DNA of 51,073 nucleotides. Origin: a virus. The stretch is taken from positions 1 through 51,073 of IMG/VR virus record IMGVR_UViG_3300024221_000018. One strand, written 5' to 3'. This document shows, piece after piece, positions 1-51,073 of the stretch. The stretch's first letter is position 1. Each line of letters begins with the position of its first letter. The notes beneath the pieces were generated by a model, which did not search any database, was not told the origin of the DNA, and was given only the letters and a program-made list of their open reading frames with translations. The translations under genes were made by a program, and so were the position numbers.

Positions 1-522
1 CTTGAACCGTTCATGCATCATAAAATCATTGCTACTGCAACTGAATGGGAGAACTTCATCGCTCTTAGAGCACATGATCAAGCAGAGATTCACATTCAAG
101 ATGCTGCATACAAAGTATTAGATGCATTGAATAATTCAACACCTGAGTTACTACAACCAGGTGAATGGCATATTCCTTTTGGAGATAATATTTCAAATGA
201 TCGTATCAGAGACTTATTTAAAGGTAATGTTGATGACATTCCTTTTGGATGGGTACATGAGCAAAAAGTTAAGATTGCTACTGCAAGATGTGCAAGAATA
301 TCTTACAACAATTTTGAAGGTAAAGATGATTATGAAGCAGACATCAAGCTACATGACATACTTAAAGCTTCAGGTCACATGAGTCCATTTGAACATTTAG
401 CATTTGCTAAAGATGGTAGTTTTAGTAGTGGTAACTTCTTTGGGTTTACTCAATATAGAAAAACTATTAAAGAAGAAAATCAAACTGATAATAGGATAAA
501 AAATGAACAAATTGACTGGTAA
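1..522 (+). CDS. thyX: ThyX-type flavin-dependent thymidylate synthase, 5'-truncated by window edge
   Basis: ThyX makes dTMP from dUMP using FAD/NADPH and methylene-tetrahydrofolate. The frame is open from base 1 and the residues before the first ATG (LEPF) read as coding, so the gene starts upstream of the window. Visible motifs are the substrate-side segment TATEWENFIALRAHDQAEIHI, here followed by PGEWHIPF, then ARCARISY and GHMSPFEHLAF, ending near GFTQYRK. In ordinary ThyX the CARxSY and HxSPFEH motifs come before the EW.xFxxLR.xxAQxEI motif; the reversed order matches the permuted arrangement I recall from some phage ThyX proteins. The RHRxxSxNxxSxR signature is not in the visible part and would have to lie upstream. 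The gene heads a nucleotide-metabolism cluster with the dNMP kinase and MazG-like genes. Confidence 0.85.
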   Translation, partial: LEPFMHHKIIATATEWENFIALRAHDQAEIHIQDAAYKVLDALNNSTPELLQPGEWHIPFGDNISNDRIRDLFKGNVDDIPFGWVHEQKVKIATARCARISYNNFEGKDDYEADIKLHDILKASGHMSPFEHLAFAKDGSFSSGNFFGFTQYRKTIKEENQTDNRIKNEQIDW

Positions 523-601
523 GAGAAAAATTGATATATTCAACTTTAAATGAAATGTTAGAACAAGAGTTCAAAAAAGTAGGTTTTTAAAATTTAAACA
601 G

Positions 602-952
602 ATGATATTTATTACAAACGATCACAAAGGAAGAGAAATCATAGCAGAAGTAAAAGTAAAAGAAGTTAAATGGCTTATGTCTTACGTAAAAATTACTTTA
701 AAATTAAAAAATAATAAGAAATTTTTAGGTATTCGTATTCCATTTTCAAGTGTTATTTTTACCACTTCCTTTTCTATGGATTCAATAATCGACACACATT
801 ATGCAAATTTTGAAGATGTCGATCCACATTATCTATCAAGTCTTGTTGACATAGCTCTGAATAGATACAAAAAAGAAGATGTTCATAAAGAACAAGTGAG
901 TGATATTACTCAAAAAATCAATAAAAACACTGTAAATGATAATAGGAATTAG
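602..952 (+). CDS. hypothetical protein, 116 aa
   Basis: No family is recognised. The protein is basic and looks like a small mixed alpha/beta domain: beta-like segments near residues 1-50 (MIFITND, VKITLKLKNN, LGIRIPFSSVIF), then an acidic/helical C-terminal half. There is no signal peptide or membrane segment. The start is preceded closely by the A/T leader AATTTAAACAG that recurs before other genes in this arm. The gene ends in TAG and overlaps the start of the dNMP kinase by 17 bases, so the two are probably translationally coupled. Confidence 0.75.
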   Translation: MIFITNDHKGREIIAEVKVKEVKWLMSYVKITLKLKNNKKFLGIRIPFSSVIFTTSFSMDSIIDTHYANFEDVDPHYLSSLVDIALNRYKKEDVHKEQVSDITQKINKNTVNDNRN

Positions 953-1550
953 TGGAAAAATGGGTTCTGGAAAGGACACATTAGCTGAAATGATTAGCAC
1001 TTTAAGTAGTGGAGAAAATCAATACATTGTAAAACACCATGCTGATAAATTAAAGAAAATTGTTTCATTACTAATTAATGTTCCAGTAGCTTTTTTAAAT
1101 GATCAAGCTTTTAAAAGAAAAAACTTATCTTCTGATTGGGGAATGACTGTAAGGGAATTACTTCAGAAAGTAGGTACTGATGGGTTAAGAAATAATGTCC
1201 ATGAAAACATCTGGATAAACTCTTTGTATGCTGATTATCTTCCAAAAGGATTTTCAAGTATGGAAGAGTACTTAAAAAGCTTGAAACCTGGTGACTTTGT
1301 TAAAATGGACTTACCTAATTGGGTAATAGCTGATGTAAGATTTCCAAACGAAGCAGAGGCTGTTAGAGAAAAAGGTGGTATCTTAGTGCGCATAAATCGT
1401 GATTTAGATGTAACTTCTGACCATGCTTCAGAAACATCTTTAGATGACTGGCACGATTGGGATTATGTCGTAGACAACAATGGTTCTAAGGCAGAATTAT
1501 GGGAAGAAGCAGCAAGTATTATTAAACATGCAAAGTACAATGAACAATAA
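936..1550 (+). CDS. deoxynucleoside monophosphate kinase (T4 gp1-like)
   Basis: This is a P-loop kinase that phosphorylates dNMPs to dNDPs for phage DNA synthesis. The Walker A motif is GKMGSGKDT at residues 7-15, where the aspartate after lysine is typical of phage dNMP kinases. A central conserved segment, VIADVRFPNEAEAV (about 130-143), and the ETSLDDW segment near residue 170 also match the T4 gp1-like family. At 204 aa it is close to the family's usual 200-240 aa. It overlaps the upstream small gene and the downstream MazG-like gene, consistent with one operon for dNTP pool control alongside ThyX. dCMP deaminase or dUTPase is not visible here. Confidence 0.88.
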   Translation: MIIGISGKMGSGKDTLAEMISTLSSGENQYIVKHHADKLKKIVSLLINVPVAFLNDQAFKRKNLSSDWGMTVRELLQKVGTDGLRNNVHENIWINSLYADYLPKGFSSMEEYLKSLKPGDFVKMDLPNWVIADVRFPNEAEAVREKGGILVRINRDLDVTSDHASETSLDDWHDWDYVVDNNGSKAELWEEAASIIKHAKYNEQ

Positions 1551-1971
1551 AATTATTGTAAGTGATCCAGGAGATGAAATGGACCACATTTATTCAAAAA
1601 AAGTAAAAATGAAAAACTATTCAGCAGAAGGGTTAGTCCACAGAACAAGAGAATGGGCAAAAAATAAAGGAATACTGGATAACGGTAATGCTTTAGCTCA
1701 AAATGAAAAAACAAAAGAAGAAACTCAAGAAACTTGGGAAGCTTTATTTGCTAAAAAGCAAGGTTTACAACAATATACCAATAAAAAAGGTAAGTTAGTT
1801 AATACTGAAGATGAGATTAAAGATGGTTTAGGAGACCAATTTGTTACTCTTATTTTACAAGCAGAGTTAGCAGGTTATGATTTATTTGATTGTTTAGAAG
1901 ATGTTCTTAAAATAATAGAACAACGTACTGGAAAAATGGTAAACGGTCAATTTGTAAAAGATTCTGAATAA
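1540..1971 (+). CDS. MazG-like nucleotide pyrophosphohydrolase
   Basis: This is an all-alpha NTP pyrophosphohydrolase-like protein of 143 aa. Such enzymes hydrolyse (d)NTPs or alarmone-type nucleotides to monophosphates. The metal-binding pattern is visible as EETQE near residues 60-64 and EIKDGLGDQ near 92-100, within predicted helices, matching the ExxE...ExxD plan of MazG/dUTPase-2-like folds. The frame is open upstream to 1480 but lies inside the dNMP kinase there. I chose the ATG at 1540, which gives an 11-base overlap with the kinase stop; the ATG at 1528 is the alternative. Phage MazG homologues are proposed to adjust host nucleotide or ppGpp pools, but the substrate cannot be read from sequence. 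Confidence 0.78.
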   Translation: MNNKIIVSDPGDEMDHIYSKKVKMKNYSAEGLVHRTREWAKNKGILDNGNALAQNEKTKEETQETWEALFAKKQGLQQYTNKKGKLVNTEDEIKDGLGDQFVTLILQAELAGYDLFDCLEDVLKIIEQRTGKMVNGQFVKDSE

Positions 1972-2100
1972 ATGAAGAAACTTTGTATTTTAATCTCTGT
2001 AGTAAGTATATTATCAGCATGCTCATCAAGTAAACATGGTGTTTGTGATGCTTATGGTAATAGTCATAGTACAGGTAAATATAAAAACAATGGCAGGTAA
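1972..2100 (+). CDS. small lipoprotein, 42 aa
   Basis: The ATG directly follows the stop codon of the MazG-like gene. The product starts MKK, has a hydrophobic core (LCILISVVSI) and a clear lipobox LSAC with the acceptor cysteine at residue 17, followed by SSSKHGVCDAYG. After processing it would be a lipid-anchored peptide of about 26 residues. This is a complete bacterial lipoprotein signal in an early gene, so the product is expected in the host envelope. Small phage lipoproteins are known to block receptors or exclude superinfecting phage (for example T5 Llp), but no function is shown here. It overlaps the next gene by 11 bases, supporting real translation. Confidence 0.72.
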   Translation: MKKLCILISVVSILSACSSSKHGVCDAYGNSHSTGKYKNNGR

Positions 2101-2347
2101 AACGTTTTATGTAAATCAAAAAGATTTTATCGAATGGGCTTTAAGTGATCCTGATGATATAAAAGCGATAGGTCAAAGAATTTATGAAGCTTTGTTGACT
2201 GAAAATTATGGTAAAATAACAGTTCGAGAATTGTTCGATGAATGTGGTTATTTACCAAGTCATATAGTACATACTTATGACACTAATTATGACATGGAAG
2301 ACATTGAAGAAATAGATCCAAGTGATTGTAAATTAATTTATAACTAA
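2090..2347 (+). CDS. hypothetical protein, 85 aa
   Basis: No family is recognised. It is a small acidic soluble protein (starting MAGKTFYVNQKDFIEWAL, ending near EEIDPSDCKLIYN) rich in helix-forming residues, without a signal peptide. The frame is open further upstream, but the ATG at 2090 is preferred because it follows the A-rich stretch ATAAAAACA, overlaps the lipoprotein stop by 11 bases and gives sensible N-terminal sequence. The acidic, helical composition would suit a protein-binding inhibitor of a host factor, but that is only a possibility. Confidence 0.7.
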   Translation: MAGKTFYVNQKDFIEWALSDPDDIKAIGQRIYEALLTENYGKITVRELFDECGYLPSHIVHTYDTNYDMEDIEEIDPSDCKLIYN

Positions 2348-2358
2348 ACACAAATAAG

Positions 2359-2565
2359 ATGGAAGCGTCTCAAATAGAGTCTATAAAGGCTCAAATACAA
2401 GCAAAATATGATGTAGATTTAGAATCTGCAGAGTCTCAAATGGAAATAGCTATGTGTAAAGCAGAGAAAGACTCTAATTTAAAAAAACTTAAAGAGGGTA
2501 TTGATCCTTTTAACATGCAAAGACCAGATGATTCTGACTTTGAATGTGTAGGTTGCGGTTCTTAA
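2359..2565 (+). CDS. hypothetical protein, 68 aa, C-terminal CxxC
   Basis: This is a small, strongly acidic helical protein with an N-terminal coiled-coil-like segment (ESIKAQIQAKYDVDLESAESQ) and a C-terminal tail ending DFECVGCGS. The CVGC pair near the C-terminus could bind metal or form a disulfide, but two cysteines alone do not make a zinc finger. No family is recognised. It is the last gene before a hairpin terminator at 2587-2612. Confidence 0.68.
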   Translation: MEASQIESIKAQIQAKYDVDLESAESQMEIAMCKAEKDSNLKKLKEGIDPFNMQRPDDSDFECVGCGS

Positions 2566-2586
2566 TTGGATTGTTTTCATAGCAAG

Positions 2587-2612
2587 AAAAGAGGCTTAGG
2601 TCTCTTTTTTTT
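2587..2612 (+). terminator. intrinsic terminator after the first early cluster
   Basis: AAAAGAG (2587-2593) pairs with CTCTTTT (2602-2608) around an 8-base loop, and the 3' arm runs into eight consecutive T (2605-2612). It lies 22 bases after the stop of the 68-aa gene and 20 bases before the next start, the expected place for a rho-independent terminator. The stem is A/T-rich, so partial readthrough is likely. Confidence 0.7.
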
Positions 2613-2631
2613 GTGTTAAAAATTTAACAAA

Positions 2632-3249
2632 ATGGCAAATAATTGTTATAATAGCATAACACTTAATGGGGGAAAATTCTCTTTAAAACCGTTATTTGAG
2701 GCTATAGAAAAGACTCTAAATGATTCTGATGATGAATACACAAATATGTTACACGGTTCAAACTTTTGGAAACTATTATCTTTTTCTTTTGCTAAATATG
2801 GTGAAGAAGGGTTTGATGTTTATGCAGAGTACGGAAGTAAGTGGTTTGAGGTATCTGAGTATGAGTTTCAAGAAGAATCTAATATAATTATATTATCTGG
2901 AGATAGTGCATGGAGCCCAGTAATTCAGCTGGTTCAAAAACTTGCTAAGTTTTATAAACTTGAACAAGCTTATATTGAATATGAAGAATCAGGAGCAGAT
3001 TTTGGTGGTAGTTGTACTATAAATTCCGAGGGTATAACAATAGAAGAAGAATCCTATACTTATAGAGTATGGTGTTGGAAACAAGGTTCACTTGAATTAG
3101 AAGAAATAGCTCGTGATATAGTAGACTGTGATATGTCAATATTTGAGTTCTACTTAGAAAGTAAAGAATTATTTAAACTGTTTAATACAAGTGATATTGA
3201 AAGTTTAGTAAAAGAAGTTAATAATTTTAAAAAAGATTTAGATGGCTGA
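2632..3249 (+). CDS. YubB/Api92-like ferredoxin-fold protein
   Basis: The 205-aa protein resembles the plasmid- and phage-borne YubB/Api92-like family (ferredoxin-like fold). It starts MANNCYNSITLNG, where the family has MANWCxNxLxIxG, and carries the typical central segment DSAWSPVIQLVQKLAKFYKLEQAYIEYEESGADFGG (about residues 96-131), where the family has W.PP...L...yP.l.f...Y.E.G..F.G. The second half is not recognised. Function is unknown; members are common on mobile elements. The start is preceded by the leader AATTTAACAAA after the terminator at 2587-2612. The stop overlaps the next gene's start by 8 bases. Confidence 0.75.
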   Translation: MANNCYNSITLNGGKFSLKPLFEAIEKTLNDSDDEYTNMLHGSNFWKLLSFSFAKYGEEGFDVYAEYGSKWFEVSEYEFQEESNIIILSGDSAWSPVIQLVQKLAKFYKLEQAYIEYEESGADFGGSCTINSEGITIEEESYTYRVWCWKQGSLELEEIARDIVDCDMSIFEFYLESKELFKLFNTSDIESLVKEVNNFKKDLDG

Positions 3250-3580
3250 TAAAAAAATAAAGTTTGAATTAAACTTACTGATCAGAGAAGGAAGAGATAA
3301 GGATGAAACTGAATTAGGAATGCAAGTAGAAGGAAATGGTAATGATTTATCATTTGCTGTATTTTCAAATTGCCTAAGTCATTTCAAAAGAATGAAAGAA
3401 ACTGGAGAAGATCCAGAAGGAGAAGTAGTTGTTGATATTTTTCAAACAATAGCAGAAGGATATATAGGAGGCTTAATAGCTTTTAAAGAATCTAATGATT
3501 ATAAATCAGAGGCTATGGAAGAGATTGATAAATTAATCGAAAAATTCGTCTCACTCCACACTGATACTTACAAAAAATAA
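3242..3580 (+). CDS. hypothetical protein, 112 aa
   Basis: No family is recognised. It is a small acidic protein with a beta-like N-terminus (KIKFELNLLIRE, LGMQVEGNGNDLSFAVFSN) and a helical C-terminal half. There is no membrane segment. It overlaps the YubB-like gene by 8 bases, so coupled expression is likely. It ends before a 26-base gap containing TTATTTTG (3581-3588) and the leader AAATTTAAAG (3595-3604). Confidence 0.72.
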   Translation: MADKKIKFELNLLIREGRDKDETELGMQVEGNGNDLSFAVFSNCLSHFKRMKETGEDPEGEVVVDIFQTIAEGYIGGLIAFKESNDYKSEAMEEIDKLIEKFVSLHTDTYKK

Positions 3581-3606
3581 TTATTTTGTAGCTTAAATTT
3601 AAAGTT

Positions 3607-3762
3607 ATGAGGTACAGTAAAAATTCAACAGTAAGATTAAAAAAAGATCCTGAAAATCAAACAGGTCAGATTTCAAAAGTATTTGAAAGACACGGAGAGT
3701 ATTTAGTAATATGGGATGATGGTACTACATCTATTGAAACAGATGAAACCATTATCCTCTAA
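3607..3762 (+). CDS. hypothetical protein, 51 aa, SH3/KOW-like
   Basis: A short open frame with coding character: basic N-terminus (MRYSKNSTVRLKK) followed by GQISKVFERHGEYLVIWDDGTTSIE. The pattern G.I..v......Y.V.WDDG is typical of small SH3-like or Tudor/KOW-like beta barrels, so nucleic-acid or protein binding is plausible but not shown. The start lies 2 bases after AAATTTAAAG, the leader also seen before the genes at 7945 and 10918. It sits 11 bases before the next gene. Confidence 0.62.
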   Translation: MRYSKNSTVRLKKDPENQTGQISKVFERHGEYLVIWDDGTTSIETDETIIL

Positions 3763-3773
3763 AACAAATAAGT

Positions 3774-4172
3774 ATGTTTAAAGAAACAGAACAAGCATTC
3801 GCTAAAAAAGGAGATCCAAGAGAAGACTTAGAATCTTTACAAGGAGCTATTAAAGCAATCGAAGTAGAAATAGAAGCTGAATTAGCAATAGATCAAGAGC
3901 AATCTATGTTTAGCTTTGTAAGACCTTGTGAACAAAAAGTTAAGGTTAATCCTGGACATCAAAAACAATTAGAGTTATTAAACTTGTTTTTTAAAGGAGA
4001 TGTTCCAGAAGAAATTAAAAACTCTCTGGATGATAAAGGAGAAGCTATTGAAATAGTTCCGAGAGTAAGTGTTATGAGTCTTAGTAGCACAGAGAGTATT
4101 AGAGTTCTTAGTTTAGTTAGAACTATCTACAAAGAGCAAGAAGCAGCATTGTTGGAGAAACTAAATGGATAG
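3774..4172 (+). CDS. hypothetical protein, 132 aa
   Basis: No family is recognised. It is an acidic, largely helical protein with heptad-like runs near residues 18-42 (REDLESLQGAIKAIEVEIEAELAIDQEQ) and at the C-terminus. It ends in TAG, and the DNA polymerase start follows after 2 bases, so it is probably translated together with the polymerase. Replication accessory or scaffold roles are possible; nothing in the sequence decides. Confidence 0.72.
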   Translation: MFKETEQAFAKKGDPREDLESLQGAIKAIEVEIEAELAIDQEQSMFSFVRPCEQKVKVNPGHQKQLELLNLFFKGDVPEEIKNSLDDKGEAIEIVPRVSVMSLSSTESIRVLSLVRTIYKEQEAALLEKLNG

Positions 4173-4174
4173 TT

Positions 4175-6166
4175 ATGGAAGACGGAGCTTCTCAAGAATT
4201 GGAGGGGAAAAAAGAAACAAAAAAAAGCACTACTATACATTTTATCAGCAAAAAACCAAGAACATTCGATAGTCTAAATATTAAGCATAATCAAATTTCA
4301 GCAAAAGAGATTTTAGACTACTGTTTATCAAAAAAGATTCTTGCTGTTGATACAGAGACTGAAGGATTGGATTTCCTTACGAAACGTGTAATTATGTTTC
4401 AAATAGGAGATGCAGAAAATCAGTTTGTTATTGACACACGAGATTACGACATATCGTTTCTTAGGCCAGTGTTAGAATCAAGAACTATAAAGAAATTATT
4501 ACACAATGTAAAGTTTGACTATAAATTCATCAAGAAATGTTACAATATAACTCTTGAGAATATTTATGATACTATGATTAGTGAAAGAATTTTGAGTACA
4601 GGGAAGGATATATTACCTGGTTATCACAGTTTAGAGCAAGTATGTTTGAGAAGATTAGGGAAACAGCTGGATAAATCCACTCGAAACCAGTTTATCAATT
4701 TGGGTGGTCAACCATTCACAGATAAGCAAATAGTTTATGGCGCAGAAGATGTTGAAAATCTTATTAAAATAGCTAAAAGCCAAATAGAAGAGGTCAATAA
4801 GTATGGTTTAGGACCTGTTTTAGAGCTTGAAAATGAGGTGTCTTTAGCTTTTTCTGATATAGAATACAATGGGATCGGTCTTGACGTTGAGAAGTGGAAA
4901 TTAATAGCTGATGACTCTAAAATAGAATTGGACAATGCATTGAAAGACCTGAATGAAGAAATCTTTAAAGATTCTTTATTTACAAGGTATATAAATAAAA
5001 ATGTTCAAATAGATATGTTTGCAGAGACTGCTGAATATGAGGTACTTATGAACTGGTCAAGTCCCCTCCAAGTTCTTACTTTGTTTAAATTGATAGTTCC
5101 TACCTTAGAAAATGTAAATGCAAAAGAACTCTACACAATTAAAAATAGACACGTTATAATTAAAAAATATATACGTTATAAAGAAGTAGAGAAGAAATCA
5201 AATGCATACGGTATGGCTTTCCTTAAATATTTAGGAGCTGATAATCGTATTCATACATCATTTAACCAAATCCTAAACACTGGTAGAGTAAGTAGTCGTG
5301 ATCCAAATATGCAACAAATTCCTGCTGATAATAAGTATAGGAATTGTTTTATTTCTGGGTACGATGATTGGGTTTTTGTATCAAGTGATTACAGTTCTCA
5401 AGAATTATGTATTATAGCCTATGGTTCTAAAGATCCAGTATGGCTAAAAGCATTATCTGAAGGAAAAGACTTGCATTCTGTTTGTGCAGAGTTGGTATAT
5501 GGTAAAATTTGGGAAGATGCCCAAGATCCAGATTGTGATTTTTACAAGATAGATCCAGTTACCAATGAGATGCAAAGGTCAAAATGTAATTGTAAAGAGC
5601 ATAAATCTTTACGAAATGGTGTTAAAACCATAAATTTCGGATTAGCTTATGGTATGTCCAAGTTTAAGCTGGCTGACACTCTTCTGATAGAAATAGAAGA
5701 AGCAGCTATGTTAATTGAAAAGTATTTCTCTTCTTTTCCAAGTATTAAAAAATTCTTAGATTCTTTGGGAACCTATGGGTTGGATAATGGTTTCATTAAA
5801 ACTTTTGCACCTTATAAAAGAATTAGGTGGTTTAGTAAATGGAAACCAAATATAAGAAAAGATAGAGATTTATTTAAGGAAGTAGGTAGTATAGAAAGAG
5901 CATCAAAGAATACTCCAATACAAGGTTCTGGTGCTGATATGTGTAAGTATGCATTGACTTTAGTACGAGATTACATAGCAGAGCATAATGTGCCTGTTAA
6001 AATTGTAATGGCTGTACATGATCAAATCGATACTATAGTGCATAAAGATTATGCAGAACAATGGAAAGAGGAGTTTACAGCTCTGATGAAGAAATCTACG
6101 CTACCTATAATTCCAAATGGATTATTAGAAGCTGATACTAATATCAGTGATTTTTGGGAAAAATAA
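4175..6166 (+). CDS. polA: family A DNA polymerase with 3'-5' exonuclease
   Basis: This is the replicative polymerase (663 aa). The exonuclease domain shows DTETEG (D59, E61), HNVKFDYK (H110, D115) and YGAED (Y188, D192). The polymerase domain shows motif A SSDYSSQEL (D405, E410), motif B R480...K484...F488 in RNGVKTINFGLAYG, and motif C VHDQ (H615, D616, Q617). The usual motif C is VHDE, so the second acidic residue (E883 in E. coli Pol I) is glutamine here. F488 at the sugar-selectivity position predicts discrimination against ddNTPs. There is no N-terminal 5'-3' exonuclease; a separate FEN-type gene at 12996-13841 supplies that activity, as in T7. It lies in a string of replication genes. 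Confidence 0.95.
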   Translation: MEDGASQELEGKKETKKSTTIHFISKKPRTFDSLNIKHNQISAKEILDYCLSKKILAVDTETEGLDFLTKRVIMFQIGDAENQFVIDTRDYDISFLRPVLESRTIKKLLHNVKFDYKFIKKCYNITLENIYDTMISERILSTGKDILPGYHSLEQVCLRRLGKQLDKSTRNQFINLGGQPFTDKQIVYGAEDVENLIKIAKSQIEEVNKYGLGPVLELENEVSLAFSDIEYNGIGLDVEKWKLIADDSKIELDNALKDLNEEIFKDSLFTRYINKNVQIDMFAETAEYEVLMNWSSPLQVLTLFKLIVPTLENVNAKELYTIKNRHVIIKKYIRYKEVEKKSNAYGMAFLKYLGADNRIHTSFNQILNTGRVSSRDPNMQQIPADNKYRNCFISGYDDWVFVSSDYSSQELCIIAYGSKDPVWLKALSEGKDLHSVCAELVYGKIWEDAQDPDCDFYKIDPVTNEMQRSKCNCKEHKSLRNGVKTINFGLAYGMSKFKLADTLLIEIEEAAMLIEKYFSSFPSIKKFLDSLGTYGLDNGFIKTFAPYKRIRWFSKWKPNIRKDRDLFKEVGSIERASKNTPIQGSGADMCKYALTLVRDYIAEHNVPVKIVMAVHDQIDTIVHKDYAEQWKEEFTALMKKSTLPIIPNGLLEADTNISDFWEK

Positions 6167-6173
6167 CAAAAAC

Positions 6174-6575
6174 ATGGGTAAAATTGTTGGAGATGTAAGC
6201 AGTTTTGGAACTCTCTGGATAGATAACAAGACTGAAAAAGGTTTTGTAACTTTATCTTATAAAGGGAAAGTCCTGGACAAATGGGAAGAAGACAAAGAAG
6301 ACAAACAAGTACTGGCTATGTCAGTGCATAATCCTACTAAATACCTTATACATAAAAAAATGTTATGGTTTACAGTAGGTGATCATGTTTTGTTTTGTCC
6401 TAAAGACCTTCGTGCAAACGATAGAACTATAAAAAGTTGTAGTTTTAGAGTAAGAGATGTACATTGGGATTCAAATGGAGTGGTATATAGTGTATCACTT
6501 GAGAATGTTTATGATGCAGTAATACAATATTATTTTGTAGATGTGTCGTACATTCGATTAATGACTAAAAGATAA
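6174..6575 (+). CDS. hypothetical protein, 133 aa, beta-rich
   Basis: No family is recognised. It is basic and beta-rich; the opening GKIVGDVSSFGTLWIDNKTEKGFVTLSYKGK and later WFTVGDHVLFCP suggest a small OB- or SH3-like barrel, which would suit a nucleic-acid-binding accessory factor. The frame is open into the polymerase gene, but I chose the ATG at 6174, 7 bases after the polymerase stop and preceded by AACAAAAAC. It sits between the polymerase and a helicase, 4 bases before the latter. Confidence 0.7.
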   Translation: MGKIVGDVSSFGTLWIDNKTEKGFVTLSYKGKVLDKWEEDKEDKQVLAMSVHNPTKYLIHKKMLWFTVGDHVLFCPKDLRANDRTIKSCSFRVRDVHWDSNGVVYSVSLENVYDAVIQYYFVDVSYIRLMTKR

Positions 6576-6579
6576 AATT

Positions 6580-7884
6580 ATGTCTGTAAATGCAATTAAG
6601 GATAAAGTACAAAGAGCAGCTTTAAACAAATGGTTTGTTAATGGCTGTAAAGGTACTCTTGAAATGGCTACAGGCGTTGGTAAATCAAGGTGTGGGGTTC
6701 TTGCTTCTCAGTATGTTGTAAAACATAAACCTGATGCAAGAATATTAATAATTACCCCTACACAAACTATTAGAGATGACGCATGGGTAGGAGAATTTAC
6801 TCAATGGGGAGCTTCTGAGTTGTTAAGTACAAATGTTGAGATTCAATGCATACAAACAGTGTATAAATGGAAGAATGAGCATTTTGATTTAATAATAGCA
6901 GATGAGGTACATAATTACGTTCCAGACGTACAGAACAAGGATTTCCAATATTTTAAGTTCTTCCTGGAAAATAAATTTGATAAGATACTTGCATTAAGTG
7001 CAAGTATCGAATCAAGTCTTAAACCGAGATTATGGACTATTGCTCCTATTGTTGAGACAATCTCGACTGCAGAGGCGTTAAGAATGGGGTTAATAGCTCC
7101 TTTTAAAGTATTCAATTTAGCTATTCCCCTTACTAAACAAGAGCAAGGAGAGTATGATAAGGCAACGGAAGTGTTTGAAAAAACCTTTTCAATCTTTACA
7201 GATTCAAGAGGATTTAAAAACATTCAAGTATTGTTCAAGTGTCTAAACCCTGTCGCATTTAAAACATTCCTTCAAAAAGAAGGATATAGTGCGAAAGATT
7301 TTAGAGACATGAGAGCTTGGCCTCAGTTATGTATGAATGCTATGAAAACAAGAAAAGATATTATCTACAATGCAGAGAATAAAATCCAAGCTGTTGTAGA
7401 AATACTTGAAAAGTTTTCAGATAGAAGAGGTATAGTGTTTTCACAGTCTATTGACTTTGCAAACTCGGTATCGCAAGAATTAGGTCCAAAAATAGCAACT
7501 ACTTTTCATTCTAAACTTACTAAAAAGGTTAAGAAACAAATGTTAGATGACTTTAACGATCTAAAAACTTCTACAAGGGCTATTATATCAGCCTCAGCGT
7601 TAAATGAAGGTGCTAACCTTAATGATGTATCACTTGCTATAATTGCATCTGGTACATCCAAAGAAAAAGACTTTATCCAACGTCTTGGTAGAGCTGTCAG
7701 ATTGAAAGAAGGTAAAGAAGCATATATGATTCGTCTGTATGTAGAAGGTACTAAAGAGCAATCTTGGTTAGCTAAAAGTCAGGAGAATTTTCCTGGCTGT
7801 TTTATTAATAATATTTCTGAAATTAACAACGAAATTTACAATCAAAAGAGTAAAGAAGTAACAAAAAATACTTATGTTTGGTGA
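6580..7884 (+). CDS. SF2 DNA/RNA helicase, DEVH-box
   Basis: This is an ATP-dependent superfamily 2 helicase/translocase of 434 aa, similar in plan to phage UvsW/RecG-like and UvrB/Res-type helicases. Motif I is TGVGKS (31-36), motif II DEVH (108-111), motif III LSAS near 138, and motif VI QRLGRAVR near 367. Both RecA-like domains are present and no nuclease or zinc domain is seen. Such enzymes handle replication forks, R-loops or recombination intermediates. The gene ends in a TGA inside the promoter-like stretch before the next gene. Confidence 0.9.
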   Translation: MSVNAIKDKVQRAALNKWFVNGCKGTLEMATGVGKSRCGVLASQYVVKHKPDARILIITPTQTIRDDAWVGEFTQWGASELLSTNVEIQCIQTVYKWKNEHFDLIIADEVHNYVPDVQNKDFQYFKFFLENKFDKILALSASIESSLKPRLWTIAPIVETISTAEALRMGLIAPFKVFNLAIPLTKQEQGEYDKATEVFEKTFSIFTDSRGFKNIQVLFKCLNPVAFKTFLQKEGYSAKDFRDMRAWPQLCMNAMKTRKDIIYNAENKIQAVVEILEKFSDRRGIVFSQSIDFANSVSQELGPKIATTFHSKLTKKVKKQMLDDFNDLKTSTRAIISASALNEGANLNDVSLAIIASGTSKEKDFIQRLGRAVRLKEGKEAYMIRLYVEGTKEQSWLAKSQENFPGCFINNISEINNEIYNQKSKEVTKNTYVW

Positions 7885-7892
7885 TTATTTCG

Positions 7893-7900
7893 TATATTTG
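7893..7900 (+). promoter_or_regulatory. candidate Bacteroidota-type -7 element (TATATTTG)
   Basis: TATATTTG matches the TAnnTTTG -7 consensus of the Bacteroidota housekeeping sigma factor. It lies in the 60-base gap before the 7945 gene, with a second match TATGTTTG at 7873-7880. No well-spaced TTG -33 element is obvious, so the call rests on the -7 element and its position. Confidence 0.4.
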
Positions 7901-7944
7901 AGTAAGGAGAATCGGTGTAAAATCCAAAAAATTTAAAGTAACTT

Positions 7945-8547
7945 ATGGTAGTAGAAATAAACGTGGACTCTCTCTTTGAGGAGAGGCTAAGTCCGTCTCA
8001 ATATCTATTATTGTTCCTCTGTTTTGAAAAGAAATTCAATACGGTAGACAAGGTTATTCATAGAGGTTTTATTACAAACGAAGAGTTAAATGAACTTATA
8101 GAGAAAGGATTTATACTACAAAAAAATATAGATTGGTCTGAAGTAGAAAGTGAAAAGATTACATTTTCCAAAAAAATGCTTACAGACCTATTTGTATCCG
8201 ATGTAGATGCTTATTTTCATGAGTTGTTTAGTACGTTTCCTATAAAAGTGTCCAGTAATAGAGGTATGAGAATGCTTAGACCTCAATCATCAGATGCTAA
8301 AGAAACAAAAGAGTGCAAAGCAAAGTATAAAAAGTATCTCGGAACTGCGAACCAAGCAGCAAAACATGCTCACGTTATGAATTGTCTTAATGCAGAGTTA
8401 GCTTTTAGAAAGCAAAACAATTCATTAGGATTTATGAGAGCATTTATTACTTGGATAAACAAAAACGAGTGGCTTACTTACGAACATTTAATTGATTTAA
8501 GTAACACAACTAAAACAACTATATCGTATGGAAACACACTCATCTAA
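7945..8547 (+). CDS. hypothetical protein next to DnaB helicase, possible loader
   Basis: The 200-aa protein matches no family I can name with confidence. The N-terminal half (residues 10-75: LSPSQYLLLFLC...NEELNELIEKGFI) resembles a winged-helix domain, and the C-terminal half is helical with a basic patch around KAKYKKYLGTANQAAKHAH. Its stop overlaps the DnaB-type helicase start by 20 bases. Position and helical character would suit a helicase loader or origin-binding factor; that is inference. The start has the leader AAATTTAAAG at 7929-7938. Confidence 0.72.
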   Translation: MVVEINVDSLFEERLSPSQYLLLFLCFEKKFNTVDKVIHRGFITNEELNELIEKGFILQKNIDWSEVESEKITFSKKMLTDLFVSDVDAYFHELFSTFPIKVSSNRGMRMLRPQSSDAKETKECKAKYKKYLGTANQAAKHAHVMNCLNAELAFRKQNNSLGFMRAFITWINKNEWLTYEHLIDLSNTTKTTISYGNTLI

Positions 8548-9532
8548 GCCTAAATTATTGGCTGTAAAACCTATTGTAGAATCCACCAGAGAAGCTGCAA
8601 GGTATATTAACGATAGAAGGTTAGGGCTTATAAAGTCTTTAACAACTCCTTGGTTTAAATACAATGAGATAGCTATGGGTGGTTTGGAATGGAATACTAT
8701 TCATACAATAGGTGGTAGGTCAGGTTCAGGTAAAACTGCAATATTAAACCAATTAGAAACCCAGTTAGGATTTTTAAACGAGGACGAAGATTTTGATATT
8801 TTATCGTTTAACTTTGAAATGTTATCTCGTAATCTTGTTGGTAGAAAGTTTGCAAGTGCATTAGATAAGACAACACAAGAACTGTATAGTGGTAAGTTAG
8901 GTCAGAAGCTTGACGATGAAACTTATGCAAAAGTATTAGAAGAAGGTGCTAAAATAGCTAAATTGAACGTTCATTATGTAGAACATTCAGGAACAGTAGA
9001 GCAAATCGAAAATACTATCCATAATTTTATTGGAAAAGCTCTGGAGAAAGATCCAAACAGAGGTCTTGTTGTTTTGTTAGACCATACTATCCTTGTACAA
9101 GGTAAACAAGGTGAATTAGAGAGAATTGTTCTTGGAGAATTAATGACAATGTTTAATAGATTAAAGAAACTTTACAAAATAGCATTTGTAGTTTTAACTC
9201 AATTGAACAGAGATATTGAATCTTCAGATAGAATGACTGATCCTCATCGTCATTTTCCACTTAGAAAAGATGTATTTGGAGGTGATATGGTTTATCAGTT
9301 TTCAGATGTAGTAATGGTTTCTATGAATCCAGAACAAATGGGACTACAAAGTTATGGGCCTCACGGGTGGCCTGTAGCTGGTTATGTATATTGGCATTTC
9401 ATAAAAGTAAGAGAGGGTGAACCTTGTGTTGCTCAAATGAAAAACATGCTGAAATACAGTAGAATTGAAGAACCCGAACATCCTATGCAAGTAACAAAAC
9501 CTAATAATGGTTATGATATGAGCAAAGTTTAA
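8528..9532 (+). CDS. DnaB-type replicative helicase (RecA-fold core only)
   Basis: This 334-aa RecA-fold ATPase resembles the C-terminal domain of DnaB. Walker A is GRSGSGKT (63-70). The Walker B region is GLVVLLDHTIL (about 178-188), followed by ELMTMFNRLKKLYKIAFVVLTQLNR, where the Q/N after a beta strand is typical of DnaB motif 3, and DVFGGDMVYQFSDVV near the C-terminus. The N-terminal DnaB domain (primase-binding collar) is absent, so it is shorter than the usual 440-470 aa; many crAss-like and T7-like systems have such reduced forms. The likely partner is the TOPRIM primase at 10918. Confidence 0.88.
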   Translation: METHSSKPKLLAVKPIVESTREAARYINDRRLGLIKSLTTPWFKYNEIAMGGLEWNTIHTIGGRSGSGKTAILNQLETQLGFLNEDEDFDILSFNFEMLSRNLVGRKFASALDKTTQELYSGKLGQKLDDETYAKVLEEGAKIAKLNVHYVEHSGTVEQIENTIHNFIGKALEKDPNRGLVVLLDHTILVQGKQGELERIVLGELMTMFNRLKKLYKIAFVVLTQLNRDIESSDRMTDPHRHFPLRKDVFGGDMVYQFSDVVMVSMNPEQMGLQSYGPHGWPVAGYVYWHFIKVREGEPCVAQMKNMLKYSRIEEPEHPMQVTKPNNGYDMSKV

Positions 9533-9563
9533 AAGTATTTATTAACCAATAAAAATAGAGAGT

Positions 9564-10232
9564 ATGGCTACATTAGTCCAAGTGCTTGGTGAACCTGGTA
9601 CAGGTAAAACCTTTTCAATGCGCAACTTAGATCCAGAAGGTGTTTTATACATCAATGGTGATAAGAAAAACATGCCTTTCCGTGGGTGGAAAGCAAAGTA
9701 CAACAAAGAAAATCGTAATTACGTATCTACTTCAGATATTTCTATGATTATGACTTTGTTGAACAAAGTTAATACCGATCAACCTCACATCAAGGTTATC
9801 GTTATTGATACTTTAAATTCTATTATGTCTGATAAAGAAATGTCAGAAAGAAAGAAGAAAGGTTACGATAAATGGATGGATCTTGCTGGAGATGTTTACG
9901 ATTTATATCGTTTAGTAGCTTCGTTAAGAGAAGATTTAACAGTTTTCTGCATTGCTCATACAGAAGATTACTTAGGTAAAGACGGTATTCCAAGACAAAG
10001 ATTGAAAACAAACGGAGCTAAGTTAACTAAGTTAAACTTAGAAGGTTTAACAACTTACACGTTGTATGCGGCAATTGTCAGAGGAGAAGGAGAAGTTACT
10101 TACTGTTTTGAAACTCAAAACAATGGTTATAACACAGCTCGTTCACCAGAAGGAGTGTTCGAATCGTTTCAAATACCTAATGATCTTGCAGCAGTAGACA
10201 AAGCAATCAGAGATTACGAATTAGGAGAATAA
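9564..10232 (+). CDS. Sak4/RecA-like ATPase (single-strand annealing/recombination)
   Basis: A 222-aa P-loop protein with Walker A GEPGTGKT (9-16) and Walker B-like VIVIDTLNS (about 77-85), followed by a sensor-like FCIAHTED. The layout matches phage Sak4-type RecA paralogues (AAA_24-like), which anneal single strands together with a phage SSB. The next gene, 35 bases downstream, is the SSB-like protein, the same pairing known for Sak4 systems. Similar proteins are often annotated simply as ATP-binding, so the recombinase role is family inference. Confidence 0.82.
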   Translation: MATLVQVLGEPGTGKTFSMRNLDPEGVLYINGDKKNMPFRGWKAKYNKENRNYVSTSDISMIMTLLNKVNTDQPHIKVIVIDTLNSIMSDKEMSERKKKGYDKWMDLAGDVYDLYRLVASLREDLTVFCIAHTEDYLGKDGIPRQRLKTNGAKLTKLNLEGLTTYTLYAAIVRGEGEVTYCFETQNNGYNTARSPEGVFESFQIPNDLAAVDKAIRDYELGE

Positions 10233-10266
10233 TTAATTAATTACAAATTTTTAAAAATAAACATAT

Positions 10267-10854
10267 ATGTATAGTTTAGATCAATCAGTACAAGAAGAAT
10301 CGAATAATTACTTTTCAGTAGGTATTCATGAAGCAGTAACATTAAAAGATATTTCGTTAGAAACAGCTTCTAATGGAAATCCGTATTTAAAATTTCACTT
10401 TGAAGGAGATAAAGGTGAGCAAGTATCTCACACAGAATGGCCAATCGCAAGTGATGACGCTAATTTTGAGAAAAAAGTTAAAAACTTCTTAATCAGAATC
10501 AAGCACATCTGTACTAAGTTTGTACCTGCAGAGGCTGTCAACATCTCTGCACCGACATTCGAGGATTTTGCAAACCAAGTTATTGCAATGGTTAAACCAA
10601 ATATTCACAAAACAAAATTGAGAATTAAATTGGTTTACAATTACAGAAACTATGTTTCAATTCCTAAGTATGTTCCATTTGTAGAGGCTATGTCTGTTAC
10701 ATCTGACAAATCAAGATTGAAAATCGATCCAGGATTTGACAAAATGGAAAAAGAAGATGGTGATGATCCAAAATTGGGTAATGGAGCTGCACCAGCTACT
10801 CCAACTGCAGGAGCACAAGCACCTGGAGCACCAGATGATGATATGCCTTTCTAA
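10267..10854 (+). CDS. ssb: single-stranded DNA-binding protein
   Basis: A 195-aa protein with a beta-rich N-terminal region (residues 15-135) compatible with an OB fold, an Ala/Pro/Gly-rich disordered linker, and the C-terminal tip DDDMPF. That tip is almost the same as the DDDIPF tip of bacterial SSB that recruits replication and repair partners. The OB part is diverged from E. coli SSB, so the call leans on the tail, linker and position between the Sak4-like and primase genes. It would coat ssDNA at phage forks and cooperate with Sak4. It is followed by a strong hairpin terminator. Confidence 0.82.
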   Translation: MYSLDQSVQEESNNYFSVGIHEAVTLKDISLETASNGNPYLKFHFEGDKGEQVSHTEWPIASDDANFEKKVKNFLIRIKHICTKFVPAEAVNISAPTFEDFANQVIAMVKPNIHKTKLRIKLVYNYRNYVSIPKYVPFVEAMSVTSDKSRLKIDPGFDKMEKEDGDDPKLGNGAAPATPTAGAQAPGAPDDDMPF

Positions 10855-10875
10855 AAGAGCATTCTAATTATTAAT

Positions 10876-10909
10876 AAAAGAGTGTGGCAAATGTCACACT
10901 CTTTTTAAT
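10876..10909 (+). terminator. intrinsic terminator after ssb
   Basis: AAAAGAGTGTG (10876-10886) pairs perfectly with CACACTCTTTT (10895-10905) around the loop GCAAATGT, and is followed by a T-rich tail. It lies 21 bases after the SSB stop and only about 10 bases before the primase start. Confidence 0.85.
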
Positions 10910-10917
10910 TTAAAGAT

Positions 10918-11970
10918 ATGTACGATACTAATAATTTACTATCCTTTGACACTTTATTACAAAATGTAGAGCCATATCAGATATTTAGTTATTACTTGGG
11001 GAAAGATATAAGACTTAGTAAGGCAATGCAGAGCCCACTAAGAAAAGACTCTAATCCAAGTTTTGCTCTACATATTTCTAAAACTGGTTATTTGTATTAC
11101 AATGATTGGTCTACTGGAGATTGGGGAGGACCAGTGCAATTTGTTAAGAAATTATTTAACTTACCAGATCTGTACTCGGCTGCATCTAAAATAAATTATG
11201 ATATGGGCTTAGGTTTGTATGATGATAGGATGAGAGGTGATTCTCCTGAAAAGTATCATGGATTTAAAACACAATTTAGTCAGTCAGAGATTGAACTAAT
11301 TGCAAAAGAAAGTTCTATTGATATTAAAATCAAGCAAAGAGAATGGTCTGAAGAAGACTTGGAGTATTGGGCTCAATTTGGTATCACAAAAGAAATACTT
11401 GTTTATTACAATGTATTTCCATGTGAAAAAGTGTATGTTAATAAGACAATAATATACGTTGAAAATAAACGGGTGTTTAAACCTGCTTATGCTTATGTAT
11501 ATTTCAAAGACGGAGAGTACTCTTATAAGATATACCAACCTTTAACTCCAGAGTCTAAATGGATTTCAAATGTAGATTTATCAGTCTTACAAGGATGGGA
11601 TCAAATGCCTAAAACAGGAAAAACTTTGATAATTACTAAGTCTCAGAAAGATGTTATGACTCTTTTTAGCTTAGGAATATCAGCTGTAGCATCACAAGGA
11701 GAGTTAATAGGAGTGAAACCTCATATCTATCAAGATTTAAAAGAGAGGTTTAAATTCATATACTTTTTAAATGATTTTGATAAAGCTGGTGTTATAGGTA
11801 CTAAAAAACAAAAAAAGTTAGTTCCTGAAATTAAATACTTTTTCTTACAAACATTTGACACTAAGAAAAATGGTTTTAAAGATGTGAGTGATCATAGAAA
11901 AGGACATACTGCTTTACAAACTGTAGAGCATTTAAGAAATTGTTTAACCCGCTGGAATCCCCAGCAATAA
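10918..11970 (+). CDS. DnaG-like primase with TOPRIM domain
   Basis: A 350-aa phage primase. The N-terminal third (PLRKDSNPSFALHI...YLYYNDWSTGDWGGPVQFV) matches the CHC2/zinc-finger region of phage DnaG-like primases in layout, but the metal-binding cysteines are missing. The TOPRIM region shows LIITKSQKDVMTLFSLG (about 239-255), where the usual catalytic glutamate region is TEGxxDxxxL; the TKSxKD form is known in phage primases. FLNDFDKAG (near 285) provides the DxD. It would lay RNA primers for the polymerase, with the DnaB-type helicase. The start follows AATTTAAAG (10907-10915). Confidence 0.85.
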   Translation: MYDTNNLLSFDTLLQNVEPYQIFSYYLGKDIRLSKAMQSPLRKDSNPSFALHISKTGYLYYNDWSTGDWGGPVQFVKKLFNLPDLYSAASKINYDMGLGLYDDRMRGDSPEKYHGFKTQFSQSEIELIAKESSIDIKIKQREWSEEDLEYWAQFGITKEILVYYNVFPCEKVYVNKTIIYVENKRVFKPAYAYVYFKDGEYSYKIYQPLTPESKWISNVDLSVLQGWDQMPKTGKTLIITKSQKDVMTLFSLGISAVASQGELIGVKPHIYQDLKERFKFIYFLNDFDKAGVIGTKKQKKLVPEIKYFFLQTFDTKKNGFKDVSDHRKGHTALQTVEHLRNCLTRWNPQQ

Positions 11971-11980
11971 AAATATAGAA

Positions 11981-12463
11981 ATGGGATATACACATTATTG
12001 GGATAGACCTATTAAATTCAACGAAAAAGATTTCGAAAAATTTACAGGAATGTGCCACAAAATAATAGAAACATGTAAACCTACAAGTCCAGTTGGAGGG
12101 GTTTATTATAAAGGAGAAGAAGTCAAAATAGTAGGTGTAAATTCTAAAAAAGATTCTAAGCCAGATATATCTGGGGCACACGTAAAGTTTAATGGTGAGG
12201 GTGATTTAGGACATGAGGCTTTTATAATTGAAAACAACCCAGATCTTGTAGATGCTTTTGGGTTTTGTAAGACAAATAGAAAACCATACGACATTGTGGT
12301 AGTAGCCTGTTTAATAGCTTTTAAAAGAGTTTTTGGTACTGCTGTAAGTATTAGTTCCGATGGTGGATTTGAGAATTGGAAAGATGGAATAGAATTTTTT
12401 AACGCTTGCTTTCCAGATGATATTGTGCATGAAGGAGATGTACATAGCTGGATAAATAGATAA
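11981..12463 (+). CDS. conserved phage protein, MGYTHYW family
   Basis: A 160-aa protein of unknown function. The N-terminal signature MGYTHYW and the C-terminal segments FCKTNRKPYDIVVVACL and VSISSDGGFENWKDGIEFF are shared with uncharacterised proteins I recall from many phages and bacterial mobile elements. It has no membrane or signal segment. It lies between primase and RusA-like resolvase, so a DNA-metabolism link is plausible only by position. Confidence 0.72.
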   Translation: MGYTHYWDRPIKFNEKDFEKFTGMCHKIIETCKPTSPVGGVYYKGEEVKIVGVNSKKDSKPDISGAHVKFNGEGDLGHEAFIIENNPDLVDAFGFCKTNRKPYDIVVVACLIAFKRVFGTAVSISSDGGFENWKDGIEFFNACFPDDIVHEGDVHSWINR

Positions 12464-12466
12464 GGT

Positions 12467-13027
12467 ATGTCAAAAATACTATACACAGCAACAATACCTA
12501 AGTTTAAAACTCACGTTAAGCAAAGTGCTAACAAATGGAAGAAAATTAATGGACAATCTATTTATACAGGTGCTCATCATAGAGTGAGACATTTGTTTAT
12601 GGAACAGATTCATTCTTATTTAACCATGTTTATATCTCCTATAAATGGGATGTTAACAGAATACCCACTTGAGATCAACGTTAAAATTTACGCTCCTATA
12701 AATTATGGAGATGTAAAGAGACTTAGAGGAAAAATAAGTTGGAAAAAACCAGAACCAGGGTATGAACCTTCGTGGGACTTGGATAATTTTGCTTGGATTT
12801 GGATTAAAGGAATGCAAGATGTTTTACAAAAACAAAAGGTGTTACCTGAAGATACAGTTAAGCATATTAGAAAAGTAAGCTACGAGTTTATTCCAATAGA
12901 AGAATTAGAAGACAGAAAGATGGAGTTAATGATTTGTACAGCAGATACTTATTGGACTTCTTTCTGGAAAAAATTATTTACTAAAATTACACCAAATGGA
13001 AATCAAAAAACCCTTGATCTTAATTGA
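12467..13027 (+). CDS. RusA-like Holliday junction resolvase
   Basis: A 186-aa protein with the RusA core pattern DLDN at residues 104-107 (D104, D106), followed by a helix containing D118 and then LPEDT (E128, D129). RusA has Asp70, Asp72 and Asp91 as metal ligands. It would cut four-way junctions in replicated or recombined phage DNA before packaging. It is longer than E. coli RusA (120 aa), with extra basic N-terminal and C-terminal parts. It overlaps the 5' nuclease gene by 32 bases. Confidence is moderate because the family is short and divergent. Confidence 0.68.
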   Translation: MSKILYTATIPKFKTHVKQSANKWKKINGQSIYTGAHHRVRHLFMEQIHSYLTMFISPINGMLTEYPLEINVKIYAPINYGDVKRLRGKISWKKPEPGYEPSWDLDNFAWIWIKGMQDVLQKQKVLPEDTVKHIRKVSYEFIPIEELEDRKMELMICTADTYWTSFWKKLFTKITPNGNQKTLDLN

Positions 13028-13841
13028 TGGAGATATTATTGTGTACAGAGCAGCTTTTGCTTGTGCAGAAATGTCGGACTGGAAAGATGTAAAAGATTAC
13101 ATTTTAAAATACATGCAAGAAGTTACTAATGATTTAGATTCTACAGAATACATAGGATTTATTCAAGGAAGTAAAAACTTCAGAAATAACGTAGCTACTA
13201 CCTCTGAATATAAAGGTAACAGAAAATCTACTTCAAAACCTTTTTGGTATCAAAGTGTTAGAGACCATTTAATACAAGCGTACAAATTTGTACTTGTAAA
13301 CGGAATGGAAACAGATGACGCTCTAACTATTTTACACAAAAGGATTAAAGATAGAGAAACTATTATCTGCAGTGTGGATAAAGATTTGCTACAATCACCT
13401 GGAAAACATTATAATCCAACTACAAAAGAACTTGTTCTTTCTACAGAGGATATAAGTATGAAGCTGTTAGCTACTCAAGTTATAACAGGTGATTCCACTG
13501 ACAACATTAAAGGACTACACAGAGTCGGTCCTAAAAAAGCAGAGGCTATATTAGCTGAAGCTCAAGACTCTGGGGATTATCTGCCTTTGGCTTTTCAAGC
13601 CTATTTGTCTTATTACTTCAAATTAAAAGAGAAGGATAAATTAGACATAACAGATTCAGAATTGTTTTTGAAAGCTTCAAAACATTTCGCAGAAACTTAT
13701 GAATTAGTGTTTTTACTAAGAGATATGAGTGAAGAAGATTTCCCTACGCCAGAAATAAATGATTTGTTAAACATTGAAAACCCATTAATACATGGAGCAG
13801 GAAAAAAATCTGAAGGGACTATCGAAACTATCTTTGATTGA
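12996..13841 (+). CDS. 5'-3' exonuclease / FEN-type RNase H
   Basis: A 281-aa flap-endonuclease family protein. Motifs are LIDGDIIVYR (D11, D13), YKGNR, ETDDA, CSVDKDLLQ and TGDSTDNIKGLHRVGPKKA, which is the helix-hairpin-helix. These acidic clusters form the two-metal site that removes RNA primers and flaps. It provides the activity missing from the family A polymerase at 4175-6166. The start lies within the RusA-like gene. The gene ends in TGA inside the next frame, so the three genes are coupled. Confidence 0.9.
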   Translation: MEIKKPLILIDGDIIVYRAAFACAEMSDWKDVKDYILKYMQEVTNDLDSTEYIGFIQGSKNFRNNVATTSEYKGNRKSTSKPFWYQSVRDHLIQAYKFVLVNGMETDDALTILHKRIKDRETIICSVDKDLLQSPGKHYNPTTKELVLSTEDISMKLLATQVITGDSTDNIKGLHRVGPKKAEAILAEAQDSGDYLPLAFQAYLSYYFKLKEKDKLDITDSELFLKASKHFAETYELVFLLRDMSEEDFPTPEINDLLNIENPLIHGAGKKSEGTIETIFD

Positions 13842-14373
13842 TTTATCAAAGATAAAAGCAACAAAAACAACTGATTTCTTATTGCCTTTATTAGGCTTTA
13901 CTAAAAAGTTTTATGAACCTTATTTAGTAAATGCCTACTTAGGTGATTATGATTTAAACGGTTATGAGGAAAAACGAATATACCTTGTTCTCAGTAACCA
14001 TGACATGAGTACAAAGCACATGAGAATAGAAGACGGTTTGAAAAACATGTTAGAATTTGTCGATTTTTACGACATACTGGATGGTCAAATGTCAGTCTTT
14101 ATTATGAAAGTGCCTGAAACTTTTGAAGAAGATTATTCCAAGTTTTTACTTGGTAAATACTCTGAGTTCTCTGAAGAAGCGAAAATCGCAGTTCTGAAAG
14201 GAAGATCAGAGAACAGCTCAATGCCTTTAATATTTAGAAAAGACTCTAAGTTAAAAGAGTATTGGGAAGAAAAAACAGGTTCTACAATCCCAGATGGATT
14301 AGAAGTATGGCCTGTAATTAATATAGACAACGAATTGCTCTATAAAGAAAAATTTATTTTAAAAACAGATTAA
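13792..14373 (+). CDS. hypothetical protein, 193 aa
   Basis: No family is recognised. It is soluble, mixed alpha/beta, with a repeated LVLSNHD/FIMKVPE-like strand pattern in the middle. The ATG at 13792 gives a 50-base overlap with the FEN-type gene; a TTG at 13834 would give a shorter overlap and is possible. Its place just before the MoxR/vWA pair might mean a shared role, but there is no sequence support for one. Confidence 0.7.
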   Translation: MEQEKNLKGLSKLSLIDLSKIKATKTTDFLLPLLGFTKKFYEPYLVNAYLGDYDLNGYEEKRIYLVLSNHDMSTKHMRIEDGLKNMLEFVDFYDILDGQMSVFIMKVPETFEEDYSKFLLGKYSEFSEEAKIAVLKGRSENSSMPLIFRKDSKLKEYWEEKTGSTIPDGLEVWPVINIDNELLYKEKFILKTD

Positions 14374-14383
14374 AAATTATATT

Positions 14384-15448
14384 ATGTACACTATTGGAGA
14401 TCCTAAAAAAGCTCAAGGAGCAAACCCACAAGCAGTAATGCCTTTTGAAGAAACAGCAGTTGAAGATGCTGTAATAGTTGAAGAAAAAGAAGAAGAAGTC
14501 GGTAAAACTGTACCAACTCCTTCCCAACCTCAGCAACCACAACCTCAAGCACAAGCTGCTGATTTAGGTATGTTTGGGAATATGTTTAGCCAGTCTATCG
14601 AGACTATTATTAAACAAAAAGCTGAGGATATGAGACCAGAAGTGGTTTCAATATTAAAAGCTGAATTGCAAAAATTAAAACCTACAAATGTTAGGATTAC
14701 AGGTAGAAAAGGAACTGGTGTTGTTGAAGGATATACACATAAACATTTTCGTGAAGCTGTTTTCTTATCAGAACAAGAAAGACAGTTAATGATGGTTGGA
14801 CCAGCAGGTTCTGGAAAAACTACATTAGCAAAACAAATAGCAAAAGCTTTTGAAATACCGTTTACTTCTATATCTTGCTCTGCAGGTATGTCTGAAGCAC
14901 ATTTATTAGGTAGAATGTTGTTTGATGGAACTTATGTACCATCTGATTTTATTACTGCTTATGAAAATGGTGGTGTATTCTTATTTGATGAAATAGATGC
15001 AGCTGACTCTAATACTTTATTGGTTGTAAATTCTGCGTTAGCAAATGGATATGTATCTGTTCCAAATAGAAAAGATAAACCACACGCTCAAAGACATGAA
15101 GATTTCATCTGTGTTGTAGCAGGTAATTCTTGGGGACATGGTTCTGCTGCTTATCAAGGTAGGGGATCTTTAGATGCTGCATTCTTAGACAGATTTTCTG
15201 TTGCTAAACTTAATCTTGATTACGATGAATCTTTAGAGTTAGAACTTGGTGATTCTCAAATAGAAGTGGTAAAAAGAATGCACCAAATAAGAAAAATCGT
15301 TACTTCTAACAGGCTGAAAAGAATTGTATCTACAAGAACTATTGTATCTGCAGTTCGTCAAGCAGAAGCTGGTCGTTCTATGGCTCAAATTGAGTCTGTA
15401 TTTACTACAGATTGGGCTGAAGATGATAAACGTAAGATAAAAAAGTAA
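14384..15448 (+). CDS. MoxR/CobS-type AAA+ ATPase
   Basis: A 354-aa AAA+ protein. After a Pro/Gln-rich N-terminal region (about 40-60), Walker A is GPAGSGKT (139-146), Walker B is FLFDEIDAAD (about 199-208), and AAFLDRF (about 266-272) carries the arginine-finger region. The order and spacing match MoxR/CobS ATPases, which remodel protein partners that carry von Willebrand A domains. The next gene encodes such a partner. The stop at 15446-15448 follows directly on an A AAA AAG heptamer (15439-15445); a -1 shift there would add 12 residues (see findings). Confidence 0.88.
   Translation: MYTIGDPKKAQGANPQAVMPFEETAVEDAVIVEEKEEEVGKTVPTPSQPQQPQPQAQAADLGMFGNMFSQSIETIIKQKAEDMRPEVVSILKAELQKLKPTNVRITGRKGTGVVEGYTHKHFREAVFLSEQERQLMMVGPAGSGKTTLAKQIAKAFEIPFTSISCSAGMSEAHLLGRMLFDGTYVPSDFITAYENGGVFLFDEIDAADSNTLLVVNSALANGYVSVPNRKDKPHAQRHEDFICVVAGNSWGHGSAAYQGRGSLDAAFLDRFSVAKLNLDYDESLELELGDSQIEVVKRMHQIRKIVTSNRLKRIVSTRTIVSAVRQAEAGRSMAQIESVFTTDWAEDDKRKIKK
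15439..15445 (+). other. possible -1 slippery heptamer A AAA AAG
   Basis: The last two sense codons of the AAA+ gene are AAA AAG, preceded by A, exactly the E. coli dnaX heptamer in the right frame and directly before the TAA stop. A -1 shift would add VTEDEAKLGATS and stop at TGA 15481. A bulged hairpin starts 55 bases downstream, far for a stimulator. Function is unproven. Confidence 0.3.
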
Positions 15449-15500
15449 CAGAAGATGAAGCTAAATTAGGGGCTACATCTTGAGGTGTATTTGAAGCTAT

Positions 15501-15536
15501 GGAGAAGATGGGTAATGTATATCATTACCCTTCTCC
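15501..15536 (+). promoter_or_regulatory. strong bulged hairpin between AAA+ and vWA genes
   Basis: GGAGAA (15501-15506) and GGGTAATG (15510-15517) pair with TTCTCC (15531-15536) and CATTACCC (15523-15530) around a TATAT loop, leaving a 3-base GAT bulge: 14 pairs in total. No T-run follows, so it looks more like an attenuator, processing or mRNA-stability hairpin than a standard terminator. It occupies the 131-base gap before the vWA gene, which holds no other feature I can support. Confidence 0.6.
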
Positions 15537-15579
15537 TTACTTCGGTTTAAAATCCTATACAATTTGACAATAAAAAAAT

Positions 15580-16644
15580 ATGATTGAATTTCAACCAGCA
15601 AAAGGGGATTTAGTATTAGATAAAATACCTAAAACACCTCAATTTTATAACGAAATAGATTCAAAAAGATCTTATGTTTTCAGAGATTCTAAGGATATTA
15701 TACATGAATTTACAGAATTTGATTCATTGTATCATATAATCTCTACTGTGGAATCTCTACACGATAACCAAGATTTAAAAGGGTACATTAGAAACAATAA
15801 TCCAGATGGTGAAAACGATGATTATCGTTATTCAGAGAATAACGAATGGACTTACGGAACTACTTATCCAAATAGATTAGCTACTATGGATGCTTTATTA
15901 AGCTCAAAAGTAGAAGATACCATGTGGATAGCTATTGATAAACTTAGAAATTCTTTATTAAAAGATAAAGATATTCAAAGATTAATGGAGCTTGCTCCTA
16001 CTATTAAAAAGACAAGAAAGTTTGGTATGTCTGGTGATGAACTCTGTATAGATAGAGTATTATCTGGAGATCCTCAGCACTGGCAATATACAACAAAAGG
16101 TAGAAAAAATAATGTGGTTAGAATTGCATTAAATATTTCTATGTCCGCTGGTAACAAAGCAGATTCATTTTTAAAATTAGCTGCTGTTGCATCTGTTGCT
16201 GCTGATTTAGTAAGTAAAGCTGGTGCAGCATTAGAATTTACAATGATTGCATTTTCTTGTAACGTATGTAGAGACGATGAAAATCCTTATAGAGACGAGA
16301 ATGGTAATACTATTGGAAAGTACACTCGCCAAAGCGTTTCTGGATACTTAGCTCCAATTAAAAAAGCAGAAGAACCTTTTGAGTTAACAAGGATTGCTTC
16401 TTTAGGTATTCCTGGATTATTTAGACATTACATATTTTGTTTAAAAACAGCAATAGGATCTACAAAACCATCAAGGGGATTAGGAAGTTCTTATACTACA
16501 TCTCCTGATATTTTAAATAGATTTGGTTTAAAACATGTGATAGAATTAAAACATGCTGATAGCCAAAGTAACCAGAAGTTATTTTTAAACGACATATTTT
16601 CTGAATTAGCAGGTGTTAATGTAGAAGATATGGAACCAGCGTAA
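15580..16644 (+). CDS. von Willebrand A-like (CobT-type) partner of MoxR ATPase
   Basis: A 354-aa protein. The central segment RIALNISMSAGNKADSFLKLAAVASVAADLVSKAGAALEFTMIAF (about residues 180-225) reads as the first strand, MIDAS loop and helix of a vWA domain. The usual DxSxS is NISMS here (N185, S187, S189), so the first metal ligand is Asn rather than Asp and metal-dependent adhesion may be weakened or lost. MoxR/CobS ATPases act on vWA partners, and the two genes are adjacent; in T4-like and other large phages similar pairs occur without known targets. The call depends on the pairing as much as on the motif. Confidence 0.68.
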   Translation: MIEFQPAKGDLVLDKIPKTPQFYNEIDSKRSYVFRDSKDIIHEFTEFDSLYHIISTVESLHDNQDLKGYIRNNNPDGENDDYRYSENNEWTYGTTYPNRLATMDALLSSKVEDTMWIAIDKLRNSLLKDKDIQRLMELAPTIKKTRKFGMSGDELCIDRVLSGDPQHWQYTTKGRKNNVVRIALNISMSAGNKADSFLKLAAVASVAADLVSKAGAALEFTMIAFSCNVCRDDENPYRDENGNTIGKYTRQSVSGYLAPIKKAEEPFELTRIASLGIPGLFRHYIFCLKTAIGSTKPSRGLGSSYTTSPDILNRFGLKHVIELKHADSQSNQKLFLNDIFSELAGVNVEDMEPA

Positions 16645-16646
16645 TT

Positions 16647-16991
16647 ATGATAGAGGGATTCGAAACAGAAACAGCAGAGCTTACAGATTATGAAAAAGAT
16701 ACTTTATTACCATTATTGGTAAAAGGATTGAACAGTAAAATTGGAGTTGAAAATGCTATTACTAATGGTCAAATAGTTAAGTCTATGACTGAAAAAGGAT
16801 ATAAAATATCAAGTGTTAGAGTACGTAAGATAATTAATTATATACGTATTAAACACTTGGTTTATAACCTTGTAAGTAGTAGTAAAGGATATTACCGTTC
16901 TACTGATCCTGAAGAAATAAGAAAGTATGTAAAATCATTAATGCAAAGAGCTACTGCAATTGAAGAAGTTGCTAAAAGTTTTATTGTATGA
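16647..16991 (+). CDS. small winged-helix-like protein, 114 aa
   Basis: The sequence runs acidic N-terminus, then ENAITNGQIVKSMTEKGYKISSVRVRKIINYIR, which has the helix-turn-helix and recognition-helix pattern of a winged-helix domain, followed by a hairpin-like YNLVSSSKGYYRS wing and a C-terminal helix. It could be a DNA-binding regulator or a host-takeover factor. It starts 2 bases after the vWA gene and its stop overlaps the next start (ATGA). Confidence 0.7.
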   Translation: MIEGFETETAELTDYEKDTLLPLLVKGLNSKIGVENAITNGQIVKSMTEKGYKISSVRVRKIINYIRIKHLVYNLVSSSKGYYRSTDPEEIRKYVKSLMQRATAIEEVAKSFIV

Positions 16992-17362
16992 GTAAAAGTA
17001 ACAAAAACTATTCATTCGCTATCATTGCACTAAGGTACAATGGTAGCGAACCTGTTTATAAGAAAGTAGTGTTATTTAGTAGTAACACACATAAAAAAAG
17101 CAAAAGAGCTAAATTCTTGGATGACAAATTGAAGGAATATGGTGAAACATTTCAATTAAGTTATGAAGATATAGTAATTGAAACTTATGATCCTAATGTT
17201 ATAGATATTAATCTATGGGAACTAAGAAAATTTACAAGTATAATACGTATTAATGGATATTATGTATTCTTCGAAACAAACAATTATTATTTTGTATCTA
17301 CAGAGGCTGACTATACTAAAATATTCAAGGTGTCAAAAGAAGATAGTATATTAAAACAATAA
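16988..17362 (+). CDS. hypothetical protein, 124 aa, last gene of plus-strand arm
   Basis: No family is recognised. The protein is basic in its first half and beta-rich, with YNGSEPVYKKVVLFS and IIRINGYYVFFETNNYYFVST strands. The ATG overlaps the previous stop (ATGA), so translation is coupled. Its stop lies within the 5' arm of the convergent terminator hairpin. Confidence 0.7.
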   Translation: MSKSNKNYSFAIIALRYNGSEPVYKKVVLFSSNTHKKSKRAKFLDDKLKEYGETFQLSYEDIVIETYDPNVIDINLWELRKFTSIIRINGYYVFFETNNYYFVSTEADYTKIFKVSKEDSILKQ

Positions 17363-17393
17363 GGGAGGTAACTAATTTGTTGCCCCCCTTTTG
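17361..17393. terminator. convergent, two-way hairpin terminator
   Basis: AAGGGAGGTAAC (17361-17372) pairs with GTTGCCCCCCTT (17379-17390) with one A-C mismatch and one G-T pair around a TAATTT loop. The 3' arm runs into TTTTG for the plus strand. It lies between the convergent 124-aa and 1314-aa genes and separates the early arm from the late arm. It could stop transcription from both sides, although the T-tract on the minus-strand side is weak. Confidence 0.65.
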
Positions 17394-17408
17394 CTTAATC
17401 AAGACGAT

Positions 17409-20400
17409 TTATTTCCAAAGCATGTATTTAAGCCTATCTTCTGGAGCAGTCATTGCTCTACCCTCTTTAAGAATAGGTATCATAGCCTCTAAATCTTTTA
17501 ATATTTTTAAATCTCCTTTGTTGTATAAACCTGTATCACGCTTATACCTTGGAGCTCCGTCACCAAAAGCAGTACCACCAATTACTTCAAAGGTACTTCC
17601 AAAAAGTCTTATAATTCCTTCAACTGTACTCATAGAAGCTGATGGTGATTTTAATATTTTAAGTCCTTCTATTGGATTTGCATACATGGTCATCTCTCCA
17701 TATAATCTATGTAATTGGAATAAAGACATATTTTCAATCCAGCTTCTTTCCTCATCTTCATCATCCAATCCTGCCAACATAGCTATTAATGAGAACACAG
17801 CCAATGTAGTCACTAATTCAGCCTTAGTTCTACGCATGTTTTTACCTTCAAAAGATTCTAATTGTCCTTTTTCTTTCTTGTAAACATCTCTTAATCCCAT
17901 TATACCTACATCGTGAGCTTTAACTCCTCTGTATAGTTTTCCTAAAAACTTAATAGCTGTTATATAATTTCCTTCTTCAAATTCTTCTAACCTCTGATTA
18001 TAACGTTTATCGCCATATCTTCTTTTAAATGAAGGATACAACCATTTTCTAAATAAAATAGCCATACGACCAGCCCAGGTATGTTGAGCGTTAATTAAAT
18101 CTTGATTATTATAAACACCGTGTAATTTTTGACTTATTTGTTTTAATCTTTGACTGTGTTTTATGACATCCTCTGTAGATACATCAAAATTATCTTTGAC
18201 TTTTAATTCTCCATCAACTTGTTCAAAGGCATCTAAAAGAGTAGCTTCATTACCATTTTTGTCTTTAATTTTCTGTCCTTTTAAATAGGCGTACATCAAA
18301 GTAGTTTGTATTTCATGCTCACCACCTTTTTGCATAAAAAATGCAGCATCCGAACTCATCATTCTTTTCCACATTTTATTACCTTTCATAGCTCTACCGT
18401 ACTCATCATATTCTTGAAGAGCGTCAAATAGTTCTACTAATTGTCCACCCATACTTTCTGGCATCTTTTTATTTACATCCGATATAAAACCAGACATATT
18501 AGCAAGATATTCTTTTTGAGCTGATACAAAATCTTTCTTAGTAAACCATTCTCCAGCATGGGCTTCTACAAAGTTCATTGTTTTACCCATTGTTAAATTC
18601 GACATTCCAGAAAATAAATTCAAAGCAAGTGATCTAAAACTACTGTATTTGTTTATAGCGTCTGCTAATTTAACTTTAGGTATTTTTTTACCATTAATTA
18701 CTATGAAATCTGTATTCTTAACTTGACCATAAACAACCATGTCCAAGAATAAATCAAATTGTTTGTACAAATTAGTAGTGTTTCCATCTACATCTTGACT
18801 TTTATCTTCTTTATCACCAAAAATCTTTGAAGAATCCAAGATTGTTTTTCCTCCAGAGGTTTTTGATACTTTTCTATCTGCTAAAATAGTTTTCAAAACT
18901 TCTAACTCATGTACAATACTGTTCATTTGAGCATTATTAATAGTCATACCACCAAATCGTTGTAAACTATTACCTAAATCATACGAAACATCTTCTGCAC
19001 TTATTTTACCTTCACCCTCACCTATCGGAGCATGGAATAGAACTGGGACATATTTATTAGAACTTGATTCTAAAGTATCACCGAAACCTACATCATCTAA
19101 TTGAAGAGTAAATGTATCTAATAATGCTTCTTTTGCAGCTTTATCAGGTCTTAAACCCATGGCTATTTTCTCTTTTCCTGTTTGTCGGATAGAAGGAAGC
19201 CATAATCCTTTTTTATATTGAGCAGGTAATCTTTTTTGAAACTCAAAATACTTAGTTGCAAAATAATTGTAAAATTCTAAATCCTTAGAACCTTCAGCAA
19301 ATCTACTAACAGCTTCTTTTTTACTTATTAGTCTCCCTGTTGTATTTCCATTCTCATCTTTTTCATAGAAAATTTCATAAAGTTTTTTAGGGTTTCCTAT
19401 ATCAACACCTTGCTCTTTTCTGTGTTTTTCAAAAGCATTCACTTTTTTAGTAATTTCTTGTTCAAAAGTAAGTGTTTCTAATCTTCCTTTTTCTTTTGTA
19501 GTATTAACAAGTTTTGTAGCAAGTGCTATAATTTCATCTGGAGACTCAGCTAAAACCTCAACCCATCTTTGCCATGAACGTACATCTTTTTTACCTTTGA
19601 TTAATTGAGCTCTTATATCTTCTTCTGATAAAGTAGTGTTTGTGTTAAGCTTACTTAAAGCTTTAGCAAGTAATGGAATACCTAATTTTTTATACTGTAA
19701 ATTAAGTGTTGAATGTAATCCTACGATAGATTTTTTAAATCTTTCACTTTTTTCTGGATCCATTACAGCAGCAAATTCTTCTGTACCCTCGATTTCCTCA
19801 ATCAATTGTCTTAAAAACTCACCATCATACGCAGCGATATACTCTGAATAACGAAGAATTTCTTTTGCTGTGTACTCTCCAGTCTCAAGCATAGTTTTGA
19901 ACTTCAAGTTCACACTAAGCATATCACTTTGAGCTTTCAATAAAAACTTGACAATAGCTGTTTTTGCATCTTCTCCACTAAGTAATTTTTGAAGATGCTC
20001 TAAATTCTCTTTTATATTTTGAGCTTTTTTATCATCAGCAATAGCTGTTTTAGATATTTGATCAATTTTTAATTGAAGTACATTTTTAGCTTTATCAATA
20101 AGTTTTTGAGTAGATAACAAAGCATGTTTAGCTTCTTCATCTTCTTCAGTAGTATTTTCTTCTACATCTTCGTCTCCATCATCTTTCCCTAAGTCAAAAT
20201 ATACTTGGTCTTTTCCAGATAGGTTACTTATAGATAAACCAGTAGTATCTCCACTAAGAACACCAGACGCTAATTCACCATAGACTGACTCTACTTCTTT
20301 GTACAGAGCTTTTACATCTGCTCTTTTAAACAATTGTTTAATCCTTTCCCAAATACGTTGTATGGTACTTAGAACAGATTGATTTTCATTTTGAGATTGG

Positions 20401-21353
20401 AACTCAGATACAAGATGTTTACCGATAAGTTTACCTACAGTTTCTGTAATTAGCTTTTCTTTATCATTTTTGTAAACCTCACCGTATTGTTCTTTTACTG
20501 CTTGAAATTCATTTGTTTTTTCAGCTAAAGAACGCAGTCTCTGAATTAATGGGTTATCTTTTCCAAGTAATTCGTATATGAAGTGACCTACTTCTTCTGG
20601 TAAAGTGTTTAAATCTGCTTTACCTTGTGAAATAAGTATTAATTTCTTAGCCATATCAGCAGCTCCAGATGCATCTAAACCAGTTTTTTCTACTAAAGAT
20701 GAATATGCTTCAACCGTAATTCCAAATGGTGCTAAAAACGAAATTAATTTTTGCTCTAATTCTAAGTTTCTTTCCTTAGCAGCTTCTTTTCTAACTTCAT
20801 GTACTACATCATTTTCAGACTTAATATCTAAAGCAATTTTGTACTGAGTATCAGAATGAATTGTAAGTTCTTTAAACCCATCTAAAGCAATATCGATTCC
20901 TTTAGAATGCATTTCAGCAGTGTATCTACGCCTATCTTCAGCAGTTGGAATACCTTTTATACCATAATAATCTGCAACAGTTTTCATAAATTCTGTTGGA
21001 TTTTTATATACTTGGATATTCTCTGAATTAACAATAACAGGATGTACGTGTCCAAATTGTTCAGCATACGATCTATCTGCAGTAAGGTAAATTCCTCCAC
21101 CTAACTTAGCAGCTCTATCGCCTTTGTTATATTTATATTTAGACACACCAGGTCGATCACCACGATATAAGATCATAGGTTCTCCATTAGCATCTTTTAC
21201 CTTAGAGTTACCAAATTCTTTTTCAAAAGTTTTGGTTTTAGTTACTACCCATGTTTTAAAAGCCTCATTCTCTCCGAACTCTTTACTTAAAGAGTCGAAG
21301 AGAATTGATTTTTTTCCATTAGGAGCATTTACAAAAGTTACATTACAAGCCAT
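17409..21353 (-). CDS. large polyvalent virion protein with ADP-ribosyltransferase-like N-terminus, 1314 aa
   Basis: Several domain-like parts are visible. Residues 58-110 (ILYRGD with R64, GGGIYLTADRSYAEQFG) look like the core of an ADP-ribosyltransferase of the type found in phage polyvalent proteins. Residues 250-260 (LPEEVGHFIYELL) resemble a zincin helix whose first histidine is replaced by glutamate (EEVGH in place of HExxH), so it is probably inactive. Long helical segments fill the middle, WAGRMAILFRKWLYPSFKRRYG lies near residue 1100, and a hydrophobic segment LVTTLAVFSLIAMLAGL near residue 1175 could cross or insert in a membrane. It lies 13 bases after the giant gene and is the last late gene, so it is likely co-expressed, packaged and ejected. 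ART activity and packaging are inference. Confidence 0.82.
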   Translation of the reverse strand: MACNVTFVNAPNGKKSILFDSLSKEFGENEAFKTWVVTKTKTFEKEFGNSKVKDANGEPMILYRGDRPGVSKYKYNKGDRAAKLGGGIYLTADRSYAEQFGHVHPVIVNSENIQVYKNPTEFMKTVADYYGIKGIPTAEDRRRYTAEMHSKGIDIALDGFKELTIHSDTQYKIALDIKSENDVVHEVRKEAAKERNLELEQKLISFLAPFGITVEAYSSLVEKTGLDASGAADMAKKLILISQGKADLNTLPEEVGHFIYELLGKDNPLIQRLRSLAEKTNEFQAVKEQYGEVYKNDKEKLITETVGKLIGKHLVSEFQSQNENQSVLSTIQRIWERIKQLFKRADVKALYKEVESVYGELASGVLSGDTTGLSISNLSGKDQVYFDLGKDDGDEDVEENTTEEDEEAKHALLSTQKLIDKAKNVLQLKIDQISKTAIADDKKAQNIKENLEHLQKLLSGEDAKTAIVKFLLKAQSDMLSVNLKFKTMLETGEYTAKEILRYSEYIAAYDGEFLRQLIEEIEGTEEFAAVMDPEKSERFKKSIVGLHSTLNLQYKKLGIPLLAKALSKLNTNTTLSEEDIRAQLIKGKKDVRSWQRWVEVLAESPDEIIALATKLVNTTKEKGRLETLTFEQEITKKVNAFEKHRKEQGVDIGNPKKLYEIFYEKDENGNTTGRLISKKEAVSRFAEGSKDLEFYNYFATKYFEFQKRLPAQYKKGLWLPSIRQTGKEKIAMGLRPDKAAKEALLDTFTLQLDDVGFGDTLESSSNKYVPVLFHAPIGEGEGKISAEDVSYDLGNSLQRFGGMTINNAQMNSIVHELEVLKTILADRKVSKTSGGKTILDSSKIFGDKEDKSQDVDGNTTNLYKQFDLFLDMVVYGQVKNTDFIVINGKKIPKVKLADAINKYSSFRSLALNLFSGMSNLTMGKTMNFVEAHAGEWFTKKDFVSAQKEYLANMSGFISDVNKKMPESMGGQLVELFDALQEYDEYGRAMKGNKMWKRMMSSDAAFFMQKGGEHEIQTTLMYAYLKGQKIKDKNGNEATLLDAFEQVDGELKVKDNFDVSTEDVIKHSQRLKQISQKLHGVYNNQDLINAQHTWAGRMAILFRKWLYPSFKRRYGDKRYNQRLEEFEEGNYITAIKFLGKLYRGVKAHDVGIMGLRDVYKKEKGQLESFEGKNMRRTKAELVTTLAVFSLIAMLAGLDDEDEERSWIENMSLFQLHRLYGEMTMYANPIEGLKILKSPSASMSTVEGIIRLFGSTFEVIGGTAFGDGAPRYKRDTGLYNKGDLKILKDLEAMIPILKEGRAMTAPEDRLKYMLWK

Positions 21354-21366
21354 ATATCAAAAGTAG

Positions 21367-24300
21367 TTATTTTGAACAACTAAGTCCTAATTCACCATCA
21401 TCTATTTTTTTATTTACAATATCACCTTCTGATTTAGGCATTATTATATTTATACCTCCTGGTTCACTCATACTATTCAGAGAAACATCTGAGCTACCAG
21501 AATATTGCTCAAAATCTATACCTGGAAGTTCTTGTTCTGGATTATACTCATCTTCAAACAAAGAATCATCTGCTGTTTCTTTTGATTTTTTAGGAGTAGT
21601 TTTTTTAGGTTCTACTACTTTAAAATCATTGTTATCTGGATGTATAGAATCTGGATTCTCTTTAGTAGGATATACTTCAAAGAATTTGTGCTCTTCCCCT
21701 AATGGAGATATAACTTGATACTCAGCATATCCTTTTATAGCATCTACTATTTGAGATTGTCTCTTATATAATCTCCATTTTTTATTTTCCGTATCCCACA
21801 TTTTAATGTAGTAAGGGAATCCAGCTGGAGATTTTAGTTCTGCTTTTACAAGATCACCACTTTTTCTTTGTATGTTAAATAAATTAGCAGCATTGTCTGA
21901 TGAAACCCCAAAAGTATGTGGGAATTTTTTCTTACCAGTTATACTTTCAGCCTCTTTAGTTACATCTAATTTATTAGCTCGTAACGAAACTGATTTTAAT
22001 AGTTTATCTGCTTCAAATCTATTACGTATAATTTGGTCAACCATATTATATTGTCCTGATATATCACCTAAAGCATCATCATTTTTTGTATCTACAGCGT
22101 ATGCAGTAAGGTGTTCATTAGCGACATTTTCAAAAGCTTCTAATTGATCTGCAATATATTTAGAAAGACTTCCTAATGATTGTCCATCTTCATTTAAAGT
22201 TAAATCTTTCCATAGTCTTACTGGAAATAAATCGATAAATGTATTAGGTCCATTTTGGAAACCTGATGTTACAATTCCATACTGAATAATTCTACGCATA
22301 TTTAAAGAAAGAGCATCTACAGCTTTTTGCTTTTCTACAGCTGACAAAGTATTGAATTTAGGATAACTTGATTTTAATACTTTTTCAGGGTAGTAAACAA
22401 GCTCTTCAAATGCATCTACAAAAGATGATTTAGTCTCACCACTGTAAGAAGCAGTATTATTAAATTTCAACATTTGTAGTGAATTTCTTGAGTTGAAATT
22501 ATCCGAACTAACCATACTTAAAAAAGTATTGTTTTGTAGATTGTATTTCTTTTTAAGAATATCAATTTGTTTTGCTGTTGAACGCTTAATATCAAATAGT
22601 TTTCTTTTTATAACATCTTGATCAGAGTCACTCATCATGTATTTTTGTACAGGTGAGTCTTTACCAAACATAACGTATGAGAATATATCCGAATTAATTT
22701 TGTTCAATAAGTCTTTATCTCCAATGTATCCATCTTTTTGATGTGTACTGTAAGCAATACTGTCTTTGATAATAGAAAATACCTTAGAATTGTAAGGCAT
22801 AAATTCAGAGATTATATTTTCAGCACCAAGTATAGCTTCATCGTAATACGCTTTAATCCTTGGAACAGCTGCATCCTCTGTATAGAGATTGTTAACCGTT
22901 ATCGCACCTCTTCCTTCTTCTACATAAGTTTTATTATTTTTCCAGATTTCTATATCTACAAGACCACTCATTTGTGTGAATCTATCTGGAGACATCATTT
23001 TATTAGTTTTTGCTAAATCTGTACCTGCTTTATGATACTGTACAAAATCTAATAATACTTGTTTTTGGTACATCAACTCATCTTCAGACATTTCATCTAA
23101 AGATTTTGTAGCTTTTAGAACTGCTTTTAAATTTTCTGGAGTTATTGTAACTCTGTTGTTTTCAGCAGCGTCATAAGAAAGTTCTTTCCCTGTTCTACCT
23201 ACTTTAGGTAAATCAAATCTTTCTGCTACTTCTGCTGCTAAAGTAGTAATGTAAGCCCCATCAGTTGATAAATTATTAGCATTAGTTAATTCTCTGATTA
23301 TTGGTTGATTAATCAAATCTACAGCAATATCATTATTATAACCAAGTCTGTTTAAATAAGCTACTACGTTTGCAGTAAATGTATTTATATTCAAAGAACC
23401 AGTAATAGGATCTTTAGCATTATCTAACGATGCATTTTGATTCTCATTTGTATAAATAGAACGAAGGACTCCATCAAATCCATATATTCCTGATAAATCA
23501 TTTGCTTGATTATCTTTAGTACCTATTTCCTTACCATCTTGGTCCACTGTTTTAATGTAAACTGGAGTAGATGTTGCAATAGAAACGTCTTGCGCTATCG
23601 CTTGTCCTACAGAGTGTGATGAGAAAATACCTACCAATGCTTTAGCATCTTTGTTTACCATCTCTAAGTGCATGTCTGTATAACCAGATGAGAAATTAAA
23701 TGTACTTGTTTTCTCAAGTAAGTTGTAATCACCATACTCCTCCATCTTATTAGGATAAGTAGCTGAATCTAAAGGATTTACAACCTCTTTATTATTGTGT
23801 TTAGAAGTTAATATACCAAATCTTGTAGCAAATAAAATGTTTTCTATTTGTTTATCAGATAATGCATCAGCACTTTTTGTACCTTCTACCATTTTTTTCA
23901 AAGAGTTTTGAAACGGTACTTTTTGAATCCCCTGTTTTAAATTTAAAGAATCAAAAATATCTGATAAATATTTCTCAGTACTAACTATTTTATCTTTAGA
24001 AACATTATTTACTACTTTATCAATGTTTTCTTTCCAACTTTCTAATCCTTCTACAGAGTCTCCTCTTTCTTTCGCTCTTTTTATAAAAGTATTTTTATTA
24101 GTAGTAATTACTTTATCAAAATCACTTTGAAAGTCTTTAAGAAACATCATATCTGAAACCATTAAAGTGCTTCCGTCTTTTTTAGCCTGTTTTTTAGCTT
24201 GTCCCCAAACCTTTTTCATAGCTTTTTCAAACAAAGCTTCATTTTTAGGATCTTCTTTTCTCCATTTGTTTAAAGAAACACTTGATCTTTTACCTTCTGG

Positions 24301-27300
24301 TAATCCTAATAACTCTGCTACTTTTGGTTTAAAGTCTGTATCAAAATCTAAAACATCTTGTCTATTTTTTCTTAAAGTAGATTTTCCTAATCCTGGATGT
24401 CCCCAAATTATAGAATGTTTTTTATTTTGTAAAGCAGGATAATACAAAAACATCTTATCGACATCATAATCTGAACCAGTTTGCGTCACAATCTCATGTG
24501 GCAACATAATCTGACCTTTAGATGTTGGAGGTAATATTCTTTTTACTATTAAAGGTAACATAGATGATTTACCTTGTGTAGGGATACGGTATCCAATAAT
24601 TTCTAACACAGATTTATCAGGCATTTTATCATGGTCTATAATACCGTTTTCATCAGCATATTCCAAAATACCTAATTTCTCTGCTTCTTTATAGGAGATG
24701 GCGCACTCAGCAGCTTTCATATCTCCGTTCTCAAACGAATAATACTTCAACCTGTTTTCAGTATCATCACCGTACTCAGCTACTTGTACTGCGGCATCTC
24801 CTGGTAATCTTTGAGTAAGAACTCTTGATTTATATAAAGAAGCTAATGCGATTTCAAATTTCTTAGCGTAAGCTGGGAAAGATAAAGGCATTGCAAAAGA
24901 ATAATCTCCTGATTCTAATTGCTGTATTTCTAAAGCGATACTGTAATTATCTGGTAAATCTCTTGACTCAATTTGTTCTATAAGTAATTTTTGAACCTTT
25001 TTCAAAAACTCTAATTGGTTTTCTCTTGAGTTACTTTTACCATTCGCTAAGTATTTATCGTACCCTAAGTCCTCTCTAAGTTTTTTAGAAGCACGTTTGA
25101 TTTTCTCTACATATACAGAGTTGGAAACAGACTTTATTTGTTCTGTTGTCATAGCTTCCATTCCTTCTACTGTATTGTACACAGCACCTGGATCCATATT
25201 AGAAGTAATCAATTTAACAAATTGAGAACCGTCTTTTGGATCAGTACCTTTATCAGTTGGTAAAATAAATGGACTTCTTTCATTCTCTGAATAGATAGTC
25301 TGAAGAGTCATGTTAGATAAATAAGATCCATCTTGAGAATAAGTATTTACACCTGACTTACCTACTTTTACAGCAGACTCCATATTCACTACATCTATAG
25401 GATCCATGTTAGAAAATTCACCAGTAGCTTCCATTCTTTGACGTAATTTATCTAAAGATGGAACTTGCTTAGTCATACCAGCGTATAAAGGAACAGTAGA
25501 GTGTTTAATTTGTTTAAACGACACTCTTTGTAATGCTACATCGTATTGTTTTCCCCAGTAAAAAGTTTTTAATGGTTTTAGTGCAAGTTTATTTACCCAG
25601 TCTGGCCAAGAAGATACTGGAACTTCTTTTTTCCAATACTCATTATATGCTTTTTCGTGAGAGTGTTCTCCTTCCATAGTCCAATCACCTCTACTCATCA
25701 TTGAATGACGGTGAGCTTCAAGAGTTGTGTATCCTTGTGCATCAGCAGAATTACTTCCTTTACGATACATTCTAACTATTTTGATAGCATCTTTCTTCTC
25801 TGTAGATAGAGAAGAAGTAGATTTTTTCATTCCATCTTCTGTAAGGTATGGTTTTGCCCAATTAGACTCACCAACTAAATTTTCAGCGATATTAACTGCA
25901 GAATCTACAGACATAGAAGTTTCTATATCTTTCATAATAGCCATGGACATCTGCTTAGGTTTTCCGTACATTGAGTCTATTACATGATCGATACCTGGGG
26001 TAATAGTTTGGTAAGAACGTTTACCAGCATCTGTTACAACTGATAAGAACTCACCTTTAACACCATTGAACTCAGCATCATTTGATATATCTGCAGTTTT
26101 TGTTTTATACAGAGCTAAATCCCCCATTTGGAATTTGTTTATTTCTGTTCTCCAAACAAGTTCGTTCATTAAAAATTCAGAAACTTGGTCATCTATCTTG
26201 TTTACTTGCTCACCATCTATAGTTACAGAAGTACCTCCAAAAGAATCTACCTTTACCATATCGGTATAGTAAATACCGTCTTTTTCAAATAAGACACCAG
26301 CTTTAACCATTCTATTTTTACCACGTAGAACTTCTCTATCTAAAAACGCATCTAAGGCTTTGTTAACTTTTGCGTAGTTTGTTTCTGTAGAGATTTCTTT
26401 TAAGCTTCCATCTGTGTTAAACAATCCGTAAGTAGAGAAGTTTAAATCAGGTATAGACATAAATTTCAATCCATTAGCAGCTTTTCTATTTAAAGTACCA
26501 TCTGGATTAGTTCCTTTATAATGTAGATTTTCTACTAACTGGTCATCTCTTAAAGCTTCTGGACCGAACAATTGTTCCTGAGTAAGTCTAATACGAGCAG
26601 CTTCTTGCATTACATTTCTTTTCAAGACATGTTTTGCAGCTTCTTTTACATATTTTACTCCAATACCATTACTAATACTCATCTCAGCAGGTGCTTTAGC
26701 ATTTTGTAATGTAGGAACTTTCATGTATAAAGACCTTCCTTTATCTGCTTTCGTACCCATACTTATATAAGAGTAACCTGTACTTTTTCTGTTACCATTG
26801 TTTGCAAACATAGCCATACGTGTTAACCATGCTTGTTTTTCTATCATTTGGTCAAAAGAAGTACCTTTTCCTTTTTCTTTATCCTTAGCAGTATCAAGTT
26901 CGATTATATCAAACTCTTCTCTCATCTTAGGATTATTTTTTAATAACTCAAAAAATAGAGAACCATGTACTCCTAAATTACCATCTGGATTGTAGAATAC
27001 ATCTTTAGAATATGAGTCTTCCCACATCTTTTCGATATTTTCTACTGTAGAAACATCTTGTTTAAATTTAGAAATATAAGAGTTTAAGTTTATAGAATAA
27101 ACCATTTTACCCTCACCATTTACAAATGAACCAGTGTATAAATCCGTAGATACATCTTTAACTAATTCAGCTATTTTAGTAATTGTTTTTAACTGACCTT
27201 TATTCTGAGTAGAAACGTATGGATCAACTCCTTTTCCAGATTTTATTTTTTTAGTTTTTACATCATACCCAAGTTCATTCATAATAAATTTGAATTTCCC

Positions 27301-30300
27301 TTGTACATAAGACTTATTAAAATCTTTTGGAGAATATTTAGTAGCAAGCATTTGAAGTACAGGAGCGTCAAACTCTATACCTATGAAAGAAAACACTTCA
27401 TTAATTGCTTTGTAATAATCTACTGGATTTTCTTGAAGCTTTTCATTACTCAATGTCTCATAAGAATCAGCCATTTTTTGAAGCACTTCTTTATTAACAG
27501 TAGCTGTTTGACCTTGCTCTTCAACAAATAAATTCTTAGCGTTTTTATTACGAGCCCATCCTTCTAATATCTGTTTTAAAACACCAGTACGATTTGTTTC
27601 AATAAGTTTCCACTCCATGTTTTCACCTGAAACAACTGTCATAAACTTTAACTGTGTTTTAGACATTACAGCTTTAAACTTATTTTTAAGTTCTGGAGAC
27701 CAGTTTTGATACTCTGTATATACAGAGGAAATCATTGGGTTCCATGCTGATAACTCTTGTAATTTATCTTCCATCTCAGATATATCCACATCTGCTAACT
27801 TACTTGTAAGCATTGAATATACTTTATGAAAATCAATAAAAGTAGGAAGCATTGTAAACTTACTTCTTCCATTTGAAATAGTTTTACCTGTTTTTTTGTC
27901 TACTATTGTAGGAGTAGGAACAAAACTTAAAGCTATTTTAACTTCTGATGCTAATGTTTTCTTAGGATCACTTAAAGCAAAGTGTGAATTATGTATTCTT
28001 TCAATAGATGTAGATTCGTTTTCACCTTCTTCAACTACTTCTTCACCAAATTCAAGGACTTCATTTTCTACTTTCTTAGCATCGTATTCTGTAAATCCAT
28101 CTGTTGTTTTTTGTCTTTTTACATTTGAACCGTGTAGTTTTAAACTATCGATTAATAAAGAACCAAACCCAGGATCTGAAACAATACCACCTTCAAATTT
28201 ATCATTCCATTCAGAGTCTTGTAATGATTTTTCTAAATATCTACCTGATAATGTTTTATTAGCAGTAGGATTTTTAGAATTTAAAAATGTAGTACCTTGT
28301 TTTAATAAAATGTCTCTTGTTTCATTAATAGCAGTCCTAACATCTTCTACATACTTATTAGATGTAATCATCTCAGTAATAGAAGTAGCAGTTGTTCTAC
28401 CATCTGCAATCATTTTAGGTATTACTTTTCTCATCAATGCGTAACGCATTGTGCTTACCATATCATGTTTGAACTCTTCTGTGAATCCTTTTTTTCTTCT
28501 AAGTTTAAAATCATTTGGATTAAAATATTGCTTATCCATGATTGATTTTGCTCTTTCTGAAAACGTTACGTTACCATTCTTAATGTTTAAGAATGCTTTA
28601 TTCATAATAGAATTAGAAAGGTAAACTGAATCTCTGTTCAACATCTGAGAACCTTTTATACGCATCGCTAAAATTGCTTTTCTAATTCTATCAAAGAATT
28701 TTTGAATAGCAATTCCTACTTTAGTTTTCTTTATTTTGCCTTTTGACTCTTCAGACTCCATAAAAGTTCTGAATGCTTCGGCCATTTCTTCTTCATAATA
28801 AACTTCAGCTAACTCAGCTTCATTTTTATTAGGATATGTAGTTTTTAAATCTTGGTATTTTTGTGAGCGTTTATTTATTTCTCCAAATACTTTTTTAGCC
28901 GCTTTCATTAATACTTCTTTTTCTTTAGAAGTAGAAGCTAAATCAAGAACTAAGTGAAAAGCTTCGTGATAAGCAGTTCCTTTTTTACCATCTCTTGCTA
29001 AAAACACCATTCCATTTGAATAAGCACCGTATGCTTTTTCTCCTTTTATAAGAATAAATTTAGCTTGAGCCATTGGAGCTAAATGTTCTTCTCCGAATGT
29101 ATCTATAATCCAGCTAATCTCTGTATCAGTTAAGATGTTCAAAGGATTTTCTTCAAATTTAGACTCAACTTTTCTAAAAACTAAGTCTTCATCATTCGGA
29201 TCTATATCCTCTGTATTGATTGTTTCTGTACCATCTAACTCTTTTTCTGGTTCTAACTCTTGTGTGTTATTATCAATTTCATTTTGAGTCGGATCTGAAT
29301 CAATAACATTATCTGTTTCAGAAACTATTTCAATATTAGCAGGTGTAGCTTCTCCATCTGTATTGCTTTCGTTTTTAACTGCATTATCTTGCTGTTCTAA
29401 AGCTGTTAATTCAGCATCGTATTTAGCGTTGATTTTGTCTATTTCAGTATGTTCTTTTACATAGATCTTCTCATTTTTATAATCTCCTATTAAATATACA
29501 ACATCATTAGTAAACACAGGCTTTGTAGTATTACTATTAGTAGTACTTGCGTTATGCTTTAATCCTGCTGTTTTTAAATTAGCTCTGGGTACTACTGCAA
29601 TATAAGGATCTCCACCTGCTTTTTCTGCAAAATCCATTACCACATTAAAGCCTTTAGTTCCATTTCCAAAGTATATACTGCTATACTTAGGATTATTATT
29701 ATATCCTTTTTGACTTAAAACACCAGTTTCAGCAGCATTTATAAATCCTTCTTTAGATAAACTTCTATAAGCTAATTGATCATTTATATAATTAGATTGA
29801 TTTTCAGGTGTTAACTCTACTGAATTTTCTATACTTAACAACTCTACCTGCCTTCTTCTTTTTATATCAGCTTTAGTTTTAGCTTTAGCTACATCCAAAC
29901 TATCTATATCAGATGTTACTTCTACTGAAGGAGTAACAATTTGAATTTTTTTATTTACTGGAATTAATTGCGCCTTAGAATTTGTAAACTTTTGTCCTGT
30001 GCTTAATCCTGTAACATCGGTAGTAAGTATATTCTTACCTTCTAAGTATTCAGAGTATGAATTATATGTTTCTCCAGTAGTGTGGTCAATTGTAGCTGTG
30101 TTGCTAACAATATTCTTTTTACTGACATCATAATTTTTACTCATTATAGCATCCTTAATAACTTGTCTGAAGTCTTGTAATGCTTCAAGCATCTCAGGAG
30201 TTAAAGTCTTAGGGCTTTTAGGATCGAAATATTCTTGCTTTGGTTTTCCGTCATCATTAAGTAATGGCTCACCATAGTTGTATTCTGGATTACCAGTTGA

Positions 30301-33300
30301 TGATTGGTAAACAGTTGCTAAAAATCTTTCACCATTTAAAGCTTGTCTTAAATTGTTAATTCCTTTATCTCCGAAATCATAAAATCCAATAGATAATATT
30401 TGACCACCTACTCTTAATTTTATCTCTCTATTGTTTGCAAAAAATAAAGGTCCATTAGCATTTTCAGAGTCTTCAATATTATGATTAGCTATTGTTCCTA
30501 CAATACTTTTAATAATAGCTGCTTTATCATTACCTTCTAATTCACTATTTAAAAGAATATTATCTATAATGTGATCTGCATCTTTTTCTGATACTTTTTT
30601 AGTTTCTAAACGTACAGGAACTTTATCACCATTAGCAGAAGTAACCATTGCGTAAACTCTACCATCTTCTACTTTTGCTTCATATTCTTTTTCAACGCCA
30701 TTTTCCGTATAAATAACAGTACCATTACTACCAACACCTAATGTAAAATCTTTTCCAAAAGCACCTAAAACTCCTATTGGATTTTTAGCAGATGAACCAT
30801 CTGGTTGCTTTTGATTTATAACAAATCCTTTTCCTTTTTTATGTATCATAACTGGTACAGCTCCTGATTCATCTGAATAAACATCAAAGTTTGTCCTTAA
30901 ATCGGATAACTCTTCTACGCTGTCAGCAGCAATTTTTTGTACTGGAGGACCATCTGGAGTTAAATGAACTGTAATAGGTTGATTATGTTCACCTGCGTCT
31001 GGGAATATCTCTTGTCCAGCTTTTTCATGTCCTTGAGGATATACATATTGTCCTTTTTTAAGATAAACTACCTGGTCTTTTTTTGCATTTTCAGGTTTAA
31101 CCCAGTCTTCAAACGCTAATACTTCGCTTTCTAATACAGGAGTCTCGTTTAAATCTGCTGGAACTATATAAATAGGCTCACCTTTCATACCTTTTGTTAG
31201 CAAAGGAACTGGAGCAGATGATTTATCGTATCTAAACTTATCCATTCCAAACCCTTGCCTTATTATAGGCATACCAGTTGTCTCATCCAATTTAACTGGA
31301 TACCAATATAAAGGAATAGCAACTGCTTTCTCAGCTTCTGTAAGATTGTCTTCTGTTTTTCTTACATACTTAGTAGCTAATTTTGGAATAGGATTACCAT
31401 TTTCATCAGTAGCTTTTACAAAGAAACCTTTTTCACGAACACCCATCTCGATGTTATTAGAAGTAGGAGTCTCAGGATTATCTATCTGCAGAGATATAAA
31501 TTGCGTATCAACTGTTGTTACAGCATCTACTGGCATTGCTTGTAACTGAGGTTGCATTTTAGCTTCAGCCTCTTCTTCAATATCTTCTTCTTCTGTAGTT
31601 TCAACCTCTGAATCAAGATCTAAAACAGGGGTGTTCTCTAAACCGTACTTAGCAGAATTATCACCTTCTTTTTCAGATAACTGAACGATACGAATATCTT
31701 TAGTATCTAACATTGCATCTGGATCAACTCCAGCTTCTTCTAATTCTTTATCTCTTTGTTCTAAAGCAGCTTCCTTATCTTTTAATGCTTGTTCAAAAGA
31801 TTGTAGTTCTTGTACTCGTTCATTCAGTATCGCTGCTTCAGATGACTTTATATCATCTCCCAGTAAATCTAAGTTATCAGTGATTTCTTTTACTGTATTA
31901 GCCTCTTCTAAAAGCATTTTAGTACCATCAGATAATTCTGCTTTTCTTTCTGGAGATAAATTTTCTAATGTTTTATTAGGAACTTTTTCCCCCAAATCTT
32001 CTGCAGTAGCAGTAGGCTCTGTTTCTTGTACAGTTATTTTACCATCTTCACTCAGACTTACTGTTGGAACACCTAATATTTCATTTAAACTCTGTTGTCC
32101 TTCAGAAGGAGCATTTTGAGTAGGAGCTTCTTCTTTTTCATTTGTTGGAGCTTCTACTTTTTTACCTGGTTGTTTTTTAGCAGCCTCAGCAACTTTTTTA
32201 GCAGCTTTAGGTGTTAATCCTAATTCTTGTTTTAACGACTCTGCCTGTGTATCTATATGCTGTAATACTTCAGTTTGAGCTTGTTTTCTTTTATTGTCTA
32301 AAGCAATAGTTTCGTTTTTAGAAACCTTTTCTAAAAAGTCATATAAAACATCTAAACGAGAATTTTTCTCAGGATGATTTGATTTCTGTACAGAGTTAAT
32401 TAATGATTGAATACCATCACGAGTTAAACCATTATCGATTATTTCATCTTGTATTCTTTCTCTAAACGCATCTTCCCTACGTCTTTCAAATCTATTTTTA
32501 CGAATATCATCTGCTTTATTTTTAGCAGCCCTTTTACCTTCAGATTTTTTAACCATCTGAATATACTCTGAATCTAATTCATTTTGTATTTTAGAATTTT
32601 CATCAGCTTCTTTTTCATTATCTCTTTTTAACTTTAAAGCAAAGGCAAAGGCATCATTTTCTAATGCTAATTCTTCATCTGACATAGATGCATACGAAGG
32701 AGATAACCCAGAACGTATTTCGTTCATAGCTTTTTCAACTTCTTGTATGTTTTCTTTTGCTTCTTTTGTGTATTTTTTATAATTCAAAGCAGTAGCCCTA
32801 TTAACTACTGCACTACTTTGTAGTTTAGGAGAAGCAAAACTAAATTTATTATAAGCATCTTCTGTTTCTTCTATAAACTCAATAGCACTTTCAGCTCTTT
32901 CTTTATAGTTAGAAGGCATACCTCTTTCATCAATAGCTTCTTTCTCAGGAATACTTGCCATGTGTTTATACGCTGCAAGTAAAGACTCAGTAGTACCGTC
33001 TTGCAAACTGTTTTTAACCTGACTCCATAACATATTATCAGCAGCTGCACTTACTTTTGCTTGCGCTTGTTCTATTTTCTTTGTGTCTCCCTCTGCTTCT
33101 GCTTTTTCCAGTTCTTTTTCGGCTGCTTTTTGAGCTTCAGCTTTTGTTTTGAAATCCGCTGCAGAAAGAAAAACACTTGATAATGTTCCATTTTTAGCAC
33201 TGCTTTTCTTTGCCATATTATCAATCTCAGCAATACGTGCTTCTTGTTTTTCAAACTGTTCTAATTCTTGTTTGTACTTACCAGACGCTTTTCTGTACGC

Positions 33301-34608
33301 CATACCACCAGCTCCTTGACCAATACCACCAATAGCCCCAAGCGTACCAGCTTCCCAGAAACTTGCATCATCAGCATATTTAGCCATAGAATTACCGTCA
33401 GCTAACGCTGATAAAAGATTATCCTTACCTCCTCCAGCAATCGCTTTTTTACCTTCTCCTTCAGCTATAAAGTTTATTTGTTCTTCTCCAAATTCTTGTA
33501 CACCCTCAGCACCTAATGTTCTTAGTCCTGCTTTTGAAAATAATTTTTTAGGGGCCTCAAGTAAAGTTCTTGATGCTAATGTTTGAGCACCAGCACGAGT
33601 AAACATACTTGCACCAGTTAAATTCAAAGCAATATTTGCTCTGTTAATGGCAATTATATTAGAAGCGTCATCAGCAGCTTTGGCTTTAGCTTCTTCTTCA
33701 GTAGCACCTAAAGAAATATAATGATCTAAATTTTCTTTGTAAACTGTTGAAGCTGACATTACTGCTTCTGTTTGATTCAGAGCTGTAGCTGTAGCTAATG
33801 TGGATGTTCCTTTAGCTAATTTTTGTACCCACTTAGCTGCGTTAGCTGTTAATCCAGCAGCACCAGCACCAAACGTAGCACCTACTACAGCACCTTGCGC
33901 TGCAAAAGCTCCTATTGAAGCAACTAAAGAAGAACCGTTTTCAAACCACCATGCTGGATCTCCAATATCAAAAGCCTCTCCTGGCTTTTCTCTGTAAATA
34001 GCAAAAGAGTCATTCATTGCATTTTTATACTCTTCCATTTTATCTGAAATAGGATTACCTACTTCATCATCTTGATTGTAGTAATCTTCTATATCAACCA
34101 TAGAAGCCATACCACCTACAAAATCAAATATAGCACCACCCACAGCTCTAACAACCGCATTACCAGCTTGCTCAACTCCACTTTGTCCTTGAGCTCTACG
34201 TAAATCTAACTCTTGAGTACCAACCCAAGGTTTAACTTGGTCCATATAATCAGAGTAAGCATCTACATCTATGTCATATACTTTATTTGCGTTTAATCTC
34301 GCACCAGCACCTTCTTCGTATTTTCCTGGATTCTTTTTATAATCTTCAAGCTGTGCTCCTCTAAGAGGTAGACCTGTTGAAGGATCTAAAACAGTTTCAT
34401 TTAAAGCCTCAGAAATAGTTTTTTTCTTTTCTTTTTCACGCTTTGCTGGTCCAGGACCAGGATTAGCAGGAACACTTTTTTGAAATTGTTCTTCTTGTTG
34501 TTTACGAAGTCTTTCTAATTCTTGTTCTGAATAAGCTACACCAGTAGCAGGATTGATTGCGCCAGCCCCATAGCCACCGTCTGTATTGAACATTATATTT
34601 TCTTCCAT
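21367..34608 (-). CDS. giant polyvalent virion protein with crAss-type RNA polymerase, zincin and P-loop kinase-like domains, 4413 aa
   Basis: Residues 1-60 are a disordered leader. About 225-260 and 415-440 are Ala/Gly-rich hydrophobic stretches that could insert in membranes. About 440-980 is helical, coiled-coil-like and highly charged. A possible ART-like segment (YRSLSKEGFINAAETG) lies near 1610. A zincin HEAFH is at 1881-1885, with EEEMAEAF as a possible third-ligand helix, as in phage polyvalent metallopeptidases. The polymerase region (about 2950-3900) includes ADAQGYTTLEAHR, ESAVKVGKSG and the catalytic TGSDYDVDKMF (DYDVD 3380-3384), the DxDxD of two-barrel RNA polymerases seen in Crassvirales virion RNAPs. 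A P-loop domain (GHPGLGKST 3403-3411) is embedded just after it. I chose the ATG at 34608; the upstream ATG at 34641 lies in an inverted-repeat loop. By homology it should be packaged, ejected and transcribe early genes. Confidence 0.87.
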   Translation of the reverse strand: MEENIMFNTDGGYGAGAINPATGVAYSEQELERLRKQQEEQFQKSVPANPGPGPAKREKEKKKTISEALNETVLDPSTGLPLRGAQLEDYKKNPGKYEEGAGARLNANKVYDIDVDAYSDYMDQVKPWVGTQELDLRRAQGQSGVEQAGNAVVRAVGGAIFDFVGGMASMVDIEDYYNQDDEVGNPISDKMEEYKNAMNDSFAIYREKPGEAFDIGDPAWWFENGSSLVASIGAFAAQGAVVGATFGAGAAGLTANAAKWVQKLAKGTSTLATATALNQTEAVMSASTVYKENLDHYISLGATEEEAKAKAADDASNIIAINRANIALNLTGASMFTRAGAQTLASRTLLEAPKKLFSKAGLRTLGAEGVQEFGEEQINFIAEGEGKKAIAGGGKDNLLSALADGNSMAKYADDASFWEAGTLGAIGGIGQGAGGMAYRKASGKYKQELEQFEKQEARIAEIDNMAKKSSAKNGTLSSVFLSAADFKTKAEAQKAAEKELEKAEAEGDTKKIEQAQAKVSAAADNMLWSQVKNSLQDGTTESLLAAYKHMASIPEKEAIDERGMPSNYKERAESAIEFIEETEDAYNKFSFASPKLQSSAVVNRATALNYKKYTKEAKENIQEVEKAMNEIRSGLSPSYASMSDEELALENDAFAFALKLKRDNEKEADENSKIQNELDSEYIQMVKKSEGKRAAKNKADDIRKNRFERRREDAFRERIQDEIIDNGLTRDGIQSLINSVQKSNHPEKNSRLDVLYDFLEKVSKNETIALDNKRKQAQTEVLQHIDTQAESLKQELGLTPKAAKKVAEAAKKQPGKKVEAPTNEKEEAPTQNAPSEGQQSLNEILGVPTVSLSEDGKITVQETEPTATAEDLGEKVPNKTLENLSPERKAELSDGTKMLLEEANTVKEITDNLDLLGDDIKSSEAAILNERVQELQSFEQALKDKEAALEQRDKELEEAGVDPDAMLDTKDIRIVQLSEKEGDNSAKYGLENTPVLDLDSEVETTEEEDIEEEAEAKMQPQLQAMPVDAVTTVDTQFISLQIDNPETPTSNNIEMGVREKGFFVKATDENGNPIPKLATKYVRKTEDNLTEAEKAVAIPLYWYPVKLDETTGMPIIRQGFGMDKFRYDKSSAPVPLLTKGMKGEPIYIVPADLNETPVLESEVLAFEDWVKPENAKKDQVVYLKKGQYVYPQGHEKAGQEIFPDAGEHNQPITVHLTPDGPPVQKIAADSVEELSDLRTNFDVYSDESGAVPVMIHKKGKGFVINQKQPDGSSAKNPIGVLGAFGKDFTLGVGSNGTVIYTENGVEKEYEAKVEDGRVYAMVTSANGDKVPVRLETKKVSEKDADHIIDNILLNSELEGNDKAAIIKSIVGTIANHNIEDSENANGPLFFANNREIKLRVGGQILSIGFYDFGDKGINNLRQALNGERFLATVYQSSTGNPEYNYGEPLLNDDGKPKQEYFDPKSPKTLTPEMLEALQDFRQVIKDAIMSKNYDVSKKNIVSNTATIDHTTGETYNSYSEYLEGKNILTTDVTGLSTGQKFTNSKAQLIPVNKKIQIVTPSVEVTSDIDSLDVAKAKTKADIKRRRQVELLSIENSVELTPENQSNYINDQLAYRSLSKEGFINAAETGVLSQKGYNNNPKYSSIYFGNGTKGFNVVMDFAEKAGGDPYIAVVPRANLKTAGLKHNASTTNSNTTKPVFTNDVVYLIGDYKNEKIYVKEHTEIDKINAKYDAELTALEQQDNAVKNESNTDGEATPANIEIVSETDNVIDSDPTQNEIDNNTQELEPEKELDGTETINTEDIDPNDEDLVFRKVESKFEENPLNILTDTEISWIIDTFGEEHLAPMAQAKFILIKGEKAYGAYSNGMVFLARDGKKGTAYHEAFHLVLDLASTSKEKEVLMKAAKKVFGEINKRSQKYQDLKTTYPNKNEAELAEVYYEEEMAEAFRTFMESEESKGKIKKTKVGIAIQKFFDRIRKAILAMRIKGSQMLNRDSVYLSNSIMNKAFLNIKNGNVTFSERAKSIMDKQYFNPNDFKLRRKKGFTEEFKHDMVSTMRYALMRKVIPKMIADGRTTATSITEMITSNKYVEDVRTAINETRDILLKQGTTFLNSKNPTANKTLSGRYLEKSLQDSEWNDKFEGGIVSDPGFGSLLIDSLKLHGSNVKRQKTTDGFTEYDAKKVENEVLEFGEEVVEEGENESTSIERIHNSHFALSDPKKTLASEVKIALSFVPTPTIVDKKTGKTISNGRSKFTMLPTFIDFHKVYSMLTSKLADVDISEMEDKLQELSAWNPMISSVYTEYQNWSPELKNKFKAVMSKTQLKFMTVVSGENMEWKLIETNRTGVLKQILEGWARNKNAKNLFVEEQGQTATVNKEVLQKMADSYETLSNEKLQENPVDYYKAINEVFSFIGIEFDAPVLQMLATKYSPKDFNKSYVQGKFKFIMNELGYDVKTKKIKSGKGVDPYVSTQNKGQLKTITKIAELVKDVSTDLYTGSFVNGEGKMVYSINLNSYISKFKQDVSTVENIEKMWEDSYSKDVFYNPDGNLGVHGSLFFELLKNNPKMREEFDIIELDTAKDKEKGKGTSFDQMIEKQAWLTRMAMFANNGNRKSTGYSYISMGTKADKGRSLYMKVPTLQNAKAPAEMSISNGIGVKYVKEAAKHVLKRNVMQEAARIRLTQEQLFGPEALRDDQLVENLHYKGTNPDGTLNRKAANGLKFMSIPDLNFSTYGLFNTDGSLKEISTETNYAKVNKALDAFLDREVLRGKNRMVKAGVLFEKDGIYYTDMVKVDSFGGTSVTIDGEQVNKIDDQVSEFLMNELVWRTEINKFQMGDLALYKTKTADISNDAEFNGVKGEFLSVVTDAGKRSYQTITPGIDHVIDSMYGKPKQMSMAIMKDIETSMSVDSAVNIAENLVGESNWAKPYLTEDGMKKSTSSLSTEKKDAIKIVRMYRKGSNSADAQGYTTLEAHRHSMMSRGDWTMEGEHSHEKAYNEYWKKEVPVSSWPDWVNKLALKPLKTFYWGKQYDVALQRVSFKQIKHSTVPLYAGMTKQVPSLDKLRQRMEATGEFSNMDPIDVVNMESAVKVGKSGVNTYSQDGSYLSNMTLQTIYSENERSPFILPTDKGTDPKDGSQFVKLITSNMDPGAVYNTVEGMEAMTTEQIKSVSNSVYVEKIKRASKKLREDLGYDKYLANGKSNSRENQLEFLKKVQKLLIEQIESRDLPDNYSIALEIQQLESGDYSFAMPLSFPAYAKKFEIALASLYKSRVLTQRLPGDAAVQVAEYGDDTENRLKYYSFENGDMKAAECAISYKEAEKLGILEYADENGIIDHDKMPDKSVLEIIGYRIPTQGKSSMLPLIVKRILPPTSKGQIMLPHEIVTQTGSDYDVDKMFLYYPALQNKKHSIIWGHPGLGKSTLRKNRQDVLDFDTDFKPKVAELLGLPEGKRSSVSLNKWRKEDPKNEALFEKAMKKVWGQAKKQAKKDGSTLMVSDMMFLKDFQSDFDKVITTNKNTFIKRAKERGDSVEGLESWKENIDKVVNNVSKDKIVSTEKYLSDIFDSLNLKQGIQKVPFQNSLKKMVEGTKSADALSDKQIENILFATRFGILTSKHNNKEVVNPLDSATYPNKMEEYGDYNLLEKTSTFNFSSGYTDMHLEMVNKDAKALVGIFSSHSVGQAIAQDVSIATSTPVYIKTVDQDGKEIGTKDNQANDLSGIYGFDGVLRSIYTNENQNASLDNAKDPITGSLNINTFTANVVAYLNRLGYNNDIAVDLINQPIIRELTNANNLSTDGAYITTLAAEVAERFDLPKVGRTGKELSYDAAENNRVTITPENLKAVLKATKSLDEMSEDELMYQKQVLLDFVQYHKAGTDLAKTNKMMSPDRFTQMSGLVDIEIWKNNKTYVEEGRGAITVNNLYTEDAAVPRIKAYYDEAILGAENIISEFMPYNSKVFSIIKDSIAYSTHQKDGYIGDKDLLNKINSDIFSYVMFGKDSPVQKYMMSDSDQDVIKRKLFDIKRSTAKQIDILKKKYNLQNNTFLSMVSSDNFNSRNSLQMLKFNNTASYSGETKSSFVDAFEELVYYPEKVLKSSYPKFNTLSAVEKQKAVDALSLNMRRIIQYGIVTSGFQNGPNTFIDLFPVRLWKDLTLNEDGQSLGSLSKYIADQLEAFENVANEHLTAYAVDTKNDDALGDISGQYNMVDQIIRNRFEADKLLKSVSLRANKLDVTKEAESITGKKKFPHTFGVSSDNAANLFNIQRKSGDLVKAELKSPAGFPYYIKMWDTENKKWRLYKRQSQIVDAIKGYAEYQVISPLGEEHKFFEVYPTKENPDSIHPDNNDFKVVEPKKTTPKKSKETADDSLFEDEYNPEQELPGIDFEQYSGSSDVSLNSMSEPGGINIIMPKSEGDIVNKKIDDGELGLSCSK
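23940..24430 (-). other. P-loop kinase-like domain embedded in the RNA polymerase
   Basis: About 160 residues. Walker A is GHPGLGKST (3403-3411), then VLDFDTDF (a substrate-side DxD as in nucleotide/polynucleotide kinases), TLMVSDMMFL (Walker B-like) and TFIKRAKERGD (lid-like arginines). The Walker A starts 23 residues after the first catalytic aspartate. RNAP-like sequence resumes around residue 3560-3680 (NKDAKALVGIFSSHS). Confidence 0.7.
24457..24471 (-). other. RNA polymerase catalytic motif DYDVD
   Basis: DxDxD motif (residues 3380-3384 of the giant protein) within LPHEIVTQTGSDYDVDKMF. In two-barrel RNA polymerases these aspartates hold the catalytic Mg2+. The flanking R.PTQG.SS...PL.V...LPPT segment upstream matches the same barrel in phage RNAPs. 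Confidence 0.85.
28954..28968 (-). other. zincin metallopeptidase motif HEAFH
   Basis: HEAFH (residues 1881-1885 of the giant protein) in GTAYHEAFHLVLDLA, the HExxH zinc site of zincins. EEEMAEAF about 60 residues later could supply the third ligand. It may act on host or phage proteins after ejection, or self-process the giant protein. Confidence 0.75.
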
Positions 34609-34613
34609 GATAA

Positions 34614-34685
34614 TACTTTTTACTAAAAACAGGTAGATCAAAAATACAAAATATCCTTTAATCTATAACTGTTTTTAGTAAAGTA
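34614..34685. repeat. inverted repeat before the giant gene
   Basis: TACTAAAAACAG (34621-34632) and CTGTTTTTAGTA (34669-34680) are a perfect 12-base inverted repeat with a 36-base spacer. Allowing a 2-base bulge, the arms extend to 34614 and 34685. On the minus strand the repeat fills the gap between the NlpC/P60 stop and the giant ATG, its 3' arm ending 5 bases before that ATG. It could be a paired operator around a promoter, or an mRNA stem that controls translation or processing. Confidence 0.7.
34639..34646 (-). promoter_or_regulatory. candidate Bacteroidota-type -7 element (TATTTTTG)
   Basis: On the minus strand TATTTTTG matches TAnnTTTG and lies in the spacer of the inverted repeat, about 30 bases before the giant ATG. 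No good -33 element is seen at the right distance. If real, it would give the giant gene its own promoter flanked by the repeat arms. Confidence 0.35.
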
Positions 34686-34696
34686 TAATCTAAAAG

Positions 34697-35524
34697 TTAA
34701 TAACTACCAGTATAAACTTTTTCCAAAACATCTCCCATTTCTGCTAATCTCTCTGAATAAGGAGTAAGAGCCACTCCGTTTTTACTTGTTGCTGATTCAG
34801 CTATCATAGGTTCTCCTTGGGAGTTATAAACTATTATACCAATATGGTCAATACCATACTTTCTATTTTTATCAAACCCATGGTCTCCAGTATCAAATGC
34901 TATCACCATTCCTTCTTTTAAATCTGATTTTTTAATAGATTTCCAATCTGTATAAGTTTTATGGTCTTTAGAATTAACCCATAATCCTTGAGAACTTAAA
35001 TCATCTGTTGGAACTGATTTATTTAAGTCTGTAAGTACTTTATAAACAAACCCCGAACAGTCTATACTATTCCCACTTTTATCTCCAAGATTATATGTTT
35101 TATCTCGCATAGAAGCAACAGAACGAACTATAGCTTTACTTGTACTATTTGATGGTAGTTGATTAAAAGCACTCACAATTTCATCTCCTTTTAAAGATGT
35201 TCCAGAAGGCTTTTCATTTTGCTCCAGAGTTTGCTGTGCGTATGCTTCAGCTTTAATATCATTCAAAGTTTTTGGAGTTGCTCCATTTTTTTCTACCATA
35301 TTTGATTTAACTACATTTGATTTACCTTTTAAGTTATCAGTAGTCAATTCTTTTGCAGGAGTAACAGGAGCAGGTTGCTGATAAGCTTGCTGTTTTATTT
35401 GGTCTAATGTAATTCCAATATTTTGCTTTGGAATTACAGGTTGTAATGGTTTTTGTGGTGCTGGTGGCTCTTGTTCTTGTATGCTTGAAGTAGTAAGAAC
35501 AGGAGGAGTATTAGGCAATGGCAC
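34697..35524 (-). CDS. NlpC/P60 peptidoglycan peptidase, virion-associated
   Basis: A 275-aa protein with a Pro/Gln-rich disordered N-terminal half (residues 1-115) and a C-terminal NlpC/P60 papain-like domain. Catalytic Cys156 is in DCSGF and His227 in GIDHIGIIVY; the third polar residue is probably in AESATS (about 243-246). Such enzymes cut peptide stems of peptidoglycan, here most likely to open the wall during DNA entry, since the gene sits among virion genes. There is no ATG: translation could start at GTG 35524, which has AAGGAGG 7 bases upstream. Alternatively the domain is made as a -1 fusion to the 981-aa protein, since its frame is open back to an A9 run. No signal peptide or holin is adjacent, which argues against a classical endolysin. 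Confidence 0.82.
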   Translation of the reverse strand: MPLPNTPPVLTTSSIQEQEPPAPQKPLQPVIPKQNIGITLDQIKQQAYQQPAPVTPAKELTTDNLKGKSNVVKSNMVEKNGATPKTLNDIKAEAYAQQTLEQNEKPSGTSLKGDEIVSAFNQLPSNSTSKAIVRSVASMRDKTYNLGDKSGNSIDCSGFVYKVLTDLNKSVPTDDLSSQGLWVNSKDHKTYTDWKSIKKSDLKEGMVIAFDTGDHGFDKNRKYGIDHIGIIVYNSQGEPMIAESATSKNGVALTPYSERLAEMGDVLEKVYTGSY

Positions 35525-35556
35525 AGCCCCTCCTCCTTGTTCATTACTTGGGATAT

Positions 35557-38502
35557 TTACTGAGTTATTGGACTTTTTTTTTCAACCTCCTCTTGTTCAA
35601 ATATAGATGGATCATATTGTATTCCTAACATATCCATTAAATTTCTATATGTTTGATTCGGAACGTTTACTGCTTTATATGCATTTTTATATTCTTTATC
35701 AATAGATTGTAGTAGTATTTTACTATCATCTCTACTATCCACATCTACAGTAAATCTTTTAGCTTCTAAAGCTTTACCAGTCAACATACCATCTGTCATT
35801 GTTAAAAATAACTGACCTTCAGGAGAGTTAGCATCTATAGGAGGTAATTTTGTTGTTTTAGGATCTATGTTACTTATAAAAGTATGTAAATCTGGTAACG
35901 TTTGTTCCAACCCATTATAAAAAGTTGTAGATGGAGATAAATTTTCACCACTATACTGATAATTTTGAGATCCAGTTTTTTTCATTTGGATGGTATTATC
36001 AACACCTTGTAATATAAAACGATTATTTACAGGTATTTTAGTAAGTTGTGGAATATTTATCTCTGTTGAATAATTATTTTTAGTATCTGATATTTTTAAA
36101 TTAGCGTCTGCATTTTCAAAAATCGCATCAGTTGTAACCGTATTATTTAATCTATCTTTTACAAAATCAACTGCTCCAGATTTATCTGTTACATTAGCTT
36201 GATTCAAGTAGTTACCTAAATGCGTATATAATGAGCCTGAAGCATCTCTACTTGAGTACATGGTGTAAGAAGTAGGTACTTTTGTAGCTTTTCCAGTATC
36301 ATCGTATGTTGTTAAAGTACCTTTTACTATTATTGGAATATACTCTTCACCTCCTCCTAAATCTAATTCATCCATTCCTACATGAGAAAACTCTTCAGCT
36401 ACAAAACCTGTTAATAATTCTGGGTTCTCTGTAGCAGATATAGCCTCTCCTGTTGTTGTATTATAAACAACAGCATTTTTTTGATTAATTATATCTGTTG
36501 CTGATGATAATGCATTTGCGTAAGATTCGTTAGCCATTTTCTTTTGTGGTTCAGAAGCTAATCCTTTTTCTATTTCAGGAATAGCTAAAAATCCAGTAGA
36601 ATATGCAGGTGTTTCGACACCTACTTTTTCGATATGGTTATTGTACGCATCGTAATACTCTTGTTTCATATCTTCTGCCATAGCATCAAAAACATCATCA
36701 AACTCTTGACCATGTGATGAACCTCCTCCTTTATGTTTATAAAAATAACCACCTAATTTTATTAACGCTTGTTCTTGATTTTCAGGCCACTTTAAGGCAT
36801 CTGTTACTTTTTTTACTGCTTCAGGATCTTTAGTGGCTAAAGCTTTTACAAAAGTAGCTCTATCTATTCCTGCTCTTTCAAAAAACTCTGGTTTTGCCTC
36901 AGCACTATATCCTTGATCTATTACATAACTAAGTCTTTTAGCAAATTGCACAAACTCTTTATTATCCATATTAACACCAGAAGCTTCATTTATAGCTTGT
37001 CTTACATACTCTGTGCGTACATAGTCTTTTACATTTGAAATATCTGATGTAACTTCCCCTAACTCAAGATCGTTATCTTTAATGATATTTCCTTTAGCAT
37101 CTTTTTGAAACTCTACATTTTTATAAAAATCGATAGTATTTGTCTTACGATCCCACTGTCCAGTTCCTTCTAATTGACGTTTTATTTTAACAGCTTCTAC
37201 TCCTTCATTGTTATTTTGAATAGTATTATCTTCCCAATTATTTCTTGTTTGTACAAGTGTATTTAATTTATTTATAGCAGCTTGTTGCTCTATCTGATAC
37301 TGTTTATACTGAGATGCAGTAATTGGAGGGGTAACATTATTTCTAACTGCTTCTTCGTATGCTTTTATCTCTGCAGAATGCTCTTGGGTTTGTGCTGCAT
37401 AAGATCCTTCCAGTTGTGCTACTTCTTCTGGAGAAGTATATCTTTTAGAATTAGTATTGTTAACACCAGTTACTTGATCAACACTTGTCTCAATTGCTGG
37501 AGGAACAACTACTTCTTCAACTTCATCAGCTTTCTTTCTTTTATATGCTATGGTCGCAGCAAGTTGTGCATCGTTTTGTGTATGCGCACCTATTTCAGTA
37601 TATGCAGCGTAATCAACTGCAGCTGCGATACCTTTATCAATATAAGCTTCTTTATCAAAAACGGTTCCACCGTTTTGTTCTCTTAATTCTTTAATTAAAT
37701 AATTAGCCCCGTCTTCACTATGACCTTGACTCATTAATTCTTTCTTTTTAATAATCTCAGCTCCCCTATCTTTTTGTTCAAAGAAAGAAGTAAAAGCAGG
37801 AGAAGAGTTTACATAGTTTTTAGCAATACGTGTAGCTTCTTCAGCAGTAACTTCTGAATTGTCTTCCCATCTAAGAACACCAAAATTATCAGCTTGCATT
37901 ATACGCCCATCCTCTGTATAGATAGGTGTCTTGTTTGCTTTGATACCTTTTAAATACTCTTGAACATTTTTAGCCATTTCAGGAGTTTTCTTAGCCATTA
38001 CATTTTCCCATTTATTAAACGATCTATAATCATCTACTTCTCCGATACCAATTTGATTTTTAGCTTCTATATCAGCCATAGCTGCTGCATATACTTCTGG
38101 ATCTAAACTCGCTTTTTCTTCTTCAATAGCTTTTTTATTTGCTTCATAACCTTTAGAAAAACTTCTAATATCTTGTAACGCAACATCATTAGCTGCTTGA
38201 GAACCAAGACCTATCATTTTATTATACTTCTCCGTGGTCGTCAGCTTTTTATCATTTAGAACCCTTTCTTGTTCAGTGTTGTAATAATTAGCTCTTTGTT
38301 CTAATTTACGAGCATTAAAATCATTTGTAGCACGAATGTCTTGATATTGTTTATCAAGCAGAGCCTGCTGTTTAGCCAACTTTTCAGTTTGACCTGTTCG
38401 CCATTTTTTGTTTTCCAATAAAGCACCAAAAGGAATTGGATTCGCTTCTGGCATTAATGCAGCTCCTGGAGCTAAAAATTGATATTGTGGTGTATATCCC
38501 AT
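35557..38502 (-). CDS. cargo-type internal virion protein, 981 aa
   Basis: No enzyme motif is visible. The first 450 residues are strongly helical and charged (RTGQTEKLAKQQALLDKQYQDIRATNDFNARKLEQRANYY and similar), suggesting long coiled coils; the rest is mixed, with beta-rich C-terminal part. There is no signal or transmembrane segment. In Crassvirales structures, large helical cargo proteins lie between the muzzle and RNA polymerase genes, and this gene has that position, so a cargo role is inferred from order and size. The 3' end carries the A9 run; about half of the last ten residues (VEKKSPITQ) would be replaced by the NlpC/P60 extension after a -1 slip. Confidence 0.78.
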   Translation of the reverse strand: MGYTPQYQFLAPGAALMPEANPIPFGALLENKKWRTGQTEKLAKQQALLDKQYQDIRATNDFNARKLEQRANYYNTEQERVLNDKKLTTTEKYNKMIGLGSQAANDVALQDIRSFSKGYEANKKAIEEEKASLDPEVYAAAMADIEAKNQIGIGEVDDYRSFNKWENVMAKKTPEMAKNVQEYLKGIKANKTPIYTEDGRIMQADNFGVLRWEDNSEVTAEEATRIAKNYVNSSPAFTSFFEQKDRGAEIIKKKELMSQGHSEDGANYLIKELREQNGGTVFDKEAYIDKGIAAAVDYAAYTEIGAHTQNDAQLAATIAYKRKKADEVEEVVVPPAIETSVDQVTGVNNTNSKRYTSPEEVAQLEGSYAAQTQEHSAEIKAYEEAVRNNVTPPITASQYKQYQIEQQAAINKLNTLVQTRNNWEDNTIQNNNEGVEAVKIKRQLEGTGQWDRKTNTIDFYKNVEFQKDAKGNIIKDNDLELGEVTSDISNVKDYVRTEYVRQAINEASGVNMDNKEFVQFAKRLSYVIDQGYSAEAKPEFFERAGIDRATFVKALATKDPEAVKKVTDALKWPENQEQALIKLGGYFYKHKGGGSSHGQEFDDVFDAMAEDMKQEYYDAYNNHIEKVGVETPAYSTGFLAIPEIEKGLASEPQKKMANESYANALSSATDIINQKNAVVYNTTTGEAISATENPELLTGFVAEEFSHVGMDELDLGGGEEYIPIIVKGTLTTYDDTGKATKVPTSYTMYSSRDASGSLYTHLGNYLNQANVTDKSGAVDFVKDRLNNTVTTDAIFENADANLKISDTKNNYSTEINIPQLTKIPVNNRFILQGVDNTIQMKKTGSQNYQYSGENLSPSTTFYNGLEQTLPDLHTFISNIDPKTTKLPPIDANSPEGQLFLTMTDGMLTGKALEAKRFTVDVDSRDDSKILLQSIDKEYKNAYKAVNVPNQTYRNLMDMLGIQYDPSIFEQEEVEKKSPITQ
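35574..35582 (-). other. A9 slippery run joining the 981-aa and NlpC/P60 frames
   Basis: On the minus strand the run of nine A near the 3' end of the 981-aa gene reads GAA AAA AAA AGT in frame; the -1 frame is open through 16 further codons into the NlpC/P60 gene. AGGAGG lies 4 bases upstream of the slip heptamer. Ribosomal -1 shifting or RNA polymerase stuttering (A9 to A10) would both give a fusion. Confidence 0.55.
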
Positions 38503-38521
38503 TACCGTATATTTAATTTTA

Positions 38522-41500
38522 TTAACCTATATTAGTTCCCATTCCAATCAGAGAAGTTCCAGCACCTTTAACAAATTTACCAAGCCCAGCCCATCCAGAT
38601 CGTTTTTGAGCATTACGTAAATCAAGTTCTTGTTTATTGAGCTCGTTAACATATTGAGCGTATTCTCTATCTTGTTGCCCCATGTTTTGATACATACCAC
38701 CAAGCATTCCTTGTTGACCTGCAAGACTTCCATATAAACTTGCTTTTTGAGATTGTAGACTTCCTTCAGAAGAACCAAGTTGATTCATACCTGCTGCTTT
38801 CATTTTTTGAGTATCTAAATCAAACTTATTTTTGTAAGCTTCTATTGATCCCATCTGAGCTTGTCTTTGTCCTTGGACATTTTGTGCTCCTGCTAACATC
38901 TCAGCTCTTGAGCCTGCACCACCACGTAATGCGTACATTTGATTACCTGCAGCATTAGAAGCGTCAGCTCTTTGTTGAGAAACATCTAAATCACCCATTC
39001 CAGCATAAATATCTCTGGATGCTTGAAAATCTCTAACTGCTTGTGAATCCATATCACCTACAGTTTCACCCATAGCACCAAGATTTCCAGACGCATTTCC
39101 AAATTGATTTAATGCATTTTGTTTTTGCTCGTTTTGAAGTCTTTCCCATTCATAAGGATCTTTTCTTCCTTGAGCAAAATCATAAAACATTGTAGGTAAA
39201 GGTGTTGCAGCACCTACTCCTGCTCCTATATTTTGTAACATTGATCCATCACCATGTTGAGGTAATTTACCTCCATACTTAGCTATTGCAGGTATTCCAG
39301 CAGCAGCCATAACAGACTTTGTTAAAATTTTTCCAATATCTGATTGAGCCATATCTTTTGAAGAATCTTTTTTATCTTCAGTTGTAATTTCTGGCATATC
39401 TTCTGTAGCATTTCCTTCTCTGTCTTTAGTTTTATCCATCATTTCTAAAGCTTCCTCAGACAAACCACCTTGATCAGGTTCTTGATTGTTATAGAAATCT
39501 AAAGCAGCGTTTCTATAACCTCCCTGTCCAGTGTACCCGCCATAAGCAAAGTTATATTGCATACTTAAATTTGGGTTAAAATAACTATCTTTTCTCATAA
39601 CATTATTAATTCCTAAGTTAAAGTTACCCTTTTTATTTGAATAATTATAAGAAGCATTTAATTCTGGATTAAGTTTTTTACGAGAAGCAGGATAACTATT
39701 TACTTCCACACCAAAATTACCTTTTTTTGTAGGTTGGTTATATCCTACGGACAATCTATTAACTTTAAATTTAGAATTATCTTGAATAGGTATTTCACCA
39801 TTCACAGCTGCTCTTAATCTATTTTTTGTTCTAAGTTCTAAATCTGTAGCAACTGTATCACCATTTTCATTTCCTGAGCGATAAGCGTTTAAATTTAAAC
39901 TACCTCCATTAGGAAACATAGTAAGATTACCACCCATTTCTTCCATAGGCATTTGAGACATTTGTTGTGCCATCATATCTAAAGTTTCTGGAGTTGGAGC
40001 ATTTGGAGGTACAGCGTTAGCATCTAATGCTTTAGCAAATTCCCCTGCTTCTTCTGCTCTTCCAGGTTGAGCTGGAATACCTTGTTCAGCTTTCATTTCT
40101 TCTTGCTCTTCAAATAACTCATCTAATTTAGCATTATACTTATCAGCCATTATTTGAGAAGTACGTCTTGAAATAGCTTCAGAACTTTTATTTTTTATTA
40201 CGTCTTCGTACTTACCTATCTTCTTTAAAAGTTTATCTGCTTCTTCAGAGAATGGTCTTTTAGTTGTAGGACTTTTTAATTTTTTAGAAAATATTCTACC
40301 TTCAGTTGCTCCAGATGTAGCCATCTTAACTCCTGAGTTTGGATTTGCAGAGCTCTCTTTATGATCTACTCCGTTTATCATAGCACCTCCGTCAGCTCTG
40401 TATGATAGAGAAGGATTCCCTCCACCACCATTAATTTGTATTCCATCTCCTTGTATCACTTCTCCACCCTCTGCTTCAAACTGAGAAGGAGTAGAACCAC
40501 CTAATTTCATTTGCATAGGATACATTATACTTGGAAAACTTTCACCATCATCCTCATTAAAATTTCTTTTTCTTCTTAATTTTTCTTCTGCTATTGCTCT
40601 TCGCATTTCCTCTTCGTCTTTATAGATAGCACCATAAGCAAATGATTCATCTTCATTTGGGTTAGAGGAAGTTCTATTAAGATATGGAATAGGCATCATT
40701 TCTGTAGCAGGATATATAGCATCTAACCTTTTTGTATCTTCAAAAGTAAGAGGTCCTTCTTTTATGTATCTTCCTTTTTTTCCTTCTTTAGCTCTTTTAG
40801 CTTGCCTTTTTGTTAATTTACCACCTAACGGACCACCTTTTGCGTAATGTGTATTCATAGTTCCTCCTAATTTAAAATTAAGTATTCTTTTATCAGCATA
40901 GTCCCACCCTGGTTTATTTTCTACAGCATCTATTAATGCATCTTTAGCTTCATCTACAACACCTGTATCATCTAACAATTGAGCTTTGTTTGCTAATTTA
41001 GCTGTTTTATTTACTGTATTAAAAGCATCTATGGCTTTTTGATTAGCTTTTTGTAAAGTAGGATCAATATACTTAATATTATCTTTTAATGATTTTGTTA
41101 ATGATCCTGATACGTTATCATAACTTTTAACTTTATCGTATGATTTACCTATTGTTTTAAATAATTTTTCTTTTGTTTTATTTGAAACAGGTAATTTATT
41201 AACTGTTTTATTTGCTTTTATTAATGTTTCAAAAGCAGGACCTAATATCTTACCAGACTTCCCTATTTTACCTAATAGTGGTAATGCTCCTAATAGTTCA
41301 AAAGCTGTTTCTCCAGAAAACAAACCATTCTTATCATACGAATCTTTTACATCTCCCCATGAAGTCATCCCTGTAGGATCTAAAAATTGTATAGATGGTT
41401 TAACAAAATTTTTATAATATTGAGTAGGTCTTTCTCCTGTAACAGTAGCTGTAGGCAGATGTCTATAATCAGGATTCATAAATTGTGACTCATCGTAAAC

Positions 41501-42106
41501 GATGTTATCATCTACAGATTGAGCATTTTTATATAATTCTTTGGATTTAGAACCATCTGGATCATCTAAAAGAATCCATCCTCTATTATTTTCATCTGGT
41601 ACATTTACTAACCAATTACCTTTTTCATCTAAACCATATCGTACACCAGGTCGTTTATCATAAGTAAATATCTGAGAGGGTTTATTTAAACTACCACCGT
41701 TAGGAAACATTCCTATTGCAGCTTCTTGTCTAACTACTTCAGGCTCAACAATTTCTGGTGTCATAGGAGCTACTCCTGATTGTTCAGCTTGTAGTTTTTC
41801 AGCATCTTTTTCAGCTTGACGTTCCGATATTTTATTACCAGCCATACTGCCAAGCTTTGCACCAGCCGATGCACCAGCAGGACCACCAAGAAAAAATCCT
41901 CCAATTCCACCAGCCACAGCTCCAATAGCTCCAGCATTCTTGCCTAACCATTGTCCAAAACCATGTTGAGGTATTTTACCACCATAAGCCATTTGGTATT
42001 GTTGATAAGCATCTGGAAACGCTTTTACCAACTCTTCTTCTGTATAAGATTTATTACCAAATGAGTACGTTGGTTTTTTTACTGGTATTTGTTTTATTGT
42101 AGACAT
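38522..42106 (-). CDS. glycine-motif virion protein with outer-membrane-barrel-like patch, 1194 aa
   Basis: A modular protein with no enzyme motif. Residues 57-90 are a glycine-zipper-like hydrophobic stretch (GAIGAVAGGIGGFFLGGPAG). Short GG motifs recur: YGGK.PQHG at 41-49 and 944-952, MFPNGGSLN at 133-141 and 730-738, and LGGT 413, KGGP 423, LGGS 535, EGGE 546, DGGA 572, MGGN 724, YGGY 855. Residues 755-858 alternate short strands and turns (KVNRLSVGYNQ, GNFGVEVNSY, NPELNASYNYSN, GNFNLGINN, NPNLSMQYNF), like a small outer-membrane beta barrel ending in aromatic F. The C-terminal 200 residues are Gln/Gly/Ala-rich helical. Its position after the muzzle gene suggests an ejected cargo protein that helps cross the envelope; that is inference. 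Confidence 0.8.
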   Translation of the reverse strand: MSTIKQIPVKKPTYSFGNKSYTEEELVKAFPDAYQQYQMAYGGKIPQHGFGQWLGKNAGAIGAVAGGIGGFFLGGPAGASAGAKLGSMAGNKISERQAEKDAEKLQAEQSGVAPMTPEIVEPEVVRQEAAIGMFPNGGSLNKPSQIFTYDKRPGVRYGLDEKGNWLVNVPDENNRGWILLDDPDGSKSKELYKNAQSVDDNIVYDESQFMNPDYRHLPTATVTGERPTQYYKNFVKPSIQFLDPTGMTSWGDVKDSYDKNGLFSGETAFELLGALPLLGKIGKSGKILGPAFETLIKANKTVNKLPVSNKTKEKLFKTIGKSYDKVKSYDNVSGSLTKSLKDNIKYIDPTLQKANQKAIDAFNTVNKTAKLANKAQLLDDTGVVDEAKDALIDAVENKPGWDYADKRILNFKLGGTMNTHYAKGGPLGGKLTKRQAKRAKEGKKGRYIKEGPLTFEDTKRLDAIYPATEMMPIPYLNRTSSNPNEDESFAYGAIYKDEEEMRRAIAEEKLRRKRNFNEDDGESFPSIMYPMQMKLGGSTPSQFEAEGGEVIQGDGIQINGGGGNPSLSYRADGGAMINGVDHKESSANPNSGVKMATSGATEGRIFSKKLKSPTTKRPFSEEADKLLKKIGKYEDVIKNKSSEAISRRTSQIMADKYNAKLDELFEEQEEMKAEQGIPAQPGRAEEAGEFAKALDANAVPPNAPTPETLDMMAQQMSQMPMEEMGGNLTMFPNGGSLNLNAYRSGNENGDTVATDLELRTKNRLRAAVNGEIPIQDNSKFKVNRLSVGYNQPTKKGNFGVEVNSYPASRKKLNPELNASYNYSNKKGNFNLGINNVMRKDSYFNPNLSMQYNFAYGGYTGQGGYRNAALDFYNNQEPDQGGLSEEALEMMDKTKDREGNATEDMPEITTEDKKDSSKDMAQSDIGKILTKSVMAAAGIPAIAKYGGKLPQHGDGSMLQNIGAGVGAATPLPTMFYDFAQGRKDPYEWERLQNEQKQNALNQFGNASGNLGAMGETVGDMDSQAVRDFQASRDIYAGMGDLDVSQQRADASNAAGNQMYALRGGAGSRAEMLAGAQNVQGQRQAQMGSIEAYKNKFDLDTQKMKAAGMNQLGSSEGSLQSQKASLYGSLAGQQGMLGGMYQNMGQQDREYAQYVNELNKQELDLRNAQKRSGWAGLGKFVKGAGTSLIGMGTNIG
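39245..39280 (-). repeat. second copy of YGGK.PQHG.G protein repeat
   Basis: Encodes KYGGKLPQHGDG (residues 943-954), 900 residues after the first copy and also followed by a Gly/Ala stretch (GAGVGAATPLP). Confidence 0.75.
41954..41989 (-). repeat. first copy of YGGK.PQHG.G protein repeat
   Basis: Encodes AYGGKIPQHGFG (residues 40-51 of the 1194-aa protein), followed by a Gly/Ala hydrophobic segment. Confidence 0.75.
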
Positions 42107-42143
42107 AAAAAACTTGTTTTAACAAAGATACTAAATTACCAAT

Positions 42144-45100
42144 TTATCTTGCTGAGAACCTGTAAAAAGTTTTCAGGTAGTGTAATAAGAATCTTCTATC
42201 ATTTATATTATCAAATTCAAAATCGGCAATCATAATCTTATCACGAAGCCTATCTTTAAACTCTCTGTTTTTATCTAAATTAACAGGATTAAAAATATCT
42301 ATATCTACTGGAGTAGCTCCAAATGAGTTCAATACTGCGTTTCTTGCAATAGCTGATTGCCACTCTCTGTCTACTCTTCGTATATTATTTTTTGGAACAA
42401 TACTTACCCAGTCTGTATTTTGATACGTAGTATTACAACGAATCCTACTAAATGTTTCTTGGTCTATCTGAATAGGATTAGAATCATTAGAAAATACCTC
42501 TGTGTAGTATCCAAAGTTATCAAACACTTTAGTAATACCTTTACCATCATTAATGATAAGTTGTAATGTAGAATTAAAAATGTTACCATAGAACTCACCG
42601 TACTTTCCTTTATTATGTCTATACAGAGCCTCCGAATTTATTGGGTTTGGAGATAGTATATTCACACCATCGTTTAAGTATATCGTAGGAGCGTGATCGT
42701 AGAATCCTGTGAATACTTCATACGCCTCGTTATATACAATAGTCTCTTCTACAATCTCCATGATTTGTACATCGAATAATAAAGCTGTTTCACCTAAGTA
42801 TTTCCCGTAAAGGTCTTGATCTATTATACCAGTAGCATCTACCGCACCATTGAATATTGCATCAGATCCGATAAATGAACCAACAGACATACGTATGTAT
42901 ACAAAATCCGTATCAGAAGTTGTTTCTGATATTAAAATACTTTGGTCAACACCTTCTACATTAATTTCAACATAGTTACCTATGGATATAGATAATATAC
43001 CTAAACAAGTCTTCGAAACTTTTAATGCATTTGTCATGATATTATCACTTGGAAAAGCCTGGAATGTGTAACGAGCAGATGCTTTACATAAAGAAATAGG
43101 CTGTCTGTTTAAGAATGTAAACCAAACTTCATTAAAACGTGTTGACCAAGTAGAATGTATACCCTTATTAATCAATGGGTTATCATTAGTTAAAAGATTA
43201 CCAACCAGTTTATCAAAGAACCATGGATTCATACCTGCTTGCATTGAAACTGGTACTAATTGTTTTCCTTTAATCGAATACATTTGTTTATGGTATGAGT
43301 CTATAAACATTAAATTCGTATTCGTAGAGATTGGAACCCATTGATGGAAACATCCTATATCAGTAGAGATGTATTCGAAATCATGCAGTACATCTCCAAA
43401 ACCAATTTGTAGACTTCCTGCAGGGCCGCCTGTAATTGATCCCCTTGGATTTATTAATAAGTACCCACATCCGTGATCTTGGAAAAAGAATATCATATCA
43501 TTATGATTGATAAGTCTATTTACAGGTCCTAAACTTCCTTCCACATCTTTGTATAAGAAAGCGTCAAACTGTCTCCAGTTATCGATTACCTCACCATTAA
43601 TCTTTCCTCGTGAGGCATAGATTCTATTATCAAATGTTTCCAGTAAAGGAACTCCAACAGGTCTACCTATAAAGGATATAAAGTCGTCTTCCCTACTATA
43701 CAGAGACTCTGCTTCGTAGGTATCATGTGCATAAGTTATATCACTTGCAGGAGGGTAACTACCGTCAGGTTTTGCTTTGTTCAAGAAGTGTCTTCCGTTT
43801 CTTAATGTAGTATTGAACGTACTAACTAAAGGAACTACAACTCCATCTCTGGATGTATATGTGACAGGATCAATCGGCTCTTTACCATCCACACGAGTAA
43901 AATCGTATTGTGCGTGATAAACATCTCCACCAAAAACACTGAATGTATTTAACGCTGATGAACCTGATTCTTTCTGAATGAACCCTCCAGTACTCTGGTA
44001 CACGTTATTAGCTCTCGCTGCTTGAGTGTTACCACCGTATTGGTCTAATAATTCTCTTTCATAGGTTACCAACATAGGTCGCCCATTTAATCCTCCACTC
44101 TGTGTAGATGTATTTCCAGGAAGAAATAATTCTACTCCTCCTCCTAATGTAACAAATAGACATAAACCACCATCTACCTGTTCTTCACTATTTGACATAT
44201 CTGCGGTTGGAGGCGTACTGTTCGTAAACTGTACGGTAGGAGATAGTGTTGGTATAGCTGATAATACTGCTCCTGGTTGAATCTCTCTTGTAAACTCTAA
44301 TGGTATTGTTTTCTTACCATTACTTCTTACTTGATCTCCATCTGTAGGGTCTCCATAACCATTTTCAGTTCCTGGGTGTATTACAATCTTCGTTGGTTCA
44401 GAAACACCACAATTCAACATAGTATTGTTGATAGTTAAATCCTCTTCTATAATCTCTGTAAATGTACCGTCCACACGTATACGATCTCCTAACGAACTTC
44501 CAACCGTATTAAAGAATTGTAACTCTGGGCTATAAATAACCAAACTCTTCTTAGCGTCTGCTGGATATAAAGTAAGATCATCATAATCAGGATAAGCATC
44601 TTTTCTTCCTTCTACCATTGGTCCAGAGACATTCCACCTTAATAAATTTCCTCCCTTTCTTGGGAACAAGTATAAGTTATCATCACTTTCTACTTGGCAT
44701 AGTTGATGAGCGATTCCCTGAGCAAGTTTAGTTCTATCCGATACTTCCCGTTTTACTCTTACTATTTCGTACCCACTTATGCTGTCTAAAAGGTTAGCGG
44801 GAATTTCTATATCAAACTCTAATCCAAGTTGATTTAATTCTACTCTGTCCCCTAAAGAATCGGAAACAGATTTCAACATATCAGCACCACCTACATAAGG
44901 ACCACCAGCAATAGTTTCTCCCCAAGGGTAGTTACCATAAGCTCGTAGATTTCTACGCATTTCCCATCTTTCTGGAAATTTAATATCACCGATCCAGTTT
45001 ACAAATCCTGGATTCCCTGCTAAATCATATAGTACTATTCCAAATCTATATACTTCTCCAGGAGAATACCCTCTAAAGATTACATTAACGAAAGGACTCT

Positions 45101-46934
45101 TATGATTCAGAGGTGTAGAGATGACTGGATACTTTTCATCATTCGTTCCAAACTCATATACAGTACTCTGTTTTCTTGACTCTAAGAGTGGTGCAGCACT
45201 GTTCATCATATTTGCAGGATCATAAAAGTATCCTTCAGTATTTGCACCAGTTATTTCGGATTGAGTTATGAACTTATATTTAACATATGGTCCTTCCCCA
45301 CCAAGAGTAACACCATCAGTCTGCCATTTAAAAGGTAGGAAATTACTATTCCAATCTACTTTATTATAAGGATTGATAGCGTCTCTTACTACAGAGGATA
45401 CACTGACATCTTCTGGATCTTCGTACCCCCAATCTGCATCAGCAGTATTCAACCCAGGTACATAACTTTTAATACTACTTAACTCTCCTGTTACTGAGTA
45501 AGAGTTACCATTATTATATGCTGGGTTACCACTTATGTTATTGTCCACCAAAGAGTTACCAAAACGGTATGCTCTTGCGTGAAACTTCAAAGTATCATTT
45601 TTAGGTGCAGAGATATTCCCTACTATAAGTCTATTGTCTTTGTAACTGAGTGTTTTTGCTTTTTCAAAAGGAACACCAAATATCTTATACTCTGTATCAG
45701 ACAAACTAAAAGAACTTTCCTCTCCTGTATGTGTAATGACAATTGAGTTAGAAGAAGGTATTTCCAATGACTCAAAGACATTAATCTCTGGAGTAGACTC
45801 AGCTGCCCCATAGTATAATGATATTAATTCTATAGTATCGTAAGTACTATCAATATCTTTAATAGATACAGATACACTCTTAGTGGTAACAGTTGAAGGA
45901 TTTGTTCCAGAGTATTCTCCCAATTGACTCCATTCTGTTCCTGACTCACTATTAAGTAATACATTGATAAGTCTACTTGCTGGAGACACTTTAGATTGTG
46001 CTCCTGTAGAACTTGACAATCTATATGCATATTGATAGATACCTGCTTTCAAAGTACCGCCCGAATTAATTGAATTTAATACTGGTCTTGAGAAATCGAT
46101 TGAAGGAGTAAGACTTAGAAATGCAGGATCGACACCTAAACTTGTACTTATGGAAGCTACATTTAAAGCTCTTACATTGTTATGGTTATCTGTGAAATAA
46201 GTTCTTTGAATCTCTTCGTTCTCATAACGAGCTACCATCTCGATCGGATGTTCTGTAGAGAATCCTATGTCATCATGGGTATATCTAATTTCAATACTAT
46301 ATGTATCAAATACTTTGTCGTAAGTTGCTACCCATACTTGCCCATTTCCGCCTTTTTTTGAGGTATCATTTGTAGTACAGATTATTAATTGATCTCTTAT
46401 TTCAGTATATCCTATGATTTGTAAGTCTGTTTGACGAGTCGCAAATTGAGTGCCTATTGTGTAGTTAGATTGTCCAAGAGAATTCACGGATAGTATAGCT
46501 GCATTCTCTGAATAAACAGATACAGAATTTGCTGATGTTCGAACTACTTTGATTCCCATTATAGACAAAGCAGATGTAGGATCGTTTGCAACATCCATTA
46601 CCTGATTAAAATAGTCTTCAAACCCACCAGATATTAATTGGAAAGCCTCTGTTATAACGCCTGCCGCAGTTTCTACTGTAAAGTTATCAGTTACACCTGC
46701 TATTGGTGCAGCTACACCTACAATAGGTGAAACCTTAAACACACTTGGGGATGTAGGGATAGTCAACTCAAGAGTGTTACCTTTTACATTTGCTAAGGCT
46801 CCTCCAGAATCTTCTCCATCATCACTTAGTCTGAAGTTCCGAGCATCTCGATATGACGTAGGTTTAAGCCTATCCTTACTAATAGATTTATTCATTCCTT
46901 CTTCAAAGGAATTTGTCTGCATCTTTCTTCCCAT
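42144..46934 (-). CDS. tail muzzle / stabilisation protein, 1596 aa
   Basis: The N-terminus (NSFEEGMNKSISKDRLKPTSYRDARNFRLSDDGEDSGGALANVKGN) has the pattern GMNKDI...L....Y.dA.N.R......G...N..GN that I recall from large tail proteins of Crassvirales and other Bacteroidota phages. The protein is beta-rich throughout, with fibronectin-like segments (YAYRLSSSTGAQSKVSPAS) and a conserved block FQDHGCGYLLINPRGSITGGPAG near residues 1160-1180. In crAss-like virions this protein forms the outer, host-facing end of the short tail. The size and the order ring proteins-muzzle-cargo support the call. It has no signal peptide. Confidence 0.8.
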   Translation of the reverse strand: MGRKMQTNSFEEGMNKSISKDRLKPTSYRDARNFRLSDDGEDSGGALANVKGNTLELTIPTSPSVFKVSPIVGVAAPIAGVTDNFTVETAAGVITEAFQLISGGFEDYFNQVMDVANDPTSALSIMGIKVVRTSANSVSVYSENAAILSVNSLGQSNYTIGTQFATRQTDLQIIGYTEIRDQLIICTTNDTSKKGGNGQVWVATYDKVFDTYSIEIRYTHDDIGFSTEHPIEMVARYENEEIQRTYFTDNHNNVRALNVASISTSLGVDPAFLSLTPSIDFSRPVLNSINSGGTLKAGIYQYAYRLSSSTGAQSKVSPASRLINVLLNSESGTEWSQLGEYSGTNPSTVTTKSVSVSIKDIDSTYDTIELISLYYGAAESTPEINVFESLEIPSSNSIVITHTGEESSFSLSDTEYKIFGVPFEKAKTLSYKDNRLIVGNISAPKNDTLKFHARAYRFGNSLVDNNISGNPAYNNGNSYSVTGELSSIKSYVPGLNTADADWGYEDPEDVSVSSVVRDAINPYNKVDWNSNFLPFKWQTDGVTLGGEGPYVKYKFITQSEITGANTEGYFYDPANMMNSAAPLLESRKQSTVYEFGTNDEKYPVISTPLNHKSPFVNVIFRGYSPGEVYRFGIVLYDLAGNPGFVNWIGDIKFPERWEMRRNLRAYGNYPWGETIAGGPYVGGADMLKSVSDSLGDRVELNQLGLEFDIEIPANLLDSISGYEIVRVKREVSDRTKLAQGIAHQLCQVESDDNLYLFPRKGGNLLRWNVSGPMVEGRKDAYPDYDDLTLYPADAKKSLVIYSPELQFFNTVGSSLGDRIRVDGTFTEIIEEDLTINNTMLNCGVSEPTKIVIHPGTENGYGDPTDGDQVRSNGKKTIPLEFTREIQPGAVLSAIPTLSPTVQFTNSTPPTADMSNSEEQVDGGLCLFVTLGGGVELFLPGNTSTQSGGLNGRPMLVTYERELLDQYGGNTQAARANNVYQSTGGFIQKESGSSALNTFSVFGGDVYHAQYDFTRVDGKEPIDPVTYTSRDGVVVPLVSTFNTTLRNGRHFLNKAKPDGSYPPASDITYAHDTYEAESLYSREDDFISFIGRPVGVPLLETFDNRIYASRGKINGEVIDNWRQFDAFLYKDVEGSLGPVNRLINHNDMIFFFQDHGCGYLLINPRGSITGGPAGSLQIGFGDVLHDFEYISTDIGCFHQWVPISTNTNLMFIDSYHKQMYSIKGKQLVPVSMQAGMNPWFFDKLVGNLLTNDNPLINKGIHSTWSTRFNEVWFTFLNRQPISLCKASARYTFQAFPSDNIMTNALKVSKTCLGILSISIGNYVEINVEGVDQSILISETTSDTDFVYIRMSVGSFIGSDAIFNGAVDATGIIDQDLYGKYLGETALLFDVQIMEIVEETIVYNEAYEVFTGFYDHAPTIYLNDGVNILSPNPINSEALYRHNKGKYGEFYGNIFNSTLQLIINDGKGITKVFDNFGYYTEVFSNDSNPIQIDQETFSRIRCNTTYQNTDWVSIVPKNNIRRVDREWQSAIARNAVLNSFGATPVDIDIFNPVNLDKNREFKDRLRDKIMIADFEFDNINDRRFLLHYLKTFYRFSAR

Positions 46935-46940
46935 GTCTTT

Positions 46941-47693
46941 TTATTTAAGTCTTTTTATTTCTCTTATACTGTTTCCTGAAAAAAACGTATCATGTTGATT
47001 TATCATAGGTTTTAAACGTACCCAAGAATTTTTAAAGTTTTCTACTTTATCTACGTTAGGCATCATCGCAGCACTTGCTGCTCCTCTTACGTAGAATAAC
47101 CAATTACGTTCTGAATCTCTATACACAGCTTCATTAAGATTTCCTTTACGCCATTCTTTTCTATCCATCATAAATTGACAATAGAACTTTAACGCCTTAT
47201 CAAAATACACATTATCTGGAACCATTGGGTATCCATCCTCATCCACTTGTATAGCTTTATATGCCATAACAATAGTTCCTGATTCAAACGAAGTAGCGAT
47301 ACAACCATTTTGTATGTAATAATGAGACATGTTACCAGTACCATTGTCAGAAAGTTGTGGAAAATTTTCATCGTCTATATCTTGTGAGTTTAAATAGTTT
47401 GTATTTAATCCTGATTCTGAAGGTCCTGGGCCCATCGTAGAACCCATTAACTGTAATGGAAAACCATTATACGAAATCTGCATTACATGGTGAAAATCAT
47501 ACGGTAAAGGATGATTATGATTTGTAATGTCAATTTCTACAAATCTATCTACATATTGTGTTGCAGCACCAATTAATTCTAATGCTTCAGCACACCATTC
47601 AATAATATCCCATACCTCTAAATCTTGAGGAGAGTCAAAATCTCTGTATAGTCCATCTACTATACCTTTCACACTTTTATGTTGATAAATCAT
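46941..47693 (-). CDS. tail ring/connector protein, 250 aa
   Basis: The helical start (SVKGIVDGLYRDFDSPQDLEVWDIIEWCAEALELIG) followed by a beta-rich middle and IVMAYKAIQVDEDGYPMVPDNVYFDKALKFYCQFMM is the plan of short-tail adaptor/ring proteins such as T7 gp11 and crAss ring proteins. It would sit between portal and muzzle. It is the gene immediately before the muzzle gene (6-base gap), supporting joint assembly. Confidence 0.72.
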   Translation of the reverse strand: MIYQHKSVKGIVDGLYRDFDSPQDLEVWDIIEWCAEALELIGAATQYVDRFVEIDITNHNHPLPYDFHHVMQISYNGFPLQLMGSTMGPGPSESGLNTNYLNSQDIDDENFPQLSDNGTGNMSHYYIQNGCIATSFESGTIVMAYKAIQVDEDGYPMVPDNVYFDKALKFYCQFMMDRKEWRKGNLNEAVYRDSERNWLFYVRGAASAAMMPNVDKVENFKNSWVRLKPMINQHDTFFSGNSIREIKRLK

Positions 47694-47704
47694 ACTCTAT
47701 GTAT

Positions 47705-48148
47705 TTATTCGTAATAATCTACTTCTCTAAACTCATCTTTTAACAAAGCTGCTAATTGACGTTTGTTTTTTCTGGCTGCTGTAAAACTATACATACTTTT
47801 GTTTATAAAAGTAGCGTTTTTCTTTTTCCAATAAAATCTAAAGTTAAATGAATTAGTATGATCATTCATGTGATATACTTTTTGACCTAACTCTTTTGTT
47901 TTTTTCCAGTCAGGCTTCATGTTCTTAGGTTTAAAATAAGTTTTACTTTTTTTAATTCTAATTGAACCTAACCTATAAGGCATTTCAAATTCAAATGCTT
48001 CGAATAATATAAGCTCCATTACTCTCTGATTAAAACTCTTTACTACTGCAGAGTATGTTTTAAAGTCAGAAGCTGTATCTCCATATGCTTCTTTATAAAG
48101 CAAATAAGCGTCTTTTAATGTTTTTGTGTCTGTAAATACGTTTGCCAT
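47705..48148 (-). CDS. tail/head-completion protein, 147 aa
   Basis: A basic 147-aa protein with helical N-terminus (TLKDAYLLYKEAYGDTASDFKTYSAVVKSFNQRVMELILFEAFEF), a beta-like middle and a C-terminal segment FYWKKKNATFINKSMYSFTAARKNKRQLAALL that I associate with conserved Crassvirales structural genes beside ring proteins. DNA binding is also possible from its charge. The ATG overlaps the stop of the upstream gene (TAATG). Exact role in the tail is not known. Confidence 0.65.
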   Translation of the reverse strand: MANVFTDTKTLKDAYLLYKEAYGDTASDFKTYSAVVKSFNQRVMELILFEAFEFEMPYRLGSIRIKKSKTYFKPKNMKPDWKKTKELGQKVYHMNDHTNSFNFRFYWKKKNATFINKSMYSFTAARKNKRQLAALLKDEFREVDYYE

Positions 48149-48834
48149 TATTTAGTGTCTTGTGTTGGTCCTGATATAGCATTGTTATTTGTATCTTCTG
48201 GAGCTTGAAGTAATATTCCCATACGTTTTACCAACATTTCAGTAATCCTACCCGCCATCTCTAATGTTATAGGAAAAGAACTATCCCATGTGTAACATTC
48301 TTCTGGAGCACATTTTTGACATTCTGTTATATCTTCAGGATCTTCTAATAAAGCTGATATTTGTAACGTAGAAGCACTTTCTCCTACTAAATACATATAT
48401 TCACCCTTAATATACCAACGTCTATCATTTTTAGTGTACTTACTGTGTTTGTGCCATTGTTGTCTATGGAAAGATGTTTGTGTGTAACTTGTACCACTTG
48501 TTAAAGACATAACAGCTATCACACCGTTTTTATGCCCTCTCTGTATAGTCACAGGCATTTTACATTTACTTCTATAAACTTTATCATCACATGAAGGATA
48601 ACATCCTGGATCAATAGAAGCGTCTATTTCTTCAAACTCCATTACAAAATGCTGAATCCAAGAGTCATGTATTTTTCCTTTTTGGGAAAACTCTTGTCTG
48701 ATAAGTTGAGCCCTTACTTGTGTTATCCAGTAAGCTACTTGTCTATCTGATGGTTTTGTGTCGTCTGATTGAACTCCACCTGTTACCAGGTTTTTCAAAT
48801 CAAACACCATTTTATTCATTGTTACAGCACCCAT
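48148..48834 (-). CDS. tail ring protein, 228 aa
   Basis: The N-terminus has the segment DTKPSDRQVAYWITQVRAQLIRQE (about residues 25-48), the pattern SeRQv.fWI...RA.LIRQ seen in ring proteins of Bacteroidota short-tailed phages. The middle is beta-rich with four cysteines near CYPSCDD and SKC, and CQKCAPEEC near 190 could bind metal or form disulfides. Start at MGAVTMNKM (48834); MNKM at 48819 is the alternative. It follows the hairpin terminator at 48857-48892 and begins the ring-muzzle-cargo block. Confidence 0.7.
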   Translation of the reverse strand: MGAVTMNKMVFDLKNLVTGGVQSDDTKPSDRQVAYWITQVRAQLIRQEFSQKGKIHDSWIQHFVMEFEEIDASIDPGCYPSCDDKVYRSKCKMPVTIQRGHKNGVIAVMSLTSGTSYTQTSFHRQQWHKHSKYTKNDRRWYIKGEYMYLVGESASTLQISALLEDPEDITECQKCAPEECYTWDSSFPITLEMAGRITEMLVKRMGILLQAPEDTNNNAISGPTQDTK

Positions 48835-48856
48835 AGTGTTTATATTTTTCTTTAAT

Positions 48857-48892
48857 AAAAAAGGAGGATTAACAAGTAGCTATCCTCCTTTT
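48857..48892 (-). terminator. intrinsic terminator before the ring-muzzle block
   Basis: On the minus strand AAAAGGAGGAT (48892-48882) pairs perfectly with ATCCTCCTTTT (48869-48859), 12-base loop, followed by a run of six T. It lies 34 bases after the 104-aa gene and 23 bases before the ring gene. The A-rich 5' flank could also let it work on the other strand. Confidence 0.85.
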
Positions 48893-48925
48893 AATCTTTT
48901 AAAAGTACCTCTCTCTATAAAAGAC

Positions 48926-49240
48926 TTACGCTTCTCCTTCTAAAAATTTGAACGCTTGACCTACGATTAACGGAAGGTAAATATGTCCGATAAGTTTTTT
49001 TAACAATGTTACATCTTCTACCTTTAAATCTATAACCTCTTTAGCGTTATAAATATCCTGGGACAAATTGTATCTTCTTGCTTTTTCCTCACCACTCATT
49101 TCATCATTTTCTCCAGGTGTTAACAATGCTGTTATGCAAATGTCTTTTAAGTTCATTTTAGAACTTTCTGGATTCTTAGGATCTGCTGGTATCGATTTAC
49201 CATCCAAAGTTTTAAATTCTTTTACTAAATTTACTTTCAT
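48926..49240 (-). CDS. hypothetical protein, 104 aa, separate transcription unit
   Basis: A family of about 100-aa proteins with this layout (MKVNL..EF.TLDGK.I at the start, NL......LL, then KEVIDLKVEDVTLLKKLIGHIYLPLIVGQAFKFLE) is common beside structural genes of Bacteroidota phages; I recall the pattern but not a proven function. Chaperone or small structural roles are possible. A TATATTTG element lies 26 bases upstream and a strong terminator 34 bases downstream, so the gene seems to be expressed alone, possibly at a different level from its neighbours. Confidence 0.72.
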   Translation of the reverse strand: MKVNLVKEFKTLDGKSIPADPKNPESSKMNLKDICITALLTPGENDEMSGEEKARRYNLSQDIYNAKEVIDLKVEDVTLLKKLIGHIYLPLIVGQAFKFLEGEA

Positions 49241-49265
49241 TTCTCTCTCTTTTAAACTATTTATA

Positions 49266-49273
49266 CAAATATA
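49266..49273 (-). promoter_or_regulatory. candidate Bacteroidota-type -7 element (TATATTTG)
   Basis: On the minus strand TATATTTG matches TAnnTTTG and lies just after the stop of the 236-aa gene, 26 bases before the 104-aa ATG. The leader that follows is A/T-rich with GAGAGAG near the start. No clear -33 element was seen. Confidence 0.45.
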
Positions 49274-49274
49274 A

Positions 49275-49985
49275 TTAATTTTTATACGCTAATTCCATAA
49301 ATAACCCATTTATTCTATCAAAAGTTTCAGTGCTATGTCCTATAACATCATCTAACTCAAATGCTATAACTTCATATACTGCTAATAATAATTGAAAATT
49401 ATTTTCATAAAAGTCACACGCAAAAATACTTTCAACTCTTTTATTGTATCTATCAATAGTAGAAGATCTTATACCATGAAATTTATTTATAACTTGTTTA
49501 GCTTGATCCTTGGTTAATCCTTCATTTATAAATCTTTCTAATAAATCTTTATTTAAAGAATAATTACATTCTTGTAATGATGTAACTATTAAATGTTTTA
49601 ATGATACTCTTGACAATTCATTAGTAGCATTGTAACATACTTTTAACATAGATACTTTTGTATTTTCAAGCAGTATATTTAAAAAATCTATAAAAAATTC
49701 TGATTTAGATGTGTCTAACTTTCCATGTGTGTAAAAATCAAATCTGGATCCTTTAGAGTTTTCTAATTCTAAAAACAAATCATGTTGTTCTAAATCTGAT
49801 ATTTTATACTTAAATTTTTCTTTTCCTTTAAAAGAATGTATTATAGCTGGTATGTTTACTTTTTCTATAAACCTTCCAATTGATTTTCGTGTATAATATA
49901 TAAAAATAGCACTAATAATTACAATTCCTAAAACCCATTGATTGCTTATATATGTAATTGTTTCTCCAAATAAATCTGTTAACAT
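49275..49985 (-). CDS. one-pass membrane protein, 236 aa
   Basis: A single hydrophobic segment WVLGIVIISAIFIYYT (about residues 17-33) follows a short polar N-terminus. The rest (about 200 residues) is soluble, helical and charged. The charge around the segment (RKSIGR after it) predicts the N-terminus outside and the large domain in the cytoplasm. No family is recognised. Lysis-related (holin or inner spanin), virion or host-interaction roles are possible; a lone N-terminal segment with a large cytoplasmic helical domain does not fit a classical holin. Confidence 0.7.
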   Translation of the reverse strand: MLTDLFGETITYISNQWVLGIVIISAIFIYYTRKSIGRFIEKVNIPAIIHSFKGKEKFKYKISDLEQHDLFLELENSKGSRFDFYTHGKLDTSKSEFFIDFLNILLENTKVSMLKVCYNATNELSRVSLKHLIVTSLQECNYSLNKDLLERFINEGLTKDQAKQVINKFHGIRSSTIDRYNKRVESIFACDFYENNFQLLLAVYEVIAFELDDVIGHSTETFDRINGLFMELAYKN

Positions 49986-50009
49986 GAGAGTGTGTTTTAA
50001 TAAAAATTT

Positions 50010-50161
50010 TCAATCCTTAAAAGTACGTATTAAATTCAAATTTACTTTTAAAAAACTCTTTTTTATGCATTTATTTATTACATCCTCTGGAGTAAGATCA
50101 TAATAATTTTGAAAGTTATAAATCCAAGCTCTCTACATGCTATTATATCTCCTGTTCTCAT
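50010..50161 (-). pseudogene. small gene with apparent 2-base frameshift (49 aa if repaired)
   Basis: From ATG 50161 the frame reads MRTGDIIACR and then, in frame, runs to TAA after 27 codons. If one AG of the AGAGAG repeat (about 50128-50133) is removed, the frame continues as AWIYNFQNYYDLTPEDVINK...and stops at TGA 50010-50012. The repaired sequence has clearly better coding character than the in-frame end. It fills most of the otherwise empty 198-base gap. It may be a decayed gene, an assembly error, or a programmed shift at AGAGAG. Confidence 0.5.
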
Positions 50162-50183
50162 GGTACTTTATTTAATTGGATTT

Positions 50184-50414
50184 TTACGGTATTAGCTGAT
50201 TAATAGTAGCGTCACCTTTATAAACTTTGTTTTCTAAAATTGATGCTAATGTAAAATTAGTTAAATAAGAATTAACAATACTGTCCATTTGCTGTTTAGT
50301 TTCCAAAATATCTTCATACAAAAATGTTAAAGTTTGCTGATTGTGTTTTACATCATAAACAATCTTTGTTCCTTTTGTATTTAATTCGTTTTCTAATCCT
50401 GTGAAGTCTTCCAT
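50184..50414 (-). CDS. hypothetical protein, 76 aa
   Basis: An acidic helical protein with heptad-like pattern in the middle (LTFLYEDILETKQQMDSIVNSYL), so a short coiled coil is likely. No signal or membrane segment. No family is recognised. It is separated by 4 bases from the fibre-like gene upstream and may be a chaperone or small tail part coupled to it. Confidence 0.65.
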   Translation of the reverse strand: MEDFTGLENELNTKGTKIVYDVKHNQQTLTFLYEDILETKQQMDSIVNSYLTNFTLASILENKVYKGDATINQLIP

Positions 50415-50418
50415 AATA

Positions 50419-51060
50419 TTAATAATTAAATTTCAAATGTGGTCTTAAATTTTGTCTGCTCAATGAAGTTGGTAAAGAACCATCTGAATAGTCAAAACCC
50501 CCTTTTTGGTTACTTGCTAAAGTGGAATCTGTGTCCCAAAAAGGATAATTACTTAAGTCGTATGATCCTTGATTATTAATCCACATTACAACAACACTAT
50601 CTGTACCATTATAACAAAAATTATCTGTAAAGTCTAAGTTTTTCCAACCTGAAGAGGCTGTTTGATACCAACTGCCGTCTAATACTGTTGTTTCGTCATT
50701 TACAATAAGTGAACCATTTGCACCTACTAAGCTTAAATTATTTCCACTACCCAAAGTGTTTATAGTACCTGGCAAAGTTATTTGAGACGTATGATAAATC
50801 TTTATAGTTTGATTAAGCTGTGTTATTCCACTCGGTTCTGTGTATGCTTTAGAAAGCTGTAAGCCTGTAAATTGCTTTGCGTTACCAAGCTCAAAAGCAC
50901 TCATTATCCATATACCTAATGAATATCTGTAATAACCACTATAAGGCGTATAAGAATTAACTGAACCTGAACCACTCAAAACAGTATAATTAGTTCCAAC
51001 AATAGGCGCACAGGATTCGACCTGTGCGCTTGATAAAATTCCATGAGTAGATAAAATCAT
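50419..51060 (-). CDS. fibre/adhesin-like structural protein, 213 aa
   Basis: The N-terminus MILSTHGILSSA resembles the start of structural proteins I recall in Bacteroidota phages. The rest is beta-rich and Ser/Thr/Gly/Asn-rich. The segment YTPYSGYYRYSLGIWIMSAFELGNAKQFTGLQLSKAY, and later WYQTASSGWKNLDFTDNFCYNGTDSVVVMWINN, read like the beta-sandwich seen in secreted Bacteroidota proteins (PY...y..s..q.iy...EL....g.I..i.f). A surface-exposed virion role such as head fibre or host adhesin is the best guess. It is the most upstream gene of the minus-strand block in the window. Confidence 0.68.
   Translation of the reverse strand: MILSTHGILSSAQVESCAPIVGTNYTVLSGSGSVNSYTPYSGYYRYSLGIWIMSAFELGNAKQFTGLQLSKAYTEPSGITQLNQTIKIYHTSQITLPGTINTLGSGNNLSLVGANGSLIVNDETTVLDGSWYQTASSGWKNLDFTDNFCYNGTDSVVVMWINNQGSYDLSNYPFWDTDSTLASNQKGGFDYSDGSLPTSLSRQNLRPHLKFNY
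51004..51031. repeat. strong hairpin near the start of the fibre-like gene
   Basis: GCGCACAGG (51006-51014) and CCTGTGCGC (51021-51029) are perfect complements around the loop ATTCGA, extended by a G-T and an A-T pair to 51004-51031. It starts about 30 bases after the ATG of the minus-strand gene and is GC-rich against an AT-rich background. It might limit early translation; it codes for AQVESCAP in the reading frame. Confidence 0.6.
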
Positions 51061-51073
51061 TTTTTTTTATTGT

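Follow-up and report, generated by a model that had tools for sequence, protein, structure and literature searches.

Crassviruses are very abundant gut phages that breach the cell wall when injecting their DNA and giant polymerases. The window analysed here, a stretch of 51,073 nucleotides that is a partial genome of a crAss-like phage, may bear on how this is done. The gene for a 981-aa protein in a cargo position and an NlpC/P60 peptidase frame meet at a run of nine adenines (A9). Are these two genes, or a single gene that is read in two ways? We consider it fairly probable that a frame change at A9, by whichever route, joins the cargo protein and the peptidase as one recoded gene.

Genomic context and role of the 981-aa protein

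The genes concerned all lie on the minus strand, in the order tail ring protein 1 (46941–47693; PF24228, E 9e-55), muzzle protein (42144–46934; PF25731, E 1.6e-144), a 1194-aa protein in the cargo protein 1 position (38522–42106; partial similarity to the matching region of four of 24 records, E < 1e-3), the 981-aa protein (35557–38502; ATG start with an A-rich upstream element), the NlpC/P60 peptidase and a giant RNA-polymerase-like cargo protein of 4413 aa (21367–34608; ATG at 34608, within an ORF that extends to TTG 34641). The last was named polymerase-like from its position and a DYDVDK motif; it shares 48% identity with its positional counterpart in the nearest relative, record G001, and gave no Pfam polymerase match.

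The 981-aa gene follows the muzzle and rings and has cargo 1 on one side and the RNA polymerase on the other, which is the cargo protein 2 (C2) position. In this it resembles gp45 and gp46 of phiCrAss001, encoded between muzzle and RNA polymerase and described in the available text of PMC10172136 as virion cargo with an expected part in channel formation. However, neither the 981-aa protein nor its homologue matches gp46 in sequence (profile of the window and G001 proteins, probability 0.3%, E 0.19), and the same text, as far as available, mentions no peptidase on gp46, nor peptidoglycan, NlpC or lysozyme.

The homologue in G001, P0002, is 34% identical over 390 aa. A profile search of 41 records matched the window and G001 only; tblastn of C2, P0002 and the peptidase against 50,697 phage records, blastn of the region against phage records and two scans of genome contigs gave no match, and an RNA-polymerase-based scan of viral contigs returned already-known contigs only. 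For comparison, the stretch behind ring 1 was taken from 24 other records, of which L088 and L090 were dropped as their frames were full of stops under table 11, and C2 in the others was taken to be the ORF that precedes the longest ORF, a choice by position. The window and G001 proteins showed a weak N-terminal alignment with 11 other C2-position proteins (hhalign E 1.7e-4, probability 49%), which in turn showed a weak N-terminal match to gp46 (probability 54%, E 1.3e-4). Because tblastn of the 24 other regions gave no clear homologue (best E 0.20) and gp46 is not matched either, it is the position of the gene, together with the weak N-terminal profile match, that speaks for a cargo role; the protein is probably injected at infection.

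Frame layout and coding signal at the A9 run

The A9 run (35574–35582, minus strand) lies in GAA AAA AAA AGT near the end of the 981-aa ORF, which reads GAG GAG GTT GAA AAA AAA AGT CCA ATA ACT CAG TAA, with the stop of the unslipped frame at 35557–35559. In the -1 frame a TGA is followed by AAA AAA AAG TCC, and no stop occurs until 34697; in the third frame, too, a stop follows the run by only a few codons. The open frame (34697–35581, minus strand) comprises 294 codons to its TAA, first a Pro/Gln/Asn-rich linker and then an NlpC/P60 domain (PF00877; 34751–35101, E 2e-7, 31.4 bits against a curated cut-off of 23). The domain contains DCSGF and DHIGI, whose DCSG and H-G contexts we take to mark the catalytic Cys-His pair. 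A one-base frame change gives a fusion of 1268 aa ((3806+1-3)/3), with a junction reading VEKKK-SNNSVNIPSNEQ. The site, the open -1 frame, its 16 stop-free codons between the run and GTG 35524, and a fusion of about 1268 aa had all been proposed in the preliminary description and were confirmed on the minus strand. Readthrough of the C2 stop codon was rejected, since the zero frame past TAA does not reach the peptidase.

The codon use of the peptidase frame is coding-like as early as the A-run, before the GTG is reached. The 16 codons between run and GTG score 0.569, the 46th percentile of true coding, a value reached by 0.12% of all off-frame windows and by none of 4,510 open off-frame windows. 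It had also been stated that this frame has no ATG and that GTG 35524 is its first possible start. The GTG is indeed the first start-type codon, but an ATG is present at 35297–35299, upstream of the domain. A separate start there was rejected on account of the 75 codons before it, which are coding-like (score 0.815), and of its start score of -4.3, which is like that of internal codons (mean -4.1; only one of 29 reference starts scores lower). Among 3,283 off-frame open runs none reaches 94 codons, the longest being 78.

The run itself is anomalous. Across 28 genes (15,107 codons), one run of at least nine adenines was observed against 9.9 expected from codon shuffles, and one or none occurred in 1 of 1,000 shuffles; for at least eight adenines the figures were 2 and 21.5, and a count as low as two was seen in 0 of 1,000 shuffles. 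(Of 37 ORFs, 29 were used for the start model, 28 for the codon model and 30 for pairing energies.) Runs of at least nine adenines are absent from the coding strand of the regions taken from 22 other crassvirus records. Such depletion of slippage-prone A/T runs in coding regions is described in the available text of PMC1088944. The locus has several marks of a slippage-type recoded gene of the Thermus dnaX or mxiE kind: a coding run of about nine A/T, avoidance of such runs elsewhere in coding sequence, an alternative frame that is coding, and other frames that stop near the run. A second A9 on the coding strand, at 51060–51068, overlaps a start codon and is not within any gene.

Separate translation from the internal GTG

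The peptidase could instead be a separate protein translated from GTG 35524, by reinitiation after the cargo gene or by ribosomes lacking bS21, which in Flavobacterium can start at strong Shine-Dalgarno sequences, and we regard this as unlikely. The C2 stop and the GTG are only 32 bases apart, and a Shine-Dalgarno-like AAGGAGG (35532–35538, minus strand) lies 7 bases before the GTG, with a predicted pairing energy of -12.7 kcal/mol compared with -6.6 to +0.8 at 30 other starts (assumed 16S 3′ end). This value is near those below -13 said in the available text of PMC9976891 to typify rpsU, where it is also reported that Bacteroidota ribosomes do not recognise Shine-Dalgarno sequences. The start style of the phage is ATG, A-rich and without Shine-Dalgarno sequences, and from start-site style alone its host looks Bacteroidota-like; no bS21 gene was found in the window, which is a partial genome.

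The objection raised earlier, that AAGGAGG could drive separate translation, is nevertheless weaker than it was put, because the motif, although real, is predicted to be buried in a hairpin and the GTG is a poor start. The GTG (35522–35524, minus strand) scores -9.2, below all 29 reference starts, and the 16 codons upstream of it already look coding in the peptidase frame. The predicted hairpin (35492–35548, minus strand, -27.2 kcal/mol) holds AAGGAGG in its 5′ arm and the GTG in its loop, and freeing the motif is predicted to cost about 16 kcal/mol. It lies downstream of the A-run by 25 nt and of the C2 stop by 8 nt. Its stability has a z of -3.8, equalled by 1 of 200 shuffles, and shares second rank when 70-nt windows from both strands, taken at step 4, are clustered. 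As an intrinsic terminator it was rejected, since no T-run follows it, unlike the one at 48857–48926.

In-frame peptidases in other crassviruses and the length of the run

The fusion architecture has a parallel, because in four of the 22 other crassvirus records an M15-type domain lies in frame at the C-terminus of the C2-position protein (L079, L080, L091 and L095). These proteins likewise end in a wall-type peptidase, but theirs is an in-frame M15-type metallopeptidase whereas that of the window is an NlpC/P60 cysteine peptidase. The assignment rests on Pfam for L080 (above the cut-off) and L095 (above it only as a C-terminal fragment) and on homology to these for L091 and L079, because matches to PDB sequences were weak: the best for a profile of the four C-termini was 0.052, to a hedgehog protein, and D-Ala-D-Ala carboxypeptidase-type proteins came at 0.1–0.15. 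In L073 the domain is indicated by motif only. Pfam was run on C2 in 19 of the 22 records; L093, L094 and L096 were read and BLAST-compared only.

The in-frame peptidases would also suit a reading that we hold to be slightly less probable than separate translation, namely that the population carries ten adenines or mixed lengths, so that the gene is in frame or phase-variable and A9 is the assembly consensus or one state. A-runs are mutable. However, A9 is present in all three assemblies, and since runs of at least eight adenines are avoided, an A10 within a normal gene would be just as surprising as A9. The two further assemblies are near-identical IMG/VR contigs (G002 and G003), perhaps not from independent samples: one shows no difference from the window in 26,973 aligned bases, and the other has 14 differences in 51,068, without indels and all of them outside the genes for cargo 2 and the peptidase. 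Beyond these two contigs, no diverged relative with the A9-NlpC arrangement was found. In G001 (81 kb, perhaps incomplete) the cargo protein is present and a PF00877 match is absent, and of the 41 records searched, many of them fragments, only the window itself matched PF00877. The ring 1 search behind this set gave 49 loci, two of them from the window's own phage; 40 of the other 47 were searched together with the window, the seven omitted from the PF00877 and C2 searches being on contigs under 17.2 kb. The 24 records used for comparison behind ring 1 come from this set.

Discussion

That a frame change at A9 fuses cargo 2 to NlpC remains the best reading of the locus, given the coding signal, the poor GTG, the rarity of the A-run and the M15 parallels. 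Normal reading of A9 would give the 981-aa ejection protein, and a frame change the 1268-aa version, in which a flexible linker leads to a peptidoglycan peptidase end. The step that we consider most likely is that RNA polymerase slips on A9. Transcripts with 10 (or 7) adenines would encode the fusion, and because those with 8, 9, 11 or 12 all stop within a few codons, only two product classes would be expected. Ribosomal -1 slippage on A_AAA_AAA may contribute, and the hairpin over the internal Shine-Dalgarno and GTG would keep the peptidase from being made alone. We infer that the fusion would enter the virion and leave it along with the remaining cargo, and that its tip would open a way through the wall for the ejection channel. 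On the evidence, slippage appears to give some copies of the protein a cutting enzyme at their tail. The "fixed ratio" of lysin in the ejection apparatus that had been envisaged finds no number in our analysis to support it.

Nine adenines are reported to slip in bacteria, with up to six extra bases (PMC5009743, available text). A close model is the A9 of Thermus thermophilus dnaX, which yields two products (PMC1088944, in the part available): there too nine sense-strand adenines are found, unproductive frames stop near the run and the products share an N-terminus. In dnaX, however, the templated frame gives the long protein, whereas in the window the slipped frame would. In the same text, Shigella mxiEa and mxiEb are overlapping ORFs joined by an extra nucleotide, and slippage is needed for the longer product; the run there is of U's, and the product is a transcription activator, not a virion protein. 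A phage example is the methyltransferase gene of Campylobacter phage CPt10, with a frame break at an A-tract and slippage proposed, although this is not a virion protein and slippage is only suggested in the available text of PMC2853527.

The preliminary description had likened AGGAGG to the Shine-Dalgarno stimulators of dnaX-type shifts. Both of the motifs that it named are present, AAGGAGG as given above and AGGAGG at 35586–35591 (minus strand), three bases before the A-run in Glu-Glu-Val codons. As in E. coli dnaX, an upstream Shine-Dalgarno-like sequence, a slippery A-run and a strong downstream stem-loop occur together, but the spacing, the hairpin distance and the slippery heptamer all differ, and the -1 shift in E. 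coli gives the short product. The Shine-Dalgarno sequence of E. coli dnaX lies about 10 nt upstream, and here it is 5 nt from the P-site codon. The heptamer of that type is A_AAA_AAG, and the zero frame of the window reads A_AAA_AAA and then AGT. A dnaX-type stem-loop starts several nucleotides after the slippery site, whereas 25 nt separate run and hairpin in the window, probably beyond a ribosome sitting on the run, and at this distance the hairpin was rejected as a classical stimulator. The start style is moreover that of hosts that ignore Shine-Dalgarno sequences. The likeness to a dnaX-type stimulator therefore found no support, and we give a -1 ribosomal shift with both stimulators a slim chance, as one case within the frame change at A9; polymerase slippage as at the Thermus A9 appears to fit better. 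That the frame break is a recent damaging or neutral mutation with the peptidase being lost is very improbable: the domain is indeed confined to a single lineage among the records searched, and a break of very recent date would look no different, but the frame is open for 294 codons with normal codon use, the catalytic-type motifs are kept and a second, slightly diverged contig is in the same state.

A peptidase that ends a protein in the cargo position, joined in frame in several lineages and here lying behind a candidate slippage site, points to a place in the ejection apparatus where the wall may be cut. If slippage indeed equips a fraction of an injected protein with a lysin, a known form of recoding would here serve a new purpose; we found no report of such a use in the open-access literature searched. 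In the available text of PMC10569736, where frameshift and cargo protein occur together, frameshifts are treated as sequencing errors only. Put in full, our proposal is that the phage uses the single slippage run in the coding sequence examined to deliver an ejection protein in two versions, one with a peptidase tip and one lacking it, that the hairpin bars free lysin and that sister phages achieve a like result through a lasting fusion in frame; as a whole we offer this tentatively, as somewhat short of an even bet.

With respect to the peptidase itself, a single-sequence AlphaFold model was too poor for use (mean pLDDT 45), and among PDB sequences a cell wall hydrolase was weakly matched (E 0.0016). 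The 275-aa peptidase ORF matches phrog_329, "minor tail protein", with E 8e-10.

Gene order and identity of the 981-aa protein

The 51,073-base window is a partial crAss-like phage genome, whose minus strand encodes proteins that Pfam identifies as ring 1, ring 2 and muzzle. Past the muzzle gene follow a 1194-aa gene, the 981-aa gene C2 (35557-38502, minus strand), the frame with an NlpC/P60 domain (34697-35581, minus strand; PF00877) and a polymerase-like protein, 4413 aa long if ATG 34608 is taken as its start. Of nine named phage records compared, eight belong to Crassvirales and one (Dulem virus 41) has no such label. In all nine, the muzzle gene is separated from the giant or polymerase-type gene that follows by two or three genes, all without a peptidase annotation. 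Comparable layouts were seen in 22 IMG/VR records retrieved via ring 1. In the nearest diverged relative, G001, a 1141-aa homologue of C2 is followed directly by the polymerase-like gene.

In crAss001, gp45 and gp46 are cargo proteins 1 and 2, for which PMC10172136 gives a part in channel formation as the expected role. Since, according to the same paper, Suoliviridae and the zeta group lack homologues of gp46, "cargo 2" is used here as the name of a position. The C2 and G001 proteins together gave no match to gp46 (probability 0.3%). A weak match (49%, E 1.7e-4) linked them to the N-terminal regions of eleven other proteins at the C2 position, and these eleven in turn matched gp46 weakly (54%, E 1.3e-4). 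C2 is thus a cargo protein 2 by position, with thin homology to known cargo proteins and a putative place in the virion.

The A9 run and the frame behind it

The nine-A run at 35574-35582 (minus strand) lies five codons ahead of the C2 stop, and the -1 frame that continues past it is a coding one. The preliminary description was accurate on the run, the open -1 frame, GTG 35524, both AGGAGG-type sequences and the 1268-aa length of the fusion, but erred in stating that the peptidase frame has no ATG, as ATG 35299 stands before the domain.

Long A-runs are scarce in this phage. In 15,107 codons of coding sequence we counted one run of at least nine A's, against a mean of 9.9 when codons were shuffled within genes (one or no such run in 1 of 1,000 shuffles), and two runs of at least eight against 21.5 (none of 1,000 shuffles that low). 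The corresponding regions of the 22 other records contain no run of at least nine on the coding strand and sixteen runs of eight. This scarcity resembles the depletion of slippage-prone runs in coding sequence that PMC1088944 describes. Chance alone is an unlikely explanation for the sole surviving run standing at this site with a coding -1 frame behind it.

Bacterial polymerases slip on runs of nine A's according to PMC5009743, and PMC1088944 describes two products from an A9 in Thermus dnaX and a longer product made by slippage in mxiE. For RNA polymerase slippage, our preferred reading, the run alone would suffice. A run of 7 or 10 A's puts translation into the peptidase frame; one of 8, 9, 11 or 12 A's brings a stop within about five codons. 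The junction peptide of the fusion would read VEKKK-SNNSVNIPSNEQ, and unslipped C2 ends in SPITQ. The AGGAGG upstream lies 5 nt from the P-site codon and the hairpin described below begins 25 nt past the run, spacings that fit a dnaX-type ribosomal shift poorly. It is conceivable that the real phage population carries ten A's, which would make the fusion permanent, as in the phages with M15-type peptidases discussed below. The fused protein is made under both readings, which differ in whether all or some of C2 is extended.

Translation from the run or from GTG 35524

The main rival to a fusion is that the peptidase is made separately from GTG 35524, the first start-type codon of its frame. In a codon model built from 28 genes of the window (mean of about 0.61 for true-frame segments and about -0.63 off-frame), the 16 codons between the run and the GTG scored 0.569. 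Of all off-frame windows 0.12% scored as high, and of the 4,510 open ones none did, in a test that was picked after this short stretch was seen and that uses overlapping windows. The 75 codons from the GTG to ATG 35299 scored 0.815. Coding-like sequence upstream of the GTG points to translation of the peptidase frame from the run rather than from the GTG.

Start signals bear on the same question. Across the starts of 29 genes, A occupies each position from -13 to -10 in 21 to 25 of the 29, and ATG comes first in 33 of 37 ORFs examined (taken from 49 listed). Shine-Dalgarno-like matches occur at only three places among these 37: at GTG 35524, at a TTG ORF at 17377 opposite a long gene, and, as a 4-mer, at a TTG extension of the polymerase-like ORF. 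Judged from start signals alone, this A-rich style without Shine-Dalgarno is of the Bacteroidota type. According to PMC9976891 and PMC6847099, Bacteroidota ribosomes do not recognise Shine-Dalgarno sequences; the former adds that rpsU retains a strong one, used by ribosomes lacking bS21. In leave-one-out scoring, the 29 true starts ranged from -6.4 to 6.0 and GTG 35524 scored -9.2. ATG 35299 scored -4.3, which lies within the range of internal codons (mean -4.1) and exceeds only one of the 29 true starts.

The GTG is also predicted to lie in the loop of a hairpin (35548-35492, minus strand; -27.2 kcal/mol, equalled by 1 of 200 shuffles), with AAGGAGG in its 5' arm. A longer stretch around it gave z -2.9, with none of 200 shuffles as good, and the hairpin tied for second among the clustered best of 25,502 windows of 70 nt on both strands. 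Forcing AAGGAGG to be unpaired raised the minimum energy to -11.1. The hairpin begins 25 nt past the run and 8 nt past the C2 stop, which we take to be near the leading edge of a ribosome terminating there. On this folding model, it may act as a lock on internal initiation.

Peptidase tips in other crassviruses

An in-frame C-terminal M15-type peptidase was found on the C2-position protein in 4 of 22 records. L080 matched the M15 family in Pfam at 26.8 bits (cut-off 23.2); L095 fell below that cut-off when searched whole (19.7 bits) and exceeded it as a C-terminal fragment (24.2 bits). L091 is homologous to L080 residues 3-1035 (E 5e-57) and L079 to the C-terminal portion of L095 (E 3e-27), and all four C-termini share the H..G.A.D and H.H residues. 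A fifth, L073, has the M15 motif only (Pfam E 0.21). No sign of an M15-type domain appeared in the remaining 17 proteins at this position, of which 14 were searched with Pfam and 3 were read. A wall-cutting tip at the C2 end is therefore apparently a design that recurs without being universal, and the NlpC frame lies at the place such a tip would occupy. No NlpC domain was found in diverged relatives; among 41 records searched, many of them fragments, it occurs in one, the window itself, and otherwise in near-identical contigs. A further match of the 275-aa NlpC ORF is to phrog_329, labelled "minor tail protein" (E 8e-10).

C-terminal extension by slippage or frameshifting is already known, and our searches of an open-access library showed no report of recoding that equips an ejection protein with a wall hydrolase. 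If true, the proposed fusion would be a known recoding mechanism in a new use.

Additional features

An extra cargo-position protein in L083 (5174-8308, minus strand; 1045 aa) has a C-terminal baseplate-hub-like domain (phrog_196, E 4e-9) and a GLIQF motif. In the window, a long AT-rich hairpin (34617-34686, minus strand) lies past the peptidase stop, just ahead of the polymerase-like gene start, and a likely intrinsic terminator (48857-48926, minus strand; stem AAAAGGAGG...CCTCCTTTTTT plus a T-run) lies between a 104-aa gene and ring 2. A 1314-aa gene (17409-21353, minus strand) has a weak, below-cut-off ADP-ribosyltransferase (ART-PolyVal) match at residues 54-147. Close behind its DYDVDK motif, the polymerase-like protein has an insertion of about 160 residues (23926-24423, minus strand; residues about 3396-3561) that contains the P-loop GHPGLGKST. 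The insertion gave weak NTPase matches in Pfam, all below cut-offs, and is missing in the G001 protein, to which the comparison was limited. Near residue 1881 lies an HExxH motif (AYHEAFH), most residues of which are shared with G001, possibly marking a metallopeptidase inside the giant protein.
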